Origin: Capsulimonas corticalis
GTDB taxonomy: Bacteria > Armatimonadota > Armatimonadia > Armatimonadales > Capsulimonadaceae
DNA length: 64,000 nt
Assembly: GCF_003574315.2 (NCBI RefSeq)
Contig: NZ_AP025739.1
Location: 1,612,001 to 1,676,000, forward strand
Direction: 5' to 3'
Numbering within the stretch: position 1 is the stretch's first letter; every line of letters starts with the position of its first letter. The position numbers were made by a program, and so were the translations under genes. Below the pieces are notes generated by a model. The model did not search any database, had not been told where the DNA came from, and saw only the letters and a list, made by a program, of their open reading frames with translations. Positions 1-64,000 of this stretch are shown one piece after another.

Positions 1-960
1 GCGGTCCCGCCGACGCTCGGCGTACGCCTTGGAGATCAATGTCTCTAAGGGCGTATCGGGAACGTCTCCCATGTAGGCGAGGCGGTCGGCGAAGGCGAGT
101 TTCTTGGCTTCCGCCATCCGGTGCACGGCTTCCGCGCCTTCGGGATCCAGCGCGGCCATGTCGAACCCTTCGATCATGTTGAGCATCTGGAGCAGCAGGT
201 GGCCCTGCGAGACGGGAGGCTGCTCGGTGACGGTGACGCCGCGATAGGTGGTCCAGATCGGATCGGCGATTTCGCAGCGATGGTTTTTGAGGTCGGCGAG
301 CGTGAAGAAGCCGGCGTTGGCGTCGGAGTAGGCGACGAGCTTTTTGGCGAAATCGCCTTGATAGAAGGCGGCGCGGCCGCCCTGGGCGATGTCGCGCAGC
401 GTGGCGGCCAGCAGAGGCTGATAGAGCGTCGCGCCCCGGCGCGGATTTTGCGGGACCAGCGCGGCGGCCGTCTCCGGGAAGATGTCCCACAGACCGCTGT
501 ATTCCTGCATCAGCGCGGCCTGTCTTGCGCCGAGCGCGTAGCCATCCTCGGCCAAGGCGATGGCGGGCTCCAGCGCTTCGGAGGCGGTCATCACGCCCCA
601 ATTGTCCTGGGCCGTGAGCCAGCCGTCGACGACTCCGGGAATGGCGGACGCGCGGATGCCGCGCATCGGGATAATGTCGCCCATCGCTTCCCGGGTCGCG
701 CCGCTTGGCGCGGCGCCGCTGCCGTTCAGGGCGTGAGCGCGGCGGGCGCCGGCGTCCCAGTATTGTAGAAAGACGTCGCCCCCCAGATGCGAGCGCTCGG
801 GCTCCAGCACCACCATCGCGGCGCCGATCGCCACGGCGGCGTCGATGGCGTGGCCGCCGGCGCGCAGAATCTCCACCCCCACCATGGTCGCGATCGCGTT
901 TCCGGTGGCGACCATCGCGCTGCGCGCGACGCGCAGCGGCGTTCGGGTTTGGTTAGCCAT
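1..960 (-). CDS. Gamma-glutamyltransferase, C-terminus cut by window edge
   Basis: Reading leftwards from the ATG at 960, the frame stays open for 320 codons to base 1, so the protein continues outside the window. The visible part begins MANQTRTPLRVARSAMVATG and continues with the Ntn-hydrolase features of the gamma-glutamyltransferase family: AGGHAIDAAVA near residue 35, LGGDVFLQYWDAG near 60, and GVVDGWLTAQDNWG near 110. The family transfers or hydrolyses gamma-glutamyl groups, for example from glutathione, after self-cleavage at a Thr in the small subunit; that Thr would lie beyond the edge. No signal peptide is obvious, so a cytoplasmic acylase-like member is possible. A GAGG box lies about 8 bases before the ATG. 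The gene is 36 bp downstream of the FAH-family gene and probably shares its transcript. Confidence 0.85.
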   Translation of the reverse strand, partial: MANQTRTPLRVARSAMVATGNAIATMVGVEILRAGGHAIDAAVAIGAAMVVLEPERSHLGGDVFLQYWDAGARRAHALNGSGAAPSGATREAMGDIIPMRGIRASAIPGVVDGWLTAQDNWGVMTASEALEPAIALAEDGYALGARQAALMQEYSGLWDIFPETAAALVPQNPRRGATLYQPLLAATLRDIAQGGRAAFYQGDFAKKLVAYSDANAGFFTLADLKNHRCEIADPIWTTYRGVTVTEQPPVSQGHLLLQMLNMIEGFDMAALDPEGAEAVHRMAEAKKLAFADRLAYMGDVPDTPLETLISKAYAERRRDR

Positions 961-996
961 GCGCCGCCTCGCAATCGCGGGTGGGGGTAGAAGACA

Positions 997-1896
997 TTAT
1001 TCGCCCTCGTTGACGACGTTATTGGAGAGCGAGCCAATTTCGGGAATGCGCACTTCGACCAGGTCGCCGGCGTGGATCGGCCCGATGCCGGAGGGGGTGC
1101 CGGTGATGATCACGTCGCCGGGCTCCAGCGCGATCCGCTTGGAGATGAAGGCGATGAGCTGCGGGATCGTGAAGAGCATCTGCGAGGTGTTCGCCTGCTG
1201 CTTGACGATGCCGTTGAGCGTGGTCGTAATCTCCAGGTTGTGCGGGTTGCGGATCTCGTCGGCCGTCACCAGACACGGGCCCATCGGGCCAAAGGTGTCG
1301 TAGCTCTTGGAGAGGAACCACGGCAGGGACTGCGCGAAGGCGCGCTTCTGCTCGTCGCGCGCGGTAACATCGTTGAACAGCGTATAGCCGACGACATATC
1401 CCATCGCGTCGCGCTCGGCGATGTTCTTGCCGGACTTGCCGATGACCACGGCGAGCTCGCCCTCATAATCCACGCGCCCGACGCCCTCGGGAAGCACGAT
1501 CTCCGCCTCGGGGCCGATGACGCTGCTGCTGGCCTTCAAAAAGACGATCGGTTCGATGGGAACGTCGGCGTCCTGCTCGGCGGCGTGGTCGGCGTAGTTG
1601 CGCCCGATCGCCAGAATGCGGTTGGGCCGGGGCAGGGGAGCGACGGGCGATACGCCCAGCTCCTGCCAGATCTGGTCCAGGATCTTGCCCTTCTCCAGCT
1701 CCTTCACGGCTTCCACGTACGTGGGCAGCAGGGCGACCAGATGGTTGAGATCCTCGGGAAGGTTCAGGCTGCGCGGATGGACGGCCTCCGCCACGGCGAC
1801 GACGCGCGCCAGCGGCAGGATCTTGCCCTTGTACATGATCCCTGGATAGGTGGGTTCCAGCGGATCGTCAAATTCTTTATAACAGACGAATTTCAA
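997..1896 (-). CDS. Fumarylacetoacetate hydrolase family protein
   Basis: This 299-residue protein is the usual length for FAH-domain enzymes (PF01557), which cleave C-C bonds or decarboxylate/tautomerise 2-keto acids in catabolic pathways. The catalytic domain starts near residue 90 (ILAIGRNYADHAAE). The metal-binding acidic residues are visible in VDYEGELAVVIGK, followed by NDVTARDEQ, the KSYDTFGPMGP substrate segment and ITGTPSGIG near the end. The N-terminal 80 residues form the small cap seen in fumarylpyruvate hydrolase-like members. The start is a TTG with a GAGG box about 9 bases upstream. Exact substrate cannot be told from sequence. It heads a two-gene unit with the gamma-glutamyltransferase. 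Confidence 0.88.
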   Translation of the reverse strand: MKFVCYKEFDDPLEPTYPGIMYKGKILPLARVVAVAEAVHPRSLNLPEDLNHLVALLPTYVEAVKELEKGKILDQIWQELGVSPVAPLPRPNRILAIGRNYADHAAEQDADVPIEPIVFLKASSSVIGPEAEIVLPEGVGRVDYEGELAVVIGKSGKNIAERDAMGYVVGYTLFNDVTARDEQKRAFAQSLPWFLSKSYDTFGPMGPCLVTADEIRNPHNLEITTTLNGIVKQQANTSQMLFTIPQLIAFISKRIALEPGDVIITGTPSGIGPIHAGDLVEVRIPEIGSLSNNVVNEGE

Positions 1897-1939
1897 AGAC
1901 GGCCTCGCGTTCTTTGCTTTGAGAGCTTTTTACGCAGGC

Positions 1940-1969
1940 ATTTTACCCTTCGGCGCTTGGAGGCGTCAA
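1940..1969 (-). promoter_or_regulatory. Probable sigma-70 promoter of the FAH/GGT operon
   Basis: On the minus strand a TTGACG (1964-1969) is followed after 18 bases by TAAAAT (1940-1945). Transcription would start near 1933, giving a leader of about 37 bases before the TTG start at 1896. Confidence 0.6.
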
Positions 1970-2000
1970 TAATCGGGGGAATGGGGCGGGCGAGATCGGT

Positions 2001-3011
2001 TTACGCCGTCTCGCCGCGCAGGAGGGTGACGGGGACGATGGTTTCGCGCGGGACTTCGACGCCTTGTATCTGGGCGCGCAGGACTTCGAGCGCGCGGGCG
2101 GCGAGCGTGTCCCACGGGACGGCGATGGTCGTCAGGGTCTGCATCATCAGGTTCTGGTCGAGGCTGCCGTCGAAGCCCATGACCGCGAGGTCGTCCGGGG
2201 CGCGCAGGCCGCGTTTGGAGCAGGAGCGCAGCAGGTGCATCGCGCAGGCGTCGTTCCAGCAGCAGGCGGCGGTGGGCGTCTCCGGCAGCGCCAGCAGGGT
2301 TTCGAGTGTTTGATCGAGGTTGCCGTCGTCTTCCGAGGCGTCGCCGTAAGTAAACTCGCGGTGGATGACGGTGGCGTTCTGGACGCCGCGCTTCGCCATC
2401 TCTTCGCGGAATGTCTCCACGCGCCGGTCCACGGAGATCATATGGCGCTCCGGAGCGATATAGGCGATGCGCCGGTGGCCGCGCGACCAGAGATACTCCA
2501 CGGTCTGGCGGATCCCGTCGGTGTCGTCGGCGACGACGCTTGGGAGCTGGGGAATGGCGTCAGAGATCGAGACGACAGGCAGCGCCGACTGCGCGAGCTG
2601 CGCGACCAGGGGATCCTCGGCGCTGGTGTGCAGAAACAGGCCGTCGATCCGCCCGTTGACCAGTTCGCCGTAGATATCGTCGGTGTTGCGTCCGTGGAAG
2701 ACGCCGAGCAGCAGGATATCCACCCGCTGGGCGTCGCATACCCGCTGGAGGCCGCCGAGCACCGCCGCCATATAGGCGTCGCGCACGCTCATATAGTTGT
2801 AGCCGGTGTGGAAGCCGACGATATCCGTGCGGCGTCCGCGCAGGGAGCGGGCGATGGCGTTCGGACGGTAGCCCATCTCTCGCGCCGTTTCCAGCACGCG
2901 GCGGCGTGTTTCGGTGGATGCCCGGTAGCCCTGCGTTCCGCTCAGTATTCGTGAGACCGTCGGCTGCGACAATCCCAGCTTTTCCGCGATATCCTTCGAC
3001 GTAACCGGCAT
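2001..3011 (-). CDS. LacI-family transcriptional regulator
   Basis: A 336-residue LacI/GalR repressor. The helix-turn-helix and hinge are at the extreme N-terminus (MPVTSKDIAEKLGLSQPTVS), followed by a periplasmic-binding-protein-like sensor domain with RGRRTDIVGF, AYIAPERHMIS and LAVMGFDGSLDQ. The family binds palindromic operators as dimers and is released or recruited by a sugar. The ATG at 3011 puts the HTH at residue 5, the family norm; an in-frame ATG at 3038 would add nine residues and is possible. A longer start at 3107 is ruled out because it overlaps the promoter. It lies just downstream of the pilin/glycosidase pair in the same direction, so a local regulatory role there is a reasonable inference. 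Confidence 0.9.
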   Translation of the reverse strand: MPVTSKDIAEKLGLSQPTVSRILSGTQGYRASTETRRRVLETAREMGYRPNAIARSLRGRRTDIVGFHTGYNYMSVRDAYMAAVLGGLQRVCDAQRVDILLLGVFHGRNTDDIYGELVNGRIDGLFLHTSAEDPLVAQLAQSALPVVSISDAIPQLPSVVADDTDGIRQTVEYLWSRGHRRIAYIAPERHMISVDRRVETFREEMAKRGVQNATVIHREFTYGDASEDDGNLDQTLETLLALPETPTAACCWNDACAMHLLRSCSKRGLRAPDDLAVMGFDGSLDQNLMMQTLTTIAVPWDTLAARALEVLRAQIQGVEVPRETIVPVTLLRGETA

Positions 3012-3077
3012 GGTTCTGGTTTTCTGCGAACCCTTCATGGAATACAACGTTCTTTCGGGATCTGTGTCCCTTCTCAC

Positions 3078-3107
3078 ATTATTGCGTAAGAAGGGGGACG
3101 GCGTCAA
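3078..3107 (-). promoter_or_regulatory. Probable promoter of the LacI-family gene
   Basis: On the minus strand TTGACG (3102-3107), an 18-base spacer and AATAAT (3078-3083). The predicted start near 3071 lies upstream of both plausible ATGs (3038, 3011). Confidence 0.55.
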
Positions 3108-3128
3108 GTTTTGTCACGGAAGGACCCT

Positions 3129-4979
3129 TTAACGATACGCAATGTCGTCCAAATAAAATGTCACCGGATGTCCCTGCCCGGCGACCACCCACGCAAACCC
3201 CGTTTTGATCCGCGTGAGGTCCTGCCCGCTCAGATCGATCATGTACTGTTTCCACTCCTTGGTCAGCGCGACATTGCCGAGTTTTCCGGATCCGCTATCC
3301 GAATATTTCTTATCCTTGCCCAGCAGGCCGTAGGAGAACGAAACGACTTCGCCCCCCTGGTCGCCGCGCGCCCAGAAGGTAAGCTGCTTGGCGCCGGTCA
3401 GGTTCCAGCCGCCCGGACGGTCGCCCCAATCGTTCGCGGGACTTTGCCAGACGACGCCCGCCCAGTTATCTCCCGCCGTGTACTGGGCTTTCAGCGAAGT
3501 TTTTCCTGCGTGCGGCGCTTCCGCAAAGGCCGGATCCATCTGGATCGCCCCGGTGTTGCCCATATAGCCGGACGGAGTAAACGGCGTATCGCCTGTCGCT
3601 TCGTCATAGATTACGAGCGGGAGGGCGGCTTTCGTTCCGGCGGATGATGGAGCGGCGCCGCCCGTGGCGTAAATCGGGATATTGGCGACGGCTCCGGCCT
3701 TGTGCCCGTCGGACACATAGGCGAAGAGACGATACGGTCCGCCCGTCGCCGGAACTTTGACCACGGCGCGCTGAGTGTCGGAGGTCTGGATCGCGTCTGG
3801 ATAAACGTCCGGGACTCCTTCGGGCGCGCCGCCGGTCAGATGCGCGTCGGGATCGCCTTGCAGCACCCACTTCACGGTCAGCGGATACTTTTGCGGGCTG
3901 GACGCCGCCAGAGTTGCGGTGATCTGGGATCCTGCGGGAACTTTGTCAGGACCGTCCAGCGCGATCTTGTCGATCGCGGGGCAGAGCGCCGCCGGCGCCT
4001 TGCCGGACCAGAGCTGCGTCAAGGCGTCGACGGGGGCGAGCTTTGAGCCGTCCGGCAGCAGCATTCCAAACCAAGTCGCCGTCGCTTCCTGCTTATGCCC
4101 CCATAAGAATGTGTAGGATCCCAGGGAGAGCGGCTGGCCCAGCACGCTCTTTTCGTACGCGTCCCGGTAGAACTTCGCCTTTTCCGTGCTGGTGGGTTCG
4201 GGCGCCGCGCCCCAGGAGTTCTTCGGCAGCTCCCACGTTCCCGGCGGGCCGAACTCCGTGATCACAAATGGCTTGACGCCGCCCGCCGTCTTGTATCGAT
4301 CCGCGACGGAGGACGCCCCCGCGTAACTATTGATCCCCAGGATATCGATATCCGGGCAGTATTTGTTCAATTGCGCGACTTTGTTTCCGCCAACCTCGGC
4401 GAACACGGTCATCGTCGGATGGTTGGGGTCCAGCTTCTTCGCGATCGCCGCGATGTCCTCGATCGCCTTCCACATCGCCGGATCATCTTCCGAACCGTTC
4501 TCCATCTCATTGCCGATCGCCCAGATCAGCAGCGACGGCGAATCCCGATACTTCAGGATCGCCTCCTGCGCCGCCTTGTACTGCGCGGCGACCTGCGCCG
4601 GATTATGGTAGTCGAAGCCCTGATCTTTATGACCGAGCCAGATTCCCGCCGTCACCGTCATCCCCAGCGACTGCGCTTGTGTGAGGACCGGCCCCAGGCC
4701 GTCCGATCCCCATGTCCGGATCGAGTTGCCTCCGCTGGCTTTGAGCAGTTGCGGCGAGGCGTCGCCCCCCGCCCCTTTGATAAAGTACGGCTTGCCGCCG
4801 CGCTCCAGATGGAAGCCGCCGCCGCTTTTGACCAGCCGCACCGCGAGCGCCGCATTTGCGGGCGCGGCGGCGGCTTTGGTGTCGGAATGCGCGCAGGAGG
4901 TCAGGACGATCAGCGATCCGGCCGCCGCGGTGAATAGAAAGAAAGATGGGAGGAGAGAGAAAGATTGACTGTGATTCAT
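3129..4979 (-). CDS. Secreted glycoside hydrolase (GH2/GH5-like TIM barrel) lipoprotein
   Basis: A 616-residue protein with a lipoprotein signal peptide ending LTSC (Cys29), so probably anchored at the cell surface. Residues 50-370 resemble the catalytic barrel of GH2-type enzymes: IRTWGSDGLG, then IWAIGNEME with a candidate acid/base Glu158, then VITEFGPPG with a candidate nucleophile Glu242. The C-terminal 170 residues form a beta-rich carbohydrate-binding-like domain (WARGDQGGEVVSFSYG, FYLDDIAYR). The substrate is unknown. The ATG at 4979 is chosen because the signal peptide begins there; the in-frame extension upstream overlaps the previous gene. It follows the pilin-like gene by 82 bp, with a strong stem-loop in the gap, and is probably co-transcribed with it. 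Confidence 0.82.
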   Translation of the reverse strand: MNHSQSFSLLPSFFLFTAAAGSLIVLTSCAHSDTKAAAAPANAALAVRLVKSGGGFHLERGGKPYFIKGAGGDASPQLLKASGGNSIRTWGSDGLGPVLTQAQSLGMTVTAGIWLGHKDQGFDYHNPAQVAAQYKAAQEAILKYRDSPSLLIWAIGNEMENGSEDDPAMWKAIEDIAAIAKKLDPNHPTMTVFAEVGGNKVAQLNKYCPDIDILGINSYAGASSVADRYKTAGGVKPFVITEFGPPGTWELPKNSWGAAPEPTSTEKAKFYRDAYEKSVLGQPLSLGSYTFLWGHKQEATATWFGMLLPDGSKLAPVDALTQLWSGKAPAALCPAIDKIALDGPDKVPAGSQITATLAASSPQKYPLTVKWVLQGDPDAHLTGGAPEGVPDVYPDAIQTSDTQRAVVKVPATGGPYRLFAYVSDGHKAGAVANIPIYATGGAAPSSAGTKAALPLVIYDEATGDTPFTPSGYMGNTGAIQMDPAFAEAPHAGKTSLKAQYTAGDNWAGVVWQSPANDWGDRPGGWNLTGAKQLTFWARGDQGGEVVSFSYGLLGKDKKYSDSGSGKLGNVALTKEWKQYMIDLSGQDLTRIKTGFAWVVAGQGHPVTFYLDDIAYR

Positions 4980-4995
4980 GGTATTGCAAAGAGTG

Positions 4996-5039
4996 AAGCC
5001 GTTTGGAAGTATCGCATGACTGCATACGCCAAACGGCTT
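4996..5039 (-). other. Intercistronic stem-loop between pilin and glycosidase
   Basis: Perfect 11-bp arms AAGCCGTTTGG (4996-5006) and CCAAACGGCTT (5029-5039) enclose a 22-base loop. There is no T-run, so it looks like an mRNA-processing or 3'-protecting hairpin rather than a full terminator. Confidence 0.7.
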
Positions 5040-5061
5040 GCGCCGACCGAAAGAAGGGAAA

Positions 5062-5865
5062 CTACTGCTGCGAAACGTTGAAGGTCGGGTTATTCTGCGA
5101 AGCCGCCGCCGGGCCGCCGGCCGGAAGGACGCCGCTGGTGAAGGTGCTTGCGGCGCCGTAGATGCTGCTCGGCCGCGTGAACTTCGCGTGACCGTCGCCA
5201 AACGAATAGTTCGCGCCGCCCTGATGGCGCGTGGCCGGCTGCTGGTTCAGCGCCTGGCCGTCGCAGTTCGGCGCCTTTCCGTCGGCAATGACCTGAGTGC
5301 AGCCGAAGCCCGCCCCATACGGCAGCGCGTTGCTGGAATCGTAAGAGATATTGTCGCCGTTTAGGATTGTCAGCGAGGGGTTCACCATCTTCGCCACCGA
5401 AACGCCGCCCGTGTTATAAGCGTATCCATAATCCTGGGCGCCGACGACGGAGTTATAGAAGTAGCTCGTATAGCCCGCCACGGTTCCATTATACGGGTTT
5501 TGCGTCGGATTGCTGCTCTGCGTGGTCGGATCGTCCGGGCAGTGGAACATCTGGACGCTCTTCACGTAGGGCTGGATCTCATCGGCCCATCCCCACGGGT
5601 TGCCGGGCGCGCCGGTGCCGCCCGCGCCGCCGTCATGATTGGAGCACGATGGATAATGCTCGTCGTTATCCTGCACGTACTGAAGGATCGCAAGCCCCAT
5701 CTGTTTGAGATTGGAAGCGCAGGAGATGGCGCGGGCCTTTTCGCGAGCCTGAGCGAAGACAGGGAACAGAATGGCGGCAAGGATAGCAATAATTGCGATC
5801 ACAACGAGAAGCTCGATCAGCGTGAAACCGGCGTGAGTGCCTTGGCGGCGATTGAGGATAGGCAT
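5062..5865 (-). CDS. DUF1559 pilin-like protein (HX9DG type)
   Basis: A 267-residue type II/IV prepilin-like protein. The N-terminal class III signal is cut after Gly13, leaving mature Phe1 and the conserved Glu5 ([10 protein letters not shown]), followed by the hydrophobic helix and [12 protein letters not shown]. The body is a DUF1559 domain (PF07596) with the C-terminal H-X9-DG signature ([12 protein letters not shown]). The family is greatly expanded in Planctomycetota, Verrucomicrobiota and Armatimonadota; its role is unproven, presumably surface or pseudopilus-like. Asp/Asn-rich mid sections suggest metal or carbohydrate contact, but that is speculation. It precedes a surface glycosidase and is driven by a near-consensus promoter. 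Confidence 0.92.
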
Positions 5866-5878
5866 GATAGGTTCTTTC

Positions 5879-5903
5879 TAGAGCGCTAAGGTATTCGTAT
5901 ACG
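5879..5903 (-). promoter_or_regulatory. Possible operator elements at the pilin start site
   Basis: The perfect palindrome CGTATACG (5896-5903) sits at the expected transcription start, and TAGAGCGCTA (5879-5888) lies just after it. The second resembles the TAG..CG..CTA palindromes at 53996 and 56320. Which regulator binds is unknown; the LacI protein at 2001-3011 is a candidate. Confidence 0.4.
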
Positions 5904-5906
5904 CAT

Positions 5907-5935
5907 ATTATATCAGGGTCGATTTGCCCTGTCAA
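5907..5935 (-). promoter_or_regulatory. Consensus sigma-70 promoter of pilin/glycosidase operon
   Basis: On the minus strand TTGACA (5930-5935), 17 bases, TATAAT (5907-5912). The bases just upstream (CAAGAAATACTTC) resemble those upstream of the promoters at 54019 and 56343, so the three belong to one promoter type. Confidence 0.8.
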
Positions 5936-6061
5936 GAAGTATTTCTTGCCGCGCGTCCTCTTCCCTTTAACTAGCATTCTCCGTGGCTCGCCACGAACCT
6001 GCCAGGCTCTCACTTTATGCTTTCGTTCGGCATATTCGCGAAGCTCTGTCATACTTAACCT

Positions 6062-6235
6062 ATGGTTGTCAAAAAGAGCTGGGGCGGCGAGTTCTGGTCC
6101 GATGGTTACTATGTGGCGACAGTGGGTGAGTGTAACAATTGGGAAACCGTTGCCAAATATGTTAAAGAGTAGGGCCTGGACTCTGCGAAAAACCTTCGCC
6201 GCTTTGTTCAGCCTACGCTGCTGGGTTTCTGACCT
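6062..6235 (+). pseudogene. IS200/IS605-type TnpA C-terminal remnant
   Basis: Translation from the ATG at 6062 gives KSWGGEFWSDGYYVATVGE and AKYVKE, then a TAG, then GLDSAKN in the same frame. The WGG-FWS-GY-V-TVG pattern is the C-terminal third of the HUH tyrosine transposase of IS200-like elements, where the last helix usually reads YVK-QG; here the Gln codon seems to have become TAG. The catalytic HUH and Tyr regions are missing, so this is a dead fragment. The rest of 5936-6317 shows nothing else I can identify. It marks the left edge of the AT-rich debris zone. Confidence 0.6.
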
Positions 6236-6317
6236 AAATTGCTCCTGCTCTGATATGCCCTTCGACGATCATATCGAGAATTAGATATCCCGACGGCCCG
6301 CCAGGGAGAGGTTCATT

Positions 6318-7079
6318 GTGATTGAAATTTTATTGGAATACAAAGAATGGAGTCAATTCTGTGCAATTTTCAGCATCTTGAAAACATCTGAATTTCTTAA
6401 TTCAATGTGCGCTAGCGAAATTATTGTTCGCAGATTTCTTGAGATTAGCGAGTTTTCAAGTGAGTATATTTTGGCTGAGCATGAATCGATCACTGCTGGA
6501 TCCTATATAGATTTAGAATCTCATTATAAAACCATCTTTAATAGCGTTGACGAGGACTTAATTGTTAGCGCCGCTTTTTGGATTGAAGCGTCTCTTCCTA
6601 CAAGTGGCGGCAAAGAAGATTTCATGAACGAAGATTGGGCAAGCGCTATCGGTAAAGTCTATTCAGAAATAAAGCGTGGAAAAGCTGATTGCCCTGAATT
6701 TATATTAAAAAATGAAAATTTGATTCATGAGATTTTGCGTAATGCTGAGATGGATACAGAGTTGACTTCCGCTCTGTATCAAATACAACGCGGAATTACG
6801 CGTCTTAATGACCATGATATGCATATGATAGATCTTCGACATCAAATATCAATAATGGGCCTGGGACGAGAGCCACGCGTCCCAACATTAAACAATTATT
6901 GTGATTTGATTAGCCTGGTCGCTTACCATAACCAAACCGAAACAATCAAACGGCTATTGTTGACGCCGCTTAGGTCTGCCGAGAAGCAGATTTTTCTAGA
7001 CTGGGCCATTCGGACTGATGCCTTATCATATATTGATGAGGCTTACAGTGGCGCAGAGTTTATCTCTATCGATACTTAA
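6318..7079 (+). CDS. Hypothetical protein, possible orphan immunity protein
   Basis: A 253-residue, acidic, largely helical protein with no signal peptide or recognised motif. The GTG start has GGGAGAGG about 7 bases upstream, so it looks translatable. It is much richer in A+T than the flanking genes and is followed directly by a fragment of an RHS/YD-repeat gene. In RHS islands such AT-rich cytoplasmic ORFs next to RHS debris are usually immunity genes left behind after the toxin tail was lost. That is inference; the family is not recognised. Confidence 0.55.
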   Translation: MIEILLEYKEWSQFCAIFSILKTSEFLNSMCASEIIVRRFLEISEFSSEYILAEHESITAGSYIDLESHYKTIFNSVDEDLIVSAAFWIEASLPTSGGKEDFMNEDWASAIGKVYSEIKRGKADCPEFILKNENLIHEILRNAEMDTELTSALYQIQRGITRLNDHDMHMIDLRHQISIMGLGREPRVPTLNNYCDLISLVAYHNQTETIKRLLLTPLRSAEKQIFLDWAIRTDALSYIDEAYSGAEFISIDT

Positions 7080-7083
7080 ATCT

Positions 7084-7281
7084 CACTGTTCAATTCGTAA
7101 AACTCACCCGCGTCATCGAAAGCGACGGCTCGCAAGCCAACTACGCCCGTTTCGCACACCGACGAGCACGACCTGGCTGGCAATCGCACAAAGTACGACA
7201 GCGCGGCGGCGACGCTTGGTGCGGCGAATAAGCAGAATGGGCAGACGTATGATTGGGGTGGCAACTTTACGTGTTATTGAC
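7084..7281 (+). pseudogene. RHS/YD-repeat gene fragment
   Basis: Two short GC-rich stretches in shifted frames encode RHS-like sequence: LTRVIESDGSQANYAR (from about 7097) and HDLAGNRTKYDSAA followed by NGQTYDWGGNF, ending in a stop at about 7281. YDLAGNRT is the hallmark of YD repeats. Start, core and tail are absent and the frame is broken, so this is a relic lying between two AT-rich ORFs. Confidence 0.6.
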
Positions 7282-7325
7282 CTGAAAATGCAATTGCTTG
7301 TGCTGTTTGAATTTGGGAGTAAATC

Positions 7326-7916
7326 ATGCAGGAATTGACTAAAAAGAATGAGCTTAGAAAACGCCTTGTTAATGCCTTTTCTAAGGTACATGCTGACCTT
7401 CATGCCCAAGCGCCAGAATGGAAGTCTCGCGTGGAGCTAATGGATAGTGCATTTGACGAAACAATAGACTTGTCAACAGAAGTTCCCTCGCTTATGATTA
7501 GTGATTGGATTTACGAACTCCCAGGGGTGGGACAATCTATTTTTCAATATGTGCTTCCTCGACTATTAGTTCTCAGTCTGTATAAAAATGATGGATCGAT
7601 ATTATTTAAGGATGAGTTAATTTCAATCCTAAATGTTGATGGACATATCTTAGAATCTGAAGAATCTGACTATGCACGTACAATTAATAATGCAACAAAT
7701 AGTCAAGTGGGTGACAAATGGGTTGCAGATTTCAAGCTGCATGAACATAAAGCTATCGATTTGAATAAATCAGATTTTGCGCTTTTTAATCATATACAAA
7801 TAAACGCAATTCTGGATTGGCTTAATTTTATGAAAGTCAGTTCTGATATATATAACATTAAGGCCGTAAACAATGCGGTTGCTTATTGGAGTCGTTCCGT
7901 CGTTAATTTACGATAA
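7326..7916 (+). CDS. Hypothetical protein, possible orphan immunity protein
   Basis: A 196-residue protein with no recognised domain. It starts at an ATG preceded by GGGAG at 7-base spacing, is AT-rich like 6318-7079, and has no signal peptide. It follows the RHS fragment immediately, the usual place for an immunity gene. The 3' end is about 40 bp from the convergent diguanylate cyclase. Function not recognised. Confidence 0.5.
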   Translation: MQELTKKNELRKRLVNAFSKVHADLHAQAPEWKSRVELMDSAFDETIDLSTEVPSLMISDWIYELPGVGQSIFQYVLPRLLVLSLYKNDGSILFKDELISILNVDGHILESEESDYARTINNATNSQVGDKWVADFKLHEHKAIDLNKSDFALFNHIQINAILDWLNFMKVSSDIYNIKAVNNAVAYWSRSVVNLR

Positions 7917-7957
7917 TGATATACTGTTATAACGAGCAGACGGGGGGCTCACGCAGA

Positions 7958-10900
7958 TCACGCGCCGAGGCTGCGGGCGTCGGGGATGATTTCGCTGACG
8001 TGCATGACGCGGTTGCGGCCGTGTTCTTTGGACCAGTAGAGGGCGATGTCGGCGGCGGCGATGAGGCCGGCTTGGGTGGTGATGTCGGCGGCGGTCGTGG
8101 AGGCGCCGATGCTGACGGTGATGGGGCGGTTGGGCCAGAGGGCTTCGGCGATGGTCAGGCGGAACCGTTCGGCGACGAGGAAGGCGTTCTCGGCGTCGGT
8201 GCGGTGCAGAATGATCACGAACTCTTCGCCGCCGTAGCGGGCCACAGTGTCGGTGTCGCGGGCGCTTTCGTGGAGCAGGCGGGCGACGGCGATCAGGATC
8301 TCATCGCCGGCGGGGTGGCCGTAGGTATCGTTGTAGGGTTTGAAGTGATCCACGTCGATCAGCAGGAGCGACAGGGGCAGGCCATCCCGCTCTTTCATCT
8401 GCCACTCGCGCTCTAGCTGTTCGCGGAAGGCGCGGTGATTCGTGAGACCCGTCAAACCGTCCGTCGTCGCCTGGGCGTAGAGGCGCGCGTTCGCTTCTTC
8501 CAACGCCTGCTGTGTGGCCATCAGCTCATTCTGGCTCGCCGTGAGCGCTTCGTTTCGCGCCTCCAGCAGATCCTGGATGTCCTGAAGCATCAAATTGCGC
8601 CGGCGCAGCTGTTCTAATCGCAGGAACGATGCGCCGAACAAAATCCCCAGCACGAGAAAGGCCGCCGCCGCCTTGAACGCCACGGTCTGATAGTAATGCG
8701 GTCGCAGGGTGAAGGTGAAGGCGTTCGCGCCGGTCCAGCCGCTTTCGGTGTTCGTGCACTGCACAAAAAAGCGGTAGCGCCCGGGAGGCAGGTTCGTGTA
8801 AAACGCCGTGCGGGAGCTGTCGCCCTCGCGCCATCCCGAGTCGAGGCCGTCCAGCCGGTACTGGAAACGCAGGTGACTGGGGTTGCGGTAGTCCAAAGCG
8901 GTGAAGTGCAGCTCGACATTGCCGTCGCCGGGAGGGGCCGCCGCGGGTTTTTCGCCCGGATAGGGCTGTCCATTGATCAGAATCTGATCCATCAGAATCG
9001 GCGCGGGCGCGGTGTCGAGGTCGTTGGGGTTGACGCGTACGACGCCTTCGATCGCGGAAAACCACATACAGCCGTCCCAGGTCCGGCAGGCGCTTGGCTG
9101 ACGGCCGGCGATGCACTGGCTGGCGAAGGCGCCGTCGTCGGGCCCATAGGGATAGCAGCGGAGAGTGGACAGGCGTCCGTCCATCGCGGCGTTCAGATCC
9201 TGAAGGCTGGCGCGGAAGATCCCTTTCGAGCTGCCGATCCAGAGGTTCTTGCCGGTGTCCCGGTCTCCGTCCTCCAGGATTTGGTAGACGCCGTCGGAAT
9301 AGAGGCCCTCGCGGACGCCGATGTGGCGAAACACCCCATTCTGGAAACGTGTCAGGCCTCCGCCCCAGTGGCCGAACCAGAGCGTTCCGTTGGCGGTCTC
9401 GCAGATGCTGATAATGATGACGCCGGGAACGCCGTCTCCATTGTGGTAAATGCGGAAGCTGTCGCCGCTGACACAATACAGGCCGTCTTTCGCCGAGGCC
9501 CACAGACGGCCGGATTGGTCGACATAGCTGGAGAAATACCAGACACGGCGGGCGGGATTGGCGATAAACGTCGTCTGACCGTCCTTGGTGCGGGTGAATC
9601 CCTTCTCACCGCTCACCCAGACGGTCCCGTCGCGGGCGATCGCCATCGTGCTGGCGTAACCGAGGGCGCTCAGTCCATAGCGGTCGGAGACATCGGTGAG
9701 GCTCGACCCTTCCAGCTTTTTGACGCGCCCGCCGCAGAACGCGAGCATATCGCCGTTGGGCGTCTCCCCAAGCGTGATGATCGGGCCTTTGTCCGGCGCG
9801 ACAAGCCGGAAGGAGCCCGAGGTGCCTCCGGAATAGCTATAGATCCCGTAGTCGTTGGCGGCCCAGAGGCGGCCGCCTAGGTCCGAGAACAGGATGCCGG
9901 CTGGAAGGCGGGACGGCAGGCCGCTCTCCGGGCCGAACGTGCGGCAATTGCGGTCGCGCAGACACGCCAGGCCATGGTCCATGCCGATCCAGATGTTCCC
10001 GGCGCGGTCGCTCAATGCGCAGATCGCCGCGCCGGAGATCCGTCCGGTCAGCGTTTGGGAAAGAAACGCGCCGTGGATGAAGAGCGCGACACAATCCGCG
10101 CCGGCTTCTTTGCTATGGTAGCGGCAGAAGAGGCTGCCGTCGGCGTTCACGCCGATCGATTGAATGTTCGTTTCGGGGAAATCGGCGCAGAGAGTCGCCT
10201 GCTCGTCCCGAATCTGGTAGAGCCGGCCGTTGCGCAGCCCCCAAACCATGGTTCCGTCGCTGACGATCGTCGCCGGCGACGCGCCGGCGGGCTGCCCCGC
10301 GATCCGCCGTATCGCGCCGTCCTGAATCAGGAACATCCCCTGTTCCGACCCGACCCATACCGCGCCGTTCGGAGCGCATTGCAGCGATAAGACGGCGTTG
10401 CGGGATACGCCCGGCAATTGGAACCGCCGGATAGCCCCATCACGCACTTCGATGACCGCGCCCTGCCGGGTTCCCACCCAGAGCGAGTTCGCGACGCCGG
10501 GCGCCCAGGCGGTCCTGCTTCGGCGGTCGATGATCGACGAATCCACGGCGACATGCAGGGAATTGCCGCTCACGGTGTAGTAATCCCCGTACCGCTCCGC
10601 CCAGAGATGGCCGCTGGGATCCAGGAGGCAGCGGATATTCAGATCTCCGCGTCCGGTCACGGGCGGAGTCAGGTTTTCGGCCACGCCGTCATGAAAGCGC
10701 GAGATTCCCCCTTCGCCGCATGCCCAGAGATTCCCATCGCCGTCTTCGAGCAGCTGTTCAATGTTGTTGGTGGCGAGTCCCGGCGTCCTGCCGGTGTCGT
10801 AGGTGGTGAACTGCTTGCCGTCGAAGCGCGCGGCGCCGTCCTGCGTGGCGACCCAGATATAGCCGTCACGCGCCTGGAGAATGCTCTTGACATGGTCCTG

Positions 10901-11041
10901 CGGCAGGCCGTCGTGGGTGTTCCAGACGAGCGCGACCCGGTTCGCGAGCGAAATCGGCGCGCTGTGGGCGGCTTTCGCCGCGAAGAAGACGCAGAGTAAG
11001 CTGAAAATTATGAAGTGATGTCGCGACGTCTTCGTCCACAT
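7958..11041 (-). CDS. Two-component-type beta-propeller sensor diguanylate cyclase
   Basis: A 1027-residue membrane sensor. A signal peptide (cleavage near AHSA, residue 27) leads into about 650 residues of regulator-propeller repeats, recognisable by recurring DGLPQ-V-SI, DG-IWVAT-DG and NLWIGS units (PF07494), then a Y_Y_Y domain (FQYRLDGLDSGWREG, TNLPPGRYRF), one transmembrane helix near residue 800, a short coiled coil, and a GGDEF domain. The active-site loop reads GGEEF, near residues 936-940, and RDTD five residues before it is the c-di-GMP inhibitory site. So it should make c-di-GMP in response to an extracytoplasmic signal, with product inhibition. The ATG at 11041 is preferred over a TTG 27 bases upstream because the signal peptide begins there. 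Confidence 0.92.
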   Translation of the reverse strand: MWTKTSRHHFIIFSLLCVFFAAKAAHSAPISLANRVALVWNTHDGLPQDHVKSILQARDGYIWVATQDGAARFDGKQFTTYDTGRTPGLATNNIEQLLEDGDGNLWACGEGGISRFHDGVAENLTPPVTGRGDLNIRCLLDPSGHLWAERYGDYYTVSGNSLHVAVDSSIIDRRSRTAWAPGVANSLWVGTRQGAVIEVRDGAIRRFQLPGVSRNAVLSLQCAPNGAVWVGSEQGMFLIQDGAIRRIAGQPAGASPATIVSDGTMVWGLRNGRLYQIRDEQATLCADFPETNIQSIGVNADGSLFCRYHSKEAGADCVALFIHGAFLSQTLTGRISGAAICALSDRAGNIWIGMDHGLACLRDRNCRTFGPESGLPSRLPAGILFSDLGGRLWAANDYGIYSYSGGTSGSFRLVAPDKGPIITLGETPNGDMLAFCGGRVKKLEGSSLTDVSDRYGLSALGYASTMAIARDGTVWVSGEKGFTRTKDGQTTFIANPARRVWYFSSYVDQSGRLWASAKDGLYCVSGDSFRIYHNGDGVPGVIIISICETANGTLWFGHWGGGLTRFQNGVFRHIGVREGLYSDGVYQILEDGDRDTGKNLWIGSSKGIFRASLQDLNAAMDGRLSTLRCYPYGPDDGAFASQCIAGRQPSACRTWDGCMWFSAIEGVVRVNPNDLDTAPAPILMDQILINGQPYPGEKPAAAPPGDGNVELHFTALDYRNPSHLRFQYRLDGLDSGWREGDSSRTAFYTNLPPGRYRFFVQCTNTESGWTGANAFTFTLRPHYYQTVAFKAAAAFLVLGILFGASFLRLEQLRRRNLMLQDIQDLLEARNEALTASQNELMATQQALEEANARLYAQATTDGLTGLTNHRAFREQLEREWQMKERDGLPLSLLLIDVDHFKPYNDTYGHPAGDEILIAVARLLHESARDTDTVARYGGEEFVIILHRTDAENAFLVAERFRLTIAEALWPNRPITVSIGASTTAADITTQAGLIAAADIALYWSKEHGRNRVMHVSEIIPDARSLGA

Positions 11042-11062
11042 AGGTACAATAAATCGTGATTC

Positions 11063-11118
11063 GCGCAATTGCGCATCGGCTGTGTGCGACCGCGCACCGA
11101 CTCAAACTGACTTAAGTC
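11063..11118. promoter_or_regulatory. Two perfect palindromes in the divergent intergenic region
   Basis: GCGCAATTGCGC (11063-11074) and GACTTAAGTC (11109-11118) lie between the diguanylate cyclase and the divergent symporter gene. They could be operators for either side. No convincing -35/-10 pair was found here. Confidence 0.35.
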
Positions 11119-11305
11119 GAATTATCGGCATTTCGCCTCCCTATTCTTAGAGGGCGCGCCTTCGTCGGCGCGGGCAGGCGATCCCAATACGCTTTTGGCT
11201 GGGGAGCAGGCGGCCTTCCATGGTTCGACGAAGAACAAGGCTGGCTCGTTCCAGGGTGGCGACGGCGCCGCCGATGACGCGCCAGTCCGTCAGGAAAGAT
11301 CGGCA

Positions 11306-13021
11306 ATGCCACACATTCACATGGGAGCGGTGGACTATGCGCTGCTCGTTATCTACATCGTCTTCGTTTTGGGAATTGGGGTGGCGGTCAAACGCCTGAC
11401 CAAGACCAGCGGGGACTTTTTTCTTTCGGGGCGCTCCATTCCGGCCTGGATCACGGGGCTGGCCTTTCTGTCCGCCAATTTGGGCGCGCAGGAAGTGATC
11501 GGCATGGGCGCGTCGGGGGCGAAGTACGGGATCGCGACGTCGCATTTCTACTGGATCGGGGCGATCCCGGCGATGGTGTTCGTCGCGCTGTTCATGATGC
11601 CCTTTTACTACGGATCCAAGGCGCGCTCCGTTCCGGAGTATCTGCGCCTGCGCTTCGATGAAAAGACGCGGGCGTTCAACGCCGGATCGTTTGCGATCAT
11701 GACGCTGTTCTCCTCGGGCATCTCGCTGTACGCCATGGCGTCGCTTTTGGAGCTGCTGCTGCGCTGGAACTTCCTGACCAGCATCCTTGTGTCCTCCGGC
11801 ATCGTGCTCGCCTATGTGTTCCTGGGCGGCCTGAAATCGGCGATCTACAACGAGGTCCTTCAGTTCTTCTTGATCGTCTTCGGCTTCTTTCCCGTCGCGC
11901 TGCTGGGGCTCAAGGATATCGGCGGCTGGTCGGGATTGCAGGCGCGCCTTTCCGAAGTCTCGATCGAGCGCGGCTTCGGTCCGGGTGGTTTGACACACGC
12001 CTGGCAAGGGCTGGCGACGACGCATAATCCCCTGGGCGTCGAATGGTTCAGCCTGGTGATGGGCCTAGGGTTCGTGCTTTCCTTCGGCTACTGGTGTACG
12101 GACTTTCTGGTGATTCAGCGCGCGATGGCCGCCGACTCGGAAGTCGCCGCGCGGCGCACCCCGCTGGTCGCGGCCGTTCCCAAGATGCTGTTCCCGTTCC
12201 TGGTGATCCTGCCCGGCATGATCGCGATGGCGCTCACGGCGCATTCCGCGCAGACCGGCTTCGCGCTGCCGCGCAAGCCCGACGGCACGTATAATTACGA
12301 CCTCGCGGCGCCGATGATGCTGATCCACTACTATCCCACGGGATTGCTGGGCCTGGGCATGACGGCCCTGCTGGCGTCGTTCATGTCCGGAATGGCGGGA
12401 AACGTCACGGCGTTCAACACTGTCTTCACCGTGGATATCTACGAGAGCTACATCAAGCCCGGCCAGTCCGACGAGCATTACCTCGAAGTCGGCCGCTACG
12501 CCACGGTCGGCGGCGTGCTGTTCAGTATCGCGACGGCGTTTCTGGCGGCGAACTTCAACAACATCATGGACCTGCTCCAGCTGGTCTTCGCCTTCGTGAA
12601 CGCCCCGCTTTTCGCCACCTTCCTGCTCGGCATGTTCTGGAAACGCACGACCGGCCACGGCGCCTTTTGGGGACTGCTGAGCGGCACGCTGGCGGCCGCC
12701 GCGCACCATGGGCTCACGCAGCCCATTGGCGCGGCCAGCCTCGCCAAAGGCGGCTGGCTCGGCGCCGTTGTCCATCACTATCCCAGCGAGATGGCGCAGA
12801 ACTTCTGGACGGCGATCTTCGCCTGGACGGTCTGTTTCCTGGCGACTATTCTTATCTCCTTACTGACCCGCCAGACCAAGACGGACCAGGAGATGGAAGG
12901 CCTCGTCTACTCACTCACCAAAAAGCCCGTCGAAACCGACCTCGCCTGGTACGCCCGCCCCGCCTTCCTCGGCGGCCTCGTCCTGGCGGCGGCGCTCGTG
13001 CTGAACATCATCTTCCGATAG
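11306..13021 (+). CDS. Sodium:solute symporter (SSS family)
   Basis: A 571-residue inner-membrane transporter with about 13-14 hydrophobic helices. Family features are the TM1-loop pattern (FFLSGRSIPAWITG, FLSANLGAQEVIGM), the long SVPEYLRLRF motif and the late helix LQLVFAFVNAPLFATFLLGM. SSS proteins import sugars, amino acids, nucleosides or urea with Na+; the closest look is to sugar-type (SGLT-like) members, but the substrate is not fixed by sequence. The ATG at 11306 has AGGAAAG about 8 bases upstream and sits just before TM1; an in-frame ATG at 11195 would add 37 unlikely polar residues. A 67-residue membrane protein follows 10 bp later. Confidence 0.9.
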   Translation: MPHIHMGAVDYALLVIYIVFVLGIGVAVKRLTKTSGDFFLSGRSIPAWITGLAFLSANLGAQEVIGMGASGAKYGIATSHFYWIGAIPAMVFVALFMMPFYYGSKARSVPEYLRLRFDEKTRAFNAGSFAIMTLFSSGISLYAMASLLELLLRWNFLTSILVSSGIVLAYVFLGGLKSAIYNEVLQFFLIVFGFFPVALLGLKDIGGWSGLQARLSEVSIERGFGPGGLTHAWQGLATTHNPLGVEWFSLVMGLGFVLSFGYWCTDFLVIQRAMAADSEVAARRTPLVAAVPKMLFPFLVILPGMIAMALTAHSAQTGFALPRKPDGTYNYDLAAPMMLIHYYPTGLLGLGMTALLASFMSGMAGNVTAFNTVFTVDIYESYIKPGQSDEHYLEVGRYATVGGVLFSIATAFLAANFNNIMDLLQLVFAFVNAPLFATFLLGMFWKRTTGHGAFWGLLSGTLAAAAHHGLTQPIGAASLAKGGWLGAVVHHYPSEMAQNFWTAIFAWTVCFLATILISLLTRQTKTDQEMEGLVYSLTKKPVETDLAWYARPAFLGGLVLAAALVLNIIFR

Positions 13022-13031
13022 GAGACAACCC

Positions 13032-13235
13032 ATGATACTCGACCTGCGGTTCCCGATCGGAGCCATGTTCACCCTCTTCGGCCTCGTCTTAACAATCTAC
13101 GGCGCCGCGTCCAGCCCCGCGATCTACGCCAAATCACTGGGGATCAACGTCAACCTCGCCTGGGGCGCCGTCATGCTCCTCTTCGGCCTGATCATGGCCA
13201 TCGCCGGCTGGCGCGCCATGCGCGCGCAAAAGTAA
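13032..13235 (+). CDS. Small two-helix membrane protein
   Basis: A 67-residue protein with two hydrophobic helices (about residues 8-27 and 42-60) and a short basic C-terminus (RAMRAQK). It starts 10 bp after the symporter with GGAG upstream, so the two are translated from one message. It may be a small accessory subunit of the transporter; no characterised family is recognised. Confidence 0.75.
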   Translation: MILDLRFPIGAMFTLFGLVLTIYGAASSPAIYAKSLGINVNLAWGAVMLLFGLIMAIAGWRAMRAQK

Positions 13236-13242
13236 GCGATCA

Positions 13243-13273
13243 AAATCCGTACTGCATAATGCAGTGCGGATTT
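13243..13273 (+). terminator. Stem-loop terminator after the symporter pair
   Basis: AAATCCGTACTGCAT and ATGCAGTGCGGATTT form a 15-bp stem with one G.U pair, ending in TTT. It also lies just before the RHS promoter. Confidence 0.55.
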
Positions 13274-13297
13274 CCATCGACCTTAACATTCACTTAA

Positions 13298-13326
13298 TTG
13301 AATTCGTCTGCAATCCGTGTTACAAT
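13298..13326 (+). promoter_or_regulatory. Promoter of the full-length RHS gene
   Basis: TTGAAT (13298-13303), 17 bases, TACAAT (13321-13326). It implies an untranslated leader of about 130 bases before the ATG at 13464. Confidence 0.6.
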
Positions 13327-13463
13327 GCTGACGTATCTCTTTTGCCCTCAGGCGCCGCACCTGTACTTCGCCCCGCCTTCTGGATCTACCCGCAGCCACT
13401 TTTTGCCGTGTCAGGCTCTGACTTTGCCCGCCGGCTCCCGTTTCGTGGAAGGATCGTTTCTCT

Positions 13464-16400
13464 ATGCGCGCGCTGAAGCATCGCTTGCTTGCTCTTTTCT
13501 TGCTGCTGTTCGTTTCCATCGCCTCACGCCCCGCTGCGGCGGTTGTGCCGGGAACGCCTACTCTTACCGCCGCTTCTTACACTTACACGCAGACTTTTCT
13601 GACGTGGACGGCGGTGTCCGGCAACCCGACCAGCTTTAACATCTACCGATCCACGACGCCGGGCGCGGAAGTGCTGGTGACCAATCTGTTCGCCGGCTCC
13701 ACGGTGGATTCCGGGCTTGCGTCCGGGACCGTGTACTACTATCAGATCACCGCCGTCAACGCCTCGGGAGAAAGTCCGCGATCGGCGGAGGTCAGCGCGG
13801 TGACGGGGCTGCCGGTCTCCCTTATTCGGGGCGGACATCAGGCCGTCACGGTATCGTGGACTCCGCCGGGGGGATCCAACGCCGCTGGTTATAATGTCTA
13901 TCGCGTCAAACAAATTGGCGGCGCCTACGCGAAGGTCAATGCGAGTCCGATCGCGGGCAGTTCGTATCTGGATACCGGCCTGGAAAATGGGACGCCCTAT
14001 TTTTATGAGGTGTCGGCGGTCAGCGCGGGCGGAACAGAATCGATCCGCAGCACGCCCTATCCGATTACTCCGAACGTACACGTCAACTGCGGCGGCAGCT
14101 CCGTCTATCCCGATTCCGTCGGCTTTTTCTGGGCGGCAAATACGGGCAGTTCGACGGGAACGAATATTTCCACGGCTGTACAACAGAATGGTTCTAGCGC
14201 CGCTCTCCCGAGTTCGGATCAGCCGCTTTACCAGAACCAGCTCCAGGAGGCGACTCCAGGGGCCGGCATTACGTACAATCTGCCGGTAACGACCGGCGCT
14301 TATACCCTTGTGCTTGGCTTCTCCGAAATCAGCGCCACCGCCGCCGGACAGCGCAAGTTCAACGTCACTGCCAATGGGCAGCAGATTCTGACAAACTACG
14401 ATATCTTTTCTACTGCGGGCGCCGCTAATAAGGTCGTCAGCACCGCCGCTCGGGTGAACGTGCAGTCCAGTGGGACACTGACACTGGTGTTTACCGGAAC
14501 GGTTGGCTCCGCTTGCGTGGCGACGATCTCACTCCAGCCGATCACCGCGCCGGCGGCCGACGCTCCCGAGCCTGGTTACGCGTCGCCCTCGGTCCCTCTG
14601 GATCGCGCCACTTCGGCGGACGGGGCGGGCCCTGCGTCGTCGTTCTTCGTGGTGGTTCCCTCGCTGGTCGCCGAGAACCATCCCGGCGTCGATATCGCCG
14701 CGTACAACCCCGTCGGACCCAGCGTCTCCTACGAGCGCAGCTACCGAAGCAACCTGACCACCCTTGGCTACTCCGCGCCGGGGCTGGGCGTGGGCTGGAC
14801 GGACAACTTTGACCTCAATATCACCAGCGCCAGCGCCAGCACGTGGGGACCGCTCACCCTCGTCTATGGAAATCAGGCCAAGGAGACCTTCACCCCCACC
14901 GTCACCGGCGGAACGGCCACGTTCACGCACCCGGCCGGCGCGCCTTATGTGGTAACGGGCGTTCCCTCGGGCACGGTCGGCCAGTGGACCTCGATCACGC
15001 TGACGTTCAAAGACCATACGCAAATGACGTTTACGCCCGCCGACCCGGCGGTCACCAACGTCAAGTATGTCTACAGCAAGCTCACCAATTTGGTCGGCCG
15101 CTTCGTCTCCATCAACCGCGACACTGCCGCCAACGGCAATCGCGTGCTCACGGTCACCAACGACGTTCCCACGACGCTGCTCCAGTTCAACTATACGGGC
15201 GCGCTGCTGGCGTCCGTGCAGGATCTGGCTTCGGCGACGCCCTCCGACAACCGGCAGGTCAACTACATCTTTGATGGAGGATCGCGGCTGGTCAAGGTCT
15301 CCGAGATCTTCACTGTGGGAGGGACCGTCGGAGCGGACCGCTGGCGTTACGGCTATCAGGCGGTGAACAACAAATCGTATCTGGGCGTCGTCGACGTTCC
15401 GGACCCGTCCCATCCAGGGGGGACTTCGTATTCTCGCGGCAAGCTCTTCTACGACCAGACCGGGGTCGTCTCGCTGACCACGGACGCAGCGGGCCGTCAG
15501 ACCTCCTACCTGCCCAACCCCAACGCGCAACTCGTGGTCGCAGTCAACTCCAACGCCGACGGCAGCCAGGCAATGAGCCACCGGCAGTATTACAGCAGTG
15601 GGCTAAACTTGAACGCGGGCTTTCAGGATGGCGGTGGCCAGAACGAGACGCTGTCCTACAGTGACGCGAACAACCCTCGCCTGCCCACCAGCGACATCAA
15701 TCGCAACGGTCAATCGACGGGCGTCACCTACAACGACGCCTTCGGCAACCCCGCGACGGTGAGGACACCGCGCGGAGTGGTGGTGACCAACACGTACGAC
15801 TTCACCAACTTCCCGCTGGGCCAAGTGACGAACTCGCAGGAGACCCACCAGACCGGTGGAACAACGGACGCGACGAAGCAGGCGACAAGCTACACCTACT
15901 ATGGTCCTTCCGATGGCGCGCTCAACGGGCTGGTCCACACGATCACCTCGCCGGCGCCGGACTCGACGGTCGCCCTGCCGTCGCTGGTGATGACCACGAT
16001 CACCTACACGCTGCCTTCCTCAACCTCGGCGGGCGGGCAGGTGCTGACGGTGGCGGAGCCGGGCAACAACGCGGGCGGGACGCTGACGACGACCTACAAC
16101 TACACCAGCGATCCCAGCTACGACGCGAACGGCGCTCCGGGCAGCTACAGTCAGAATGAGGTGATCGGCGAGCCTCTGACGGTGACGAACCCGGCAGGGA
16201 ACGTGACGCACTACCGTTACGACGGGCGCGGCAACGTCATTCTTTCCATCGATGCGATCGGCAACAAGACCAACTACGTCTACAACACCGCCGACCAGCT
16301 CGTGCAGACCATCGCTCCCGCCACCAACACGAGCACTCCCACGGCGCGGGCGTACACGCAGACCAACTACCAGTACCCGGGCGGTCCGGCGGCAAGCGAG

Positions 16401-18806
16401 CAGGTCTACGACGAGAGCGGCGCTCTGGTGCGAGAAGTGGACACGGCGTACACTGCGGACGGGGAAGTGGCGTCGGTGATGGGCAGCACGGAGCCGGTTT
16501 CGTACACCTACGACGGCCTCTCTCGCGTCTCGACGCTCAAGGACGGCAACAACCACGTCACGAACTACAGCTACGATCCGGTCGGCAACCTGGCCAAGAT
16601 CCAGTACCCAGGCGTCAGCGGCGTGTTCGATACGCTGACCTTCACCTACGACCACGACCAGAACCTCCAAACCAAGGTGGATGGCCGGGGGATCACCACG
16701 ACGTACGCGCGTGTCGACCCCGAGAGCCAGGTGACGGGAATCGCTTACTCGGGTCTTCCCGCAACGGTAACGCCGATCGGGACGACGAGCTTTGCGTATG
16801 ACGTATACGGGCGCCTGTCGTTAATGACGGACAACACAGGTACGACGGGCTACTCGAACTACGACGACCTGGACGAGCCCCTGCTGATGACGCGCAGCTT
16901 CACGGGCGGTCCCCAGAACCAGCAGATCTCGTACGCGCACTACCCGGACGGCAGCCGCAAGACGCTGACGACGCCAGTGGGCGTGACGAACCCTCTGACG
17001 GGGATCAACAGCGGGAACTTCACCTACAGTTACGACTTGGCGGGCCGGCTGACACAGCAGAAAGTCCCCTTCACTTTCTACAACATTAACCTGACCCAAG
17101 GCGACTTCCTGACGCATCAATGGAACGCGAACGGCTGGCTCAAGCGCACCGACAACTTGCTGACTGCTCCCGATGAGTATGCTTCCACGCGAACGAACTA
17201 CACTTACAATGCGCGCGGCTTTATTACGGCTCTCACCAACTATCAATACGACCCCGCCAATAACCTGCTGAGTAACATCGCCACATTTAACAACTTGACC
17301 TACGACGCCGTTGGAAATCGCCTTTCGCAGTACACGAATATGTACGCGTTCGGCGCCGCCCCCGATGGCAGCCGCTCTCTGCGATTTGGCTACGATACGG
17401 CGCACGCTTCCGCCTTGCAGAACCGCGACGTTCTTGCCAGTGAAGCAAGTTCGCTGCACGGCGGCTCTGCTTCTGCGGCGTATAACGACGTTTACACAAA
17501 TAACTTCCTGTACGATGGGGCGTACAGCATTACCCAATTCGCGATGGGCGGCGCGACGCAGGCGTTCGGGAATACGGTCGATAACCAGATCAGCAATTCA
17601 GGCTACCTGCCGGACGGCAACGGGAACATGACGACCTATCAAGGCGCGGCGTTCTCCTACGATCCCGAAGACCGTCTAACAGCGATTAGCAGCCCCATGT
17701 TCTCGGCCACTTACGACGGCAACGGCCTTCGAGCGACGAAGACTGCCGGGGGAGCGACGACCTACTTCCTGTACGACGGGGGCGCTCCTTTGCTGGAGGA
17801 GACCTTCAGCGGCTCGAACGCGACGATCTCTGCGGTGAACGTATGGGCTGCGGACGGCTGGCGCGGTCGGTACTATCCGACGGCCCCTGTCCCGTTCTAC
17901 TCAGCATACAACTTCGACCCCCAAGGAAACATCATCACCCGGCAGTTGACCAACAACACTGCCACCCGCACCTACGACTTCGCCTCTTACGAAGCGTACG
18001 GCAAGCGAACCGCCGACTTCCAGGACGACAACGGCGCCAACCCGGCGGCGTTGCAAGAGCCAGCTGGCTACGGTGGCCAGTACGGCTACTACACGGACCG
18101 TGAGACGGGCCTGTTGTGCCTGACGCACCGCTACTACGATCCGGGCACGGGCCGGTTCATCAACCGGGACCCGATCGGCTACCAGGGCGGCGTGAACCTG
18201 TACGGGTACGCGGGCGGCAATCCGGTGAACGAGAGCGATCCGAGTGGGTATGATTATGATAAATCGCTTGGAGATATGTTTGCGAGTTGGGATCGAGCTG
18301 CAGGTAATCTTGCAGATCGTGTCAATAATTCGTCTTCCGTACGATTTGTACATAGTACAGTCCACGCAGTTAAGAAAGCTTATATAGATTTCGCGACGCT
18401 CTATGGAAAAAGCCAGCAAGACTATGTGGTTTCCACGCTTGTTTGGTATTCAAAACCAGGCGCTTTTGATCCGCCAGCTCGACGTAATCGCGCCTCTGAA
18501 TATCCACATGGTAATTCAGACGAAATACGGGAAGAAGTTATAGCGAGACATACTGATGCTCAAGGCCGAGTTATTGATCCTGTAACCCAAGAAGAAATCC
18601 CTAAAGATCAAATTACTATTGATCACAAAGAACCTGTTGTTAAACATTGGAACCGTATAGGATACAATCAAACGGCGGCGCAACGCAGAGCCTGGTATAA
18701 TGATACTAACAACCTGACGGTTAAACCATGGAGCGAAAATTCTCGTTCTGGAGCGAGATTGCGTATAAAATATCGTCAAGATGTAGGTCCTAATTACACA
18801 CGTTGA
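13464..18806 (+). CDS. RHS-repeat polymorphic toxin with HNH-type nuclease tail
   Basis: A 1780-residue secreted protein. After a signal peptide (cleavage near RPAAA, residue 26) come two fibronectin-III-like domains (about 28-205), a malectin-like domain (about 205-365, VHVNCGGSS...), a long array of YD repeats, and the RHS core ending GLLCLTHRYYDPGTGRFINR, GYQGGVNLYGYAGG and NPVNESDPSG near 1590. Everything after that is AT-rich and unrelated to the orphan RHS: a linker, then an HNH/Endo VII-like domain with IDHKEPVVKHWN near 1718 and YNDTNNLTVKPWS and SGAR. The core normally forms a closed shell around the toxin, which is released by self-cleavage. The ATG has AAGGA about 10 bases upstream. 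The gene just downstream is probably its immunity gene. Confidence 0.9.
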   Translation: MRALKHRLLALFLLLFVSIASRPAAAVVPGTPTLTAASYTYTQTFLTWTAVSGNPTSFNIYRSTTPGAEVLVTNLFAGSTVDSGLASGTVYYYQITAVNASGESPRSAEVSAVTGLPVSLIRGGHQAVTVSWTPPGGSNAAGYNVYRVKQIGGAYAKVNASPIAGSSYLDTGLENGTPYFYEVSAVSAGGTESIRSTPYPITPNVHVNCGGSSVYPDSVGFFWAANTGSSTGTNISTAVQQNGSSAALPSSDQPLYQNQLQEATPGAGITYNLPVTTGAYTLVLGFSEISATAAGQRKFNVTANGQQILTNYDIFSTAGAANKVVSTAARVNVQSSGTLTLVFTGTVGSACVATISLQPITAPAADAPEPGYASPSVPLDRATSADGAGPASSFFVVVPSLVAENHPGVDIAAYNPVGPSVSYERSYRSNLTTLGYSAPGLGVGWTDNFDLNITSASASTWGPLTLVYGNQAKETFTPTVTGGTATFTHPAGAPYVVTGVPSGTVGQWTSITLTFKDHTQMTFTPADPAVTNVKYVYSKLTNLVGRFVSINRDTAANGNRVLTVTNDVPTTLLQFNYTGALLASVQDLASATPSDNRQVNYIFDGGSRLVKVSEIFTVGGTVGADRWRYGYQAVNNKSYLGVVDVPDPSHPGGTSYSRGKLFYDQTGVVSLTTDAAGRQTSYLPNPNAQLVVAVNSNADGSQAMSHRQYYSSGLNLNAGFQDGGGQNETLSYSDANNPRLPTSDINRNGQSTGVTYNDAFGNPATVRTPRGVVVTNTYDFTNFPLGQVTNSQETHQTGGTTDATKQATSYTYYGPSDGALNGLVHTITSPAPDSTVALPSLVMTTITYTLPSSTSAGGQVLTVAEPGNNAGGTLTTTYNYTSDPSYDANGAPGSYSQNEVIGEPLTVTNPAGNVTHYRYDGRGNVILSIDAIGNKTNYVYNTADQLVQTIAPATNTSTPTARAYTQTNYQYPGGPAASEQVYDESGALVREVDTAYTADGEVASVMGSTEPVSYTYDGLSRVSTLKDGNNHVTNYSYDPVGNLAKIQYPGVSGVFDTLTFTYDHDQNLQTKVDGRGITTTYARVDPESQVTGIAYSGLPATVTPIGTTSFAYDVYGRLSLMTDNTGTTGYSNYDDLDEPLLMTRSFTGGPQNQQISYAHYPDGSRKTLTTPVGVTNPLTGINSGNFTYSYDLAGRLTQQKVPFTFYNINLTQGDFLTHQWNANGWLKRTDNLLTAPDEYASTRTNYTYNARGFITALTNYQYDPANNLLSNIATFNNLTYDAVGNRLSQYTNMYAFGAAPDGSRSLRFGYDTAHASALQNRDVLASEASSLHGGSASAAYNDVYTNNFLYDGAYSITQFAMGGATQAFGNTVDNQISNSGYLPDGNGNMTTYQGAAFSYDPEDRLTAISSPMFSATYDGNGLRATKTAGGATTYFLYDGGAPLLEETFSGSNATISAVNVWAADGWRGRYYPTAPVPFYSAYNFDPQGNIITRQLTNNTATRTYDFASYEAYGKRTADFQDDNGANPAALQEPAGYGGQYGYYTDRETGLLCLTHRYYDPGTGRFINRDPIGYQGGVNLYGYAGGNPVNESDPSGYDYDKSLGDMFASWDRAAGNLADRVNNSSSVRFVHSTVHAVKKAYIDFATLYGKSQQDYVVSTLVWYSKPGAFDPPARRNRASEYPHGNSDEIREEVIARHTDAQGRVIDPVTQEEIPKDQITIDHKEPVVKHWNRIGYNQTAAQRRAWYNDTNNLTVKPWSENSRSGARLRIKYRQDVGPNYTR

Positions 18807-18817
18807 GGTAAATGATA

Positions 18818-19594
18818 ATGAGTAAAGGCTTGCCTCTAATTTCTGTATCCGAATTAGGCAGTAATGAGCTCAAAAATGCTGATTTTATAGAAGCGGCTTA
18901 CCAATTTGCTGTTTCTACACCATCGCATGTATTTACAGATATCCTTGCAGACGCATTTAACGATTATAACTATATCTTAGTAATATCGCGTGATATGTTC
19001 GATAAAGATCTAGCTAGCACTGTAATTCAATTTGTTAGAAAAAATAACACTATTCTTGATGTTAATAAACCATTGACGATTCTACCTGGGTTGCAACATC
19101 CATCTTATGGTTTTGATACAATATTCTTGATCAATTGTGAAGTGCACGGTCTCTTCAAGGGCGATAATATGGACGTGTACCTTCGCACAATACAGGCTAT
19201 CCCTGCCTATCATTGCGAGTTTAATAGTAATGACGATATCGAGTTAGTAAGATACGTACGAAGCAGATTTGTGTCGACATTGGATTGGAAGCGTTCCCCT
19301 GCGCCACGTGTTTGGTTTAAATTTAATAATAAAATAACCAACAGCATTGGTAAAAAAATGGGGATTACTTCTATAGATCATGCTCTTCAAGAAGTTTTAC
19401 GCATCGCTGAGTATAAGACCGGATGGGCTGAATTCAAAAACTATCTTGATGAGCACATTAGATTGGACTACGAAGGTAATTCCTATCTTATAAGTATTCC
19501 TGCAAGGCAACCTATCAGTTTGCCTGAAGATGAAATCACAAGTTGGATAACCAGCTATCTTATTGACGGTTTAGAACAGGTGTTGTCTACCTAA
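18818..19594 (+). CDS. Probable immunity protein for the HNH RHS tail
   Basis: A 258-residue cytoplasmic protein without a recognised domain. It starts 11 bp after the RHS stop; the GAGG at 18805-18808 has correct spacing to the ATG at 18818 but not to the in-frame ATG at 18812. It shares the low GC of the toxin tail and is placed exactly where RHS immunity genes lie. The role is therefore inferred from position and base composition, not from homology. Confidence 0.65.
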   Translation: MSKGLPLISVSELGSNELKNADFIEAAYQFAVSTPSHVFTDILADAFNDYNYILVISRDMFDKDLASTVIQFVRKNNTILDVNKPLTILPGLQHPSYGFDTIFLINCEVHGLFKGDNMDVYLRTIQAIPAYHCEFNSNDDIELVRYVRSRFVSTLDWKRSPAPRVWFKFNNKITNSIGKKMGITSIDHALQEVLRIAEYKTGWAEFKNYLDEHIRLDYEGNSYLISIPARQPISLPEDEITSWITSYLIDGLEQVLST

Positions 19595-19994
19595 CAGTAG
19601 ATGCAGTTGTCGGTGGGGTGGGGGGTGTAAATGGAATTCGCGCTATTGAGTCTCTGCTGATTCGAAAACGAGCAGCCATATTTTTCCATTTGAAGCGCTC
19701 TATCTATAGTAATAGGCTGTGCGGCTCGGTTAATTATATGGTTGGTAGTTCGTTCATCGGCAGAGACTCACTAGTACTTGAGAAAATCGGAATCTACTAT
19801 TCATCGCTCAAGACGGAAAAGGAATGTCAATAGCCCATAATTTACGATTTGGCGCTTGCTTCTCAATGGTGAAACTACCTCGTTAAGCGTCATGTACCTT
19901 GATAATTTAACGTTTTAAATTCACGCAAACTCGATCCTGCTAAGAAGAGGTTGCTTCCTTATTACAATCGATTCCCACGAACTGCGCCACGAGT
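19595..19994. other. AT-rich debris between the two RHS units
   Basis: No supported gene. An open frame at about 19597-19833 reads TVDAVVGGVGGVNGIRAIES before turning basic; its glycine-rich hydrophobic start looks like the linker at the base of an RHS tail, so it may be leftover tail DNA. The last 160 bp show nothing recognisable until RHS homology resumes close to 19983. Confidence 0.35.
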
Positions 19995-22526
19995 ATGTTC
20001 CGAGCCTACACGCGCACCGATTATCAATACCCCGGCGGACCCGTCTCGCGCACCGGCCTGTATCCCGAAGCCGACCCCACGACGATCCCGGTGGTCGGCG
20101 CGACGCCGTTCCGCTACACCGACTATACCTACACGGCGGACGGCGAAACCGCGTCGGTGGCGGGGACCGTGGAGCCGGCGTCGTATACCTACGACGGCCT
20201 GTCCCGCGTCGTGACGCTCAAGGACGGCAACAACCACGTCACCAACTACAGCTACGACCCGGCGGGCAATCTCGCCCAGATCCAGTACCCGGGCGCCAGC
20301 GGCGTCTTCGACACCCTGACCTTCGCCTACGACGGAGACCAGAACCTGACGTCTCGCACGGATGGCCGAGGCTTCGTGACGACCTACAACCGCTCCTCCG
20401 TGGACAACCGCGTGGACTCGGTGACGTACTCTTCCGACGCCTCGCTCAACGTCTCGTATTCCTACGATGCGCTTTCGCGGATGATCGGGATGTCGAGCAC
20501 GGCGGCGGCGCACACGTACACACTCGACAACCTGGGGCTGCCGATGACGCACACGACCAGCTTCACCGGCGGTCCGCAGAACCAGACGCTGACCTACGCC
20601 TACAACCCCGACGGCAGCCGGACCACGCTCCAGACGCCAAGCTTCGGGACGGGCGGCTCGTACAACTACCAGTACAACGGCGTGGGGGATCTGACGCGGG
20701 CGGGCTTCCCGTGGACGGGCGGCTCGGTCAACCACGTCTACCAGACGGTGACGGGCTCCAGCCCGCTGGTGACGAGCGGCCGGCTGTCCCAGAGCCGCAG
20801 CGCGCGGGGCACGACCAACTACACCTACGACCCGCGCGGCTTCCTGGGGACGCTCTCGAACCTGTGGAAGGACTACCCGGACAACCCCGTCTCCAACGCG
20901 CCCGGCTCGCTGTACGGGGGCTCTCGCAGCGGGGCGTCCCTGACCTCGGACATGACGTACGACACGGGCGGGAACCGTCTGGTGGAGGACTCTTATGTCC
21001 TGAGCGCGCAGGGCGTGATCCCGTACCTTCACGACGGGAGCCGCACGCGCACGTTCACCTACGACAGCCGGGACCGTCTGACGCATGAGAACAGCCTTTA
21101 CACAGGCTCGGTGGGCACGGACTACCTGCACGCCGGCTACGACTGGTCGTTCTCGTACGACAACGCGGACAACCCTTTGACGATGCGCGGGGCGTCGCTG
21201 GCGTCTCCCAACTCCGACAACCAGTTCTTCGACGGCGGGGCGAATTACGTGTACGATGGGAACGGGAACCCGACGAAGTACATGGGCGTCTCCGGTCTGA
21301 CGTTCGACGCCGAAGACCGTTTGACCGCGATCCCCAGCCCGACATTCTCGGCGACCTACGGCCCCGACGGCCTCCGGGTCAAGAAGAGCACGAGCCTCGG
21401 GGACCGTTACTTCCTCTACGACGGCGACCAGCTTCTCCTGGAAGAAGACAGCGCCGGCGCCATCAAGTCCGCCTTTGGCTGGGCGGCTGACGGCCTTCGG
21501 GCTCAGTACATCCCCGGGGATCAGTACTACCTTTACGAGTACGATCCTTCGGGCAACCTCGTGCAGGTGCAGTCGGCGACCAACAGCGCGGCCCGCTTTC
21601 TGAACACAAGCCTGTACGACGCTTACGGCAACGTTCGCAACTCGCTGGGGGACACAAACGGCGTCTCCTCCTCGGCGCTGGCGGTGATCGGCTTCGGCGG
21701 TCAGTACGGCTACTACACGGACAACGACCGTGGCGGGAACGCCTCGTACAACACGGGCCTATTGCTGCTGACGCACCGGTACTACGACCCCCGGACGGGG
21801 CGGTTCATCAACCGGGACCCGATCGGCTACCAGGGCGGCGTGAACCTGTACGGGTTTGCGGGCGGCAATCCGGTCAACGAGAGCGATCCGAGTGGGACAT
21901 CTAGCAAAAACTCCATAGGTGATTGGCTAGACGGCAAAGTAGGTGGGGCCGTCACAAAAGCTGGATACGATTGGGAAATGTATGTGGAAGGTAAAACAAG
22001 TGAGGCACAAGCATACCAATCAATAAACAACGCTACCGATCAATTTACATTGCTAACACTGACTATCGCTAGCGAGGGCTTAACTGCGGACGGTGAAGCT
22101 CTAAATTTAGCAGCTATGAAAGCTGAAAATCGGACAGTTGCCGCCGCCGTATCATTTACGGGGGACGATCTTCTACTAGCGCGATATGGTAGTCGCGTCC
22201 CGCCATTAAAAGGTTATTTTGATGTGGTCGTTCATGGCACACCGAATTCGTTCGAGTTATTGTCAAACACGAAGTGGATCCCGATAGACCAACGGGCGCT
22301 GGCAACTATTATATCAAAATCTGGATATAAGGGAGGTCCGGTCCGATTAATCTCATGTTCTACCGGCGCTCTTACCAATGGTATAGCAAAGAATTTGGCA
22401 AATAAGCTTGGTGCCGAAGTAATCGCTCCCGATATGACGGTTTATGTACATGGGACAGGTAAATTAACAATCGGATCTGTATCTAAGTATGTGGGTAAAT
22501 GGGTACACTTCTACCCTGGAAAATAA
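19995..22526 (+). CDS. Orphan RHS cassette: truncated core with cysteine-protease-like tail
   Basis: An 843-residue frame that begins abruptly inside the YD-repeat region (RAYTRTDYQYPGGP matches RAYTQTNYQYPGGP inside the full-length RHS) and lacks signal peptide, FN3 and malectin domains. It runs through a complete RHS core (LLLLTHRYYDPRTGRFINR, NLYGFAGGNPVNESDPSG near 628) and then switches to AT-rich DNA encoding an unrelated 210-residue tail. The tail contains FDVVVHGTPN (His near 745) and VRLISCSTG (Cys near 786) followed by NLANKLGAEVIAPD, a His/Cys arrangement like caspase-fold or C80-type peptidases. There is no convincing RBS, so this is probably a silent donor cassette that needs recombination with a full-length gene to be expressed. 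Confidence 0.75.
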   Translation: MFRAYTRTDYQYPGGPVSRTGLYPEADPTTIPVVGATPFRYTDYTYTADGETASVAGTVEPASYTYDGLSRVVTLKDGNNHVTNYSYDPAGNLAQIQYPGASGVFDTLTFAYDGDQNLTSRTDGRGFVTTYNRSSVDNRVDSVTYSSDASLNVSYSYDALSRMIGMSSTAAAHTYTLDNLGLPMTHTTSFTGGPQNQTLTYAYNPDGSRTTLQTPSFGTGGSYNYQYNGVGDLTRAGFPWTGGSVNHVYQTVTGSSPLVTSGRLSQSRSARGTTNYTYDPRGFLGTLSNLWKDYPDNPVSNAPGSLYGGSRSGASLTSDMTYDTGGNRLVEDSYVLSAQGVIPYLHDGSRTRTFTYDSRDRLTHENSLYTGSVGTDYLHAGYDWSFSYDNADNPLTMRGASLASPNSDNQFFDGGANYVYDGNGNPTKYMGVSGLTFDAEDRLTAIPSPTFSATYGPDGLRVKKSTSLGDRYFLYDGDQLLLEEDSAGAIKSAFGWAADGLRAQYIPGDQYYLYEYDPSGNLVQVQSATNSAARFLNTSLYDAYGNVRNSLGDTNGVSSSALAVIGFGGQYGYYTDNDRGGNASYNTGLLLLTHRYYDPRTGRFINRDPIGYQGGVNLYGFAGGNPVNESDPSGTSSKNSIGDWLDGKVGGAVTKAGYDWEMYVEGKTSEAQAYQSINNATDQFTLLTLTIASEGLTADGEALNLAAMKAENRTVAAAVSFTGDDLLLARYGSRVPPLKGYFDVVVHGTPNSFELLSNTKWIPIDQRALATIISKSGYKGGPVRLISCSTGALTNGIAKNLANKLGAEVIAPDMTVYVHGTGKLTIGSVSKYVGKWVHFYPGK

Positions 22527-22528
22527 AG

Positions 22529-22671
22529 TTACTGGTCTAAACCCAATGAAGTAGCGAACAAGCACCAGGATAGCATTTGGGTTGCTCAGCTTCGCTGAGA
22601 TGGCGAAGGTATAGAACACTTAGAAATCCTACCGGCGCCTGTTCGCTACTGTGTGGAATTTAGACCAGTAA
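22529..22671. repeat. 143-bp MITE-like inverted-repeat element
   Basis: The ends are exact inverted copies: TTACTGGTCTAAA (22529-22541) and TTTAGACCAGTAA (22659-22671). After 8 unmatched bases a second matched block follows (AGTAGCGAAC against GTTCGCTACT). The 80-bp centre has a small hairpin (CTCAGC/GCTGAG) and no coding capacity. No clear target duplication is visible. It starts 2 bp after the orphan RHS stop, so it may also act as its terminator. Confidence 0.65.
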
Positions 22672-22716
22672 AACGGTGAACAAGTGCTTATAGATTCTAA
22701 TAAATGAGAAAATACT

Positions 22717-23082
22717 GTGAAGTTAAAAAGTGTTATGTTCAGTGAATTCGAAGATAATGATTCGTCGAATTCTAGCATTGCAAAATTTATTTCTACTGAA
22801 GAGATGCTTAATGAAATTGACATTGTCAATTATCTTGAAAATGGAATACCATTAATTGTTTGTCCTGGGCCTGCTAGCGATTTGATTGAGCCGAAAAATG
22901 GCATTATAGGCACTCGTCACATTTTAACTGATGGAGTATGGATGTGGAGAAGCGATCTTCAATACTATGTTAGGAAATACCATTTAGTTTTGCCTGCTGA
23001 GTTTATTCAGCACATGTATGAGCAAGAATGGATTCCTCCACTAGAAAACGAAATTGATTTTGAAAACTTAGATTATAGTTAA
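22717..23082 (+). CDS. Probable immunity protein for the orphan RHS tail
   Basis: A 121-residue acidic cytoplasmic protein, AT-rich, with a GTG start at 22717 (an in-frame ATG at 22735 is also possible). No family recognised. Its position after the orphan RHS tail, separated only by the inverted-repeat element, suggests the cognate immunity gene. Confidence 0.55.
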   Translation: MKLKSVMFSEFEDNDSSNSSIAKFISTEEMLNEIDIVNYLENGIPLIVCPGPASDLIEPKNGIIGTRHILTDGVWMWRSDLQYYVRKYHLVLPAEFIQHMYEQEWIPPLENEIDFENLDYS

Positions 23083-23148
23083 GTAATTGAACAAAAGAAT
23101 CTCAGGTCGCTTGCTTGCACTCTCTGGTGTATGTCGTACAATAGTGGC

Positions 23149-23367
23149 ATGAAATTCGTTTCTCCTCTTTCGGAGGCTGATCAGACCGATCTCACAGCCG
23201 TGTATCGCAACGGCCCTTCTCATCGCCAGCATCAACGCGCTCAAGCCGTACTCCTGAGCGCCCAGGGATATACGCTCGATCAGCTCTCCCAGATCGTGCA
23301 AACCGATCCCGCCACCATCAGCCGATGGCTCGATCAGTGGCAAGAATATCGAATTTCTTTTGCGTAG
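23149..23367 (+). pseudogene. IS630-type transposase N-terminal remnant
   Basis: About 70 residues beginning MKFVSPLSEADQTDL, with an HTH region typical of IS630/Tc1-like transposases (HRQHQRAQAVLLSAQG, LSQIVQTDPATISRWLDQW). The catalytic DDE domain is missing; the frame runs into unrelated sequence (EYRISFA) and stops. GC content returns to the genomic average only over this piece. Confidence 0.65.
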
Positions 23368-23439
23368 GTACTTAGTGTAGGCAATTTTCGATTTGGGATT
23401 ATGCCTGTATGGCACAATAACGTAAGTATTCGCTAATCA

Positions 23440-23726
23440 TTTCGCTGGTGATCGACCAGCGCCCCTCGGATGGCGTGACGAAGCACTGCGATCTTGTCGG
23501 CTTCTCCGGCCAGTGGGGCGGTTACACGGATTGGGAGATCAACGCGTCGTCGGGCGGCTCGATCCCCAACCCGGTCCTGATGACGCACCGGTACTACGAT
23601 TCCCGGACGGGGCGGTTCATCAACCCGGGCCCGATCAGACGCTATGGTAGCTTGTATCTGTGGATGTTTCCGGTAGCGCGCAGGCTTGGTATGAGAAATG
23701 TCTTGAGTTTTTGTTGTGGTGAATGA
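23440..23726 (+). pseudogene. Third RHS core remnant
   Basis: The frame contains LVGFSGQWGGYTDWE, LMTHRYYDSRTGRFIN and then PGPIRRYGSLYLW, clearly decayed from the GFGGQYGYYTD, LLTHRYYDPRTGRFINRDPIGYQGG and NLYGF of the other two RHS genes. About 65 residues of the core are left; the rest is lost, and the frame ends at a stop at 23726. Confidence 0.75.
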
Positions 23727-23763
23727 TGCGTATATAAACAGGATCTGATGTTGTCAAAGAAGT

Positions 23764-23801
23764 AGCGCCGCTCCGGCAATTGTGGGGGCGGCGCTTCGTT
23801 G
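23764..23801 (+). terminator. GC-rich stem-loop, probable terminator
   Basis: AGCGCCGC (23764-23771) pairs with GCGGCGCT (23788-23795), followed by TCGTTGTTT. It separates the RHS island from the carbohydrate operon. Confidence 0.5.
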
Positions 23802-23964
23802 TTTAAAAGCTGGTCGGCTGCTTTGGTTGTGAAATCAAGAAGGGATTGCCTGGATCGTTGGCGAAGTCGGCTCCAATGAGGCTGCTGGGAGGGCTGGCGG
23901 AAAGCCATGGAGCTGTCCGTTGGCGGCGTGCGGCTGGAAAGATCTGGAGAGGCGGAGGCGACTG

Positions 23965-26358
23965 ATGCAGCGACGGGATTTTCTGAAGGCGGGAGTCGGA
24001 GCGGTTGTTTTAGGGGCGCTGGCGGCGCAGGAGCCGGCGGACGCTGCGAAGCGGCGGACGCGTGAGACTTCTCCCGGGGAAACGCCTGCGACGGCGGTCC
24101 CGGCTTCGTCGCTTGCGCTCTGGTACGCGCGGCCCGCGCAGGAATGGCTGGAAGCGCAGCCGGTTGGAAATGGGCGTCTGGGCGCGATGGTTTATGGAGG
24201 GACGGAGAAAGAAACGATCCAGCTCAATGAATCGACTGTCTGGGCCGGCTCGCCGCACAATTACGATAGCCCGGACGCCCTCACCTCGCTTCCGGAAATC
24301 CGCAAGCATGTCTTCGCAAACGAATGGGCGGCCGCGCAGGATCTGGTGAACGCGCACTTTATGGGACGTCCTGTCAAACAGGCGCAGTATCAAACGGTCG
24401 GCGCGTTGACGCTGGATCTGGACGACGCCCCGGATGTCTCCGAATATCGCAGAGAACTCGATCTGGATACGGCGACGGTCCGTGTCTCCTATCGGTCCGG
24501 CGGCGTTCGGTATACGCGCGAGGTGTTCGCCAGCACTCCCGATCGGGTCATCGTCGTTCGTCTGACTTGCGATAAGCCGGGGGCGATCGCATTCGGCGCT
24601 GCGTTCGCCAGTCCTCAGCAGTCTGCGGTGTCCATATTGGCGCCGGACACGCTGGCGCTCGACGGAGTGGCCGGCGCGGCGCTAGATAACCCCGGCTCGA
24701 TCAAGTTCACGGCGCTCGCGCGCGTGCTTCATGAGGGCGGGACGGTCAGCGCCTCGGGGGCCAAAGCGACTGTCGCCGGCGCGGACGCCGTGACGATCTT
24801 GATCTCCATGGCGAGCAGCTATCACAGTTACAAGGACGTGGGCGGCGATGCGCGCGGCGGCGCGCTCACTCCTCTGGACGCTGCGGCGCGCAAAAGCTAC
24901 GCCGAGCTTCGCGGCGCACACCTCGCCGATTATCAGCCTCTGTTCCGACGTCTGTCCCTGGACCTCGGCGCCTCGAACATCAGCGACCGGCCGACCGACG
25001 AGCGGATCGCGACGTTTCATCAGGATCAGGACCCCGCGCTGGTGTCGCTTTACTGCCAGTTCGGGCGCTACTTACTGATCTCCTGTTCGCGCGCCGGCAG
25101 CCAGCCCGCGACCTTGCAGGGCTTGTGGAACGACAGCATGGATCCGCCGTGGGGCTCTAAATATACCGTCAATATCAATACGGAGATGAACTACTGGCCC
25201 GCCGGACCGGGCAACCTCGCGGAGTGCTACGACCCGTTGTTTGACTTGATCCAGGATATCAGTGAGACCGGGGCGAAGACGGCGAAGTCGCAGTACGGCG
25301 CGGGCGGCTGGGTCTGCCATCATAACACGGACGCCTGGCGCGGAACGGCGCCGGTGGACGGCGCCTTCTGGGGAATGTGGCCGACCGGCGGCGCGTGGCT
25401 TTGCAAGTCGATTTGGGATCACTATCAGTTCACCGGAGATCGGTCCGCGCTGGCGAAAAATTACCCGTTGATGCGCGGGGCGGCCCAATTCTTTCTGGAC
25501 ACGCTTGTTGAAGAGCCGACTCACAAATGGCTGGTCACGAACCCGTCCATCTCGCCGGAAAACGCGCATCACCATGACGCCAGCATCTGCGCCGGTCCGA
25601 CAATGGATGGGGAGATTCTTCGCGACCTCTTCGACGCCTGCGCCAACGCGGCGCAGGAGCTCGGCAAGGACGGCGATTTCCGGAACAAAGTCATGCTGGC
25701 GCGGGCGCGCCTCGCGCCGATCCCCGTCGGCCACCTGGGGCAATTGCAGGAATGGCTCGCCGACTGGGATGCGAGCGCGACCGAGCAAAATCATCGCCAC
25801 GTCTCCCATCTTTACGGTCTCTATCCCAGCAATCAAATCACCCGTCGCGCCACCCCGGAGCTGTTCGCGGCCGCGCGCAAGTCGCTGGAGACGCGCGGCG
25901 ACGAAAGCACCGGCTGGGCGATGGCCTGGCGCATCAACCTCTGGGCGCGCCTGGAAGACGGCGACCACGCCTTCCACTTGATCTCCGGCCTGATCTCCCC
26001 CGAGCGCACCGCGCCAAATATGTTCGATCTGCACCCGCCATTCCAGATCGACGGCAACTTCGGCGGATCCGCCGGCATCCTGGAACTGCTCCTGCGCAGC
26101 CAGGATGACGAAATCTGCCTGCTGCCCGCGCTGCCGAGCGCTCTTCCGAAGGGACAGGTGAAGGGCCTGCGCGCTCGCGGCGTCTTCGAAGTGGACATCG
26201 AATGGGCCGAGGGACGCCTCGTCGCCGCGACGATCCACAGCCTCGCCGGCGTCAAGTCAACGGTGCGTTACGGCGACAAAGTTCAGGAACTCTCATTGCG
26301 GCGCGGCCAGACGATCTGGCTGGGCGCGGATTTCGCGACGGCAAACATAAGCGCATGA
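23965..26358 (+). CDS. GH95 alpha-L-fucosidase/galactosidase family protein
   Basis: A 797-residue exported enzyme with a twin-arginine signal (QRRDFLKAG). The N-terminal beta domain carries the family signature (LPVGNGRLGAMVYGG-like QPVGNGRLGAMVYGG, IQLNESTVWAGSP). The (alpha/alpha)6 barrel has NINTEMNYWPAGPGNL, SPENAHH with the candidate catalytic Glu, HRHVSHLYGLYP and QIDGNFGGSAGILE with the catalytic Asp region. GH95 removes alpha-1,2-L-fucose or alpha-L-galactose from xyloglucan and related glycans with inversion. Start at 23965 is set by the Tat signal and GGCGGAGG upstream. Its stop overlaps the next ATG (ATGA), so it heads an operon. Confidence 0.93.
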   Translation: MQRRDFLKAGVGAVVLGALAAQEPADAAKRRTRETSPGETPATAVPASSLALWYARPAQEWLEAQPVGNGRLGAMVYGGTEKETIQLNESTVWAGSPHNYDSPDALTSLPEIRKHVFANEWAAAQDLVNAHFMGRPVKQAQYQTVGALTLDLDDAPDVSEYRRELDLDTATVRVSYRSGGVRYTREVFASTPDRVIVVRLTCDKPGAIAFGAAFASPQQSAVSILAPDTLALDGVAGAALDNPGSIKFTALARVLHEGGTVSASGAKATVAGADAVTILISMASSYHSYKDVGGDARGGALTPLDAAARKSYAELRGAHLADYQPLFRRLSLDLGASNISDRPTDERIATFHQDQDPALVSLYCQFGRYLLISCSRAGSQPATLQGLWNDSMDPPWGSKYTVNINTEMNYWPAGPGNLAECYDPLFDLIQDISETGAKTAKSQYGAGGWVCHHNTDAWRGTAPVDGAFWGMWPTGGAWLCKSIWDHYQFTGDRSALAKNYPLMRGAAQFFLDTLVEEPTHKWLVTNPSISPENAHHHDASICAGPTMDGEILRDLFDACANAAQELGKDGDFRNKVMLARARLAPIPVGHLGQLQEWLADWDASATEQNHRHVSHLYGLYPSNQITRRATPELFAAARKSLETRGDESTGWAMAWRINLWARLEDGDHAFHLISGLISPERTAPNMFDLHPPFQIDGNFGGSAGILELLLRSQDDEICLLPALPSALPKGQVKGLRARGVFEVDIEWAEGRLVAATIHSLAGVKSTVRYGDKVQELSLRRGQTIWLGADFATANISA

Positions 26359-27485
26359 AAATCATCATCGCTCCCGATTCGTTCAAAGGGACTCTCACCG
26401 CGCGTCAGGCCGCGCTCGCCATGGCGGCGGGCGTGCGTCAGGCGCTGCCGGATGCGGAGATCGTGCTTCTGCCGCTGGCGGATGGAGGCGAAGGCACAAC
26501 CGAAACTCTGGTCACCGCGACCGATGGCGAGCTTGTGACGCGGACGGTGACGGGGCCGCTGGGGGAGCCGGTTCAGGCGTCGTTTGGGCTGATCGGCGCG
26601 GACCGGCGCACGGCGGTGATCGAAATGGCGCAGGCGGCGGGACTGGGATTGGTCCCCGCGGATCGGCGTGATCCGCGCGTCACCACGACTTATGGAGTAG
26701 GGGAGCTGATGCGCGCGGCGACGGACGCCGGAGCGCGTGAGATCCTGGTCGGGCTGGGCGGCAGCGCGACCAATGACGGCGGCGCGGGCGCCATGCAGGC
26801 GCTTGGCGCGCGTTTTCTGGATGCGCAAGGACGGGAGCTGCCGCATGGCGGCGCGGCGCTCGCGCGGCTGGAGTCGATCGATCTTTCGGCATTCGATTTC
26901 CCGAAGGAGCGTATCACGATCCGCGTGGCGTCCGACGTGCGCAATCCCCTGATCGGCCCGGACGGCGCCAGCGCCGTCTATGGACCGCAGAAGGGCGCGA
27001 CGCCGGACATGGTCGCGGAGCTCGACCGGGCGCTGACGCAATACGCCCAGGTGATCCAGCGGGACCTGGGATGCGACGTCGCCGATCTGCCCGGCGCCGG
27101 CGCGGCGGGCGGCCTGGGCGCGGCGCTTGCGGCGTTTTTTGGGGCGACATCGCGATCCGGCATTGATGTGGTGATGGATACCGTGAACTTTGAAGCGAAG
27201 GCGCGCGGCGCCGATTGGGTGCTGACGGGCGAGGGATATCTGGATCGCCAGACACTTTCCGGAAAGCTGATCGCCGGACTGCTTGCGCGCTGCCGAAAAG
27301 CCGGCGTTCCCGTGATCGCCTTCGGCGGCGGCGTGGAGGAAAGCGCGGCGGCGGCGCTGATCGCGCAGGGGCTGACGGACGCCGTCTCTCTGGTCGGCGG
27401 GGGTGTTACCCGGGAAGAGGCGCTGCGCGATCCAGCGCGTGTTCTTCAGGAAACGACCGCGCGAACGATGACGAAATGGGCGTGA
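26355..27485 (+). CDS. Glycerate kinase (GckA/GlxK family)
   Basis: A 376-residue cytoplasmic kinase of PF02595 that phosphorylates D-glycerate to 2- or 3-phosphoglycerate. Family marks are MKIIIAPDSFKGTLTA at the start, LADGGEGTTETL, GLGGSATNDGGAGAMQALGA, GAGAAGGLGAAL and TGEGYLDRQTLSGK. The length is standard. The ATG overlaps the GH95 stop by four bases, implying translational coupling, which is unusual for this housekeeping-type enzyme and suggests that sugar or uronate breakdown in this operon ends in glycerate. Confidence 0.93.
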   Translation: MKIIIAPDSFKGTLTARQAALAMAAGVRQALPDAEIVLLPLADGGEGTTETLVTATDGELVTRTVTGPLGEPVQASFGLIGADRRTAVIEMAQAAGLGLVPADRRDPRVTTTYGVGELMRAATDAGAREILVGLGGSATNDGGAGAMQALGARFLDAQGRELPHGGAALARLESIDLSAFDFPKERITIRVASDVRNPLIGPDGASAVYGPQKGATPDMVAELDRALTQYAQVIQRDLGCDVADLPGAGAAGGLGAALAAFFGATSRSGIDVVMDTVNFEAKARGADWVLTGEGYLDRQTLSGKLIAGLLARCRKAGVPVIAFGGGVEESAAAALIAQGLTDAVSLVGGGVTREEALRDPARVLQETTARTMTKWA

Positions 27486-27556
27486 GCTTGCGGCATGTTC
27501 CGGTGCGGCATCGGGTATCCTCATTGCAATCTTTGCCCATGCTCGGAGCCATAAAT

Positions 27557-28543
27557 ATGACGCTGCCGCAGTTTTCCAACCCCGTTTATCCCCACTATCT
27601 CGCCGACCCATATTGCTGGCGGCATGACGGCGTTTACTACGCCATCGGAACCGGCAAAGGGGAGGCCAGCGGCGATCCGGCCCGCAATTCCATCGTCCCG
27701 ATCGTGCGATCGGTCGATCTGCGGCGCTGGGAATCGCTGGGCGACGCCTTGATCGCCCCTGAGGAAGAACAAGGCGGGATGTTCTGGGCTCCGGAAACGG
27801 CCTTTCACGACGGCCGCTTTTATATGTACTACCATCCAAACGGCAGCGGCGGCGGGTTCCATATCCGTGTCGCCGTCAGCGAGAAACCCGAAGGGCCGTA
27901 TGTCGATACGGGAGTCCCGCTGACCGATGTCCGTAAGAACCCATTCTGCATCGATTCCCATGCGTTTCAAGATGACGACGGCCAGTGGTATCTGTTTTAC
28001 GCCACGGACTTTCTGGACGAAGACGAGACGACGTTTCGCGGAACCGCGCTGGTCGTCGACAAGCTGATCGGCATGACGGCTCTGGAGGGAAACCCGACTG
28101 TGGTGATGCGCGCGCACTGGCAATGGCAGTGCTTCGAGCGCCGCCGCGACTACGCCGGCAAGGTCGGCGATTGGTATACCTTGGAAGGCCCCGCCGTACG
28201 CAAGCGCGATGGCAAATACTATTGCTTCTACGCCGGCGGCTGCTATGAAAATGAAACATACGGTGTGGACTATCTGACCGCCGACCATGTTCTGGGACCG
28301 TGGACGGAGGTCGGCAAGGAAAACGGGCCGCAGATCATGCGCTCGGTTCCCGGGGAAGTGATCGGGCCCGGGCATCTGTCGATTGTCTCGGACATCGAAG
28401 GCCGGGACTATGTGGTCTATCACGCCTGGAATGAAGCGATGACCGACCGGCTGATGTGCATCGACCCACTTGTGTGGACGCCGGACGGACCGCGCGTCCC
28501 GCGATTCGCCGCCGCGCTCGCCAGCCGATCCCAAACCGACTAG
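27557..28543 (+). CDS. GH43-like five-bladed propeller glycosidase
   Basis: A 328-residue protein with no signal peptide. The three catalytic acids of the GH43/GH62/GH117 fold are in place: Asp17 (YLADPYCW), Asp133 (FCIDSHAFQDDDG) and Glu210 (WYTLEGPAV). The repeat-like segments FWAPETAFHDGRFYMYYH and DGKYYCFYAGG are the propeller blades. Such enzymes release arabinose, xylose or galactose from plant glycans. The ATG at 27557 has GGAG 8 bases upstream; an ATG six codons earlier lacks this. It lies 71 bp after the kinase. Confidence 0.88.
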   Translation: MTLPQFSNPVYPHYLADPYCWRHDGVYYAIGTGKGEASGDPARNSIVPIVRSVDLRRWESLGDALIAPEEEQGGMFWAPETAFHDGRFYMYYHPNGSGGGFHIRVAVSEKPEGPYVDTGVPLTDVRKNPFCIDSHAFQDDDGQWYLFYATDFLDEDETTFRGTALVVDKLIGMTALEGNPTVVMRAHWQWQCFERRRDYAGKVGDWYTLEGPAVRKRDGKYYCFYAGGCYENETYGVDYLTADHVLGPWTEVGKENGPQIMRSVPGEVIGPGHLSIVSDIEGRDYVVYHAWNEAMTDRLMCIDPLVWTPDGPRVPRFAAALASRSQTD

Positions 28544-28574
28544 GGAAGCGCCCGCGCTTTCCGGGAGACGAACA

Positions 28575-30602
28575 TTGAAAAACTGGACGCATGGATTCCT
28601 GCTGGGCTCCTCCTACTATCCCGAACAATGGGACGCCTCGATGTGGGAGGCGGAGTTCGTCAAAATGCGGGAGCTGGGGCATAACGCCGTTCGGATGGGG
28701 GAGTTCGCCTGGGCGTTTTTCGAGCCGAGCGCGGGCGTTTTTGAATTCGATTGGATGGAGCGGGCGATCGAGCTGGCGGCGCGCTATGGCGTCCAGACGA
28801 TCCTCTGCACGCCGACGGCGTCCGTACCGCCCTGGCTCTTTCAGGATCATCCCGAAGTGCTGGGCGGCAACGAAAAGGGGGCGTTCCGTTACGGGGCGCG
28901 CAAGGGCTACTGCACCAATAGCCCGCGCATGCTGGAGGCGGCGGACCGGATTGTCGACGCCATGGGACAGCGCTTTGGCGACAACCCCCATATCGTCGGC
29001 TGGCAGCTGGATAACGAACCGGGATTTCCCTTTGTCTGCTACGATCCTCGCTGCCTTTCGGCGTTCCGGATCTGGCTTCGGGAGCGCTACCAAACGCTGG
29101 GGAGTCTGAACGACGCGTGGGGCGCGGCGTTCTGGAGTCATCGGTATACCGATTGGGATCAGATCGATTTCCCGTTCAATGTCGGCGACGGCGCCTGGAA
29201 TCCGGGGCAGAAGCTGGATTACCGCCGCTTCTTCTCGGATTCGTTCATTCGTTATCTGGGACGGCAGGGGGAGCGCCTGCGTCCATATATTGGAGATCGT
29301 TTTGTCTGCACGAACTGGCCCGACACCAGCTGGTCGGTCGATCTCTATCAGGCGGCGGGAATTCTGGACGTCACCGCGTGGGACAACTATTCGCGGCCGC
29401 CCGGACTTGTCGAGTGGCAGGATCAGCTGCACGGCGGCATGCATCACGATATCGCCCGCTGCGCGGGGCCGAACGGCCGTTTTCTCGTCGCCGAGCAAAG
29501 CGCGCAGACGCCCGCGCACGCCGATTCAAAAGGCATTCATTTGCAGACCTGGACGGATGTGGCGCACGGCGCGCTGGGGGCCATCTTTTTTGAATGGCGT
29601 CCGCCGCTGGGCGGGGCGGAGCAGGGGTATATCTCCGTGCTGCAACTGGACGGCTCGTTCGGCCCGGCCTACGATCAGCATAAGCGTCTCGGCGCGGAGC
29701 TGGCGCGTCTGGGAGGCGAGCTGGCGGACGCCGTGACGGACGCCGATATCGCGATGCTGTTCGATTATGAAAACCAGTGGGCGCAGGGATTTCGGGTCGG
29801 CCCGGACGGATACGACGCCGAGTTTGTGCGCTGGTACAAAGGTCTCAAGTCTCTGGGCCGCAGTATTGATATTGTCAAACCCGGATCCGATCTTTCCCGG
29901 TATCGCCTTGTCGCCGCGCCTGGTCTGCGCATCGTTTCCGAGGAGACCGCGTCGCTGCTAAAGCAATACGTTCAGGATGGCGGGACGCTGCTCCTGAACG
30001 TTCAGTCGGGGGCGTACGATCCCACCGGCAAGCTGCGTCCCCTGATGCCTCCCGGAATCTTCGCCGATATCGCGGGTCTTGTGACGCCGGCGTCCGTGGC
30101 GAAGCGCAGTATGACCGGAAACCTCCTTCAGGGGCCGACGGATCAGGGGATCGGCGTGAAGTTCGGGGTTCGTTTCGCCGACGGGGCGTCTTTCTCTCCA
30201 GAAACGGTCATGGAGGGCGTCGAGCTGCGGGGCGCGGAGTCGATCGCGTTCTTCACCGGCGCGCGGATGGAGGGGCGGCCGGCGATCACCGTCAATCGCG
30301 TTGGCTCGGGCTCGGTCTTTTATGTCGCCACCGATTCGCGGGACGGCGGCTTCTATGACGCGCTTGCGCGCGAATGCGGCGGCCGCCTGGGAATAGAACC
30401 GCTCTGCGCGGCGCCTCCCGGCGTGGAGGCCGTGAGCCGGCGAACTTCGGACTGGCGATATCTGTTTCTGCTCAATCACACCGACCATCGCCAGGAGGTC
30501 TCGCTGCCGTCGCCGGCGGTCGAACTGCTGTCGGAGCGCCGCGTGGAAGGCGCGCTGGTGATGGAAAGTTTTGATGTGGCGGTGCTGAAATGGAAGGCGT
30601 GA
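28575..30602 (+). CDS. GH42 beta-galactosidase
   Basis: A 675-residue cytoplasmic enzyme of the standard GH42 length. The barrel begins GSSYYPEQWD, continues VRMGEFAWAFFEP, and holds the acid/base Glu148 in GWQLDNEPG and the nucleophile Glu307 in FLVAEQSAQ. A trimerisation domain with the typical glutaminase-like fold follows (DIAMLFDYENQWA) and a small beta domain ends the protein. The start is a TTG at 28575 with GGGAG at 7-base spacing; no ATG fits. It hydrolyses terminal beta-galactose from oligosaccharides imported after extracellular attack. Confidence 0.93.
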   Translation: MKNWTHGFLLGSSYYPEQWDASMWEAEFVKMRELGHNAVRMGEFAWAFFEPSAGVFEFDWMERAIELAARYGVQTILCTPTASVPPWLFQDHPEVLGGNEKGAFRYGARKGYCTNSPRMLEAADRIVDAMGQRFGDNPHIVGWQLDNEPGFPFVCYDPRCLSAFRIWLRERYQTLGSLNDAWGAAFWSHRYTDWDQIDFPFNVGDGAWNPGQKLDYRRFFSDSFIRYLGRQGERLRPYIGDRFVCTNWPDTSWSVDLYQAAGILDVTAWDNYSRPPGLVEWQDQLHGGMHHDIARCAGPNGRFLVAEQSAQTPAHADSKGIHLQTWTDVAHGALGAIFFEWRPPLGGAEQGYISVLQLDGSFGPAYDQHKRLGAELARLGGELADAVTDADIAMLFDYENQWAQGFRVGPDGYDAEFVRWYKGLKSLGRSIDIVKPGSDLSRYRLVAAPGLRIVSEETASLLKQYVQDGGTLLLNVQSGAYDPTGKLRPLMPPGIFADIAGLVTPASVAKRSMTGNLLQGPTDQGIGVKFGVRFADGASFSPETVMEGVELRGAESIAFFTGARMEGRPAITVNRVGSGSVFYVATDSRDGGFYDALARECGGRLGIEPLCAAPPGVEAVSRRTSDWRYLFLLNHTDHRQEVSLPSPAVELLSERRVEGALVMESFDVAVLKWKA

Positions 30603-30657
30603 CGATGGGGGCGTGATGGCGGTTGGGACCAAAAGGGCGCGACTCTCGGGTTATCCA

Positions 30658-30687
30658 TTGGCGATGTGGGCGGTCATAGGGTAAACT
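30658..30687 (+). promoter_or_regulatory. Promoter of the BTAD regulator, probably leaderless
   Basis: TTGGCG (30658-30663), 18 bases, TAAACT (30682-30687). The start of transcription would fall at or next to the ATG at 30693, so the message may be leaderless. Confidence 0.45.
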
Positions 30688-30692
30688 ACCGT

Positions 30693-33600
30693 ATGGCGAC
30701 TGCGCAATCACACATTTGGCGTATCGAATTGTTCGGCGGTTTGCGCGCGCGTTCCGGGACTCAAACGATCGATCGGTTTCAAACCCAGAAGACAGCCGCG
30801 CTGCTCGCATACCTCGCGTTTTATCCCAATCGCCGTCACCTGCGCGAAGAACTGGTCGACCTCCTCTGGCCGGACGCCGAGTCCGAGGCGGGGCGTCACC
30901 GGCTCTCGCAGGCCCTGGTTTCCCTTCGCTCTCAGCTGGAGCCGGATGGCGTTCCCAAGAACAGCATTCTGCGCGCCGACCGCCAGACGGTCGGGCTGGA
31001 TACCTCGGTTGTCACGGATACCGCCGAGTTTGAGGCCGCGCTCTTTTCCTCCAAGAACCAGACCGGAGCGGAAGCCGCGGTCCGTCTTGAGCGGGCGGTG
31101 ACGCTCTACCAGGGCGACCTGCTTCCCGGGTACTACGAAGATTGGATCATCACCGAGCGCCAGCGGCTTCTGGATATGGCGACCGGCGCCAGCCGCCGAT
31201 TAGTGGCGCACTACGAAGAAATCAACCAGTTCGAGCGCGCCCTGGATTACGCTCGGCGCGGCCTGGAGATCGATCCCATTTCCGAGGATCTCCATGTCGA
31301 CTTGATCCGGGTGCTCGCCGCCAGCGGCCAGCGCGCGGCCGCGCAGCGGCACTTCCGTGAGATGGAGCGCATCCTGATCAAGGAACTGGACGAGCCGCCG
31401 AGCGCCGCGACCAAGGCCCTGGTCGAGCAGATCCTTCAGAACACCATGGCGGCTCCCCCCGCGCGTCCCGCATCCCGGGTGAAGGAAACGACGCTCCCGT
31501 CGCCGCTGACGCGGTTCTTTGGACGCGACGCGGAGATTGCCCAGGCCCAGAGTCTTCTGACCTCCGGCAAGGTGCGGCTGCTGACGCTGACCGGCATTGG
31601 CGGCGGCGGCAAAACTCGTCTTGCGGTGGAGATTGCCGGCCGCATCGCCGTCGACTTCTCCAGCGCCGTCTGGTTCGCGCCCCTGGCGGACCTCAGCGAC
31701 GCCCGTTCGATCCCCAGTGCGATCGCCGAGGCGCTGCGGCTGACGCCCTCGGCGGACACGCCGCCGCTGGACCTGATCGTCACCTCGCTTTCCGCGCAGC
31801 CCTCGCTTCTGGTTCTGGACAACCTCGAACACCTGGTGGAGGAAGCCGCGCCGATCGTCCGTGAGCTGCTGGCGCGCGCGCCGTCGCTGACGATCCTTGT
31901 CACCTCACGCCAGCGGCTGGGGCTGCAAGGCGAGCGCGAGATCTCCGTTCCCCCCCTGGAATCGCCCGTGGGCTCCTTCAAAACCAACGGCCGCGCGGTC
32001 AGCCCGGAACGATTGATGGAGATGGACGCGATCCAGCTGTTTGTCGATCGCGCCCAGGCCGTCCGCCCCGCCTTCAAAGTGACCGCGCAAAACGCCGCCG
32101 CCATCGCGCAGCTTTGCGAGCGCCTGGAAGGGATCCCGCTGGTCATCGAGCTTTGCGCCGCCTGGGCTCAGACTCTCACACCCGCGCAGATGCTGACCCA
32201 GCTGACGCGCCGTTTCGAGCTTCTGGTCAGCCGCAGCGTCGATATCGCGCCGCGCCACCAGAGCCTGCGCGCGGCGCTGGACTACAGCTACGTGCAGCTG
32301 CCCGAGAATTTGCAGCGCTTCTTCGGCCGGCTGTCCGTCTTTCGCGGCGGCTGGACATTGGAATCGGCGGAGGCCGTCGGCGGGTCGAGTTTTGCCGACA
32401 CAAGCTCTTATGTGATCCTGGAAGCCGTGACGACTCTGCGGGAGCGCTCCTTAATTCTGGCCGATGAGACCGAAGAGGGCGGCGCGTTCCGATATCGGAT
32501 GCTGGAGACGCTGCGCGAGTTCGCGGCGGAGCAAGTTCCGCCGGACGAACGCGAAGAGCTGCACCGCGCGCACGCCGAATATCTCATGGCTCTAGCGGAA
32601 GCGGCGGAGCCGGAGATCGCCGGCGGCGATCAGGCGCCGTGGCTGGAGCGTATGGAGGCCGAGCACGACAACTTCCGCGCGGCGATGCACTGGGCGCTGG
32701 AGAGCGAATCCGCGGAGATCGGCCTGCGCCTCGCCGGCGCGCTGGCGTACTTCTGGGAGGCGCGCGGGTATCTGGGCGAGGGGCAGGAGTGGCTCGAGAA
32801 GCTGCTGGCGCTGCCGCAGGCGACATCCGACTCGCTGCGCCGCGTGCGCGCGAATGCGCTCACCGGGCGCGGGTATCTCATGCGCAATCAAGGCGCGTCC
32901 GCCGGGATTGACGCCGTGATGGAGGAGGCCCTGCGCTTGTGGCGCGCGATCGGCGACGACCATGGCCTCGCCGTCACGCTGCAAGTGCTGGCGACCCTCG
33001 CCTATTCTCGGGAAGACTGCGACCTGGCCCGCGTGTATCTCGAAGAAGGCCTGGAGCTCTCCCGCAAGCTTGGCGACCCGATGCTGGTAGCCCAGGCGAT
33101 GCTCAATCTTGGGAATATCGCGCTGGAGCAGGCGGAGTTCCCGGAGGCGCTGGAGTTTTATTCCGACAGCCTGGAGATCTTCCGGGCCGCCAGAAACCGT
33201 GTCCGGATCGCGCATGTCCTCAACAACATGGGCCTCGTGGCGCGCTTTCAGGAGGATTATCCGAGGGCGTTCACGCTGCTCCAGGAATCGCTTGAGACCG
33301 GCATTGAGCTGACCGGCCGCGCCGCGAACGCCACCACCTTGCTCAATCTGGGAACGCTCTACCGGCTCGACGGCCAGTTCGCCCTTGCGCGCGCCACGCT
33401 ATCGGAAGCCGTGATGGTCGCGCAGGAAGTGGGCGAGCGCCGGCTTCTGGCGTATGTGATCAAAGAACTCGGCCACCTCGCGTGCGTCGAGCATAAGTTC
33501 AGTGAAAGCGTGCGCCTCCTCTCCATCTCGGAAAGCATGCGAAAAACGCTGGCCCTCTCCTTCAAGCCCGCCGACCCCGTCGAGCTAGAGCGCGACCTCG

Positions 33601-33719
33601 CCCTTGCCCGTGAAGCCCTCGGCGAAGCGGCGTTCAACGCCGCCTGGAGCGCCGGCGCGCGCCTCACCCTCGCCCAAGCGTTTGACGAGGCGCTCAAGCA
33701 GGCTCAATCTCCACAATAA
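30693..33719 (+). CDS. AfsR/SARP-like regulator (BTAD, NB-ARC, TPR)
   Basis: A 1008-residue cytoplasmic transcription factor. Residues 1-100 are an OmpR-like winged helix (IELFGGLRARSG, HLREELVDLLWPD) and 100-255 the BTAD helical domain. An NB-ARC ATPase follows, with Walker A GIGGGGKTRLA near residue 299, Walker B SLLVLDNLEHL and ILVTSRQRL. The C-terminal 350 residues are TPR repeats (LGNIALEQAEFPEALEFY, LLNLGTLYRLDGQFALAR). Such proteins act as ATP-gated switches that activate neighbouring operons, often secondary metabolism in actinomycetes; here a role in the upstream sugar operon is possible but unproven. An alternative ATG 27 bases upstream overlaps the promoter. Confidence 0.92.
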   Translation: MATAQSHIWRIELFGGLRARSGTQTIDRFQTQKTAALLAYLAFYPNRRHLREELVDLLWPDAESEAGRHRLSQALVSLRSQLEPDGVPKNSILRADRQTVGLDTSVVTDTAEFEAALFSSKNQTGAEAAVRLERAVTLYQGDLLPGYYEDWIITERQRLLDMATGASRRLVAHYEEINQFERALDYARRGLEIDPISEDLHVDLIRVLAASGQRAAAQRHFREMERILIKELDEPPSAATKALVEQILQNTMAAPPARPASRVKETTLPSPLTRFFGRDAEIAQAQSLLTSGKVRLLTLTGIGGGGKTRLAVEIAGRIAVDFSSAVWFAPLADLSDARSIPSAIAEALRLTPSADTPPLDLIVTSLSAQPSLLVLDNLEHLVEEAAPIVRELLARAPSLTILVTSRQRLGLQGEREISVPPLESPVGSFKTNGRAVSPERLMEMDAIQLFVDRAQAVRPAFKVTAQNAAAIAQLCERLEGIPLVIELCAAWAQTLTPAQMLTQLTRRFELLVSRSVDIAPRHQSLRAALDYSYVQLPENLQRFFGRLSVFRGGWTLESAEAVGGSSFADTSSYVILEAVTTLRERSLILADETEEGGAFRYRMLETLREFAAEQVPPDEREELHRAHAEYLMALAEAAEPEIAGGDQAPWLERMEAEHDNFRAAMHWALESESAEIGLRLAGALAYFWEARGYLGEGQEWLEKLLALPQATSDSLRRVRANALTGRGYLMRNQGASAGIDAVMEEALRLWRAIGDDHGLAVTLQVLATLAYSREDCDLARVYLEEGLELSRKLGDPMLVAQAMLNLGNIALEQAEFPEALEFYSDSLEIFRAARNRVRIAHVLNNMGLVARFQEDYPRAFTLLQESLETGIELTGRAANATTLLNLGTLYRLDGQFALARATLSEAVMVAQEVGERRLLAYVIKELGHLACVEHKFSESVRLLSISESMRKTLALSFKPADPVELERDLALAREALGEAAFNAAWSAGARLTLAQAFDEALKQAQSPQ

Positions 33720-33743
33720 GCGCGTTCACCGCGCAATCAACGG

Positions 33744-33792
33744 AAAAACCTCAAGGACGCCTGCATTTCTGAGAAATCTTTGAGGTTTTTTT
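33744..33792 (+). terminator. Rho-independent terminator of the BTAD regulator
   Basis: AAAAACCTCAAG and CTTTGAGGTTTTTTT pair around a loop, ending in seven Ts. Strong intrinsic terminator. Confidence 0.8.
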
Positions 33793-33866
33793 GATCTCAA
33801 TTCCCTATAATAGCGCACGTTCTCTTTTTCAGGCGAATGAGACAATATTAGTATTAAAATAGGTCT

Positions 33867-33894
33867 TTTTGCATGAATTGTTATCTATGCAAAA
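33867..33894. promoter_or_regulatory. Inverted repeat upstream of the first tandem pilin gene
   Basis: TTTTGCAT and ATGCAAAA form perfect 8-bp arms around 12 bases, within a broader AGGT...ACCT symmetry. It lies 110 bp before the pilin ATG and may be an activator or operator site. GGAAACGGTTACG (33937-33949) nearby also looks operator-like. This 284-bp gap holds no gene. Confidence 0.4.
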
Positions 33895-34003
33895 CCTATC
33901 TCCACTGTCTGTTCTCCGAGAAGAGGGAATAATCGGAAACGGTTACGGCTAATATAGCACTTTTAAAATGTCGAAGTTGTTGCTAAACTGAAGGGAGCCC
34001 AAC

Positions 34004-34795
34004 ATGTCTCAGCAATCTCGTTTGCGCGGATTTACGCTCATTGAGCTGCTCGTCGTCATCGCCATCATCGCGATTCTCGCGGCGATCCTTTTCCCTGTCT
34101 TCGCCAAGGCTCGTGAGAAGGCACGGCAGATTAGTTGCGCCAGTAATATGCGCCAGATTGGTCTCGGCCTCGTTCAGTATGTTCAGGACTATGACGAGCG
34201 CATGGTGCTGCGCTCGAACGGTGATGGCGTGGCCTGGCCGCAATCGCTTCAGCCCTATATGAAGAGCCAGAATGTCTTCCAGTGCCCCTCCAATCCGCGA
34301 AAAGATCAGCCCATGTATAGTGATGACGGGAACACGATCGGACGAGCTTCATACGAGGCGAGCTTCCAGGGCGGAATTCAGGATTATCATCCCGACGCCA
34401 CTCCTCCGGAAGGAGCTATCTCCCTGGCCCAGTACTCCTCGCCGGCTCAATGCATTGTCGTGACCGAAACCACGGCGCGCTATTCAGACTTCAATGTGGA
34501 CGCGGGATGTCCCAGTGTTTGGTGTTACGACGCCGCACAGTATCCGACCTACAATGTCGGAACCGTATTTTCGGGGCATACCGGAATGTCCAACTATCTG
34601 TTCGCGGATGGTCATGTGAAGATCTACAAGCCACTTTTGACGATTGCCGTAGCCGATAACGGCGCCGGCAGCTCCACTCTTTGGCGTTATGACGGCCAAA
34701 CATTCGTTGACGGACAGGCAAGCACGCCTTATCCCGAGCCGACGCCCACCCGCGCCGCACAGCTGCTCACCTTCGCCGCAAGCCTTTACAAATAG
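34004..34795 (+). CDS. DUF1559 pilin-like protein, first of tandem array
   Basis: A 263-residue prepilin-like protein cut after Gly9 ([13 protein letters not shown]; mature Glu5 is residue 14). The helix is followed by [16 protein letters not shown] and [14 protein letters not shown], then a DUF1559 body with Cys pairs ([11 protein letters not shown]) and the HX9DG signature ([16 protein letters not shown]). GGGAG lies 8 bases before the ATG. Unlike the next three copies it lacks their shared promoter and leader and ends at its own terminator, so it is regulated separately. Confidence 0.92.
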
Positions 34796-34845
34796 CTTCC
34801 ATTGGTTGTGAGCTTCTGGCAAGCGAATATCTGTCCATGAAAATG

Positions 34846-34879
34846 AGCCCCCTTCCTTAATCAAGGCAGGGGGCTTCTT
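34846..34879 (+). terminator. Terminator after first tandem pilin
   Basis: AGCCCCCT (34846-34853) and AGGGGGCT (34868-34875), followed by TCTT. Confidence 0.65.
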
Positions 34880-35045
34880 GTCGTAAAACTTACCCTGAGG
34901 CGAAAAAGACGCACGGTGAATGCTTCGCAGCTTATGAGGATCCACATCAATTACATTCTTCTTTCATTGTTATTTTTGATATATTTGCTAATGAAAGCGC
35001 TTACTTTTGGGTTTTTTTGCGGAAAACGACAAATATACCGGGTTT

Positions 35046-35099
35046 TTTATATAAAACTGATCCATTTTTGACAATTCTTTGAGAGTCGGATAGTAGAAT
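35046..35099 (+). promoter_or_regulatory. 20-nt-spacer promoter, copy 1
   Basis: TTTATATAAAACTGA (35046-35060), TTGACA (35068-35073) with a second TTGA 11 bases later, then TAGAAT (35094-35099) after a 20-base spacer. The same order of elements recurs at 36304 and 37591, and partly at 38985. Confidence 0.6.
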
Positions 35100-35155
35100 G
35101 CATACCAATAGTGATTTCGTTCTTATCATCACTATTGAATTCCATTATCTCCTCT

Positions 35156-35208
35156 CGTCGCCACTGCTGCCGACGTCGTTCTTTTGTTACCGAAAGGAAA
35201 ACGTCATG
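35156..35208 (+). promoter_or_regulatory. Conserved pilin leader with two exclusive hairpins, copy 1
   Basis: CGTCG (35156-35160) can pair with CGACG (35171-35175). The overlapping GACGT (35172-35176) can instead pair with ACGTC (35201-35205), directly before the ATG, placing the AAAGGA ribosome site in the loop. The two pairings exclude each other. The sequence is almost the same at 36409 and 37697. Confidence 0.5.
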
Positions 35209-36006
35209 TCACAGCGCAAATCTCGTGGTTTTACTCTTATTGAATTGCTCGTCGTCATCGCCATCATAGCGATTCTCGCGGCGATCCTTTTCCCTGTTTT
35301 CGCCAAGGCCCGTGAAAAGGCCCGGCAGAGCACCTGCGCCAGCAATATGAAGCAGATGGGGCTGGGCATTCTTCAGTACGTCCAGGATTACGACGAGAAG
35401 ATGATCCCGCGCACGGTTGTTTATGACGGCCTGGATCACGTCTGGACGCAGCTGATGCAGCCATACATCAAGAACCAGAATATCTTCCAGTGCCCCTCCA
35501 ACCCGCGCAAAGACCAATATTTCTGCTGCCAGGCGGCGGGATCCGTTGTCGCGCACGCCTCTTACGCCGCGAGCTTCCAGGGCGGCATCCAGGATGTCAA
35601 TACTGGCGATCCGGGCTTTTCGTATCCCACTTACGATTCTCCGGCGCAGGTCATTGATATTCTCGAATCGACGGCGAAGTATGCGGACTTCAATGTGGAC
35701 GCCGGCGCGGACACGATTTTCAGCTATTACACCACGGACCCTAACCTCGATTATGGCTGTCTGTTCTCCGGCCACAGCGGCATGTCGAATTTCCTATTCG
35801 TTGACGGCCACGTCAAGGCGTACCATCCGCTGCAAACATTGGATAAGACGGACGGCGGCGGCAACGATGTGAACCTGTGGCGTTTTGACAACGACACATT
35901 CATCCACCACCAGCAATTGGACGCCGCTGCTGGGATCGGCCCCGCCGAGCCGACTCCGACCCGCGCTTACTCGGTCCTGTCGTATGCCGAAAACCAGTTC
36001 AAATAA
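35206..36006 (+). CDS. DUF1559 pilin-like protein, second of tandem array
   Basis: A 266-residue prepilin-like protein ([17 protein letters not shown]; cleavage after Gly8). Mid-region Cys residues ([16 protein letters not shown]), the conserved [14 protein letters not shown] segment shared with the first copy, and the HX9DG signature ([16 protein letters not shown]) are present. Start at 35206 is set by AAAGGA about 8 bases upstream and by the match with its paralogs; the upstream in-frame ATG lies in the leader. It is followed by a near-perfect terminator. Confidence 0.93.
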
Positions 36007-36054
36007 GTCGTGATCTTACGCCGTAGAAGGCGGGTCGAACTTATTACCGGGATC

Positions 36055-36092
36055 AGCCCTCCAAGTCTAAATTTAGACTTGGAGGGCTTTTT
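36055..36092 (+). terminator. Long palindromic terminator
   Basis: AGCCCTCCAAGTCTAAA and its exact complement form a 17-bp stem with no real loop, followed by TTTTTC. Strong intrinsic terminator, possibly active in both directions. Confidence 0.85.
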
Positions 36093-36303
36093 CTTTGCGA
36101 ATGTCTGCATGAAAACACGAAATATATTATTTCAATAATTTAGACCATAATTATGCCTGTTTAACATTTTCGTACAATAAGTAGACCGGGTAATTGTCCC
36201 AAAACCATCATTAAAGGCATCATTGCTAATTATATAAAATGCCGTTTATATTAGAAAATCATTGATAAACATCGATAAATTAACTTTATGCCCCTCTGTT
36301 ATT

Positions 36304-36356
36304 TTTATATAAAACTCACGATTTTTGATATTTGTTTGATTTTATACTGGTACAAT
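36304..36356 (+). promoter_or_regulatory. 20-nt-spacer promoter, copy 2
   Basis: TTTATATAAAACT (36304-36316), TTGATA (36325-36330) with a second TTGA 11 bases on, and TACAAT (36351-36356) after 20 bases. The AT-rich stretch 36093-36303 before it holds no gene. Confidence 0.6.
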
Positions 36357-36408
36357 ATTGCCGCCAACGATGAACCAAAAATCATCGTTGGACTTAATAG
36401 TCTTCGTT

Positions 36409-36461
36409 CGTCGCCATTGCTGCCGACGTCGTTCTTTTGTCACCGAAAGGAAAGCGTCATG
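36409..36461 (+). promoter_or_regulatory. Conserved pilin leader, copy 2
   Basis: CGTCG (36409-36413) against CGACG (36424-36428), or GACGT (36425-36429) against GCGTC (36454-36458), where one pair becomes G.U. Ribosome site AAAGGA lies in the second loop. Confidence 0.5.
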
Positions 36462-37256
36462 TCACAGCATAAGTCTCGTGGTTTCACTTTGATCGAATTG
36501 CTCGTTGTGATCGCAATAATCGCGATTCTCGCGGCGATTCTCTTTCCGGTCTTCGCCAAAGCACGTGAGAAGGCGCGGCAAATTGCCTGCGTCTCGAATC
36601 TCAAGCAAATCGGCCTCGCTCTTGTCCAGTACACTCAGGATTACGACGAGACGCTGCCGCCGCGGTCCAACGGCATTGGAAACGCTTGCTTCCTTCTCAA
36701 TGCTTATGTCAAGAGCAAAGACATGTGGAAGTGTCCTTCCAATCCTCGCGGATATTCACTTCAGCATTACTATCCCGTTGATGATGTCGCGGACGGCAAC
36801 GACCTCTTCCCGGTAGGATACGCGGCAAACCAGAACCGAGCAAACGGGGTTGGAGCGCCTTTCGGCGATATTGGCGCCCCCACGCCCGATGGATCCCCGT
36901 CTCCCGTCGCCATTGCCGTGCTTACCGCCCCGGCCTCCACGATCGCCTGGGTCGAGAGCACAGCCTATACGAGCGACTATAACGTGACGCTGGATTCCGG
37001 CGGTTTCTTCCGCCAGCCCAGCAGCACCCAGTATTACGGTCACCTATACGCGGGGCACACCGGGCAGAGCAACTTCCTGTTCTGCGACGGTCATGTCAAG
37101 TCCATGAATCCGTTAAACACCATCAACGAGTGCGATGCGGCGTCCTGTACTCCGACACGCACAAACCTGTGGGACAACGACAACTCTCCGCTCAAGGGCA
37201 ACGACTTCACTCAGGCCCAGTTGAACCTGCAATACTCGGTTTCGCAGCCCAATTAG
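36459..37256 (+). CDS. DUF1559 pilin-like protein, third of tandem array
   Basis: A 265-residue prepilin-like protein ([17 protein letters not shown]; cleavage after Gly8) with the motif [20 protein letters not shown], a proline/glycine-rich middle ([18 protein letters not shown]) and the HX9DG signature ([16 protein letters not shown]). It is the close paralog of the next gene; the last 60 residues are identical. The middle insert of about eight residues distinguishes it. Confidence 0.93.
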
Positions 37257-37264
37257 TGTATTTC

Positions 37265-37355
37265 CGGCGCTATGCGATAGAAAGCATAGCGCCAGAGAGT
37301 TAAAGATAAGGCAATTCGCGGACGGCGGAGCGACTTTTTCCGCCGTCCATTTTCG
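37265..37355 (+). terminator. Two stem-loops after the third tandem pilin
   Basis: GGCGCTATGC/GCATAGCGCC (about 37266-37294, no T-run) is followed by GGACGGCGGA (37320-37329) with TCCGCCGTCC (37339-37348) and ATTTTCG. The first resembles a 3'-protecting hairpin, the second a terminator. Confidence 0.65.
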
Positions 37356-37590
37356 TTTGACTTCTTTGTCTCGCATCGATAGACGTATAGGCAATCATAC
37401 AAGCATATTATTCATAAGGATATGGTCAGTATCGCTGAAACCATACCGTTCACGATTGATCGTATTTTTGTACAATAAGTATTCATTCATTAGGTCTTGA
37501 TGAGCGATTTGTGAGACATACTATGATCGCGAATAACGCAGATAATCGTCAATAAATATCAATATTTCGGTATGCTCTTTTGCTTAAGAT

Positions 37591-37644
37591 TTTATATAAA
37601 ACTGATATTATTTTGACGCTTGTTTGATAATCAGCCGGTACAAT
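37591..37644 (+). promoter_or_regulatory. 20-nt-spacer promoter, copy 3
   Basis: TTTATATAAAACTGA (37591-37605), TTGACG (37613-37618) with TTGA 11 bases on, TACAAT (37639-37644) after 20 bases. The region 37356-37590 before it holds no gene. Confidence 0.6.
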
Positions 37645-37696
37645 ACAGCCAACAATGATGAACCAAACATCATTGTTGAACTCAATAATCCTCGTT

Positions 37697-37749
37697 CGTC
37701 GCCATTGCTGCCGACGTCGTTCTCTTGTTACCGAAAGGAAAACGTCATG
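37697..37749 (+). promoter_or_regulatory. Conserved pilin leader, copy 3
   Basis: CGTCG (37697-37701) against CGACG (37712-37716), or GACGT (37713-37717) against ACGTC (37742-37746), immediately before the ATG. Confidence 0.5.
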
Positions 37750-38520
37750 TCACAGCGCAAATCTCGTGGTTTTACTCTTATTGAATTGCTCGTCGTTATC
37801 GCCATCATAGCGATTCTCGCCGCCATTCTCTTCCCAGTCTTCGCGAAAGCTCGTGAGAAAGCTCGCGCCATCTCTTGCGTATCCAATCTGAAGCAGATCG
37901 GTATTGCGCTCGTCCAGTACACCCAGGACTATGACGAGACGCTTCCGCCTCGCTCCAACGACATTGGAACCGCGTGCTTCTTGCTGACCTCCTATATGAA
38001 GAGCAAGGATGTTTGGAAGTGTCCTTCGAACCCACGTGGTTACTCCCTTCAGCATTACTTCCCCATTGATGATGTCGCGGATCCCAACGACCTCTTCCCC
38101 GTGGGCTATGCGGCTAACCAGAACCGCGCCAACGGTGTCGGCGCTCCGTTTGGTGATGTTGTCTCCCAGGTTGGCCTTGCGCAGCTCGTTGCTCCCGCCT
38201 CGACAATTGCCTGGGTTGAGAGCACTTCTTACACGAGCGATTACAACGTGACGCTGGATTCGGGCGGCTTCTTCCGCCAACCCAGCAGCACCCAGTATTA
38301 CGGTCACTTGTACGCCGGGCACGTCGGCCAGAGCAACTTCCTGTTCTGCGACGGTCATGTCAAGTCCATGAATCCGTTAAACACCATCAATGAGTGCGAT
38401 GCGGCGTCCTGTACTCCGACACGCACAAACCTGTGGGACAACGACAACTCTCCGCTCAAGGGCAACGACTTCACTCAGGCCCAGTTGAACCTGCAATACT
38501 CGGTTTCGCAGCCCAACTAA
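37747..38520 (+). CDS. DUF1559 pilin-like protein, fourth of tandem array
   Basis: A 257-residue prepilin-like protein ([17 protein letters not shown]). Its N-terminus and leader match the second tandem copy, while the middle and C-terminus match the third ([45 protein letters not shown]). This mosaic pattern suggests recombination among the copies. AAAGGA lies 8 bases before the ATG. It is followed by a terminator-like hairpin and a small lipoprotein gene. Confidence 0.93.
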
Positions 38521-38580
38521 TCTATGATCATGGGGTGAGGAATTTACCGATCTCATAGCGCTGAGTGTATCTCATAGAGA

Positions 38581-38617
38581 GGACGCCGGGAAGAATCCTT
38601 TCCGGCGTCCGTTTTTA
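38581..38617 (+). terminator. Terminator-like stem-loop after the fourth pilin
   Basis: GGACGCCGG and CCGGCGTCC around a 12-base loop, then GTTTTTAT. Confidence 0.75.
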
Positions 38618-38698
38618 TGACTTAGCAATGCCTGGACGGCGAAATGTCCGTCTCAATGATAACGATGTCTATGGTACTTCGACAAGGATGACTACTTC

Positions 38699-38869
38699 GT
38701 GAAAAAGCTTCTTCCCTTTCTTTTCGCAGCCGTGATGGCGGCCCTGCTGGCTGGATGCAGCCAAGAGCAAAAACCGCCGCCGCCGCCGCCAGGGCTGATC
38801 ATACCGCGCACTCCGGCCTCCGCATCAAACAGTACTCCAAATCAGAGCGGCGCGAAATCCAGTAACTAA
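38699..38869 (+). CDS. Small proline-rich lipoprotein
   Basis: A 56-residue protein starting at GTG with AAGGA about 11 bases upstream. MKKLLPFLFAAVMAALLAGC is a textbook lipoprotein signal (Cys20); the mature part is short, with six consecutive prolines and a Ser/Asn-rich end. It follows the last tandem pilin by 178 bp. A similar small lipoprotein follows the pilin-like gene at 53049-53909, so the pairing looks meaningful. Function unknown. Confidence 0.7.
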   Translation: MKKLLPFLFAAVMAALLAGCSQEQKPPPPPPGLIIPRTPASASNSTPNQSGAKSSN

Positions 38870-38984
38870 ATATCCAGCAGTTGAAAACGGTATCGGCGTA
38901 TTGCGTTCGTAATGCGCCATGCCCGTCACTCTCAAAAAGCTGTAAATATCCTGAAAATAACTTCGAGCGTCAGATCAAAATTTT

Positions 38985-39016
38985 TTGAACGTTTCTTGAA
39001 GCCGCATCAGTACAAT
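38985..39016 (+). promoter_or_regulatory. 20-nt-spacer promoter, copy 4 (upstream of decayed pilin)
   Basis: TTGAAC (38985-38990), second TTGA 11 bases on, TACAAT (39011-39016) after 20 bases. The upstream TTTATATAAAACT block is missing. Confidence 0.5.
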
Positions 39017-39038
39017 AAGGACAGTCTCGAACGAATAC

Positions 39039-39091
39039 TGTCGCCATTGCCGCCGACGCCGTTTTTCCCAGCTGTAAAGGAATGCGTCATG
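39039..39091 (+). promoter_or_regulatory. Conserved pilin leader, copy 4
   Basis: TGTCG (39039-39043) against CGACG (39054-39058), or GACGC (39055-39059) against GCGTC (39084-39088) next to the ATG. The second stem has changed on both strands relative to copies 1 and 3 (T-A to C-G), so pairing is kept. Confidence 0.45.
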
Positions 39092-39316
39092 ACCGGCCCA
39101 CTCAAACCTCGCCCTTTTGTTGTGATCGAACTGCCTCGACTGGACCGCTCCGGCGGTGATCCTCAGTACGACGCCGTTCCTTGTCTGCGCCGCAGCCGGC
39201 GCTGTGAACCGTCGCGGCTGCGACGGCTGCCTGCTCCCTGCGGGGCGGCGGAGTCGCCCCGGCCGCGGATCCGTTTGCTGCCGGGAATGTCCCCCACGCG
39301 TCGCTCAGGACGATGA
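39089..39316 (+). pseudogene. Decayed DUF1559 pilin-like gene
   Basis: From the ATG at 39089 the frame reads MTGPLKPRPFVVIELPRLDR, which lines up with [19 protein letters not shown] but loses the hydrophobic helix. The +1 frame has a hydrophobic stretch (PAVILSTTPFLVCAAAGAV), suggesting a frameshift. The DUF1559 body and HX9DG motif are absent. The promoter and leader are those of the pilin array, so this is best read as a degenerate fifth copy. Confidence 0.6.
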
Positions 39317-39322
39317 TGCTTT

Positions 39323-40048
39323 ATGATTGAAACCACCGCGTTCGCCATTCCGGCGCTGCTTTCCGCCGCATGTTTGTTCTGGTCGGACGGCTGGTCGAAA
39401 GGCCAAACGCCGGCGGGACAGGTTGTCTGCCATGGCGATAGTCTCACCTTTGGCGAGAATGCTGCGAAGAGGCAGGGGACCGCGAGCGGCGTGGCCTATC
39501 CGGGCGTCCTCGCTTCCCGCCTGGGCGCCGGGTGGAAGGTGACCAGCCTGGGGCGCCCGGGGTGGACGATCGGGCAGCTCGCCGAGGAGGCCGCGCTTCA
39601 CGTGGACACGCTCTATAATTCCAAACTGCCGGAGAATGTGCTGATTGTCTTCGGCGGCGCGAACGATCTGGGAGGCGCTCGCATGAGCGCGTCGCGGGCG
39701 TTGGAAAACATGGAAGAATATTGCAGGGCGCGGAAGGCCGCGCATCCCTGGAAGATCCTGGTGGCGACGCCGCCGATGGCCGTTGATCCGAGCGTCTGTC
39801 CGCCGGATTTCAACGATCAGATGCTGGAATACGGGGAGTTGATTCGCGGCGGCTGGCGGCGGTTCGCCGACGGGATCGTCGATGTGCAGGCCGATCCGCG
39901 CCTGGGGGCGCCGGGATGCGAGCGCGACAGCCGTTATTTCAACCCTCAGGATTTGACGCACTTGACCGACGCCGGTTATGAAATTATTGGTGACGAAGCG
40001 GCGAAGGCGGTGGCGCGGATCAGCGGTCACGCGCCCGTGGCCAAATGA
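39323..40048 (+). CDS. SGNH/GDSL-type hydrolase
   Basis: A 241-residue esterase of the SGNH superfamily. Block I is VVCHGDSLTFGE (catalytic Ser), block II Gly sits in LGRPGWT, block III is FGGANDLGG and block V is DLTHLTDAG (catalytic Asp and His). The N-terminal 20 residues are hydrophobic and could be a signal anchor. Members remove acetyl or acyl groups from polysaccharides or lipids. Its start lies 6 bp after the decayed pilin frame, and it ends 13 bp before the threonine deaminase gene. Confidence 0.87.
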   Translation: MIETTAFAIPALLSAACLFWSDGWSKGQTPAGQVVCHGDSLTFGENAAKRQGTASGVAYPGVLASRLGAGWKVTSLGRPGWTIGQLAEEAALHVDTLYNSKLPENVLIVFGGANDLGGARMSASRALENMEEYCRARKAAHPWKILVATPPMAVDPSVCPPDFNDQMLEYGELIRGGWRRFADGIVDVQADPRLGAPGCERDSRYFNPQDLTHLTDAGYEIIGDEAAKAVARISGHAPVAK

Positions 40049-40061
40049 AAGACAGCAGACG

Positions 40062-41315
40062 ATGAACGCACTCGCAGCAACGGTGGTTTTCGAGGATATT
40101 TTGGAGGCGCGCAAGCGCATCGCGGACGCCATTTACGACTCGCCCTGTCCGCGCTCCGTGCCGCTGTCGGAAGTGACGGGTTCTGATGTCTACTGCAAGC
40201 TCGACTACCTCCAGCGCACTGGCAGCTTCAAGGAGCGCGGCGCGCGCAACGCCCTGATGCAGCTGACTCCCGAGCAGCGCGCGCTGGGAGTTGTCGCCGC
40301 GTCGGCCGGCAATCACGCGCTTGGCCTCGCTTACCATGGACAGCTGCTCGGGATCACCGTCAACGTCGTCATGCCGAAGTTCGCGCCGCTGGTCAAAGTG
40401 AGCACATGCCGGCGTTTGGGCGCGAACGTGATTTTATTCGGCGACGACTTCACCCAGGCGCGCGATAAAGCGATGGAGATGTCGCGCGTCGAGGGAAAGA
40501 CCTATGTCCCGGGGTTCGATGACGCCGCCATCGTCGCCGGCCAGGGGACCATGGGCTTGGAGATTCTGGAGCAGGTCCCGGATGTCGAGGCGATCGTCAT
40601 CCCAATAGGCGGCGGCGGCTTGATCGCCGGGATCGCCCTGGCGGTCAAAACGCTTCGTCCCGAAGTACGCATCATCGGGGTCGAGCCCGTGAACTCGCCG
40701 TCGTTCGCCGCCGCGCTCAAAGCCGGCCATACGGTCGCCGTTCCCTCGAAGGCGACCGTAGCCGACGGTCTGGCGGTTCCGGAGCTTGGTCGTCTGCCCT
40801 TTGAGATCGCCCGCCATCTCGTGGACGAAGTCGTGAGTGTCACCGAGGATGAGCTGGCGCTGGCGATTCTGCGACTGGCGGAACTGGAGAAGGCGGTCGT
40901 GGAAGGCGCCGGCGCGGCGCCGCTCGCGGCGTGTCTCGCCCAAAAGATCCCGTCGGTGCTCGGCAAAAAGATCGTGCTGACCCTCTGCGGCGGCAATATC
41001 GACCCGAGCGTCCTGTGCAAAGTGATCGAAAAGGGCCTCGTCGCCGACGGCCGCCTGTGCCGCTTCACCGCCTCGATCAGCGACAAGCCGGGCGGCCTTT
41101 CGGAGTTTACGGCGTTGGTCGCCTCCACGGGGGCCAGCGTCAAGGAGATCACCCACGAGCGCGCCTTCGCCGGCGGCGACGTCTCGGCGGTGCAGGTGCT
41201 GTGCGTCGTGGAGACACAGGACCGCGAGCATATCCGAAGACTTTACAGCCTCCTGCGCGAAAAGGGAATCGTCTTCTATCAGAACCGCCTGGAGCAAGAC
41301 GCCCCAGCGTTGTGA
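40062..41315 (+). CDS. ilvA: Threonine ammonia-lyase with ACT-like domain
   Basis: A 417-residue PLP enzyme converting threonine to 2-oxobutyrate and ammonia. The PLP lysine is Lys57 (TGSFKERGA), the phosphate loop is IPIGGGGLIAG, and the late LCGGNIDP closes the fold-type II domain. Residues 330-417 form a single regulatory ACT-like domain (RFTASISDKPGGLSEF). The length matches the short, single-ACT forms. It is followed by a D-2-hydroxyacid dehydrogenase and the proline-oxidising fusion, so a catabolic (TdcB-like) role is as likely as isoleucine synthesis. Confidence 0.9.
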   Translation: MNALAATVVFEDILEARKRIADAIYDSPCPRSVPLSEVTGSDVYCKLDYLQRTGSFKERGARNALMQLTPEQRALGVVAASAGNHALGLAYHGQLLGITVNVVMPKFAPLVKVSTCRRLGANVILFGDDFTQARDKAMEMSRVEGKTYVPGFDDAAIVAGQGTMGLEILEQVPDVEAIVIPIGGGGLIAGIALAVKTLRPEVRIIGVEPVNSPSFAAALKAGHTVAVPSKATVADGLAVPELGRLPFEIARHLVDEVVSVTEDELALAILRLAELEKAVVEGAGAAPLAACLAQKIPSVLGKKIVLTLCGGNIDPSVLCKVIEKGLVADGRLCRFTASISDKPGGLSEFTALVASTGASVKEITHERAFAGGDVSAVQVLCVVETQDREHIRRLYSLLREKGIVFYQNRLEQDAPAL

Positions 41316-41347
41316 CGGTTCACCGGGATCACACAAGAAAGTCCGCC

Positions 41348-42331
41348 ATGAATATCTTATTTTGTTCCGACGGGTTTAGCGCGGGCCGCCGGGCGCTGGA
41401 GGAGGAGCTTTCGGAGCACACGATCTTGCGCTGCCATCCGAGCGAGCTCAGGGACTCCCTGCGCGATGTGGATGTGATCGTGCCGTGCGTCTCCAAAATC
41501 GGCCGCGATGTGATTGAGGCTGGGACATTCGGCATGGTCCATCAGTTTGGGCGCGGGCTGGACGGCGTCGATATTCCCGCCGCCACGGACAACGGCGTCT
41601 GGGTCGCCAATGTCTCCACCGAATTCGGCAACGCGGACAGCGTCGCCGAGCACGCCGTGATGTTTATGCTCGCGCTTTCGAGACGGTTGCCGGAGATGCA
41701 CGCCGCGCTGGCGGAGCGGCGTATCTCCGAACCTGCGGGGCGCTCGCTGTTCGGCAAGACGGTCTGCATCATCGGTCTGGGCGCGATCGGAGTGGAAGTG
41801 GCCAGCCGCCTGAAGACGTTCCGGATGCGTATTCTCGCCGTGCGACGCCAGCCGGAACTGGGGGCGCCGGAGGACGCCGGCGTGGAAAGCGTTCACGGCA
41901 TGGAAGATTTACCGGCAATCCTGGAACAATCCGATTATGTTGTGCTCTGCGCGCCCTACCGCCCGGAGCTGCGCTGCCTGATCAATCGGGAGACGCTGGC
42001 GCACTTCAAGCCCGGCGCGTTTCTGATCAATGTCGGGCGCGGCGGCCTGGTGGACGACGAAGCGCTCGCCGAGGCTTTAAAAAGCGGCCATGTGGCCGGC
42101 GCCGGGCTGGACGTCTTTTGGGAGGAGCCCGTCGATCCGAACCATCCGCTGCTCCAGTACAACGTGATCGCCACGCCGCATGTCGCGGGCATCACCGACA
42201 CCGCCTGCTGGGCGCTCGCCACCGCCCTGTCTGAGAACGTTCGCCGCTTTGAGCGCGGGGAGGCCCCCCAGAGCGCCGCCAACGCGCCGATTTCGCCTCG
42301 GGGACCGGTGCGTCCCCTGGCGCTGCTTTGA
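41348..42331 (+). CDS. D-isomer 2-hydroxyacid dehydrogenase
   Basis: A 327-residue NAD-dependent dehydrogenase. The Rossmann motif GLGAIGVEVA is at 143-152. The catalytic Arg231 (NVGRGGLVDD), Glu260 (VFWEEPVDP) and His278 (TPHVAGI) are all present. Family members reduce 2-keto acids to D-2-hydroxy acids (or the reverse), e.g. glycerate, phosphoglycerate, lactate. Position directly after threonine deaminase (32 bp) suggests a substrate such as 2-oxobutyrate or hydroxypyruvate, but this is inference. Confidence 0.9.
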   Translation: MNILFCSDGFSAGRRALEEELSEHTILRCHPSELRDSLRDVDVIVPCVSKIGRDVIEAGTFGMVHQFGRGLDGVDIPAATDNGVWVANVSTEFGNADSVAEHAVMFMLALSRRLPEMHAALAERRISEPAGRSLFGKTVCIIGLGAIGVEVASRLKTFRMRILAVRRQPELGAPEDAGVESVHGMEDLPAILEQSDYVVLCAPYRPELRCLINRETLAHFKPGAFLINVGRGGLVDDEALAEALKSGHVAGAGLDVFWEEPVDPNHPLLQYNVIATPHVAGITDTACWALATALSENVRRFERGEAPQSAANAPISPRGPVRPLALL

Positions 42332-42347
42332 ACATCAGGAGACCGTT

Positions 42348-45300
42348 TTGTTAGACCACGCCCCCGCCGCGCCGCGCGCCATTTCGCCGTTCGCCGGCGA
42401 TTCGTCCGTCGAGCGCCGGACTCAGGAGCTCGGCAAGAAACTATTGATGGACCTCCAGCGCCAGGAGCGCGGCGGCGGATTGCAGGACCGCCTTTACGGC
42501 GCCATGATGGGGATCGCGATGGGCGGCGGCGATGCGACGAAAACGGAGATGTTCCGATTTGTCGACGTGCTGCCGGCGCTGAAGACTCCCGAAGCCGTCA
42601 CGACGCACTTGAACGAATATCTCCTGAAGCCCGCCGTCACGCTGCCTGCCGGCGCGTCCTCGGTCCTTCGCTTTGGCGGACGCTCGGCGTTCACGCGCCG
42701 TTTGATGTCCGCCGCCGTCCAGCAGGGGACACGCATGATGGCCCGGCGCTTTATCGCCGGCGCCGACGCGCAGGAGGCGCTCGGCGTCGTCGAAGGGCTG
42801 CGCCGCCAGAACCTCGCGTTCACCATGGACCTGCTCGGCGAAGCCGTCACCAGCGAGGCCGAGTCGCTGGCCTACCAGAAAAAGTATCTGACGCTGCTCA
42901 CCGACCTCGCGAAACTGACGGCCCGCTGGCCCGCGCGTCCTATCTTGGAGGCCGCGCCCTTCGGCGGCGTCCCGCGCGTCAACGTCTCCGTCAAGCTCTC
43001 CGCCCTTTACGCCCGATTCGATCCCATGGCCGCCGAAGCGACCTCCGAAGCCGTGAAGGAGCGTCTGCGGCCGATCCTGACGCTGGCGCGCAAAACGGGA
43101 GCGTTCGTCAACGTGGACATGGAGCAGCACGATTTTCGGGGCATCACGCAGCGCATCTTCCAGGAAATCTTGTGCGAGGATGAATATAAAGACTGGCCGG
43201 ATGTCGGCATCGTCGTCCAGGCCTATTTGACGCGTTCGAGCGAGGACTTGGTCGCCTTGCGCGACTGGGCCGAGCAGCGCGGGACGCCCGTCTGGGTGCG
43301 TCTGGTGAAGGGCGCCTACTGGGACTATGAGACGATCATCGCCGCCCAGCGCGGCCATGGCATTCCGGTTTACCAGAACAAACCCGAGACCGACGCCAAC
43401 TACGAGCGCTGCGCGGCCTTTTTGATCGAGAACTGGCGCACGTTGCGTCCGGCAATCGCCTCGCACAATGTCCGATCGGCCTCGCATGCGCTGGCGCTCG
43501 CCGAAGCCGTCAAAGCACCAAAAGGGGCGGTCGAATTTCAAGTCTTGTACGGCATGGGCGAATCGCTTGGCCGGGCGCTCGTCGCCCAAGGGCAGCGTGT
43601 CCGCGTTTATGTCCCGTTCGGCGAACTGCTGCCGGGTATGGCGTATCTCGTCCGGCGACTGCTGGAGAATACCTCCAACGATTCGTTCGTGAAGAAGCTG
43701 TCGGATCACGCCGATGTCGCCGCGCTGCTGGCCCCGCCATCGGCGGTCGTCACGCCCGCCCGCCCCGTCCTGACGCTTTCCAATTCCTCCCAGACATTCG
43801 TCAACGATCCTGAGACAGACTTCGCCGTTCCGGAGAATCAAGAACGGATGCAAAAGGCGCTGATAGCCGTCCGCAGCGAGCTCGGTCTGACTGTGCCGAT
43901 TGTGATCGGCGGCAAGCGCGAATCCTCGGAAGAGACGATCGACCGCGCCGATCCCTCCGACACAAGCCGCATCGCCTCTCGTATGTCCTGCGCGACTCGG
44001 GATCAGACCGAGCGCGCCCTTGTGTCCGCCGCCGCCGCGTTCCCCGCCTGGCGCGACACGCCGCCGTCCGAGCGCGGCGCCCTGCTGCGCCGCACGGCTC
44101 AAGAGCTTGAAAAGCGTCGATTTAAGATCGCCGCCTGGCAGGTTTACGAGGTTGGCAAGCCTTGGCGCGAGGCCGACGCGGATATCGCTGAAGCCATCGA
44201 CTTCTGCGTCTACTATGCCGACGAGATGGAGCGCATGACCGCCCCGCGCCGCCGTGACATCCCCGGCGAGTGGAACAGCTACATCTACGATGGGCGTGGT
44301 CCCGCCGTGATCATCGCCCCCTGGAACTTCCCGCTGGCGATCCTGACCGGCATGGCCGTCGCTGCTCTTGTCACCGGCAACCCCGTCATTCTCAAGCCCG
44401 CCGAGCAGTCGTCGCGCGTCGGCTACTTTCTGATGGAGGCGCTCGAAGCCGCCGGCGTTCCGGCGGGCGTGGCGAACTTCCTGCCCGGCGTCGGCGAAAC
44501 AATCGGCCCGGTCCTGGTCAGCGACCCGCGCGTCGCCCTGATCGCCTTTACCGGCTCGAAAGATGTCGGCCTGTCTATCATCAAAGCCGCCGCCGAAACG
44601 CCGCCCGGCCAGCGTGAGATCAAGCGCGTGATCGCCGAGCTCGGCGGCAAAAACGCGATCATCATCGACGAAGACGCCGACCTCGACGAAGCGGTCCTGG
44701 GCGTCCTCGCCTCGACCACCGGCTTCTCCGGCCAGAAATGCTCCGCCTGCTCCCGCGTCATTGTGGTCGGCTCCGCCTGGGAGGCGTTCCAGTCCCGTCT
44801 CGCCGAAGCCGTCAAAAGCATCCGAATCGGCCCCGCCGAAGATCCCGCGACCACGATGGGCCCCGTTGTAGACGAAGCCTCCCGCGAGCGCGTCCAAAAG
44901 TACATCGCCATCGGCAAGACCGAAGCCCGCCTCCTAGCTCAAGCCAATGTCCCCGCCCACTTAGAAGATGCGGGCAACTATGTCCCCGCCGCCGTCTTCT
45001 ACGACTGCCAGCCCGAAGGACGTCTTTGTCGCGAAGAGATCTTCGGCCCCGTCCTCGCCGTCCTGCGCGCCCCCAATCTGGACGAAGCCCTAACCATGGC
45101 CTCCGACTCCCCCTACGCCCTTTCCGGCGGCTTCTACTCACGCTCCCCGGCCAACATCGAGCGCATCCGCCGCGAATTCCGCGTCGGCAACCTCTACATC
45201 AACCGCAAAATCACCGGCGCCCTCGTCGACCGCCAACCCTTCGGCGGCGCCGCAATGTCCGGCGTCGGCTCGAAGGCGGGCGGCCCGGATTATTTGCTTC

Positions 45301-45368
45301 AGTTTGTGGTTCCGAGGACGATTACGGAATCGGTGATGCGGCGTGGGTTTGCGCCGGAGGCGGGGTAG
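42348..45368 (+). CDS. putA: Bifunctional proline dehydrogenase/P5C dehydrogenase
   Basis: A 1006-residue fusion. The N-terminal half is the FAD-dependent proline dehydrogenase barrel (VNVSVKLSALYARFDP, WVRLVKGAYWDYE, EFQVLYGMGE). The C-terminal half is an aldehyde dehydrogenase of the P5C type (IIAPWNFPLAI, FTGSKDVGLS, ELGGKNAIIIDEDADLD, and the nucleophile Cys near 798 in SGQKCSACSR). Together they oxidise proline to glutamate and channel the intermediate. The DNA-binding ribbon-helix-helix of enterobacterial PutA is lacking, so it is purely enzymatic. The start is TTG at 42348 with AGGAG upstream; the first ATG would cut the first 33 residues. It ends the operon. Confidence 0.92.
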   Translation: MLDHAPAAPRAISPFAGDSSVERRTQELGKKLLMDLQRQERGGGLQDRLYGAMMGIAMGGGDATKTEMFRFVDVLPALKTPEAVTTHLNEYLLKPAVTLPAGASSVLRFGGRSAFTRRLMSAAVQQGTRMMARRFIAGADAQEALGVVEGLRRQNLAFTMDLLGEAVTSEAESLAYQKKYLTLLTDLAKLTARWPARPILEAAPFGGVPRVNVSVKLSALYARFDPMAAEATSEAVKERLRPILTLARKTGAFVNVDMEQHDFRGITQRIFQEILCEDEYKDWPDVGIVVQAYLTRSSEDLVALRDWAEQRGTPVWVRLVKGAYWDYETIIAAQRGHGIPVYQNKPETDANYERCAAFLIENWRTLRPAIASHNVRSASHALALAEAVKAPKGAVEFQVLYGMGESLGRALVAQGQRVRVYVPFGELLPGMAYLVRRLLENTSNDSFVKKLSDHADVAALLAPPSAVVTPARPVLTLSNSSQTFVNDPETDFAVPENQERMQKALIAVRSELGLTVPIVIGGKRESSEETIDRADPSDTSRIASRMSCATRDQTERALVSAAAAFPAWRDTPPSERGALLRRTAQELEKRRFKIAAWQVYEVGKPWREADADIAEAIDFCVYYADEMERMTAPRRRDIPGEWNSYIYDGRGPAVIIAPWNFPLAILTGMAVAALVTGNPVILKPAEQSSRVGYFLMEALEAAGVPAGVANFLPGVGETIGPVLVSDPRVALIAFTGSKDVGLSIIKAAAETPPGQREIKRVIAELGGKNAIIIDEDADLDEAVLGVLASTTGFSGQKCSACSRVIVVGSAWEAFQSRLAEAVKSIRIGPAEDPATTMGPVVDEASRERVQKYIAIGKTEARLLAQANVPAHLEDAGNYVPAAVFYDCQPEGRLCREEIFGPVLAVLRAPNLDEALTMASDSPYALSGGFYSRSPANIERIRREFRVGNLYINRKITGALVDRQPFGGAAMSGVGSKAGGPDYLLQFVVPRTITESVMRRGFAPEAG

Positions 45369-45455
45369 GGCGTAGCCCCTATTCCCCCGGCGCTTTAGCG
45401 CGCCTCGCCCCTGGCAAACCCACCCCGGCCCTTCGGGCCACCCCTCCCGCAACGG
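45369..45455. repeat. GC-rich intergenic repeat arm, left of the insertion sequence
   Basis: This stretch (TCGCCCCTGG..., CGGCCCTTCGGGCC..., ACCCCTCCCGC) recurs in inverted form at about 47037-47110, on the other side of the IS. The IS thus landed in or beside a REP-like repeat pair. The last nine bases (45447-45455) are the target duplication. Confidence 0.55.
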
Positions 45456-46962
45456 CTAAGCTTGTATCACATCTTTTGGGTGTGTACGAAATTGACGCAG
45501 AATATGGGATCCTAATATCGGAGGAACAACGATGTTAGGATCCGGGTGGGCCGAAAACGAAATTCAGGGGACAAAGTTTGGCGATGAGCGCTTCCGCCGT
45601 GTCATGGGGGAGACGCTGGAGGCAAAGTTTTCTCAACCCAACGTCAGCTTTTCCACGATGTGCGGCAATGCTTTGAGACAATCGGCGGGACGTCTATTAC
45701 GCCACCCAGAAACCAATGCGACGGATCTCCTGGAGGGACACCGACAAGCAACTCTGCAGCGATGCCTGGGAGAGAAAACCATTGTCGTTGCCCAGGACAC
45801 CAGTTCCTACAATTATTCCACCCACTACGCCACCGAAGGGCTGGGGCCGATCAATGACTCGAAAAAGGCGATGGGCATTCATCAGCATTCCGCGCTGGCG
45901 ATGACACCCGACAGACTTCCGCTGGGAGTGGTGGAGGCTCACTTTTGGGCGCGTCCCCTGGAGAAGCAAGCGGCGGCGCAGCGACGCAAAAAGCCCATTG
46001 AGGAGAAGGAAAGCCATCGCTGGCTGCGAACGGCGAAACATGTGGAGCAGCTCTTTGAACCCCACCTTCGCCAAGGAGGAGAGGTGGTCGTGGTCGCGGA
46101 CCGGGAAGCGGATATCTTCGACCTGCTAGCACAAGAGCGTGCTTCGGGACTGGAACTGATTATCCGCGCCGCTCACCCCCGCACTGTTAAAGTGATGGAT
46201 GGGGAGGTGGTGGACCGTTCGGAGGGCGCCACGAAAGAACCGGCCTATTGTTCTCTTCTGGTAGCGGCTCAGCAGGGAAACGTCCTGGGCCACTATACGC
46301 TTCGTGTTCCTGGACGGGCCCAGGCTCAAGATCGTGACGCCACGATGGAGATGCGCCATTGCCGTGTGGAGGTTCAGCCGCCCAAAGCCGGTGTGGGACA
46401 TGAGGAGAAAGCCGTTCCGATCCAAGTGGTAAGCGCTCGGGAGATCGTCCCTGAGGGAGATCCCCATGCCCCTTTGGAATGGATCATGATCACCACTGTG
46501 AATGTGACCGATATGGCGTCGGCGCGGCGTGTCCTGGATCTTTATACGTGTCGTTGGGAGATTGAGCGATTTCATTTTACGCTCAAATCGGGCTGCCAAG
46601 CCGAGCGTCTTCAGATGGACGATTTAGATACTCTTTGCAATACGCTCTCGCTTTACCTGGTGGTTGCCTGGCGATTATTATATGTGACGCATTTGGCGCG
46701 TGTGATGCCCGAAATCCGCGCCGACCAGATTATGGATACAACCGAGCTTGCCATTCTCAATCAGCAGAGCCGTACTCCGATCACGACGATTTCGCAGGTG
46801 GTGACGGCCATCGCGCAGCTTGGGGGCTTTGAGCCCTACAAAGGCGGCCCGCTTCCTGGGGTGAAAGTGCTCTGGAATGGGCTCAGAAAGCTCGACTCCA
46901 TGGCGGCTGGATGGAGGCTCGCCATGGAGTCGATCAGAACCCAAAATGTGATACAAGCTTAG
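45456..46962 (+). mobile_element. Complete IS4-family element (IS50-like)
   Basis: A 1507-bp insertion sequence. The terminal inverted repeats begin CTAAGCTTGTATCACAT on both ends, then CTTTTGGGT on the left and TTTGGGT on the right (2-base indel). The element is flanked by exact 9-bp duplications CCGCAACGG (45447-45455 and 46963-46971), the size made by IS50/IS10-like transposases. One transposase gene fills it. The intact ends, gene and duplication show a recent insertion. Confidence 0.93.
45532..46962 (+). CDS. IS4-family transposase (IS50/Tn5-like)
   Basis: A 476-residue DDE transposase. Candidate catalytic residues are Asp89 (VAQDTSSYNYS), Asp190 (VVADREADIFD) and Glu345. The family Y(2)R(3)E(6)K signature fits exactly as Tyr338, Arg341, Glu345 and Lys352 (YTCRWEIERFHFTLK). 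Sequence order follows Tn5 transposase: KWL-like RWLRTAKH and a long beta insertion near 235-320. GGAGG lies about 8 bases before the ATG. The stop codon TAG is the last three bases of the right inverted repeat, so gene and element end together. Confidence 0.95.
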   Translation: MLGSGWAENEIQGTKFGDERFRRVMGETLEAKFSQPNVSFSTMCGNALRQSAGRLLRHPETNATDLLEGHRQATLQRCLGEKTIVVAQDTSSYNYSTHYATEGLGPINDSKKAMGIHQHSALAMTPDRLPLGVVEAHFWARPLEKQAAAQRRKKPIEEKESHRWLRTAKHVEQLFEPHLRQGGEVVVVADREADIFDLLAQERASGLELIIRAAHPRTVKVMDGEVVDRSEGATKEPAYCSLLVAAQQGNVLGHYTLRVPGRAQAQDRDATMEMRHCRVEVQPPKAGVGHEEKAVPIQVVSAREIVPEGDPHAPLEWIMITTVNVTDMASARRVLDLYTCRWEIERFHFTLKSGCQAERLQMDDLDTLCNTLSLYLVVAWRLLYVTHLARVMPEIRADQIMDTTELAILNQQSRTPITTISQVVTAIAQLGGFEPYKGGPLPGVKVLWNGLRKLDSMAAGWRLAMESIRTQNVIQA

Positions 46963-47112
46963 CCGCAACGGGAAGGGTTATTTCAGAGTGTGTTATCGCA
47001 GACGACTCTCGTAAAAGGCAATCTTACTCACCCTTCCCGTCGGCGGGAGGGGTCGGCCGAAGGCCGGGGGGGGGGTTGCCAGGGGCGAAGCCGGGAAAGG
47101 GGGAGTCGAAAT
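46963..47112. repeat. Target duplication and inverted partner repeat right of the IS
   Basis: 46963-46971 is the 9-bp duplication. From about 47030 a GC-rich repeat (ACCCTTCCCGTCGGCGGGAGGGG..., GGCCGAAGGCCGG, CCAGGGGCGAAGC) is the inverted relative of 45369-45455. Hairpin-forming segments here may end transcription from both sides. Confidence 0.55.
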
Positions 47113-49542
47113 TTACTTCGACGGGGGGATGGGGCAATCCACCTCCGCCGCAAACGCCAGCCCCGGGTCGCCTCGCCGCGCCATCGTCGCGCACAGTGTT
47201 TTCAAACTCGGCGTCAGCTTCTGCACGGACTTCTTCCCATCCACCACAAACGTGATCGGTTTGTCGAACGACACCAACCGGCTGTCCAGCAGCACGGTGG
47301 CTGAGGTCACGCTGGGCGTTGTCGTGACGGTCACCTGGTTGTCACGGCACGTCGCATCGATCTCTTTGGTTTTGCCGGGATCGTTGGTGTGGATCCAGAA
47401 GAAGTCGCGGATGACGTCGTCGGTCATGAGCCAGGTGAGTTCGCGCGGGGCGGCGTTGCGGGTGGCGTAGGCCATGTCGGCGATTTTGTCGCGGTCGGGG
47501 AGGGCGGGGTGTTCGACGCCTTCCATGATCTGGACGCCGACGGGGAAGACATCGTGGCGGCTTCCCCGCGCGGCGTTGACGTCGTCCATAAACTTGTGGG
47601 TTCGGTCAAGGCGTCCGTAGGCGTTGTCCAGGCCGGCGGCCATGACGGTGAAGACGGTGTTGCGCAGGGTTTGCGGGACGGTTTCGCCATCGGTGACCGC
47701 GCCGGCCGAGGCGTGGATCGCGGCAAAGAGATCGGGTTCTTTTGGGCCGATGGCGTAGGCGCCGTAGCCGCCGTGCGAGTAGCCCATGAGGAAGACTTTG
47801 TTGGGATCGATGTCGCCGAAGAGCAAAAACTGCTGACGGAGGTTGGCGACGAGCGGATAGACGTAGTTATCGTAGAAGCCGTTCCAAGTGTCGTTAGGCG
47901 CGCGCAGGGCGAGGTATTTGTAACCGCCCGCCGCTTCAGGATGGTCCTTGTAGTGGGTTTTCATGATCTCCCACTGGCTGTCATTCATCTCCTTGGGGCC
48001 GCTGCCGCCGCCGTGCATGGCGATATAAAGCGCCCAGCCGTTCGCGGGGCGCGTTCCGACGGTCTTGACGGTGTAGGGGCTGAGATACTCGCCGAATGTC
48101 GCCTGGTTGGCGTCGAAGTCGCGCTTCATCGCCGCATGGATCGGCGCATCTTTGTAGGCGTCCCATACGAGCTGCCGCACGGCCGGCTCATCTTGCTTGA
48201 GGGCCAAGTCCAGCGTTTTCGGGAATGCCCAGTGGATCTGCGTGTTCGTCGGCGCGGCGAAGTACGCGTCCAGCGCCGTCTTGAGCTGAGCGATGGCGGC
48301 GTCGCTCAGCGTTTTGACGGCGGGCGCGGCTTCCAGATGGATTTCGGACTTCTCCTCGGCCTCGTCGCCGGCCACGAATGGCTCAGAGATCGTTTTCCCC
48401 TCGTAAACGACGGTGACCTCATACGAGTGCTTGCGCGGGACATCGAAGGTGAGGTAATTGTTGCGGTCGGCGTTTTCGCCCATGCTGGTTCCGGTCCAGA
48501 CCACCGCGCCGTTGGTGATATCGCGCATCGTGACATCGGCGGCGGCGCGCTTGCCTGCGGGATTCAGCACGGAGACAAAGACATGCGTCTTGTCCGCCGC
48601 GATAGGCGCGGCCGGCGTCGCCGATGCGTAGCGCGATGTGACGTTGACGGCATGGACCCACTGAATCTTCGGATCCCACACAAGGGGGAATGCGAGTCCG
48701 GTTTTCTGGAAACTGCTGGCGTAGATCGCGTAATCCCGTTCATTGGCCTTCGCCTTCGCCGCGTCGCCCACGAACCAGCCACGGTCCAGGCCCTGCGGAT
48801 CGGGCTCGGCGGCTCCGGTGAAGCGCCACTGGGTCCCGTCCCAGATTTCAACCCAGGTATGGTTGCCGCGCCCGTCGGCCCAGAGCGGCGTCCCCACAAC
48901 GCGGGCCGGGACGCCCACCGCGCGGCAGGCGTCCACCAGGAGAATCGACAGGCCGCTGCATGTCGCCACGCCGCTCGCAATCGTCTCCGTCGGCGCCTGA
49001 TCCGGGCGATGCCGCTCCGTGGAGTACTTGACCTTCACCAGCGGAAAAAGCTTCCGATTGATCGCCTGCGCGGCGTCGCCCAGAGTACCGACGCCCGCGA
49101 TCAGCGGCGCCGACAGCTCCCGCAGCTCCTTGCGCGACCCATCGCGCTCCTCATTGAGGCTGGCGTAGGGCAGCACGTCATTCAAAAAGACTGCCTTGGG
49201 AATCTGATCCCGCCAGGGCGAATGATCCCAGGCGTCATACGCCAGCGCGACATTTTTGAGCAAAAAGCCGCTCGTCAGGGTCCGCAGATCTCGCCTGGGC
49301 ATATTCGCGATCAGAAACTCCATCCCCTCGCGCTGTGCGGCTGGCGTCTGATTCAGCGCATCCGCCAGTTCGCCTTGATTCTCCCCCGCGTCCGCGAGCG
49401 CCTGCGTCACGGCGGGCGAATACCACGACTGCGCCGATTCGAACGCAGGCGCCTCGGCGCGCGCGGGCTGGACGGCGCCGCCGGCCAGCAGGAGCGCGGC
49501 GGCGATGGGGAGGTAGGATGGTTTGTTGTGGGGAGGTTTCAT
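47113..49542 (-). CDS. Exported transglutaminase-like/esterase fusion protein
   Basis: An 809-residue protein with a signal peptide (cleavage near QPARA, residue 29). Residues 150-250 are a transglutaminase-like papain fold with Cys195 (GVATCSGLS), His228 (GRGNHTWVE) and Asp235 (WDGTQW), preceded by a helical lid. A beta-sandwich section follows (VFVSVLNPAGK), then from about 500 an alpha/beta hydrolase with a nucleophile near residue 585 (FLMGYSHGGYGAY). The combination of peptide- or amide-acting and ester-acting domains suggests degradation of complex surface or plant material. Substrates unknown. The ATG at 49542 is chosen for the signal peptide and GGGAGG upstream. Confidence 0.82.
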   Translation of the reverse strand: MKPPHNKPSYLPIAAALLLAGGAVQPARAEAPAFESAQSWYSPAVTQALADAGENQGELADALNQTPAAQREGMEFLIANMPRRDLRTLTSGFLLKNVALAYDAWDHSPWRDQIPKAVFLNDVLPYASLNEERDGSRKELRELSAPLIAGVGTLGDAAQAINRKLFPLVKVKYSTERHRPDQAPTETIASGVATCSGLSILLVDACRAVGVPARVVGTPLWADGRGNHTWVEIWDGTQWRFTGAAEPDPQGLDRGWFVGDAAKAKANERDYAIYASSFQKTGLAFPLVWDPKIQWVHAVNVTSRYASATPAAPIAADKTHVFVSVLNPAGKRAAADVTMRDITNGAVVWTGTSMGENADRNNYLTFDVPRKHSYEVTVVYEGKTISEPFVAGDEAEEKSEIHLEAAPAVKTLSDAAIAQLKTALDAYFAAPTNTQIHWAFPKTLDLALKQDEPAVRQLVWDAYKDAPIHAAMKRDFDANQATFGEYLSPYTVKTVGTRPANGWALYIAMHGGGSGPKEMNDSQWEIMKTHYKDHPEAAGGYKYLALRAPNDTWNGFYDNYVYPLVANLRQQFLLFGDIDPNKVFLMGYSHGGYGAYAIGPKEPDLFAAIHASAGAVTDGETVPQTLRNTVFTVMAAGLDNAYGRLDRTHKFMDDVNAARGSRHDVFPVGVQIMEGVEHPALPDRDKIADMAYATRNAAPRELTWLMTDDVIRDFFWIHTNDPGKTKEIDATCRDNQVTVTTTPSVTSATVLLDSRLVSFDKPITFVVDGKKSVQKLTPSLKTLCATMARRGDPGLAFAAEVDCPIPPSK

Positions 49543-49577
49543 GGCGTGTTTTTTTGTGTGATATTGGCAAGAGCAAG

Positions 49578-49724
49578 AGGCCCTCACCCGGCGCTTCGCG
49601 CCACCCTCTCCCAATCTTAGGAGAGGGTTAAGAGGAAGATTAAGATTTGGATCAAAGATCCTCAAAACAAAAATTCTGACTCCCCCTCTCCCAGAATTGG
49701 GAGAGGGGGCCGGGGGTGAGGGCT
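49578..49724. repeat. Inverted pair of intergenic repeats
   Basis: CCCTCACCC...CGCTTCGCG...CCCTCTCC (about 49581-49611) and GGAGAGGGGG...GGGGGTGAGGG (about 49700-49722) are inverted versions of one unit. Each also forms its own hairpin (49604-49627; 49682-49709). Probably a REP/BIME-like pair and terminator of the GH92 gene. Confidence 0.6.
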
Positions 49725-49731
49725 CCTTCCC

Positions 49732-52548
49732 CTACTTCTCTTCCAATATCTCAATCCCATTAATCTTCGCGTTCTGATCCGGACTCCCCGCCGCCGCCGA
49801 GATCCGAATCCGGATCTTGCCGTCCGCATCGGGCGCGATTCCGGTGAACTCCTTGACCAGCGCCTTGTTCGCGCCGACTTCTTTAAAGATGTCCAGATTC
49901 GTCAGCACGGGCTGGTCGTTGATGTGGACGTCCTCGATCCGTTCGCCGACGCTGCTGTCGAAGATTTCGTCGAAGTGCAGGCGGATGGTGTACTTGCGGT
50001 CTTTGGGGACCGTGTAGGCATACGTGAAGTTGTCGGAGTATCGCTCGCTCTGGTAGACGCCGATGGGGGCGGCGTTTGGGGCGCTGGCGTCGATCGTCAC
50101 GCTGGCATCCCCGTTGGTCGAGCCTTCCGTCATATTCGGGTCGGGGAGGAAGTTGCCGATGGGGTCGTCGCTGCCGGCGGCGACTCGGATCGGAAGAGTC
50201 AGGGCGGGGAAGGTCGTGGGCGCCGGCGCGGGCAGGGGGGCGTAGGCGAAATTGGCCGGCATGCCTGAGGGCGGGCGCGAGTCGGCGGAGGCCCCCCAGG
50301 ATTTGTTGGGCGCGGGTCCCATCGTCAGACGCAGCGTTCCGCCGGCGGCGATCTCATCCTGTGTGAGATAGGTTTTCGCCAGCGGCTTACCGTTCAGGGT
50401 CGCCGATTGGATGTAGATGTTCGCCGCCGAGTTTTTGTCGGCGATCACGGTGAACTTGTGGCCGTGGTAATGGGCGTCGTCGAGCTGAAGCGTCGCCTTG
50501 CTGACGGCCGGGCTGCCGATGACGTAGACGCCGCCGACAGGGTTGACCGGATAGAAGCCGAGCGCACTGAAGACGTACCAGGCCGACATCTGCCCGCAGT
50601 CGTTGTTGCCGCACTGGCCGGCGGGCGTGTCGTTGTAGAGCGTGGTCATGATATTGCGGACACGCTCCTGGGTCTTCCAGGGCGCGCCGGCGTAATTGTA
50701 GAGATACGCGACGTGATGCACAGGTTCGTTGCCGTGCGCATACTGGCCGATCAGACCGGTAATATCGGGAATGTTCGCGATCACGTCGGACTTTTCGTTG
50801 AACAGATTGTCCAGCTTGGCGATGTACGGCGCGTCGCCGCCCATGATCTGGATATGGCCGGGGACATCCTGCATCGTGGTCCACGAATACTGCCAGGCGT
50901 TCGCTTCAGTGTAGTCGGCCCAGACGAGCTGTTTGGGGTTGAAGGGATGGCGCCAGGAGCCGTCGGCCTTGCGGCCGCGCATAAAGCCAGTCCCGGTGTC
51001 GAAGACATTGCGGTAGTTGGCCGCGCGCTTCAGGAACATCTGCGCGTCGTCGTCATGGCCGAGCGCTTTCGCCATCTGCGCGATGCACCAGTCGTCATAA
51101 GCGAACTCCAGGGTCCGGGAGACGGATTGTTTTTGACCCGTGCTGGAGGAAAGCGCATAGCCGTACTGCCGGTACTCGTCCTGGCCGTTATGATCGCGCA
51201 TGGCGGTGTCGCGCAAGGCTTGATAGGCCGCCTCGGCGTCGTAGCCGCGCAGGCCCTTGAGGTAGGCGTCCACGATTACCGGGGCCGAGTGGTATCCGAT
51301 CATCGTGCCGGTTTCGTTTTCCCAGAGCGGCCAGATCGGGATCGATTTGCGGCCCCACTGCTGATACTCCGCGAGCAGGCTCTGGACGATATCCGGCACG
51401 CGGCTGGGCTGAAGCAGCGTCAGCAGCGGGTTCTCCGCCCGGAAGGTGTCCCAGAGCGACATCGTCGTGTAGTTTTGGAACTTCGCGCCTGTGTGGATCT
51501 GATGATCGAGGCCCCGATAGGACAGGTCGGCGTCGTTGTAGTGGACGGGGGCCAGGTAAGACTCGTAAAGGTTCGTGTAAAACGTCGTGCGGATGTGCGG
51601 ATCGGTCGTCTCGATCTGAACGGCGCCGAGCGCCTGGCTCCACTGCTCCCGCGCGGCGTTGCGTACGGCGTCGAAGTCCCAGCCGGGAATCTCGGCGGCG
51701 AGGTTCTTGCGCGCGCCGTCCACGCTGGTCGCCGAAACGCCGACTTTGACCAGGATCTGGTCGTGATCCTGCGTTCCGTAATCGACAAACGCCTTGACCT
51801 CTTTGTCCTCGGCGGTTTTTGTCCCGGCGGGCAGGCGCGTTCCGCCCGACTCGATACCGTACGAGTTGAACGGGCGTGAGAACTGCATCACGAAGTACAC
51901 GGCGCGGCGGCCGCCCCAGCCGCTGGAGACGCGTGAGCCGCTGATCGTGGTGTCATTCTCCACGCTGATCGAGGTGGTGATCGGGCTGTCGCCGACCCCG
52001 TGCGCCAGGTCCAGCACGATATGCGCGTTGTCCGCGGTCGGGAAGGTGTACTGGTGGAGACCGCAGTGATCGGTCGCCGTCAGCTCCGCCGTCACCTGCG
52101 GATCCTTCAGGAAGACACGGTAGTAGCCTGGCTTCGCGGTCTCTTGATCGTGAGAGAAGCGCGACGCGTAGCCGCTGCCGGGCGTCCCGGCGTCGAGGCG
52201 CACGGGGCCGACCGTCGGCATCAGCAGGATATCGCCGAGGCCGCCGACGCCGGTTCCGGAGAGATGCGTGTGGCTGAAGCCCAGGATCGCCGAATCCGAA
52301 TAGTGATATCCCGAACTGCCGTCCCACCCTTGCAGAGGCGTATCCGGGCTGAGCTGCACCATGCCGAACGGCGCCGTGGCGCCGGGGTAGGTGTGCCCAT
52401 GGCCGTCGGTCCCGACCAGCGGGTTGACGCTGTCGATGGGGGCCGGCGGAACTGCGGCGGCCTGCGACGGAGAAGCGGCGAAGCTGAGCAGTGCGGTGAG
52501 CGTCAGCGCGGACAAGCCGTATTTGCGAGTGAAGGGATGCATTTTCAT
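49732..52548 (-). CDS. GH92 alpha-mannosidase with malectin-like C-terminus
   Basis: A 938-residue exported enzyme (signal peptide to about PSQAAA, residue 31). GH92 features are VNPLVGTDGHGHTYPGATAP at the start of the N-terminal beta-sandwich, GFSHTHLSGTG, and in the (alpha/alpha)6 barrel GNEPVHHVAYLYNYAG with the candidate catalytic Glu, and GNNDCGQMSAWYVF. GH92 enzymes remove alpha-1,2-linked (or related) mannose using Ca2+. The final 170 residues form a malectin-like carbohydrate-binding domain (NAKINGIEILEE). A TTGACA occurs about 104 bp upstream on the same strand without a good -10. Confidence 0.93.
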   Translation of the reverse strand: MKMHPFTRKYGLSALTLTALLSFAASPSQAAAVPPAPIDSVNPLVGTDGHGHTYPGATAPFGMVQLSPDTPLQGWDGSSGYHYSDSAILGFSHTHLSGTGVGGLGDILLMPTVGPVRLDAGTPGSGYASRFSHDQETAKPGYYRVFLKDPQVTAELTATDHCGLHQYTFPTADNAHIVLDLAHGVGDSPITTSISVENDTTISGSRVSSGWGGRRAVYFVMQFSRPFNSYGIESGGTRLPAGTKTAEDKEVKAFVDYGTQDHDQILVKVGVSATSVDGARKNLAAEIPGWDFDAVRNAAREQWSQALGAVQIETTDPHIRTTFYTNLYESYLAPVHYNDADLSYRGLDHQIHTGAKFQNYTTMSLWDTFRAENPLLTLLQPSRVPDIVQSLLAEYQQWGRKSIPIWPLWENETGTMIGYHSAPVIVDAYLKGLRGYDAEAAYQALRDTAMRDHNGQDEYRQYGYALSSSTGQKQSVSRTLEFAYDDWCIAQMAKALGHDDDAQMFLKRAANYRNVFDTGTGFMRGRKADGSWRHPFNPKQLVWADYTEANAWQYSWTTMQDVPGHIQIMGGDAPYIAKLDNLFNEKSDVIANIPDITGLIGQYAHGNEPVHHVAYLYNYAGAPWKTQERVRNIMTTLYNDTPAGQCGNNDCGQMSAWYVFSALGFYPVNPVGGVYVIGSPAVSKATLQLDDAHYHGHKFTVIADKNSAANIYIQSATLNGKPLAKTYLTQDEIAAGGTLRLTMGPAPNKSWGASADSRPPSGMPANFAYAPLPAPAPTTFPALTLPIRVAAGSDDPIGNFLPDPNMTEGSTNGDASVTIDASAPNAAPIGVYQSERYSDNFTYAYTVPKDRKYTIRLHFDEIFDSSVGERIEDVHINDQPVLTNLDIFKEVGANKALVKEFTGIAPDADGKIRIRISAAAGSPDQNAKINGIEILEEK

Positions 52549-52782
52549 GATTTTCCGTATTGCAGCAACGATCTGAGACGCGCCGGGGGAGAAGCGCGCA
52601 GTGAAGCGAAAACGCCAATGGCGTCAGCTTACTGTTTTACGCTCAAAGGAGTGTCAAAAGTTCACGGAAAGATTGGGGAGGGGAACACCGCAAGCGCGGG
52701 GAGACAAGACTGGCGCTTGTGCTTGCTTGCGGTGATAGGGTTCGGTCAAAATCGCCCGCGCGGGGTGAAACGGACAAGAAAA

Positions 52783-52968
52783 TCAGGGCTTCGTTTGGTC
52801 GCCAGGAGGCGCGGCCGGCGGAGCGGGAGTGTGCAGATTTCCCGAGGGTGGTCCGGTGGGCACGGGGCCCATGTTGACGGCGTCTTTATCGGTCTGGCTG
52901 GAGCATCCGGCGATCGCGAAGCACAGAAGCAGAATCAGCAGAAACAGTTTGTTTTTCAATGTCTTCAT
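52783..52968 (-). CDS. Small proline-rich lipoprotein
   Basis: A 61-residue protein with a lipoprotein signal ending FAIAGC (Cys22) and a short Pro/Gly-rich mature part (PVPTGPPSGNLHTPAPP). It lies 80 bp downstream of the pilin-like gene, with a perfect hairpin in between, and is presumably on the same message. Same plan as the small lipoprotein at 38699-38869. Function unknown. Confidence 0.75.
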   Translation of the reverse strand: MKTLKNKLFLLILLLCFAIAGCSSQTDKDAVNMGPVPTGPPSGNLHTPAPPAAPPGDQTKP

Positions 52969-53010
52969 CTTACGTAACCTGGGAGAATGCGTATCCATCC
53001 GGCGGACATC

Positions 53011-53040
53011 CGAGCGCCGTGGATGTGTCCACGGCGCTCG
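53011..53040 (-). other. Intercistronic stem-loop between pilin and lipoprotein
   Basis: CGAGCGCCGTGGA (53011-53023) and TCCACGGCGCTCG (53028-53040) form a perfect 13-bp stem with a 4-base loop and no T-run. Confidence 0.75.
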
Positions 53041-53048
53041 CAATATCT

Positions 53049-53909
53049 TTATTGGGGATTGAAGGTCACGTATGCGGTGGAGCTTCCCCACCATGCGGAG
53101 ACTTGCTTGGGCAGCGCATTGTTGCTGGGAGCGTTGTTCGGACCATCGTTGGTCAGCGCGGCGTTTTCCCCTCGCATGTATTTGCAGTGTCCGTCGGCCA
53201 GCAGATAGTTCGAGCCGCCTTGACGCCAGTCGGTGGAGTTCGGGGCGTGCCGGGCGGTGGTCCACGAGACAGCCGCGCAGACGGGATCCCAGCCGCTGAC
53301 CGTGCAGCCGTTGGCGTCGCAGTTGACGGCGCTGGCGTAGTCGCCGTTCAGCCCGCACGCGGCCGTGTTGGACCAGGACATCGCCGGCCAGCCGTCGCCG
53401 ACCGCGGAAACAATCCAGTTATTGTGATTGAGCGCATTCTCGGTGAGGCTGCCGACAAACGCGGTGTCGTTGGTCACTTCAAAAAGCTGCACCGTGGTGG
53501 CCGGCGCGACCAGATATCCCAAGCTGCGCGCCGGCAGAAGGAAGTTGAGCGCGTAAGAGCAGGTGTAAACGCCGTTTCCCGGGGAAGGCTTGTCATCCGG
53601 GCAGCGCAGCATGTCCGGAGCCTTGATATAGGGGCTAATGGCTCCCGCCCAGCCCAGGCCCGTGCCGATCATGCCGCTCGATGTGCTCGCCGGCCCTTTA
53701 TTGATCAGACCGGTGGGGTATGTCTCATCGCTGTCCTGGATGTACTGCATCATCGCCAGCCCAAGCTGCTTCTCGTTGGAAATACACGAAATTTGCCGCG
53801 CCTTCTCGCGGGCTTTGGCGAAGACGGGGAAGAGGATCGCGGCAAGGATAGCAATGATGGCGATTACTACTAGTAACTCGATCAGCGTGAAGCCGTAACG
53901 TTTGTTCAT
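53049..53909 (-). CDS. DUF1559 pilin-like protein
   Basis: A 286-residue prepilin-like protein ([15 protein letters not shown]; cleavage after Gly6). The DUF1559 body has several Cys ([21 protein letters not shown]) and [16 protein letters not shown]. In the HX9DG site the His is replaced: [12 protein letters not shown]. The ATG at 53909 has GAAAGG about 9 bases upstream; a TTG 33 bases earlier does not. It heads a short operon with a small lipoprotein behind a consensus promoter. Confidence 0.92.
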
Positions 53910-53972
53910 TCGATCATACCTTTCTATCAAAACTTTGCTCAATACGGGAAATAATTCCGTGAATAGTGCGGA

Positions 53973-54007
53973 CTAGTGTTTGCAAAAATGCCTACTAGGA
54001 CGTCCTA
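53973..54007 (-). promoter_or_regulatory. Operator-like array at the pilin promoter
   Basis: TAGGACGTCCTA (53996-54007) is a perfect 12-bp palindrome just downstream of the -10. CTAGT (53973-53977) and ACTAG (53994-53998) form an outer inverted pair. The GH16 promoter has the same plan (56289-56331). Confidence 0.55.
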
Positions 54008-54018
54008 TTAACAGGCAT

Positions 54019-54047
54019 ATTATATAGCGGCTCGTTTAATCTGTCAA
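54019..54047 (-). promoter_or_regulatory. Perfect consensus promoter of pilin/lipoprotein operon
   Basis: On the minus strand TTGACA (54042-54047), 17 bases, TATAAT (54019-54024), preceded by CAAGAAAAGCTC. Confidence 0.85.
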
Positions 54048-54182
54048 GAGCTTTTCTTGCGATCGGCCCAAAATAAATAGAAATAATTTGGACCGATCTC
54101 GCTTTAATGAAACGTTTAGATAGAGACGAAAGCAGCCTTACGTTTTTCAGAGTCGGCGCGGCTCATGGGCTGCCGGGCGGGT

Positions 54183-55286
54183 TTACTCGGCCAGCAGCCG
54201 CTGCGTGAAGCCATCCGGGTCGCGCTCGCCGTATCGTTCGCGCAATACCCCCGTTTTATCCACGAACCAGCACATGGGCAGCGTATCGACGCCAAAGCGG
54301 GCCTGCACGGTTCTTCCCGCCGGGACGTCCCGATATTGTGGCCATTCCAGGGTGATGTCCTTCAGCGCAGCCGTCGCTTTGGCCTGGTCTTCGTCAAAGT
54401 TCAATCCGACGACCTCCAGACCTTTGGCGTGATATTTTTTGTAGAGCTCGTTCACGGCCCACAGCGCCTTGGGAGAGAAGCGGCTGGAGGAATCCCAGAA
54501 CAGCAAAAGCGCGACTTTGCCGCGCCATTGTTTCAGATCCCACGCTTTGCCGTCGCTCAGCGTGAGCGTCAATGCGAGAGGCTTGTTCACCGCCGCCGAG
54601 CGGCGGATCAGCCCCTGGCATTCGGCTTTTATCTTTTCATCGCGGCTGCGGGCCAGGATTTCCCGCGCCAAAGCCGCCGACTTTTCCGTCGCGGCGGCTC
54701 TGGCCAGGTTCAGCAGGTACTTATCGCCATCGGGATGGCCGGGGTAATCCTGCGCCAGCCGCCGGGCGCGCCTTTCCAGTTCGGCCCGCATGGCGTCGTC
54801 GCTCTCGTATTGCCGGCCGCTCACGGCGGATTGGAGCAGGCGCAGCGAGAGCTGGAACCGCGCGGCGTCATCGATTTTGGGGTCTTTGAGGCGCTCCGCC
54901 GTGGCGGCTTCCAATTCCGCGATTTTGGTCGTACTGCTGAGCGCGACGGCGGCGTGAAGCATGTCGAAATAGATCTCCCGCGCGCTTACGGCCTGAGGAT
55001 ACTTCGGATATTGCGCGTAAAACTGTTTCGCCTCGTCGGCGACGGCTCCCGCGCGCTCCGCCGTCCTCGCGTAATAGTCCCGAATCTCCTTCTGGGAATA
55101 CATACGGTCGGCAAGCTGCTTGAGTGGCTCGGGCGGGGTCTCCTGGTCGTGTTTGAGCGCGCGCCACGCCCGGTCGGCGCTGTCGGATCCCGCGACGCGG
55201 CGTATCTCCGCCGCTCGCAGAGAGTGGAGATTGGGAGAGAAAAACGCCGTGGCGACCAGCAGTCCCAGAATGTTTCGCGGCTTCAA
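54183..55286 (-). CDS. Exported thioredoxin-fold (TlpA-like) protein lacking CXXC
   Basis: A 367-residue exported protein. A signal peptide starts at a TTG (55286, GGGAG 8 bases upstream). Residues 40-230 are helical, with TPR-like spacing (YLLNLARAAATEKSAALAREIL). The last 130 residues are a TlpA/AhpC-like thioredoxin fold: KPLALTLTLSDGKAWDLKQWRGK, ALLLFWDSSSRFSPKAL, LEVVGLNFDED, DTLPMCWFVDKTG. The usual WC-x-x-C is replaced by WDSSSRF, so thiol redox chemistry there is unlikely. It lies downstream of the GH16 gene and is probably co-transcribed. Confidence 0.82.
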   Translation of the reverse strand: MKPRNILGLLVATAFFSPNLHSLRAAEIRRVAGSDSADRAWRALKHDQETPPEPLKQLADRMYSQKEIRDYYARTAERAGAVADEAKQFYAQYPKYPQAVSAREIYFDMLHAAVALSSTTKIAELEAATAERLKDPKIDDAARFQLSLRLLQSAVSGRQYESDDAMRAELERRARRLAQDYPGHPDGDKYLLNLARAAATEKSAALAREILARSRDEKIKAECQGLIRRSAAVNKPLALTLTLSDGKAWDLKQWRGKVALLLFWDSSSRFSPKALWAVNELYKKYHAKGLEVVGLNFDEDQAKATAALKDITLEWPQYRDVPAGRTVQARFGVDTLPMCWFVDKTGVLRERYGERDPDGFTQRLLAE

Positions 55287-55304
55287 TATGTTGTCTCCCG
55301 GATG

Positions 55305-55350
55305 GGCGTCCAAAGCTCGCCGCAATCGCCTGCGGCGAGCTTTGGACGCC
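55305..55350 (-). other. Very strong intercistronic stem-loop
   Basis: Perfect 19-bp arms, GGCGTCCAAAGCTCGCCGC (55305-55323) and its complement (55332-55350), with an 8-base loop. It lies between the GH16 stop and the TTG of the thioredoxin-fold gene. It has no T-run, so it may stabilise the GH16 message and lower expression of the next gene. Confidence 0.8.
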
Positions 55351-55365
55351 TATCGATCGCGTCGA

Positions 55366-56085
55366 TCAATGCGTCGCAAGCACATAGTTGTGGTACTGGA
55401 CGTAGGTATTGCGGGTCGGACCGGGGGAGCCGGAATCGCCTTCCATGGCGTAATTGGCGATCACCCAGAAGGGCACGCCCTGCACATCGGGGATTGAACC
55501 CTGATTTTTGATGGCGCCGTCGAGAAACAGCTGATAAGTGCGGGCGCCGCCGGACGCGGGGCCGAGCGCGAGGCCGTAGTGGTGCCATTGTGTGTTGTTG
55601 ATGTTGGTCTCAACGACGCTCCAGCCGCCGCTGCTCCCGATGGCGTTTTGCCAGACATTCCCACCGACATTGCCCTTGAATTCGGCGATATCGATTTCCG
55701 GCGGCCAGTTCCACGCGCTGTCCAGCCACCATGCCGGCCAGCAGCCTTGCAGTCCCGCTTGCGGATCGTAGATATCCACATCGACCGTCACATAGCTGTA
55801 GCCGCTGCTCGGTATCTGCACCTTGCCGTAGGCGACTCCGGATTCGTAGCGGTGGCCGCCGGTGTTATACATCGAATGCAGGGTGAGATATCCGCTGCCA
55901 AATTCGGCGTCCCATGTCTGATAGTATTCGCTCCCATGGTCCGTATGCGATCCCCAGGGCAGCGTGCCGTTGCTGGTCCAGACGGAGGTATCGAATCCTG
56001 AGGCAAGCGTGGCGGCGTTGACGGCGAGCGGCGACGCCAGGCCAAGGCAGACTGAGAGGAAATAGGTGATCTTTGTTGTGTTCAT
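55366..56085 (-). CDS. GH16 family glucanase-like protein
   Basis: A 239-residue exported single-domain enzyme (signal peptide to about NAA, residue 25). The retaining GH16 active site is PEIDIAEF, i.e. Glu130, Asp132 and Glu135. PAWWLDSAWNW supplies aromatic subsites and the jelly roll ends WHHYGLALG...YQLFLDG. GH16 enzymes cut beta-1,3(4)-glucans, xyloglucan or galactans; the subfamily is unclear. The ATG at 56085 has AAGGG 9 bases upstream. It is transcribed from a perfect promoter with an operator array. Confidence 0.9.
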   Translation of the reverse strand: MNTTKITYFLSVCLGLASPLAVNAATLASGFDTSVWTSNGTLPWGSHTDHGSEYYQTWDAEFGSGYLTLHSMYNTGGHRYESGVAYGKVQIPSSGYSYVTVDVDIYDPQAGLQGCWPAWWLDSAWNWPPEIDIAEFKGNVGGNVWQNAIGSSGGWSVVETNINNTQWHHYGLALGPASGGARTYQLFLDGAIKNQGSIPDVQGVPFWVIANYAMEGDSGSPGPTRNTYVQYHNYVLATH

Positions 56086-56288
56086 CGTTGTACGCCCTTG
56101 TGAAATGAGTGTGATCGTCATGGAATCTCTTCGTTGATATTCGCTGGATTTCTGTTTCTGATCACCTCCCTCTGGATTGCAAAAATCGCGTAAAATTCAT
56201 AATCTTGTAATATAGCAATTATCGCTATTAAAACTTTCTGCTGCGCTCTCGTCGCGCACCCGCCATTTCAGACGAATCGGCGGGTAAC

Positions 56289-56331
56289 TAGAGCTGTCTA
56301 GTAGCGCAATTGCTGTTACTAGAGCGTCCTA
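56289..56331 (-). promoter_or_regulatory. Operator-like array at the GH16 promoter
   Basis: TAGAGCTGTCTA (56289-56300) and TAGAGCGTCCTA (56320-56331) are two related imperfect palindromes. CTAGTA (56298-56303) and TACTAG (56317-56322) form an inverted pair between them around GCAATTGC. Closely related to the array at 53973-54007. Confidence 0.55.
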
Positions 56332-56342
56332 TTAGATGCCCC

Positions 56343-56371
56343 ATTATATCGAGGTTGGATACGCCTGTCAA
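56343..56371 (-). promoter_or_regulatory. Perfect consensus promoter of the GH16 operon
   Basis: On the minus strand TTGACA (56366-56371), 17 bases, TATAAT (56343-56348), preceded by GAAAAGCTC as at 54042. Implies a leader of about 250 bases for GH16. Confidence 0.85.
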
Positions 56372-56457
56372 GAGCTTTTCTGGTGATAGGAGCAGCATTT
56401 TGAAAAAAAAATTGCGACGCCTGGCGACTCTTTGGCCGGCGTCCCGCATTTTCGGAG

Positions 56458-56486
56458 TTGACAATCAAAGCGCTTTGCTTTATAGT
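56458..56486 (+). promoter_or_regulatory. Promoter of the glycosidase/LacI operon
   Basis: TTGACA (56458-56463), 17 bases, TATAGT (56481-56486). The spacer contains a perfect operator, so a bound repressor would block polymerase. Confidence 0.8.
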
Positions 56487-56511
56487 ATTTTGTAATCAAA
56501 GCGCTTCGATT
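56466..56511 (+). promoter_or_regulatory. Two LacI-type operators
   Basis: CAAAGCGCTTTG (56466-56477) is a perfect 12-bp palindrome inside the promoter spacer. AATCAAAGCGCTTCGATT (56494-56511) is an 18-bp palindrome with one mismatched pair, over the transcription start. AAGCGCTT is the classic LacI/GalR-family core, and the LacI gene of this operon is the obvious ligand. Confidence 0.75.
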
Positions 56512-56531
56512 GGTGAGGAGCTCGGGATTTT

Positions 56532-58550
56532 ATGAAGAAATGGCGATATTGGCGTCCACTCGCGTTCATTGCTATCTTGGCGACGGCGTGCTCCTGCGGC
56601 GCCGCCCAAACGCCGCCGTCCTCGGCTCCCGCCGCGGGTGCGAACGCGGGCGGCAAGATCGTCGTTCGCCCTTCGATGGTGGTCAACGAATCGGCGCAGG
56701 GCGACGCCTTTGCGTTGTTCGACGAGCAGGCGCTTGCCGGCGATCCGCGCGCTGGGAGCAAAGCGGAGCCCAAAACCTTCTGGACCGCGGGCTGGAATAA
56801 AATCTACTATCCCCTGACGGCCTTTGTCGATCTGGGCGCGGAGTATCAGATGACGGATATCTGCGTTTATGATACGACCGGCGTCGGCGACTTTCACATC
56901 GAAAGCGGGACTCCGTTTCACTGGAAGCCTCTGCTGACCGACCCGCTCAACCACTATCAGACCTGGAATATACATCCCGTCGATGTCCGCGCGCGCTACC
57001 TGCGATTTACGATCGCCGATCCCGGCATGCAGGTCCCGGAGATCGTGCTTTACGGCAAGCCGCTGGGGCCGATCTCGGCCGTCAAAATCCCCGCGCCGAC
57101 GCCTCATCTTCGGCCGACGATGGATCAGTTCATCGGAACGAACGCGTTTATCGACGATCCGCTAGACAAGATGTCCGTCGCCGGATACGTCCGCGAATAC
57201 CACAACTGGAGCTGGGACTCGGGGGATGGGAACGCCGGCGCGCCGGCGTATCCCCACAATTTGGATGCGTTCAACCCATCTTCGGCGGCCGGCGGCAATT
57301 TCTGGTTCTTCGACGACTACTACGCCAAGCTGAAAAAGGCCGGGATCACGGTTTGCCCGGCCATTCAGGGCAATGTGAAGTGGCTGGCGGGCGATGACGC
57401 GCATATGAACGACAAGGCCGCCGCGCCAGGGCAGGACGCCGCCGATCCGAAATCCTACGCCGCGCACGCCGACCATCTGTTTCAGTTCGCCGCCCGCTAC
57501 GGCGCCGCGCGCGTTCCGGACGCTTTGCTCAAACTCGCCGCGAATCAGCCGCGCAAAAGCGGCCTCGGTCTGCTGAGCTACTATGAGAATCAGAATGAGC
57601 CCGACGGCTGGTGGCGTGGCCGCGAGGGATATTCCAGTCCCTACGAGCTGGCCGCGCAGTGCAGCGCGGATGACGACGGCGATCAAAAGCGAATGGGCGC
57701 GACATTCGGCGTCAAAAACGCCGATCCCGGCGCCAAGCTCGTGCTGAGCGGGCTGGCGGGGACCAATCTCGATTATATCAAGGCGATGAAGGTCTGGGCC
57801 GACTGGAACCGTCACGGCGACTTTCCCGCCGACGTGATCAACCTGCACCACTACTCCAATAACGCCGCCGATCAGAAGTCCGGCCAGGTCGGCGTCTGCC
57901 CCGAAGCCGACGGCCTGAAGGAGAAGATGCGCGCGATCGTCGACTATTGCAGCCGTTACCTCCCGGGCCGCGAAGTCTGGCTGACCGAGTTTGGTTACGA
58001 CACCCATCCCGCCTCCGTGCAGCGCGCCCCCGCGATCGGTTCAGCTTCCGCCGAGGAAGTTCAGGCCCGCTGGATTGTTCGCTCGTACCTCTTGCTCGCC
58101 GCCGCCGGCGTGGACCGCGCGGCGCAGTACATGCTGCGCGACGTCAACCCTGCGGACGCGACCCAGTTCAGCACCAGCGGTCTCGTGACGCAAAAGGGCG
58201 AGTGGAGGCCCAAGCCCGCCTGGTATTACACATACACGCTCAAGAATCGCCTCGCGGGCATGCGGTTCGATGGCGAAGTCCCCTCGGGCAATCCCAAAGT
58301 CTGGATCTATCGTTTCCGGTCCAGCGCGGGCAAAGGCGCTTATGTCCTCTGGAGCCCGACCGCCGAGAACGCAGCCGTCGCCGCATTCCGTTCGCCAAAA
58401 TTCACGTTGTCCCAAGCGGCGACACTTGTGGAGTTTGCGAATGGAGAGACCAATGGCAAAGCCTCCCCGCTCGTCGTGACCCATGGATCCGTGTCCGTGG
58501 ACGTGAGCGAGTATCCGGTGATCGTTCTGGTGGACGCCCTGGCGCGCTAG
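56532..58550 (+). CDS. Exported glycosidase with N-terminal carbohydrate-binding-like domain
   Basis: A 672-residue exported protein (signal peptide, possible lipoprotein at Cys20 or Cys22). Residues 45-180 resemble a discoidin-like sugar-binding domain (YPLTAFVDLGAEYQMTDICVYD, RYLRFTIADP). The catalytic barrel follows, with candidate acid/base Glu357 in YYENQNEPDGW and nucleophile Glu486 in VWLTEFGYDTH, typical of clan GH-A. The C-terminal 130 residues form a beta domain (GAYVLWSPTAENA). Family not settled (GH5/39-like). It is controlled by two LacI-type operators and is followed 14 bp later by the LacI gene. Confidence 0.8.
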   Translation: MKKWRYWRPLAFIAILATACSCGAAQTPPSSAPAAGANAGGKIVVRPSMVVNESAQGDAFALFDEQALAGDPRAGSKAEPKTFWTAGWNKIYYPLTAFVDLGAEYQMTDICVYDTTGVGDFHIESGTPFHWKPLLTDPLNHYQTWNIHPVDVRARYLRFTIADPGMQVPEIVLYGKPLGPISAVKIPAPTPHLRPTMDQFIGTNAFIDDPLDKMSVAGYVREYHNWSWDSGDGNAGAPAYPHNLDAFNPSSAAGGNFWFFDDYYAKLKKAGITVCPAIQGNVKWLAGDDAHMNDKAAAPGQDAADPKSYAAHADHLFQFAARYGAARVPDALLKLAANQPRKSGLGLLSYYENQNEPDGWWRGREGYSSPYELAAQCSADDDGDQKRMGATFGVKNADPGAKLVLSGLAGTNLDYIKAMKVWADWNRHGDFPADVINLHHYSNNAADQKSGQVGVCPEADGLKEKMRAIVDYCSRYLPGREVWLTEFGYDTHPASVQRAPAIGSASAEEVQARWIVRSYLLLAAAGVDRAAQYMLRDVNPADATQFSTSGLVTQKGEWRPKPAWYYTYTLKNRLAGMRFDGEVPSGNPKVWIYRFRSSAGKGAYVLWSPTAENAAVAAFRSPKFTLSQAATLVEFANGETNGKASPLVVTHGSVSVDVSEYPVIVLVDALAR

Positions 58551-58564
58551 AGGGAAACAACGCC

Positions 58565-59584
58565 ATGGCAACGATCTATGATGTCGCAAAAGAATCCGGA
58601 TTTTCGCTCTCGACGATCTCCAATGTGCTGAACGACGGCCCGCGCCCGGTGCGGCCGGAGACACGCGCGCGTATTTTGGAGACGATGCGCCGGCTCGATT
58701 ACCATCCCAGCGCCGTGGCGCGGGGGCTGGCCCGGCGGCGAACGAATAATCTGGGGATACTGTTCGGCGTCGTCGAATCGGCGGCGATCGTCATCAACGC
58801 CTATTCGGCCGCGATCCTTCAAGGCGTGCTCACCACCGCCGCCGAGCGCGGCTATAACATTACCCATCTGACCACGCCCTGGCGCGGCAAGGAGTATTCG
58901 CTGTCGCAGTTTCGCGATGGGCGAACCGACGGCGTGCTCGTCGTCGCCCCGCCTACCGATTCCGATCTGATCCCCGCCCTGGCCTCGCTCAAACTGCCGT
59001 TGGTGGCCGTCTCCTGGCCGCCGGAGCGCACGCGCGTCCCTTTGGTGGAGGTCGACGACGTTCACGGCGCCCAGATGATCATGGACCATCTGCTGGGGCT
59101 GGGACATCGCCGGATCGGGCATCTGATGGGGCATGGAAATCTGCTCAGCGCCGTTGTGCGTCGCGAAACATACGATCGGCGCCTCGCGGAAGCGGATATC
59201 TTCCCGAATCCGGAATATGTCCTGCCGGGAATGTACTCGACCAAATCCGGATATGAAAATGGGCGCCGCCTGCTTTCGCTGCCGGAGCCTCCGACCGCCA
59301 TCTTCGCCGGCAATGACGAGATCGCTTTCGGCGTGATCGAAGCTGCCCGGGACATGGGCGTCGCCATACCGGGACAACTTTCTATCGCGGGCGTGGACGA
59401 CCGGCCGCTGGCCGCATACATGACGCCGCCGCTTACCACGGTGCGCCAGCCGTTCGTCCAGATGGGCGCTGAGGCCGCCCGGCTTTTGATCCAGCGCGTG
59501 GAAGGCGACGACATTCCCGCCACGACCTATCTTTTCCAGCCTGAACTGATCGTGCGCGGCTCGACCGCGCCGCCGGTCAAATAA
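58565..59584 (+). CDS. LacI-family transcriptional regulator
   Basis: A 339-residue LacI/GalR regulator with an N-terminal HTH (TIYDVAKESGFSLSTISNVL), hinge (SAVARGLARRRTNN) and ligand domain (GVLVVAPPTDS, HLMGHGNLLSAV, FAGNDEIAFGVIEAA). It is the last gene of the glycosidase operon, so it most likely binds the two AAGCGCTT operators upstream and represses its own synthesis until a glycan fragment appears. GAGGG lies about 9 bases before the ATG. Confidence 0.93.
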   Translation: MATIYDVAKESGFSLSTISNVLNDGPRPVRPETRARILETMRRLDYHPSAVARGLARRRTNNLGILFGVVESAAIVINAYSAAILQGVLTTAAERGYNITHLTTPWRGKEYSLSQFRDGRTDGVLVVAPPTDSDLIPALASLKLPLVAVSWPPERTRVPLVEVDDVHGAQMIMDHLLGLGHRRIGHLMGHGNLLSAVVRRETYDRRLAEADIFPNPEYVLPGMYSTKSGYENGRRLLSLPEPPTAIFAGNDEIAFGVIEAARDMGVAIPGQLSIAGVDDRPLAAYMTPPLTTVRQPFVQMGAEAARLLIQRVEGDDIPATTYLFQPELIVRGSTAPPVK

Positions 59585-59606
59585 TCCCGACGATGAGCGA
59601 TCAGTA

Positions 59607-59636
59607 TTGACAGGCGCGAAGCTCCTACGGTAGAGT
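59607..59636 (+). promoter_or_regulatory. Promoter of the ankyrin gene, very short leader
   Basis: TTGACA (59607-59612), 18 bases, TAGAGT (59631-59636). Transcription would start about 7 bases before the ATG at 59650, leaving no room for a normal ribosome site. Confidence 0.55.
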
Positions 59637-59649
59637 TGAGTATTCCAGT

Positions 59650-61323
59650 ATGAATATCTTGAAAACCCTCGCCGCCCGTCTCAGATTCGCATCCGTCGTC
59701 AGCGTTCTTCTGCCCCTCGCATTGGCGCCCGGGGCGAATGCGCAGCAGCTGCCGTCCACGCCTTCGGATCCTTTGTCGTTGTCGCCCGCGTTCCCAGCGA
59801 AAACAGCGCCTCAAGCTGTCACTCCCACGCAGCGCATACAGATCAAACCCACCCTCACCAAAGCGCAGCTCGACCAATCTCTGATCGCGGAGGCGTACCA
59901 CCGGAACCTGAAGAACGTCTCGACGCTGCTGGCGCAAGGCGCCGATCCCAACGCGCGCGATAAAGCAGGAACGTCCGCCCTCTTTTACGCGGTCGCGGCG
60001 AAGGATAACCTCTCGGTCGTCAAACTGCTGCTGGACAAGGGCGCGCATGTCAACGCGACGGACCGCCATCAGAATACGGTGCTGGGCGAGGCGGTGGATC
60101 TCAAGGCGGGCGCGCTCGTGACGCTGCTGCTGGAGCGCGGCGCCGATGTCAATGTGCGCAGCGACTCTGGAGCGACTCCCCTGGGAATTGCCCTGGTGAA
60201 AGACGATCTGGCGACGATGCAGCTTCTCGCGAAGCACGGCGCCGATGTGAACGCCCCGCAGCAGCGCGGATTGACGCCGCTGATGATCGCTTCGGCGCGG
60301 GAAAATCCAGACGCCGTTCGTTTCCTGATCGGCGCGGGAGCATCCGTCAACCCCGCCGTCACGAAGGGGCTGGCGGCGCCGCTGACGATCGCGATCGCCG
60401 AAGGACGCCGCCCGAGCGTCGCGCGAACGCGCGTTGACGCCGTGATCCAGACGCTGCTCGATTATGGGGCAAAGGTGAACACGCGCGACGCTCAGAACGC
60501 CACGCCGCTGATTGTCGTGACCGCGATGGGCGACGCCGCGCGGGCCAAGCAGCTGATCGATCACGGCGCGAATGTGAACGCGCAGGACAATCTCGGCCGC
60601 TCGGCCTTGATCCTCGCCGCCGGAAAGGGCGATACACCGCTGGTGAATCTGCTGCTGACGAACGGCGCGGCTGTGAATGTCCGCGACAAACAGGGCTACA
60701 CGCCTCTGCTGTGGGCGTCGCAATATAGCCATACCGGAATCGTCCAGCAGCTTCTGCAAGCGCGCGCCCAGGTGAACACGGGGAGCGCGCACGGATTTAC
60801 CCCGTTGATGGCGGCCAGCTTAAAAAACAGCAGCGTTGTGGCGAAGATGCTGATCGATCACGGCGCGAACGTCAACGCGGCGGACAAAGATGGCTTTACT
60901 CCCTTGATGCTCGCGTCTCAATCGGGCAGCGAGTTTATCGTCAAGCTGCTGTTGGACAAGGGAGCGGACGTGACCGCCAAAACAAAAACAGGCGCGACGG
61001 CGCTCAATTACGGCGCCAGCCACGGCCCCATTCTGGCCCTGCTGATGCCCCGAATCGCCGCCAAGACCAAACCCACGGCGCCCGCCGCGCCAAAGCCCGC
61101 CAGCCTGGGCGGTCCATTCGTCCCGCCGGCGCATCCCACAATGCCCTCGCCCCCAGCGTCCGTCCATCTGCCCGCGCCTGCGGCCACCGCTCCAACCGCT
61201 CCACCCATCGTCCCCCCTGCGCCCGGAGCGCCATGGGTTCCGCTCGCGCCCCGCGAACCGATTCCTCCCACGCCCCCCATCCCGCCGCATGTGGAGACGC
61301 CGCGCGCTCCCAAAGCGCCATAG
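59650..61323 (+). CDS. Exported ankyrin-repeat protein with proline-rich tail
   Basis: A 557-residue protein with a signal peptide (cleavage near GANA, residue 34), a short spacer, about 11-12 ankyrin repeats (residues 75-465; e.g. NARDKAGTSALFYAV, VVKLLLDKGAHVNA, GFTPLMLASQSGSEF) and a C-terminal tail of about 90 residues made largely of Pro and Ala. Ankyrin repeats bind other proteins. A near-identical copy of the tail, with the end of an ankyrin unit, lies 2.2 kb downstream at 63231-63536, separated by AT-rich genes including a SUKH-like immunity gene. No enzymatic toxin domain is visible. Confidence 0.88.
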   Translation: MNILKTLAARLRFASVVSVLLPLALAPGANAQQLPSTPSDPLSLSPAFPAKTAPQAVTPTQRIQIKPTLTKAQLDQSLIAEAYHRNLKNVSTLLAQGADPNARDKAGTSALFYAVAAKDNLSVVKLLLDKGAHVNATDRHQNTVLGEAVDLKAGALVTLLLERGADVNVRSDSGATPLGIALVKDDLATMQLLAKHGADVNAPQQRGLTPLMIASARENPDAVRFLIGAGASVNPAVTKGLAAPLTIAIAEGRRPSVARTRVDAVIQTLLDYGAKVNTRDAQNATPLIVVTAMGDAARAKQLIDHGANVNAQDNLGRSALILAAGKGDTPLVNLLLTNGAAVNVRDKQGYTPLLWASQYSHTGIVQQLLQARAQVNTGSAHGFTPLMAASLKNSSVVAKMLIDHGANVNAADKDGFTPLMLASQSGSEFIVKLLLDKGADVTAKTKTGATALNYGASHGPILALLMPRIAAKTKPTAPAAPKPASLGGPFVPPAHPTMPSPPASVHLPAPAATAPTAPPIVPPAPGAPWVPLAPREPIPPTPPIPPHVETPRAPKAP

Positions 61324-61344
61324 TTGGGAAGTGGTCGAGTCTCA

Positions 61345-61507
61345 TCATAATATGAATAACGGTGATGGGTTCGGAAGTCGGTCGAAATAGGTCGGGCCGT
61401 TTCCCGTACCATTCGAGCATTGCCGCATAGGGCGTCTTGCGGCCCAGCGTCCCATATCGGTTCTTGAAGCCCGCCAAAATAAACTCACCCCCATTATTCG
61501 TCAGAAC
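61345..61507 (-). pseudogene. DDE integrase-type (IS481/IS3-like) transposase remnant
   Basis: Reading leftwards, the frame gives LTNNGGEFILAGFKNRYGTL and then GRKTPYAAMLEWYGKRPDLF. TNNGGEF resembles the TDNGxEF block of rve-type transposases, and the following part resembles their GALGYKTPYE C-terminal region, with the piece between deleted. It is a short dead fragment on the strand opposite its neighbours. Confidence 0.45.
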
Positions 61508-61534
61508 TGTTATTGAGCCTAAATCGATGTAAAG

Positions 61535-61793
61535 GTGAGCAAGCTCTATAAGATGATGGTAAAAGATGAGAAATATATTAGGTTAGTAATTGATAAAGCT
61601 AATCGCTTAACGTCAGAAGGATATCGTTGGTATTTATCATTCTATAATGAGCATGCGCAAGTGCTGATATTTGTTGGCTAAAAAGAAAGTTATGGGAAAG
61701 TCTACCTGATATTCGAATATCCCGATTATATTGCTCTTCCACTTAATTTGACATATTGTAATTTTTTTTATGCTACGGCGTAATCCGCGCCGT
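61535..61793 (+). pseudogene. Small AT-rich gene with in-frame stop
   Basis: From a GTG at 61535 the frame reads SKLYKMMVKDEKYIRL, then NEHAQVLIFVG, a TAA at 61679, and continues in frame KESYGKVYLIFEYPDYIALP to a stop at 61791-61793. The 86-codon reading looks like one small cytoplasmic protein broken by a point mutation. Family not recognised; composition resembles the other immunity-like ORFs here. Confidence 0.4.
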
Positions 61794-61958
61794 AAGAATC
61801 CGTATCGAGTGGAAGGTGATAGAATATTTCATATCGGATTATCGCGCCAAAGTCATAGTAAAATGGTCTGGCTTAACTCCTTTTTACGCGGCTTTAGTCA
61901 GATTGTTTCATGTAATAATGCGGTTTTATGGAGCAATGAAAAAGATATATCTATATGA
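61770..61958 (+). CDS. Small basic hypothetical ORF
   Basis: A 62-residue basic ORF overlapping the next start by ATGA, which suggests coupling. No domain recognised and no clear ribosome site, so it may be debris. Confidence 0.25.
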   Translation: MLRRNPRRKNPYRVEGDRIFHIGLSRQSHSKMVWLNSFLRGFSQIVSCNNAVLWSNEKDISI

Positions 61959-62353
61959 ATTCATTGTATTTTGAAAATTCGTTATCGGTTGAAAAGCTAG
62001 ATGGGGCAGATTTACGGATAAGCCTGATAACAGGACATCATCTTTTTTGTAAATTTGTCGCGTCATGGGATGGAGAAGATCAATTGGCCGTAAATTTTAC
62101 TACTACGGATTTCATTGATATGCCAACGATACTTCATAATGTAGACATTAGACCCAGAACAATCTTGGAGTTTGTTCGTTACGCGGTCTGCTCTCTACCC
62201 TGTGCTGCATGGGGAAGCTTGCGGAGAGTTAGTTTCCTTACTGTTAGGGCTCGTGAGGGGAAGTTTTATATTCTTGGGTCACAGATTTACATTGGTGCGC
62301 ACAATGCAAATCATGAATTTGAGCGGTGGTCTCAGGTTAAAAAAGATTGTTGA
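61955..62353 (+). CDS. Hypothetical protein, possible immunity protein
   Basis: A 132-residue cytoplasmic protein, AT-rich, beginning MNSLYFENSLSVEKLDGADL with a predicted beta-rich fold (ISLITGHHLFCKFVASWDG). No family recognised. It sits in the island between the ankyrin gene and its detached tail, next to a SUKH-like gene. Confidence 0.5.
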   Translation: MNSLYFENSLSVEKLDGADLRISLITGHHLFCKFVASWDGEDQLAVNFTTTDFIDMPTILHNVDIRPRTILEFVRYAVCSLPCAAWGSLRRVSFLTVRAREGKFYILGSQIYIGAHNANHEFERWSQVKKDC

Positions 62354-62586
62354 CCGCCAGGATACATTGCCCAGAATTTGGAGGAACAATAATCGGTTCA
62401 GAATGCAATGGATTGACAGATTTGAGAATTATCTCCCTCGGTAAACGGAGTTAACCGGCACGTTGCCGCCTCCGCCATTTACAGACTCCGTGACAGTGCG
62501 GGGCAACGCGCCCAGCGCACCCCACCTTCCGAAGGCGCGACGATAGGCCAGTGCAACTTCCTGTTGCGTAAAAGAGGCGATTTATT
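62354..62586. other. Gene-free gap with a GC-rich patch
   Basis: Low-GC sequence up to about 62440, then a GC-rich patch (62445-62570) that looks foreign to its surroundings but yields no convincing protein match. Possibly a scar of an older insertion. Confidence 0.3.
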
Positions 62587-63174
62587 TTGTCGGAAATATC
62601 AAGTCTTATGTCGAATCTATTATTAGTTATGGGAAGACAAGGTGCTAATATCAACAAAAATATTAGACCTGGATTGCCTCGGCAAAAAATTGTCGAAAAA
62701 GCTTCTCTACTCCCCTTCAAACTTACAGATCATCTTATCGATCTTTATGAATACTGCGATGGCGTTACCGATCGTCCACGTCTTACAGCCAATCTAATTG
62801 ACGACGGAAGATTTATGTCATTGGACGAAGCAGTGAGACACTATCGTAATTTGACTTTTAATGCTGCTTCTGCATCAGATGACTATCAAGGGACTTGGTT
62901 TCCCCTTCTATACGCGGAGTCTGGGGAATGTACTGTAGTTGAGTGCGGTGACGGGACTGACAGAGGGCAAATTATTAGTTACGACGTAGAAATGGGAATT
63001 TCCGTTCAATATTTATCTTTGGAATCTATGTTTAAAACTGTTACTCAATATTGGATTGAGGGCCTTTATTCACTCGTAGATGGTTTTTGGCAACCCTCTT
63101 CGGATTCTATCAAATTTGGCAGGATTGGCGCTCGTATGAATCCAGGCGCTGATTACTGGAACTATGTCTCTTGA
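62587..63174 (+). CDS. SMI1/KNR4 (SUKH)-like immunity protein
   Basis: A 195-residue cytoplasmic protein. The SUKH pattern is visible: GLPRQKIVEKASLLPFKLTD followed by LIDLYEYCDGV, RFMSLDEAVRHYR, WFPLLYAESGECTVVE and a C-terminal SLESMFKTVTQYWIEGLY. SUKH proteins neutralise nuclease and other polymorphic toxins. The start is TTG at 62587 with GAGG about 9 bases upstream; ATG at 62608 is an alternative. No intact toxin gene lies beside it, only the ankyrin tail copy downstream. Confidence 0.7.
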   Translation: MSEISSLMSNLLLVMGRQGANINKNIRPGLPRQKIVEKASLLPFKLTDHLIDLYEYCDGVTDRPRLTANLIDDGRFMSLDEAVRHYRNLTFNAASASDDYQGTWFPLLYAESGECTVVECGDGTDRGQIISYDVEMGISVQYLSLESMFKTVTQYWIEGLYSLVDGFWQPSSDSIKFGRIGARMNPGADYWNYVS

Positions 63175-63230
63175 AAAATGTAATTTGATGATTTGATTAG
63201 TCACGGGCGGCGATGGAGAACTAGGAAGCG

Positions 63231-63536
63231 GTTCGTGCGCTGATCGCGGCGGGAGCGTCCGCGAATATTGCCGCCAAGACCAAAACAACGGCGCCCGCCG
63301 CGCCAAAGCCCGCCAGCCTGGGCGGTCCATTCGTCCCGCCGGCGCATCCCACAATGCCCTCGCCCCCAGCGTCCGTCCATCTGCCCGCGCCTGCGGCCAC
63401 CGCTCCAACCGCTCCACCCATCGTCCCCCCTGCGCCTGGAGCACCATGGGTTCCGCTCGCGCCCCGCGAACCGGTTCCTCCCACGCCCCCCATCCCGCCG
63501 CATGTGGAGGCGCCGCGCGCGCCGACAGCGCCATAG
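63231..63536 (+). pseudogene. Detached second copy of the ankyrin protein's C-terminus
   Basis: The frame reads AVRALIAAGASANIAAKTK, the end of an ankyrin unit, then the proline-rich tail and a stop. Bases 63270-63536 match 61057-61323 with about ten differences in 267, and homology stops exactly at the stop codon. There is no start, so it cannot be a gene on its own. Confidence 0.75.
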
Positions 63537-63702
63537 TAGAATGGCTCGTGTCGGGAATCAAGCATTCGAACGGTGAGGAGCATCCGCAATAGCCCGATCA
63601 TGGGTGACAGGCGGCATAATGTGGCGTTGGCCATAAATGGCTGGTGCGATAACGCTACTGGTAATTGTAGATGTGATTGCCTGCAATAAATTATCCTATG
63701 TA

Positions 63703-63732
63703 TTGACACTTCGATATTTGTCGTGGTATTGT
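63703..63732 (+). promoter_or_regulatory. Promoter of the gene entering the right edge
   Basis: TTGACA (63703-63708), 18 bases, TATTGT (63727-63732). The leader of about 145 bases resembles the RHS gene in length. 63537-63702 holds no gene I can support. Confidence 0.5.
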
Positions 63733-63882
63733 GTGTTCAGTTCGCTCGCTTCATGCTCTCCCATCCTCTGCATCTGCTGTATCGCATAGTTTGGTTGGCA
63801 TACCGCTCAAGCTCATCGTAGCTTCTGGGCGGTAGCAAAACCCTCCTTCCCTTGCACTTGACCGGTTTTCACTGGAGATTCT

Positions 63883-64000
63883 ATGCACTCGTGGCTAGCC
63901 ATGCCTCGCCGCGTCTCGCCGTTACGGCAAGCCGCGCGTCTTGCGCTTATTTTTCTGATTCACTTCGTATGCCTCTATGCGGGATTACGAGAAGCAAGCG
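63883..64000 (+). CDS. Start of an exported protein, cut by window edge
   Basis: ATG at 63883 with GGAG 5 bases upstream. The 39 visible codons give a basic N-terminus (MPRRVSPLRQAARLA) followed by a hydrophobic helix (LIFLIHFVCLYAGL), a signal peptide or anchor. Its placement after an RHS/immunity-like island suggests another large surface protein, but nothing more can be seen. Confidence 0.6.
   Translation, partial: MHSWLAMPRRVSPLRQAARLALIFLIHFVCLYAGLREAS

What the first reader, a model, noticed from the sequence alone, without database searches (positions are those of the whole stretch)
19995..22526. Orphan RHS cassette with a His/Cys protease-like tail
The cassette starts inside the YD repeats and has a full core, so homologous recombination with the upstream RHS gene would swap its tail into an expressed protein. 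The tail's VVHG and LISCSTG segments about 40 residues apart resemble caspase-fold or C80-type cysteine peptidases. A secreted RHS protease of this type would be noteworthy.
Basis: partly seen in the sequence, partly recalled or inferred. Interest (0 to 1): 0.6.

Follow-up and report, generated by a model that had tools for sequence, protein, structure and literature searches.

The report
Orphan RHS toxin with caspase-like protease
A silent, headless toxin gene next to a secreted RHS toxin ends in a predicted caspase-like protein-cutting domain, paired with its own protective gene, and relatives of this pair turn up across many bacteria, including laboratory E. coli.

Summary
Window 19995-22526 is an 843-codon RHS fragment with no N-terminal part. 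It carries YD repeats, an RHS core, and from 21897 an unrelated tail with VVHG and LISCSTG 41 residues apart.

The protease reading is well supported. In 67 aligned relatives His747, Gly748 and Cys788 are invariant. AlphaFold2 models tail residues 90-209 with pLDDT mostly above 90. The best solved folds are C80 cysteine protease domains (Z 10.4), then other clan CD peptidases. One relative passes Pfam's C80 cut-off; the window tail does not.

The tail sits at the extreme C-terminus in nearly all relatives, on RHS, CDI and T7SS-type carriers. Of 82 other loci, 74 carry a gene of one of two immunity families next to the domain. A distant relative ends the orphan after yibA in the E. coli rhsA locus.

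Recombination with the upstream gene is possible but weaker than claimed: 45% amino-acid identity overall, longest shared DNA 55 bp. The orphan has no visible translation start signal.

New member of a known kind (orphan RHS cassette, predicted Tox-Caspase toxin). Proteolysis, toxicity, substrate and expression are untested.

The parts
13464..18806 (+). Main RHS gene (1780 aa): signal-peptide-like N-terminus, two fn3, malectin, YD repeats, RHS core, GH-E (HNH/EndoVII) nuclease tail from about 18249
   Evidence: the signal peptide is read from the sequence, not computed
18812..19594 (+). Probable immunity gene of the main gene's nuclease tail (260 aa); no family match
   Evidence: position and low G+C (0.37); inference
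19995..21896 (+). Orphan RHS fragment: YD repeats and RHS core, homologous to residues 962-1606 of the main protein; ends at the DPSG boundary
21897..22526 (+). Orphan tail (209 aa): poorly modelled linker (residues 1-83), then a caspase-fold domain (about residues 90-209)
22233..22235 (+). Predicted catalytic His747 codon (tail residue 113, VVHG)
   Evidence: invariant in 67 of 67 sequences
22356..22358 (+). Predicted catalytic Cys788 codon (tail residue 154, LISCSTG)
   Evidence: invariant in 67 of 67 sequences
22529..22671 (.). Element with 38-nt terminal inverted repeats (79% complementary, outer ends TTACTGG/CCAGTAA), inserted between toxin stop and immunity gene; single copy in the genome
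22717..23082 (+). Cognate immunity gene (121 aa, GTG start), immunity family A
   Evidence: homologues next to the tail domain in 34 other loci
23448..23640 (+). Remnant of a third RHS core end (LMTHRYYDSRTGRFIN), no tail

Best explanation
This is a displaced (orphan) RHS toxin-immunity cassette. Its tail is a C-terminal polymorphic toxin domain of caspase (clan CD) fold, closest to C80 peptidases. It most likely works as a cysteine peptidase: His747 activates Cys788, which cuts one or a few proteins inside a competing bacterial cell. The 121-aa protein from 22717-23082 binds the domain and protects the producer. The gene has no signal peptide, no N-terminal carrier part and no evident translation start signal, so it is probably silent. 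It would act only after its 3' end is joined to an expressed RHS gene by recombination in the core, as shown for a Salmonella orphan. Shown here: the ORF, the conserved His/Cys, the predicted fold, the C-terminal position and the conserved toxin-immunity pairing. Inferred: proteolysis, toxicity, the cellular target, silence and recombination.
For: His, Gly, Cys invariant in 67/67 sequences. Model pLDDT mostly above 90 over residues 90-209. Structure matches: V. cholerae RTX cysteine protease domain Z 10.4, rmsd 2.6 over 114; C. difficile toxin protease domains Z 8.6; SAVED-CHAT 7.2; then C11, legumain, gingipain, caspases Z 4-5. Relative L070 passes Pfam Peptidase_C80 (26.2 bits, cut-off 23.8). 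Domain ends within 6 residues of the stop in 75 of 87 ORFs. Carriers include RHS, FHA/PT-VENN, PT-HINT, WXG/T7SS. Immunity family A in 34 and family B in 40 of 82 other loci, never both. Toxin and immunity distances correlate (r 0.78, permutation p 1e-4, 26 pairs). Orphan precedent: PMC3967940. Validated papain-fold antibacterial protease toxin with immunity protein: PMC12136450.
Against: The window tail itself hits no Pfam family and only a chance-level NCBIfam model, and Foldseek alone gives only borderline E-values (best 1.3e-3). No experiment on any member of this family was found. A shared fold does not prove proteolysis. Identity to the main gene is low for frequent recombination.
Confidence: 0.72

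Rival explanations
1. The domain is a releasing (self-processing) peptidase, like C80 domains inside RTX and clostridial toxins, and not itself the toxin.
For: The closest solved folds are self-processing domains, and most caspase-like domains in polymorphic toxins were read as releasing peptidases (PMC3482391).
Against: It is the last domain, with nothing behind it to release, it is also found as short free-standing proteins, and it has an immunity-type gene beside it in about 90% of loci. RHS proteins have their own core cleavage (established knowledge).
Confidence: 0.1
2. The orphan is expressed at a low level inside the cell and acts as a toxin-antitoxin-like pair, not as a delivered weapon.
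For: An orphan rhs in Salmonella has been described as acting as a toxin-antitoxin module (PMC7043789, abstract seen). Toxin and immunity reading frames are both intact here.
Against: No in-frame start upstream of ATG 19995, no Shine-Dalgarno-like sequence before it, and only one weak promoter-like match on this strand.
Confidence: 0.15
3. The cassette is dead: a displaced gene on its way to decay, with the immunity gene cut off by an inserted element.
For: An inverted-repeat element separates toxin and immunity gene (190 nt, against -41 to +48 elsewhere). A third core next door is already degraded.
Against: 843 codons open, catalytic residues and immunity gene intact.
Confidence: 0.3
4. The fold is caspase-like but the chemistry is not proteolysis (for example another thiol reaction, or binding only).
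For: No member has been assayed as far as the papers searched show, and a fold match does not show function.
Against: The His and Cys are invariant, in the clan CD order and context.
Confidence: 0.15

Closest known systems
Tox-Caspase (Zhang et al. 2012, PMC3482391)
   Same: Caspase-like fold with conserved H and C, C-terminal position in polymorphic toxins, RHS and T7SS carriers, immunity genes
   Different: The immunity families listed there (Imm36, Imm57) are not the two found here; whether their alignment contains this family could not be checked
Peptidase C80 (RTX and large clostridial toxin cysteine protease domains)
   Same: Best structural match (Z 8.5-10.4), same His-then-Cys order; one relative above the Pfam cut-off
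   Different: C80 domains are internal self-processing domains activated by inositol hexakisphosphate (established knowledge); here the domain is terminal and has an immunity protein
Orphan rhs-CT/rhsI modules (Salmonella, PMC3967940; E. coli rhsA locus orphan after yibA)
   Same: Headless rhs fragment plus immunity gene downstream of a main rhs/immunity pair; the E. coli rhsA orphan even ends in a distant relative of this tail
   Different: Longer orphan (634 codons of core and repeats), lower identity to the main gene, an inserted element before the immunity gene
Cpe1/Cpi1 (PMC12136450)
   Same: Antibacterial cysteine protease toxin with immunity protein, on T6SS and CDI carriers
   Different: Papain fold with a Cys-His-Asp triad, and validated; here caspase fold and untested

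Membership tests
Orphan RHS toxin/immunity cassette | 3' fragment of an rhs gene downstream of a full rhs/immunity pair, without secretion signal | tested here: met
Orphan RHS toxin/immunity cassette | Unrelated tail after the conserved core boundary, linked to an immunity gene | tested here: met
Orphan RHS toxin/immunity cassette | Recombination with the main gene yields an expressed fusion | not testable with these tools
   only shared DNA measured: 55-bp longest exact stretch
Caspase-like (clan CD) peptidase | His-Gly after one core strand and Cys after the next, in that order | tested here: met
   strands 108-111 then H113; 149-152 then C154
Caspase-like (clan CD) peptidase | Caspase fold | tested here: met
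   predicted model; top matches all clan CD
Caspase-like (clan CD) peptidase | Cys-dependent proteolysis | not testable with these tools
   needs a biochemical assay
Peptidase C80 | Window sequence matches the Pfam C80 profile above its cut-off | tested here: not met
   no hit for the window tail; relative L070 passes
Peptidase C80 | Activation by inositol hexakisphosphate and self-cleavage | not testable with these tools
   biochemical
Tox-Caspase (PMC3482391) | C-terminal-most caspase-like domain in a polymorphic toxin with H and C | tested here: met
Tox-Caspase (PMC3482391) | Listed immunity partners Imm36 or Imm57 (not strictly defining) | tested here: not met
   no Pfam immunity family found for family A

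The most novel reading that the evidence does not exclude
A widespread caspase-fold antibacterial protease family cuts a specific bacterial protein and is neutralised by two unrelated immunity families. In one clade the immunity protein is a zinc ribbon joined to a domain like the ribosomal L7/L12 C-terminus, possibly a mimic of the substrate.
Probability: 0.1. Interest if true: 0.72.

Novelty: new member of a known kind. Interest (0 to 1): 0.45.

Why it matters
In the papers searched I found no experimentally tested caspase-fold antibacterial toxin. This family is coherent, widespread and paired with immunity genes. It includes a distant relative in the rhsA locus of laboratory E. coli, present in 3,485 of 5,426 complete E. 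coli genomes. A simple expression test could turn a 2012 prediction into a known activity, and might give the E. coli rhsA orphan a function.

Tried and rejected
Direct Pfam, NCBIfam and PHROGs scans of the tail found nothing useful, nor did a sequence search of PDB chains. A viral-contig scan found no confirmed relative. Searches of 60 relatives and of 200 genomes of the phylum found no close relative. A first alignment was too diverse for the genome-collection scan and was replaced by a closer one. Immunity family A has a confident model (pLDDT 93) but no Foldseek match in PDB below E 7; this is inconclusive and does not show a new fold. The inverted-repeat element has no other copy in the genome, so calling it a MITE is unproven.

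Full report
OBSERVATION. The window holds a full RHS gene (13464-18806, 1780 aa) with fn3 and malectin domains, YD repeats, an RHS core and a GH-E nuclease tail. It is followed by a probable immunity gene (18812-19594) and then the reported ORF 19995-22526 (843 aa). That ORF has RHS repeats and the RHS core domain, and aligns to residues 962-1606 of the main protein at 45% identity. It therefore lacks everything N-terminal. No in-frame start lies upstream of its ATG and no Shine-Dalgarno-like sequence precedes it. The tail starts in frame at 21897, not 21898. G+C falls from 0.66 in the core to 0.45 in the tail and 0.34 in the next gene.

RELATIVES. The tail matches no Pfam family by itself, and only a chance-level NCBIfam model. 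tblastn against plasmids found relatives in Rhizobium, Streptomyces, Rhodococcus and E. coli. A genome-collection scan added 73 loci from Pseudomonadota, Bacillota, Actinomycetota, Verrucomicrobiota, Planctomycetota and a Leptospirales genome. In 67 aligned domains His747, Gly748, Leu785, Cys788, Gly791, Ala798, Val809 and Pro812 are invariant. The domain ends within six residues of the stop in 75 of 87 ORFs. Its carriers include RHS proteins, FHA/PT-VENN proteins, an RHS protein with PT-HINT and a WXG/T7SS-like protein. Many Clostridia have it as a short free-standing protein.

FOLD. AlphaFold2 on 57 sequences models residues 90-209 of the tail with pLDDT mostly above 90; residues 1-83 are mostly below 50. 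His113 and Cys154 (tail numbering) follow two strands, as in clan CD peptidases. The structural second look ranks C80 cysteine protease domains first: V. cholerae RTX Z 10.4, rmsd 2.6 over 114 residues; V. vulnificus MARTX 10.2; C. difficile toxin domains 8.6. SAVED-CHAT (7.2) follows, then C11, legumain, gingipain and caspases at Z 4-5. Foldseek alone gives weak E-values but the same families on top. Independently, relative L070 scores 26.2 bits against Pfam C80 (cut-off 23.8). The His-Cys distance itself could not be measured.

IMMUNITY. The gene 22717-23082 (121 aa) is homologous to genes next to the domain in the Rhizobium, Streptomyces and Rhodococcus loci. In all, 34 other loci carry this family (A) beside the domain. 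Forty carry a second, unrelated family (B): a zinc ribbon plus a region weakly like the ribosomal L7/L12 C-terminal domain (best E 3e-4, below Pfam's cut-off). None of the 82 loci has both, and toxins with family B fall in one clade (support 0.990). The counts 34, 40 and 82 leave out three records of the window's own locus that are included in the totals printed. Distances within family A and its toxins correlate (r 0.78, permutation p 1e-4, 26 pairs), although shared host ancestry may add to this. The spacing between toxin and immunity gene is -41 to +48 nt elsewhere but 190 nt here. The difference is an element of about 143 bp with 38-nt inverted ends that begins 2 nt after the toxin stop. 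It is single-copy in this genome.

E. COLI. DNA of the E. coli relative occurs in 3,485 of 5,426 complete E. coli genomes, in all cases on the chromosome. In JM109 it is the headless rhs fragment between yibA and yibG, downstream of rhsA; from memory this gene is yibJ. The order (main rhs, immunity, orphan with this kind of tail, immunity, further rhs remnant) mirrors the window. The similarity is distant (tblastn E 7e-4; profile E 2e-9).

RECOMBINATION. Main and orphan share 144 bp at 91% immediately before the tail, with a 55-bp exact stretch, and 218 bp at 84% further upstream. Both run up to the same GATCCGAGTGGG boundary in the same frame. No other RHS gene in the genome matches the orphan core better. 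In Salmonella the shown case had 522 bp at 95% (PMC3967940). Recombination is possible but should be rarer. It would also remove the main gene's own immunity gene unless the locus is first duplicated, as the Salmonella authors argued.

WHAT IS KNOWN. Caspase-like C-terminal toxins on RHS and T7SS proteins were predicted in 2012 as Tox-Caspase (PMC3482391). A papain-fold antibacterial protease toxin with immunity protein has been validated (PMC12136450). No tested caspase-fold antibacterial toxin was found in the papers searched. The window cassette is therefore a new member of a known kind. Its value lies in defining a coherent, testable toxin-immunity family.

LIMITS. Nothing here shows toxicity, proteolysis, expression or recombination. 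The species of origin was not identified.

Noticed in passing
L016, L018, L020-L029, L039 and others: Free-standing versions of the toxin in Clostridia share a short N-terminal leader such as MGAGYHGGFGNTYGS or MSKGYSGLFHGTIGS (34 of 60 short ORFs), followed directly by the toxin domain; its role is unknown.
   Followed up: partly
window 22529-22671: About 143-bp element with 38-nt inverted ends (TTACTGG...CCAGTAA) that begins 2 nt after the toxin stop; one copy in the genome. An IS630-like HTH fragment lies nearby at 23131-23367.
   Followed up: partly
L030, L031, L044, L045, L061 and others, gene after the toxin: Immunity family B: zinc ribbon plus an L7/L12-C-terminus-like region (PF00542, E 3e-4 in L056, below cut-off), possibly a substrate mimic.
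   Followed up: partly
window 22717-23082: Immunity family A has a confident model (pLDDT 93) but no meaningful Foldseek match among solved structures.
   Followed up: partly
genome C1 around 1695077-1697752, outside the window: An open frame of 7707 aa with RHS repeats lies about 20 kb downstream of the window; several further RHS genes lie elsewhere in the genome.
   Followed up: no
L017 1-1536 and 2717-3937: Two copies of the toxin with their own family A immunity genes in tandem in a Lachnospiraceae contig.
   Followed up: no
BFVD A0A8S5P2H5: A siphovirus minor capsid protein fragment matches the tail model (E 1.3e-7), which suggests a phage MuF-type carrier.
   Followed up: no

Follow-up and report, generated by a model that had tools for sequence, protein, structure and literature searches.

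A row of pilin genes in Capsulimonas with a common two-repeat promoter and an adjoining gene for a putative AfsR-like activator

Introduction

SARP/AfsR regulators are mostly known as activators of antibiotic gene clusters in Streptomyces. The SARP sites described in two articles (PMC5930380, PMC10972967) are heptameric direct repeats with 4-nt spacers, arranged in classical 11-bp units within the −35 region. At the RNA level, 5′-terminal stem-loops are described as stabilizing the ompA, papA, and aprE mRNAs (PMC3997798), and fourU thermometers are described as carrying a U run that faces the SD (PMC10586365). Among 5.39 million open-access papers searched in these wordings, none combined SARP, AfsR, and "type IV pili" and a single one paired DUF1559 with pilin.

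Here, a row of pilin genes of Capsulimonas corticalis is described that has a common two-repeat promoter and an adjoining gene for a putative AfsR-like activator. The window analyzed is a 64,000-nt stretch of contig NZ_AP025739.1 (positions 1,612,001 to 1,676,000); coordinates refer to this window and all features lie on its forward strand. DUF1559 pilins form a large expansion in the 7.65-Mb genome, with 152 matches. Based on sequence comparison and predicted folds, we consider it probable, if not strongly so, that the locus belongs to a set of regulator-operator-pilin modules in which leaders occlude the start site and the array additionally has a compensated 5′-terminal stem. If true, such modules would assign function to part of the pilin expansion and provide a natural series in which to follow the evolution of SARP specificity.

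Results and Discussion

The regulator gene (30666..33719) lies directly upstream of the pilin array in both Capsulimonas genomes, and its syntenic copy in the congener is 86% identical. It encodes 1017 amino acids with a wHTH-like N terminus followed by BTAD, NB-ARC-like, and TPR regions, and the latter three resemble the architecture of Streptomyces AfsR/SARP proteins. BTAD (68.2 bits; Pfam cut-off, 22.1) and TPR_12 (98 bits) scored above their cut-offs, NB-ARC slightly below (22.2 versus 23.5 bits), and Trans_reg_C, at residues 40 to 96, below (20.9 versus 26.2 bits). The AfsR structures 8k60, 8hvr, and 8jke matched at an E value of ∼3e−4, behind one engineered TPR protein, with their chains covering residues 14 to 298, and NF053617 also matched (best stretch, 12 to 452). 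The protein falls well under the NCBIfam AfsR equivalog cut-off (94.6 versus 1430 bits); it is a relative and not an orthologue of Streptomyces AfsR. The top NCBIfam match was the TPR protein HaaT (121 bits against a cut-off of 1125).

Each leader in the array is preceded by a promoter of the form TTTGA-N6-YTTGA-N11-TANANT. The pattern search placed one copy, TTTGA-N6-TTTGA-N11-TATAAT, at 33779..33811, ahead of a DUF1559 pilin gene (34004..34795) that lacks the leader block discussed below, and the promoters of leaders c1 to c4 at 35067..35099, 36324..36356, 37612..37644, and 38984..39016, respectively. The genome contains exactly six matches, all at the array module and five of them within the window. 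Five more were found in the sole congener, and five further genomes from the family had none; the reversed pattern had no match across all seven genomes. The TTTGANN direct repeats have an 11-bp period (heptamers with a 4-nt spacer) and sit in the −35 region, as in SARP-type promoters, with the second heptamer 9 bp 5′ of the −10 box TANANT. Five letters are fixed; read as heptamers, the repeats agree at four to six of seven positions (six at c1 and c2, five at c3, c4, and the 34004 gene; six at the leaders L065, L091, and L336 and four at L097). The arrangement differs from that in Streptomyces in that the heptamers vary between modules and the target would be a DUF1559 pilin array. The four leaders would thus be the 5′ ends of one regulon's transcription units, with the AfsR/SARP-like activator binding the two TTTGANN repeats and recruiting RNA polymerase.

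The first-pass annotation had described four pilin-array leaders of identical layout, starting at 35156, 36409, 37697, and 39039 (c1 to c4), and direct reading of the sequence bears out the pairings. Stem A, CGTCG-N10-CGACG, begins at the first three positions (35156..35175, 36409..36428, and 37697..37716), and c4 (39039..39058) has TGTCG, hence a T.G at the outer pair. Stem B joins GACGT or GACGC to the five bases 5′ of the ATG and encloses AAAGGA; its last pair varies and stays paired (T-A in c1, T.G in c2, T-A in c3, and C-G, the outer pair, in c4). With the anti-SD helix, stem B spans 35172..35205 in c1, ending at the ATG (SD AAAGGA, 35193-35198), and 36425..36458 in c2 (SD, 36446-36451). 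Stem B lies at 37713..37746 in c3 (SD, 37734-37739), where a single T-to-C change weakens the anti-SD helix, and at 39055..39088 in c4 (SD, 39076-39081). The term pilin-array leader suits c1 to c3, which precede DUF1559 pilins (35206..36006, 36459..37256, and 37747..38520, with ATGs at 35206, 36459, and 37747), but not c4, which precedes a 75-aa open reading frame with no recognizable pilin (39089..39316, ATG at 39089; 76 aa in the congener). The latter had no Pfam or NCBIfam match at an E value of ≤1 and was assigned to no family.

The motif TCGCCANTGCYGCCGACG has exactly four exact matches in the genome, all at c1 to c4. Allowing up to three mismatches gave 284 forward and 263 reverse matches genome-wide (108 and 112 when the pattern was reversed) and 10 in the window (shuffles, mean 1.13). 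Of 90 non-pilin leaders, 1 had a pentamer at −36 to −32 able to pair with bases −5 to −1, as did 4 of the 145 other pilin leaders, making stem B an event of ∼2%; because the copies are paralogues, its presence in all four counts as one such event. Single-sequence folds barely improved, if at all, on dinucleotide shuffles (z of −1.73, −1.50, −0.36, and +1.05 for c1 to c4). These unremarkable scores, the confinement of the exact block to four tandem copies, and the single event of covariation in stem B (below) would suit recent duplication as the only source of leader similarity, with no RNA-level function and with pairing incidental to GC-rich repeated words. We regard this as unlikely, since a 27-nt block is 96% identical between the genomes (c4 versus its orthologue L097; also c1 or c3 versus the congener leader L091), against 66 to 76% in the 80 nt 5′ of it and 78 to 90% in the first 60 coding bases of the same pairs. 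Related blocks also precede the SD at L065, L336, L237, and L385.

It had further been proposed that stems A and B exchange to open or close the ribosome site, forming a two-state translational switch. The six close leaders (c1 to c4 plus L091 and L097) each allow both stems to be drawn, and GTCG-N10-CGAC recurs in a second regulator-pilin module, although also in 2 of 90 control leaders. In an alignment of eight leaders, however, stem A showed no covariation (none of its 5 pairs had changed on both sides, with no excess over shuffles) and stem B hardly any (1 of 5 pairs compensated, in one event, a level reached by 160 of 500 shuffles). A lack of covariation in a larger alignment was what the annotation itself had named as refuting the switch, and this is the outcome for stem A and nearly so for stem B. 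In two divergent homologues stem A no longer pairs in register, two have lost stem B, and L336 has neither stem in register. The predicted probability of stem A was 0.00 in c1 to c4 (four pairs tested) as well as in L237 and L385, and its predicted energy was less favorable than that of stem B by 1.6 to 6.9 kcal/mol among the six close leaders and more favorable by 1.0 in L065. When stem A was forced in silico, the SD remained 0.69 to 0.97 paired in those six (0.55 in L065) because the anti-SD helix survives. The letters of stem A also occur without stem B in L237 and L385, from another pilin module, so the two stems are not a linked pair. A switch is thus not supported and appears very unlikely; on these models stem A would be at most a transient, co-transcriptional structure. 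A stem of its own in L065 (UCGAU/AUCGA) was considered as a rescue of stem B and dropped, as the orthologous leader L336 lacks that pair.

The associated claim that the ribosome site is trapped holds in part: not through an A/B exchange, but in that the start region is predicted to be unusually occluded. Ranked among 150 leaders by predicted pairing of the SD and pre-AUG bases, L091 was 1st, c1 2nd, c2 3rd, c4 10th, L097 11th, c3 33rd, and L015/L065 53rd, and occlusion was weak in L065 and L336. RNAalifold, applied to seven leaders, chose stem B with the anti-SD helix rather than stem A, with a covariation term of +0.68, i.e., a penalty. Occlusion of the start site by a leader hairpin is therefore plausible as modelled, and predicted pairing of the SD and pre-AUG bases is the feature shared with known start-site-occluding 5′ UTR hairpins. 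No Rfam family reached its gathering score in 33000-41000. Both RNAfold and RNAalifold also drew a helix C with codons 3 and 4 (GCUG/CAGC; GCCG/CGGC, shifted one base, in c4 and L097), which proves little because both arms are conserved letters in c1 to c3, L091, and L065.

A fourU-like thermometer, in which warming would melt a U-rich strand off the SD, is suggested by UUCUUUUG opposite CGAAAGGA in c1, c2, and L091, a U run facing the SD as in the known examples. Predicted SD opening between 10 and 45°C does rise moderately in c4 (0.15 to 0.35) and L097 (0.05 to 0.37), a larger rise than that of the median for the remaining pilin leaders (0.40 to 0.45). Yet the leaders that carry the U run, unlike fourU thermometers, are predicted to stay nearly flat over this range (c1, 0.01 to 0.07; c2, 0.00 to 0.10; L091, 0.00 to 0.01), as are c3 (0.21 to 0.22) and L065 (0.40 to 0.42), and we give this explanation little credence.

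Putative 5′-terminal stem-loops were identified in c1 (35106..35137, 10 bp), c2 (36364..36391, 10 bp), and c3 (37650..37678, 11 bp). In these and L091 the stem starts 5 to 7 nt past the −10 box, at a predicted start site, and would resemble the mRNA-stabilizing stem-loops of ompA, papA, and aprE in lying a few bases from the (here predicted) 5′ end. Both sides had changed in 4 of 11 pairs across four sequences, a count reached by 39 of 500 shuffles; a slide of +3 also paired 81%. By eye, L065 and L336 have no such stem, and c4 has a 6-bp inverted repeat (39020..39042) that overlaps an arm of stem A and appears absent in the congener. Pilin-specific enrichment of 5′ hairpins was not supported (22 of 149 pilins versus 9 of 90 controls). 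The inverted repeat past the −10 box could instead serve a dimeric repressor as its DNA operator, given its location at the expected start site and its invariant TGA/TCA core. This seems improbable, as the outer positions change jointly on both arms, which a fixed base preference of a protein does not require.

Under the favored reading of regulator-operator-pilin modules, the c1 to c3 mRNAs would begin with a 10- to 11-bp stem-loop that may shield the 5′ end and protect the message, followed by the conserved block of ∼27 nt. As the 3′ half of this block is antisense to the start region and the SD and AUG surroundings are predicted to be mostly paired, translation would be damped or would await a factor, under whatever signal the module might answer to. 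The block could alternatively belong to an upstream open reading frame for an attenuator peptide. It has an RNY pattern, the changes between L065 and L336 are silent in one frame by eye, and another frame holds upstream starts in c1 to c3. But the silent-change frame has no start codon 5′ of the block in seven of eight leaders, and the frames relative to the ATG vary among copies; such a peptide seems highly improbable.

Leader homologues were sought in 19 genomes of the order with a sequence-only model, R1 (E value, ≤0.02). In genomes other than the two of Capsulimonas, it gave two weak matches, C57 in G004 (E value, 0.018) and C205 in G008 (E value, 0.008); both look coding (L235 lies inside a 344-codon open frame) and were rejected. 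At an E value of ≤1, R1 matched every genome of the family. A loose-pattern scan of the contigs gave at least 119 stretches; among the matches listed, two had an SD and ATG, of which one was real, the congener itself. With the structured model R2, L336 was gained as a true member. Another R2 match in the congener (G002:C116; E value, 0.0014) was dropped, lying in a long open frame with no ATG in place, and weaker R2 matches had E values of 0.19 to 0.49.

The C. corticalis genome has 16 AfsR-like genes with BTAD scores of >50 bits. For the array regulator and the three paralogues nearest to it, the next gene downstream on the same strand encodes a DUF1559 pilin; the other 12 had none next to them in the stretches read. 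Scored at a preset geometry, the spacing of the TTTGA repeats, the pilin of the first paralogue has TTTGGGA/TTTGGGA (7/7), that of the second TGAGAGA/TGAGAGA (7/7, also in the congener), and that of the third poor repeats, TGTTCGA/TTTTGGA (5/7; second copy, 4/7). Agreement of ≥6/7 was reached by 5 of 144 pilins outside the TTTGA module (100 shuffled sets: mean, 0.19; maximum, 2). Lowering the threshold to ≥5/7 left the count among these 144 at 5 (shuffles: mean, 1.83; maximum, 8), so agreement at this level is not distinctive. With a strict −10 box, 10 of 149 pilins reached 5/7 and none of the 90 controls did; with a looser one (TANNNT), ≥6/7 was reached by 7 of the 142 other pilins and by one control of 90.

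We suggest tentatively, at somewhat less than an even chance, that the AfsR-like STAND regulators of Capsulimonas form a paralogous set, that a private repeat pair, diverged along with the regulator, links several of them to the adjoining pilin gene or genes, and that several pilin mRNAs share a block antisense to the start of the same mRNA. In such a modular layout, different signals would call up different pilins. An alternative geometry (period 8, distance 6) also reaches four pilins. Comparable repeats were found as well at pilins without an AfsR-like neighbor, and such repeat pairs may therefore also be usable by other OmpR-type regulators.

Leader and promoter of the pilin array

The conserved leader noticed in the first-pass annotation is real. 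Direct reading of the window confirmed stem A (CGTCG/CGACG) and stem B (GACGT/C pairing with the five bases before the ATG) in leaders c1 to c4 (35156, 36409, 37697, and 39039), with a last-pair series of T-A, T.G, T-A, and C-G. DUF1559 pilins with an N-methylation signal follow c1 to c3, and a 75-amino-acid open reading frame (ORF; 76 in the congener) without a family match follows c4. In the whole Capsulimonas corticalis genome (7.65 Mb, single contig; window, G000:C1:1612001-1676000), the 18-nt leader core has four exact matches, every one within this array. The sole further genome of the genus in the comparison was the MAG Capsulimonas sp. RYN_270; locus L202 (JAOQAA010000144.1) and bases 1 to 8000 of its contig 420 agree letter for letter. 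Sequence model R1 identified two leaders there, L091 (array orthologue) and L097 (c4 orthologue), together with a divergent C. corticalis leader, L065 (the gene also listed as L015; E value, 0.0098), before a DUF1559 pilin. Structured model R2, with L065 among its rows, added the congener orthologue L336 (E value, 0.03). Outside the genus, the best leader-model matches were weak (these were read in part), and the top two of the order-wide search lay in coding-like sequence.

All module units share the promoter TTTGA-N6-YTTGA-N11-TANANT. It has six matches in C. corticalis, one at L065 and five in the window, among them that of pilin 34004, which has the promoter and lacks the leader block. The congener has five, at L091, L097, and L336, upstream of L091, and at a contig end; the one upstream of L091 (L320, 11832-11864) occupies the position of the 34004 promoter, with its own pilin absent 3′ of it. 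Five further genomes of the family, from four genera, had no match, and the reversed pattern had none in all seven genomes. Allowing up to one mismatch gave 13 places in C. corticalis, the 7 added ones not lying before pilins as far as read. Within the window, the 6/11 spacing alone recurs.

An inverted repeat lies 5 to 7 bases 3′ of the −10 box in c1, c2, c3, and L091. Its arms vary between copies yet remain complementary, with 4 of 11 pairs changed on both sides and 88.6% of cells paired; the covariation score was reached by 10 of 500 shuffles and the number of both-side changes by 39 of 500. As the arms are repetitive, a slide of +3 also gives 81% pairing. Of the putative RNA stems in the leader, this repeat is the better supported. 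Perfect hairpins of 8 bp or more were present in 22 of 149 pilin leaders, versus 4.6 expected from shuffles, and also in 9 of 90 nonpilin leaders; 5′ hairpins are therefore not pilin specific. A hairpin located at the 5′ end, or close to it, can stabilize an mRNA (excerpt of PMC3997798).

Folding of the leader and access to the start site

Stems A and B had been proposed to be mutually exclusive states of a translational switch around the ribosome site. This was not borne out, as stem A showed no covariation and left the Shine-Dalgarno sequence (SD; AAAGGA) mostly paired in silico. With seven leaders and again with eight, stem A had no pair in which both sides differed, and it rose above shuffles by none of the measures. 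Forcing A cost, relative to B, 6.9 (c1), 4.5 (c2), 3.1 (c3), 1.6 (c4), 1.8 (L091), and 5.1 (L097) kcal/mol; in L065, where both stems needed another register, A was better by 1.0 kcal/mol. With A forced, the SD was still paired with probabilities of 0.90, 0.92, 0.75, 0.78, 0.97, 0.69, and 0.55 (c1 to c4, L091, L097, and L065, respectively) owing to helices formed alongside A, such as UUCUUUUG/CGAAAGGA, and thus in these predictions A does not free the ribosome site. The changes in stem B that had been read as compensatory fared little better: with B alone in eight leaders (three rows gapped at one pair), covariation was reached by 160 of 500 shuffles, and the compensation is a single event common to c4 and L097. 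For B plus the anti-SD helix in seven leaders, paired cells were reached by 1, the covariation score by 6, and the compensated-pair number by 264 of 500 shuffles. RNAalifold picked B together with the anti-SD helix and a helix involving codons 3 and 4, not A (covariation term, +0.68).

Occlusion was ranked among 149 pilin-type C. corticalis genes, identified by N-terminal motif from 114 loci and the window after removal of genes whose upstream sequence was shorter than 150 nt and of those duplicating another gene's first 90 nt. With c4, L091, and L097 these made 152, and removal of 2 without a recognizable SD left 150. For pairing of the SD and pre-AUG bases, module leaders ranked 1, 2, 3, 10, 11, 33, and 53. 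The predicted probability of an unpaired SD at 37°C was 0.05 (c1), 0.06 (c2), 0.21 (c3), 0.29 (c4), 0.00 (L091), 0.30 (L097), 0.41 (L065), and 0.35 (L336), against a background median of 0.43 and lower quartile of 0.30 (141 leaders, L015 and L237 included). An RNA thermometer, in which the SD would open on warming, appears very unlikely: from 10 to 45°C, predicted opening was flat in c1 to c3, L091, and L065. It rose in c4 (0.15 to 0.35) and L097 (0.05 to 0.37), which counts slightly in favor of a thermometer.

Two leaders of a second module with TGAGAGA repeats, L237 and L385, carry GTCG-N10-CGAC and have unpaired-SD probabilities of 0.07 and 0.22. The L385 block, GTCGCCAATGCTGTCGAC, matches c3 at 16 of 18 letters by eye; the word itself is not rare, being found in one further pilin and 2 of 90 controls. 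Stem B is impossible in both leaders (bases −5 to −1 have no partner), A has a predicted probability of 0.00, and the block pairs with the start region instead. These folds suggest that the leader block may be antisense to the start rather than stem A.

AfsR-like regulators and adjoining pilins

The gene directly upstream of the array (30666-33719, + strand) is related to AfsR, with BTAD and TPR matches and subthreshold NB-ARC and Trans_reg_C; the congener has an 86% identical copy in the same place. In the literature, SARP sites take the form of direct heptamer repeats separated by 4 nt or more, classically in 11-bp units and mostly overlapping the −35 (excerpts of PMC5930380 and PMC10972967). 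Read as TTTGANN heptamers, the module repeat has a 4-nt spacer and lies 9 bp from the −10.

SARP control predicts that each further AfsR-like gene with a neighboring pilin carries its own repeats in the same geometry. C. corticalis has 19 BTAD matches, 16 of them >50 bits, and the downstream side was read for those 16 (the window gene, 4768120, 180249, and 13 others; ∼1.3 to 2.4 kb each). A same-strand pilin, confirmed as DUF1559, follows four: the window gene and its three closest relatives in the genome, 752493, 4768120, and 180249. None was seen after the remaining 12 in the stretches read. At the preset geometry, the pilin promoters carry TTTGGGA/TTTGGGA (752493; 7/7), TGAGAGA/TGAGAGA (180249; 7/7), and TGTTCGA/TTTTGGA (4768120; 5/7, and 4/7 in the second copy). 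Behind the 4768120 regulator, L292 holds two tandem pilin units with almost identical long leaders. In the congener, a pilin follows two of four further AfsR-like genes read; the TGAGAGA repeat is conserved (7/7), and the 4768120 counterpart again scores 4/7.

Of the 144 pilins that do not belong to the TTTGA module (a set that includes L237), 5 reached 6/7 in this geometry, compared with a shuffled mean of 0.19 (maximum, 2; 100 sets). Lowering the threshold to 5/7 left the count at 5, against a shuffled mean of 1.83 (maximum, 8). Period 11 was prominent at distances 7 to 11 (3 to 5 pilins). Other periods gave ≤2 at those distances and otherwise went no higher than 4, at period 8 and distance 6. 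When the −10 was loosened to TANNNT, 6/7 or better was scored by 7 of the other pilins (n = 142) and by 1 of the controls (n = 90).

We lean toward a reading in which the leader belongs to a SARP-type regulator-pilin module with start-occluding messengers, and not to a two-state switch. More tentatively, and at somewhat below an even chance, paralogous AfsR-like regulators may be wired to adjoining pilins by private repeats, some pilin messengers bearing a block antisense to the start. Confidence in both readings is held down because the module's own TTTGANN heptamers agree at only 4 to 6 of 7 letters.

Pilins at L269, L307, L254, and L257, for which the lists of regulator matches show no AfsR-like gene nearby, likewise carry heptamer repeats scoring 6/7 or 7/7 at an 11-bp period (CTTCATG, GTTAAGG, [GC]TTCATC, and CTTAA[CT]C). 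At L377 (321-353; G000:C1:3468620-3468652), GTACACG-N4-GTACACG-N9-TATGAT lies between an AfsR-like gene and a non-pilin-like ORF.

Other features of the array

Pilins 2 and 3 (36459-37256 and 37747-38520) are nearly identical by eye over their last ∼300 bases and differ in their middles, a pattern that looks like gene conversion. Between pilin 3 and c4 lies a small lipoprotein-like ORF (38699-38869; 56 amino acids) with a weak LPAM_1 match. The Arg-rich 75/76-amino-acid ORF (39089-39316; L321 in the congener) keeps the pilin leader and promoter in both Capsulimonas genomes; its start, KPRPFVVIEL, resembles by eye a decayed pilin N terminus, and codon differences between the two copies, indel disregarded, comprise 13 silent and 37 nonsilent changes. 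This single 7.65-Mb genome combines 152 reported DUF1559 matches (336 candidates, 150 of them scored) with 16 strong AfsR-like (BTAD) regulators.
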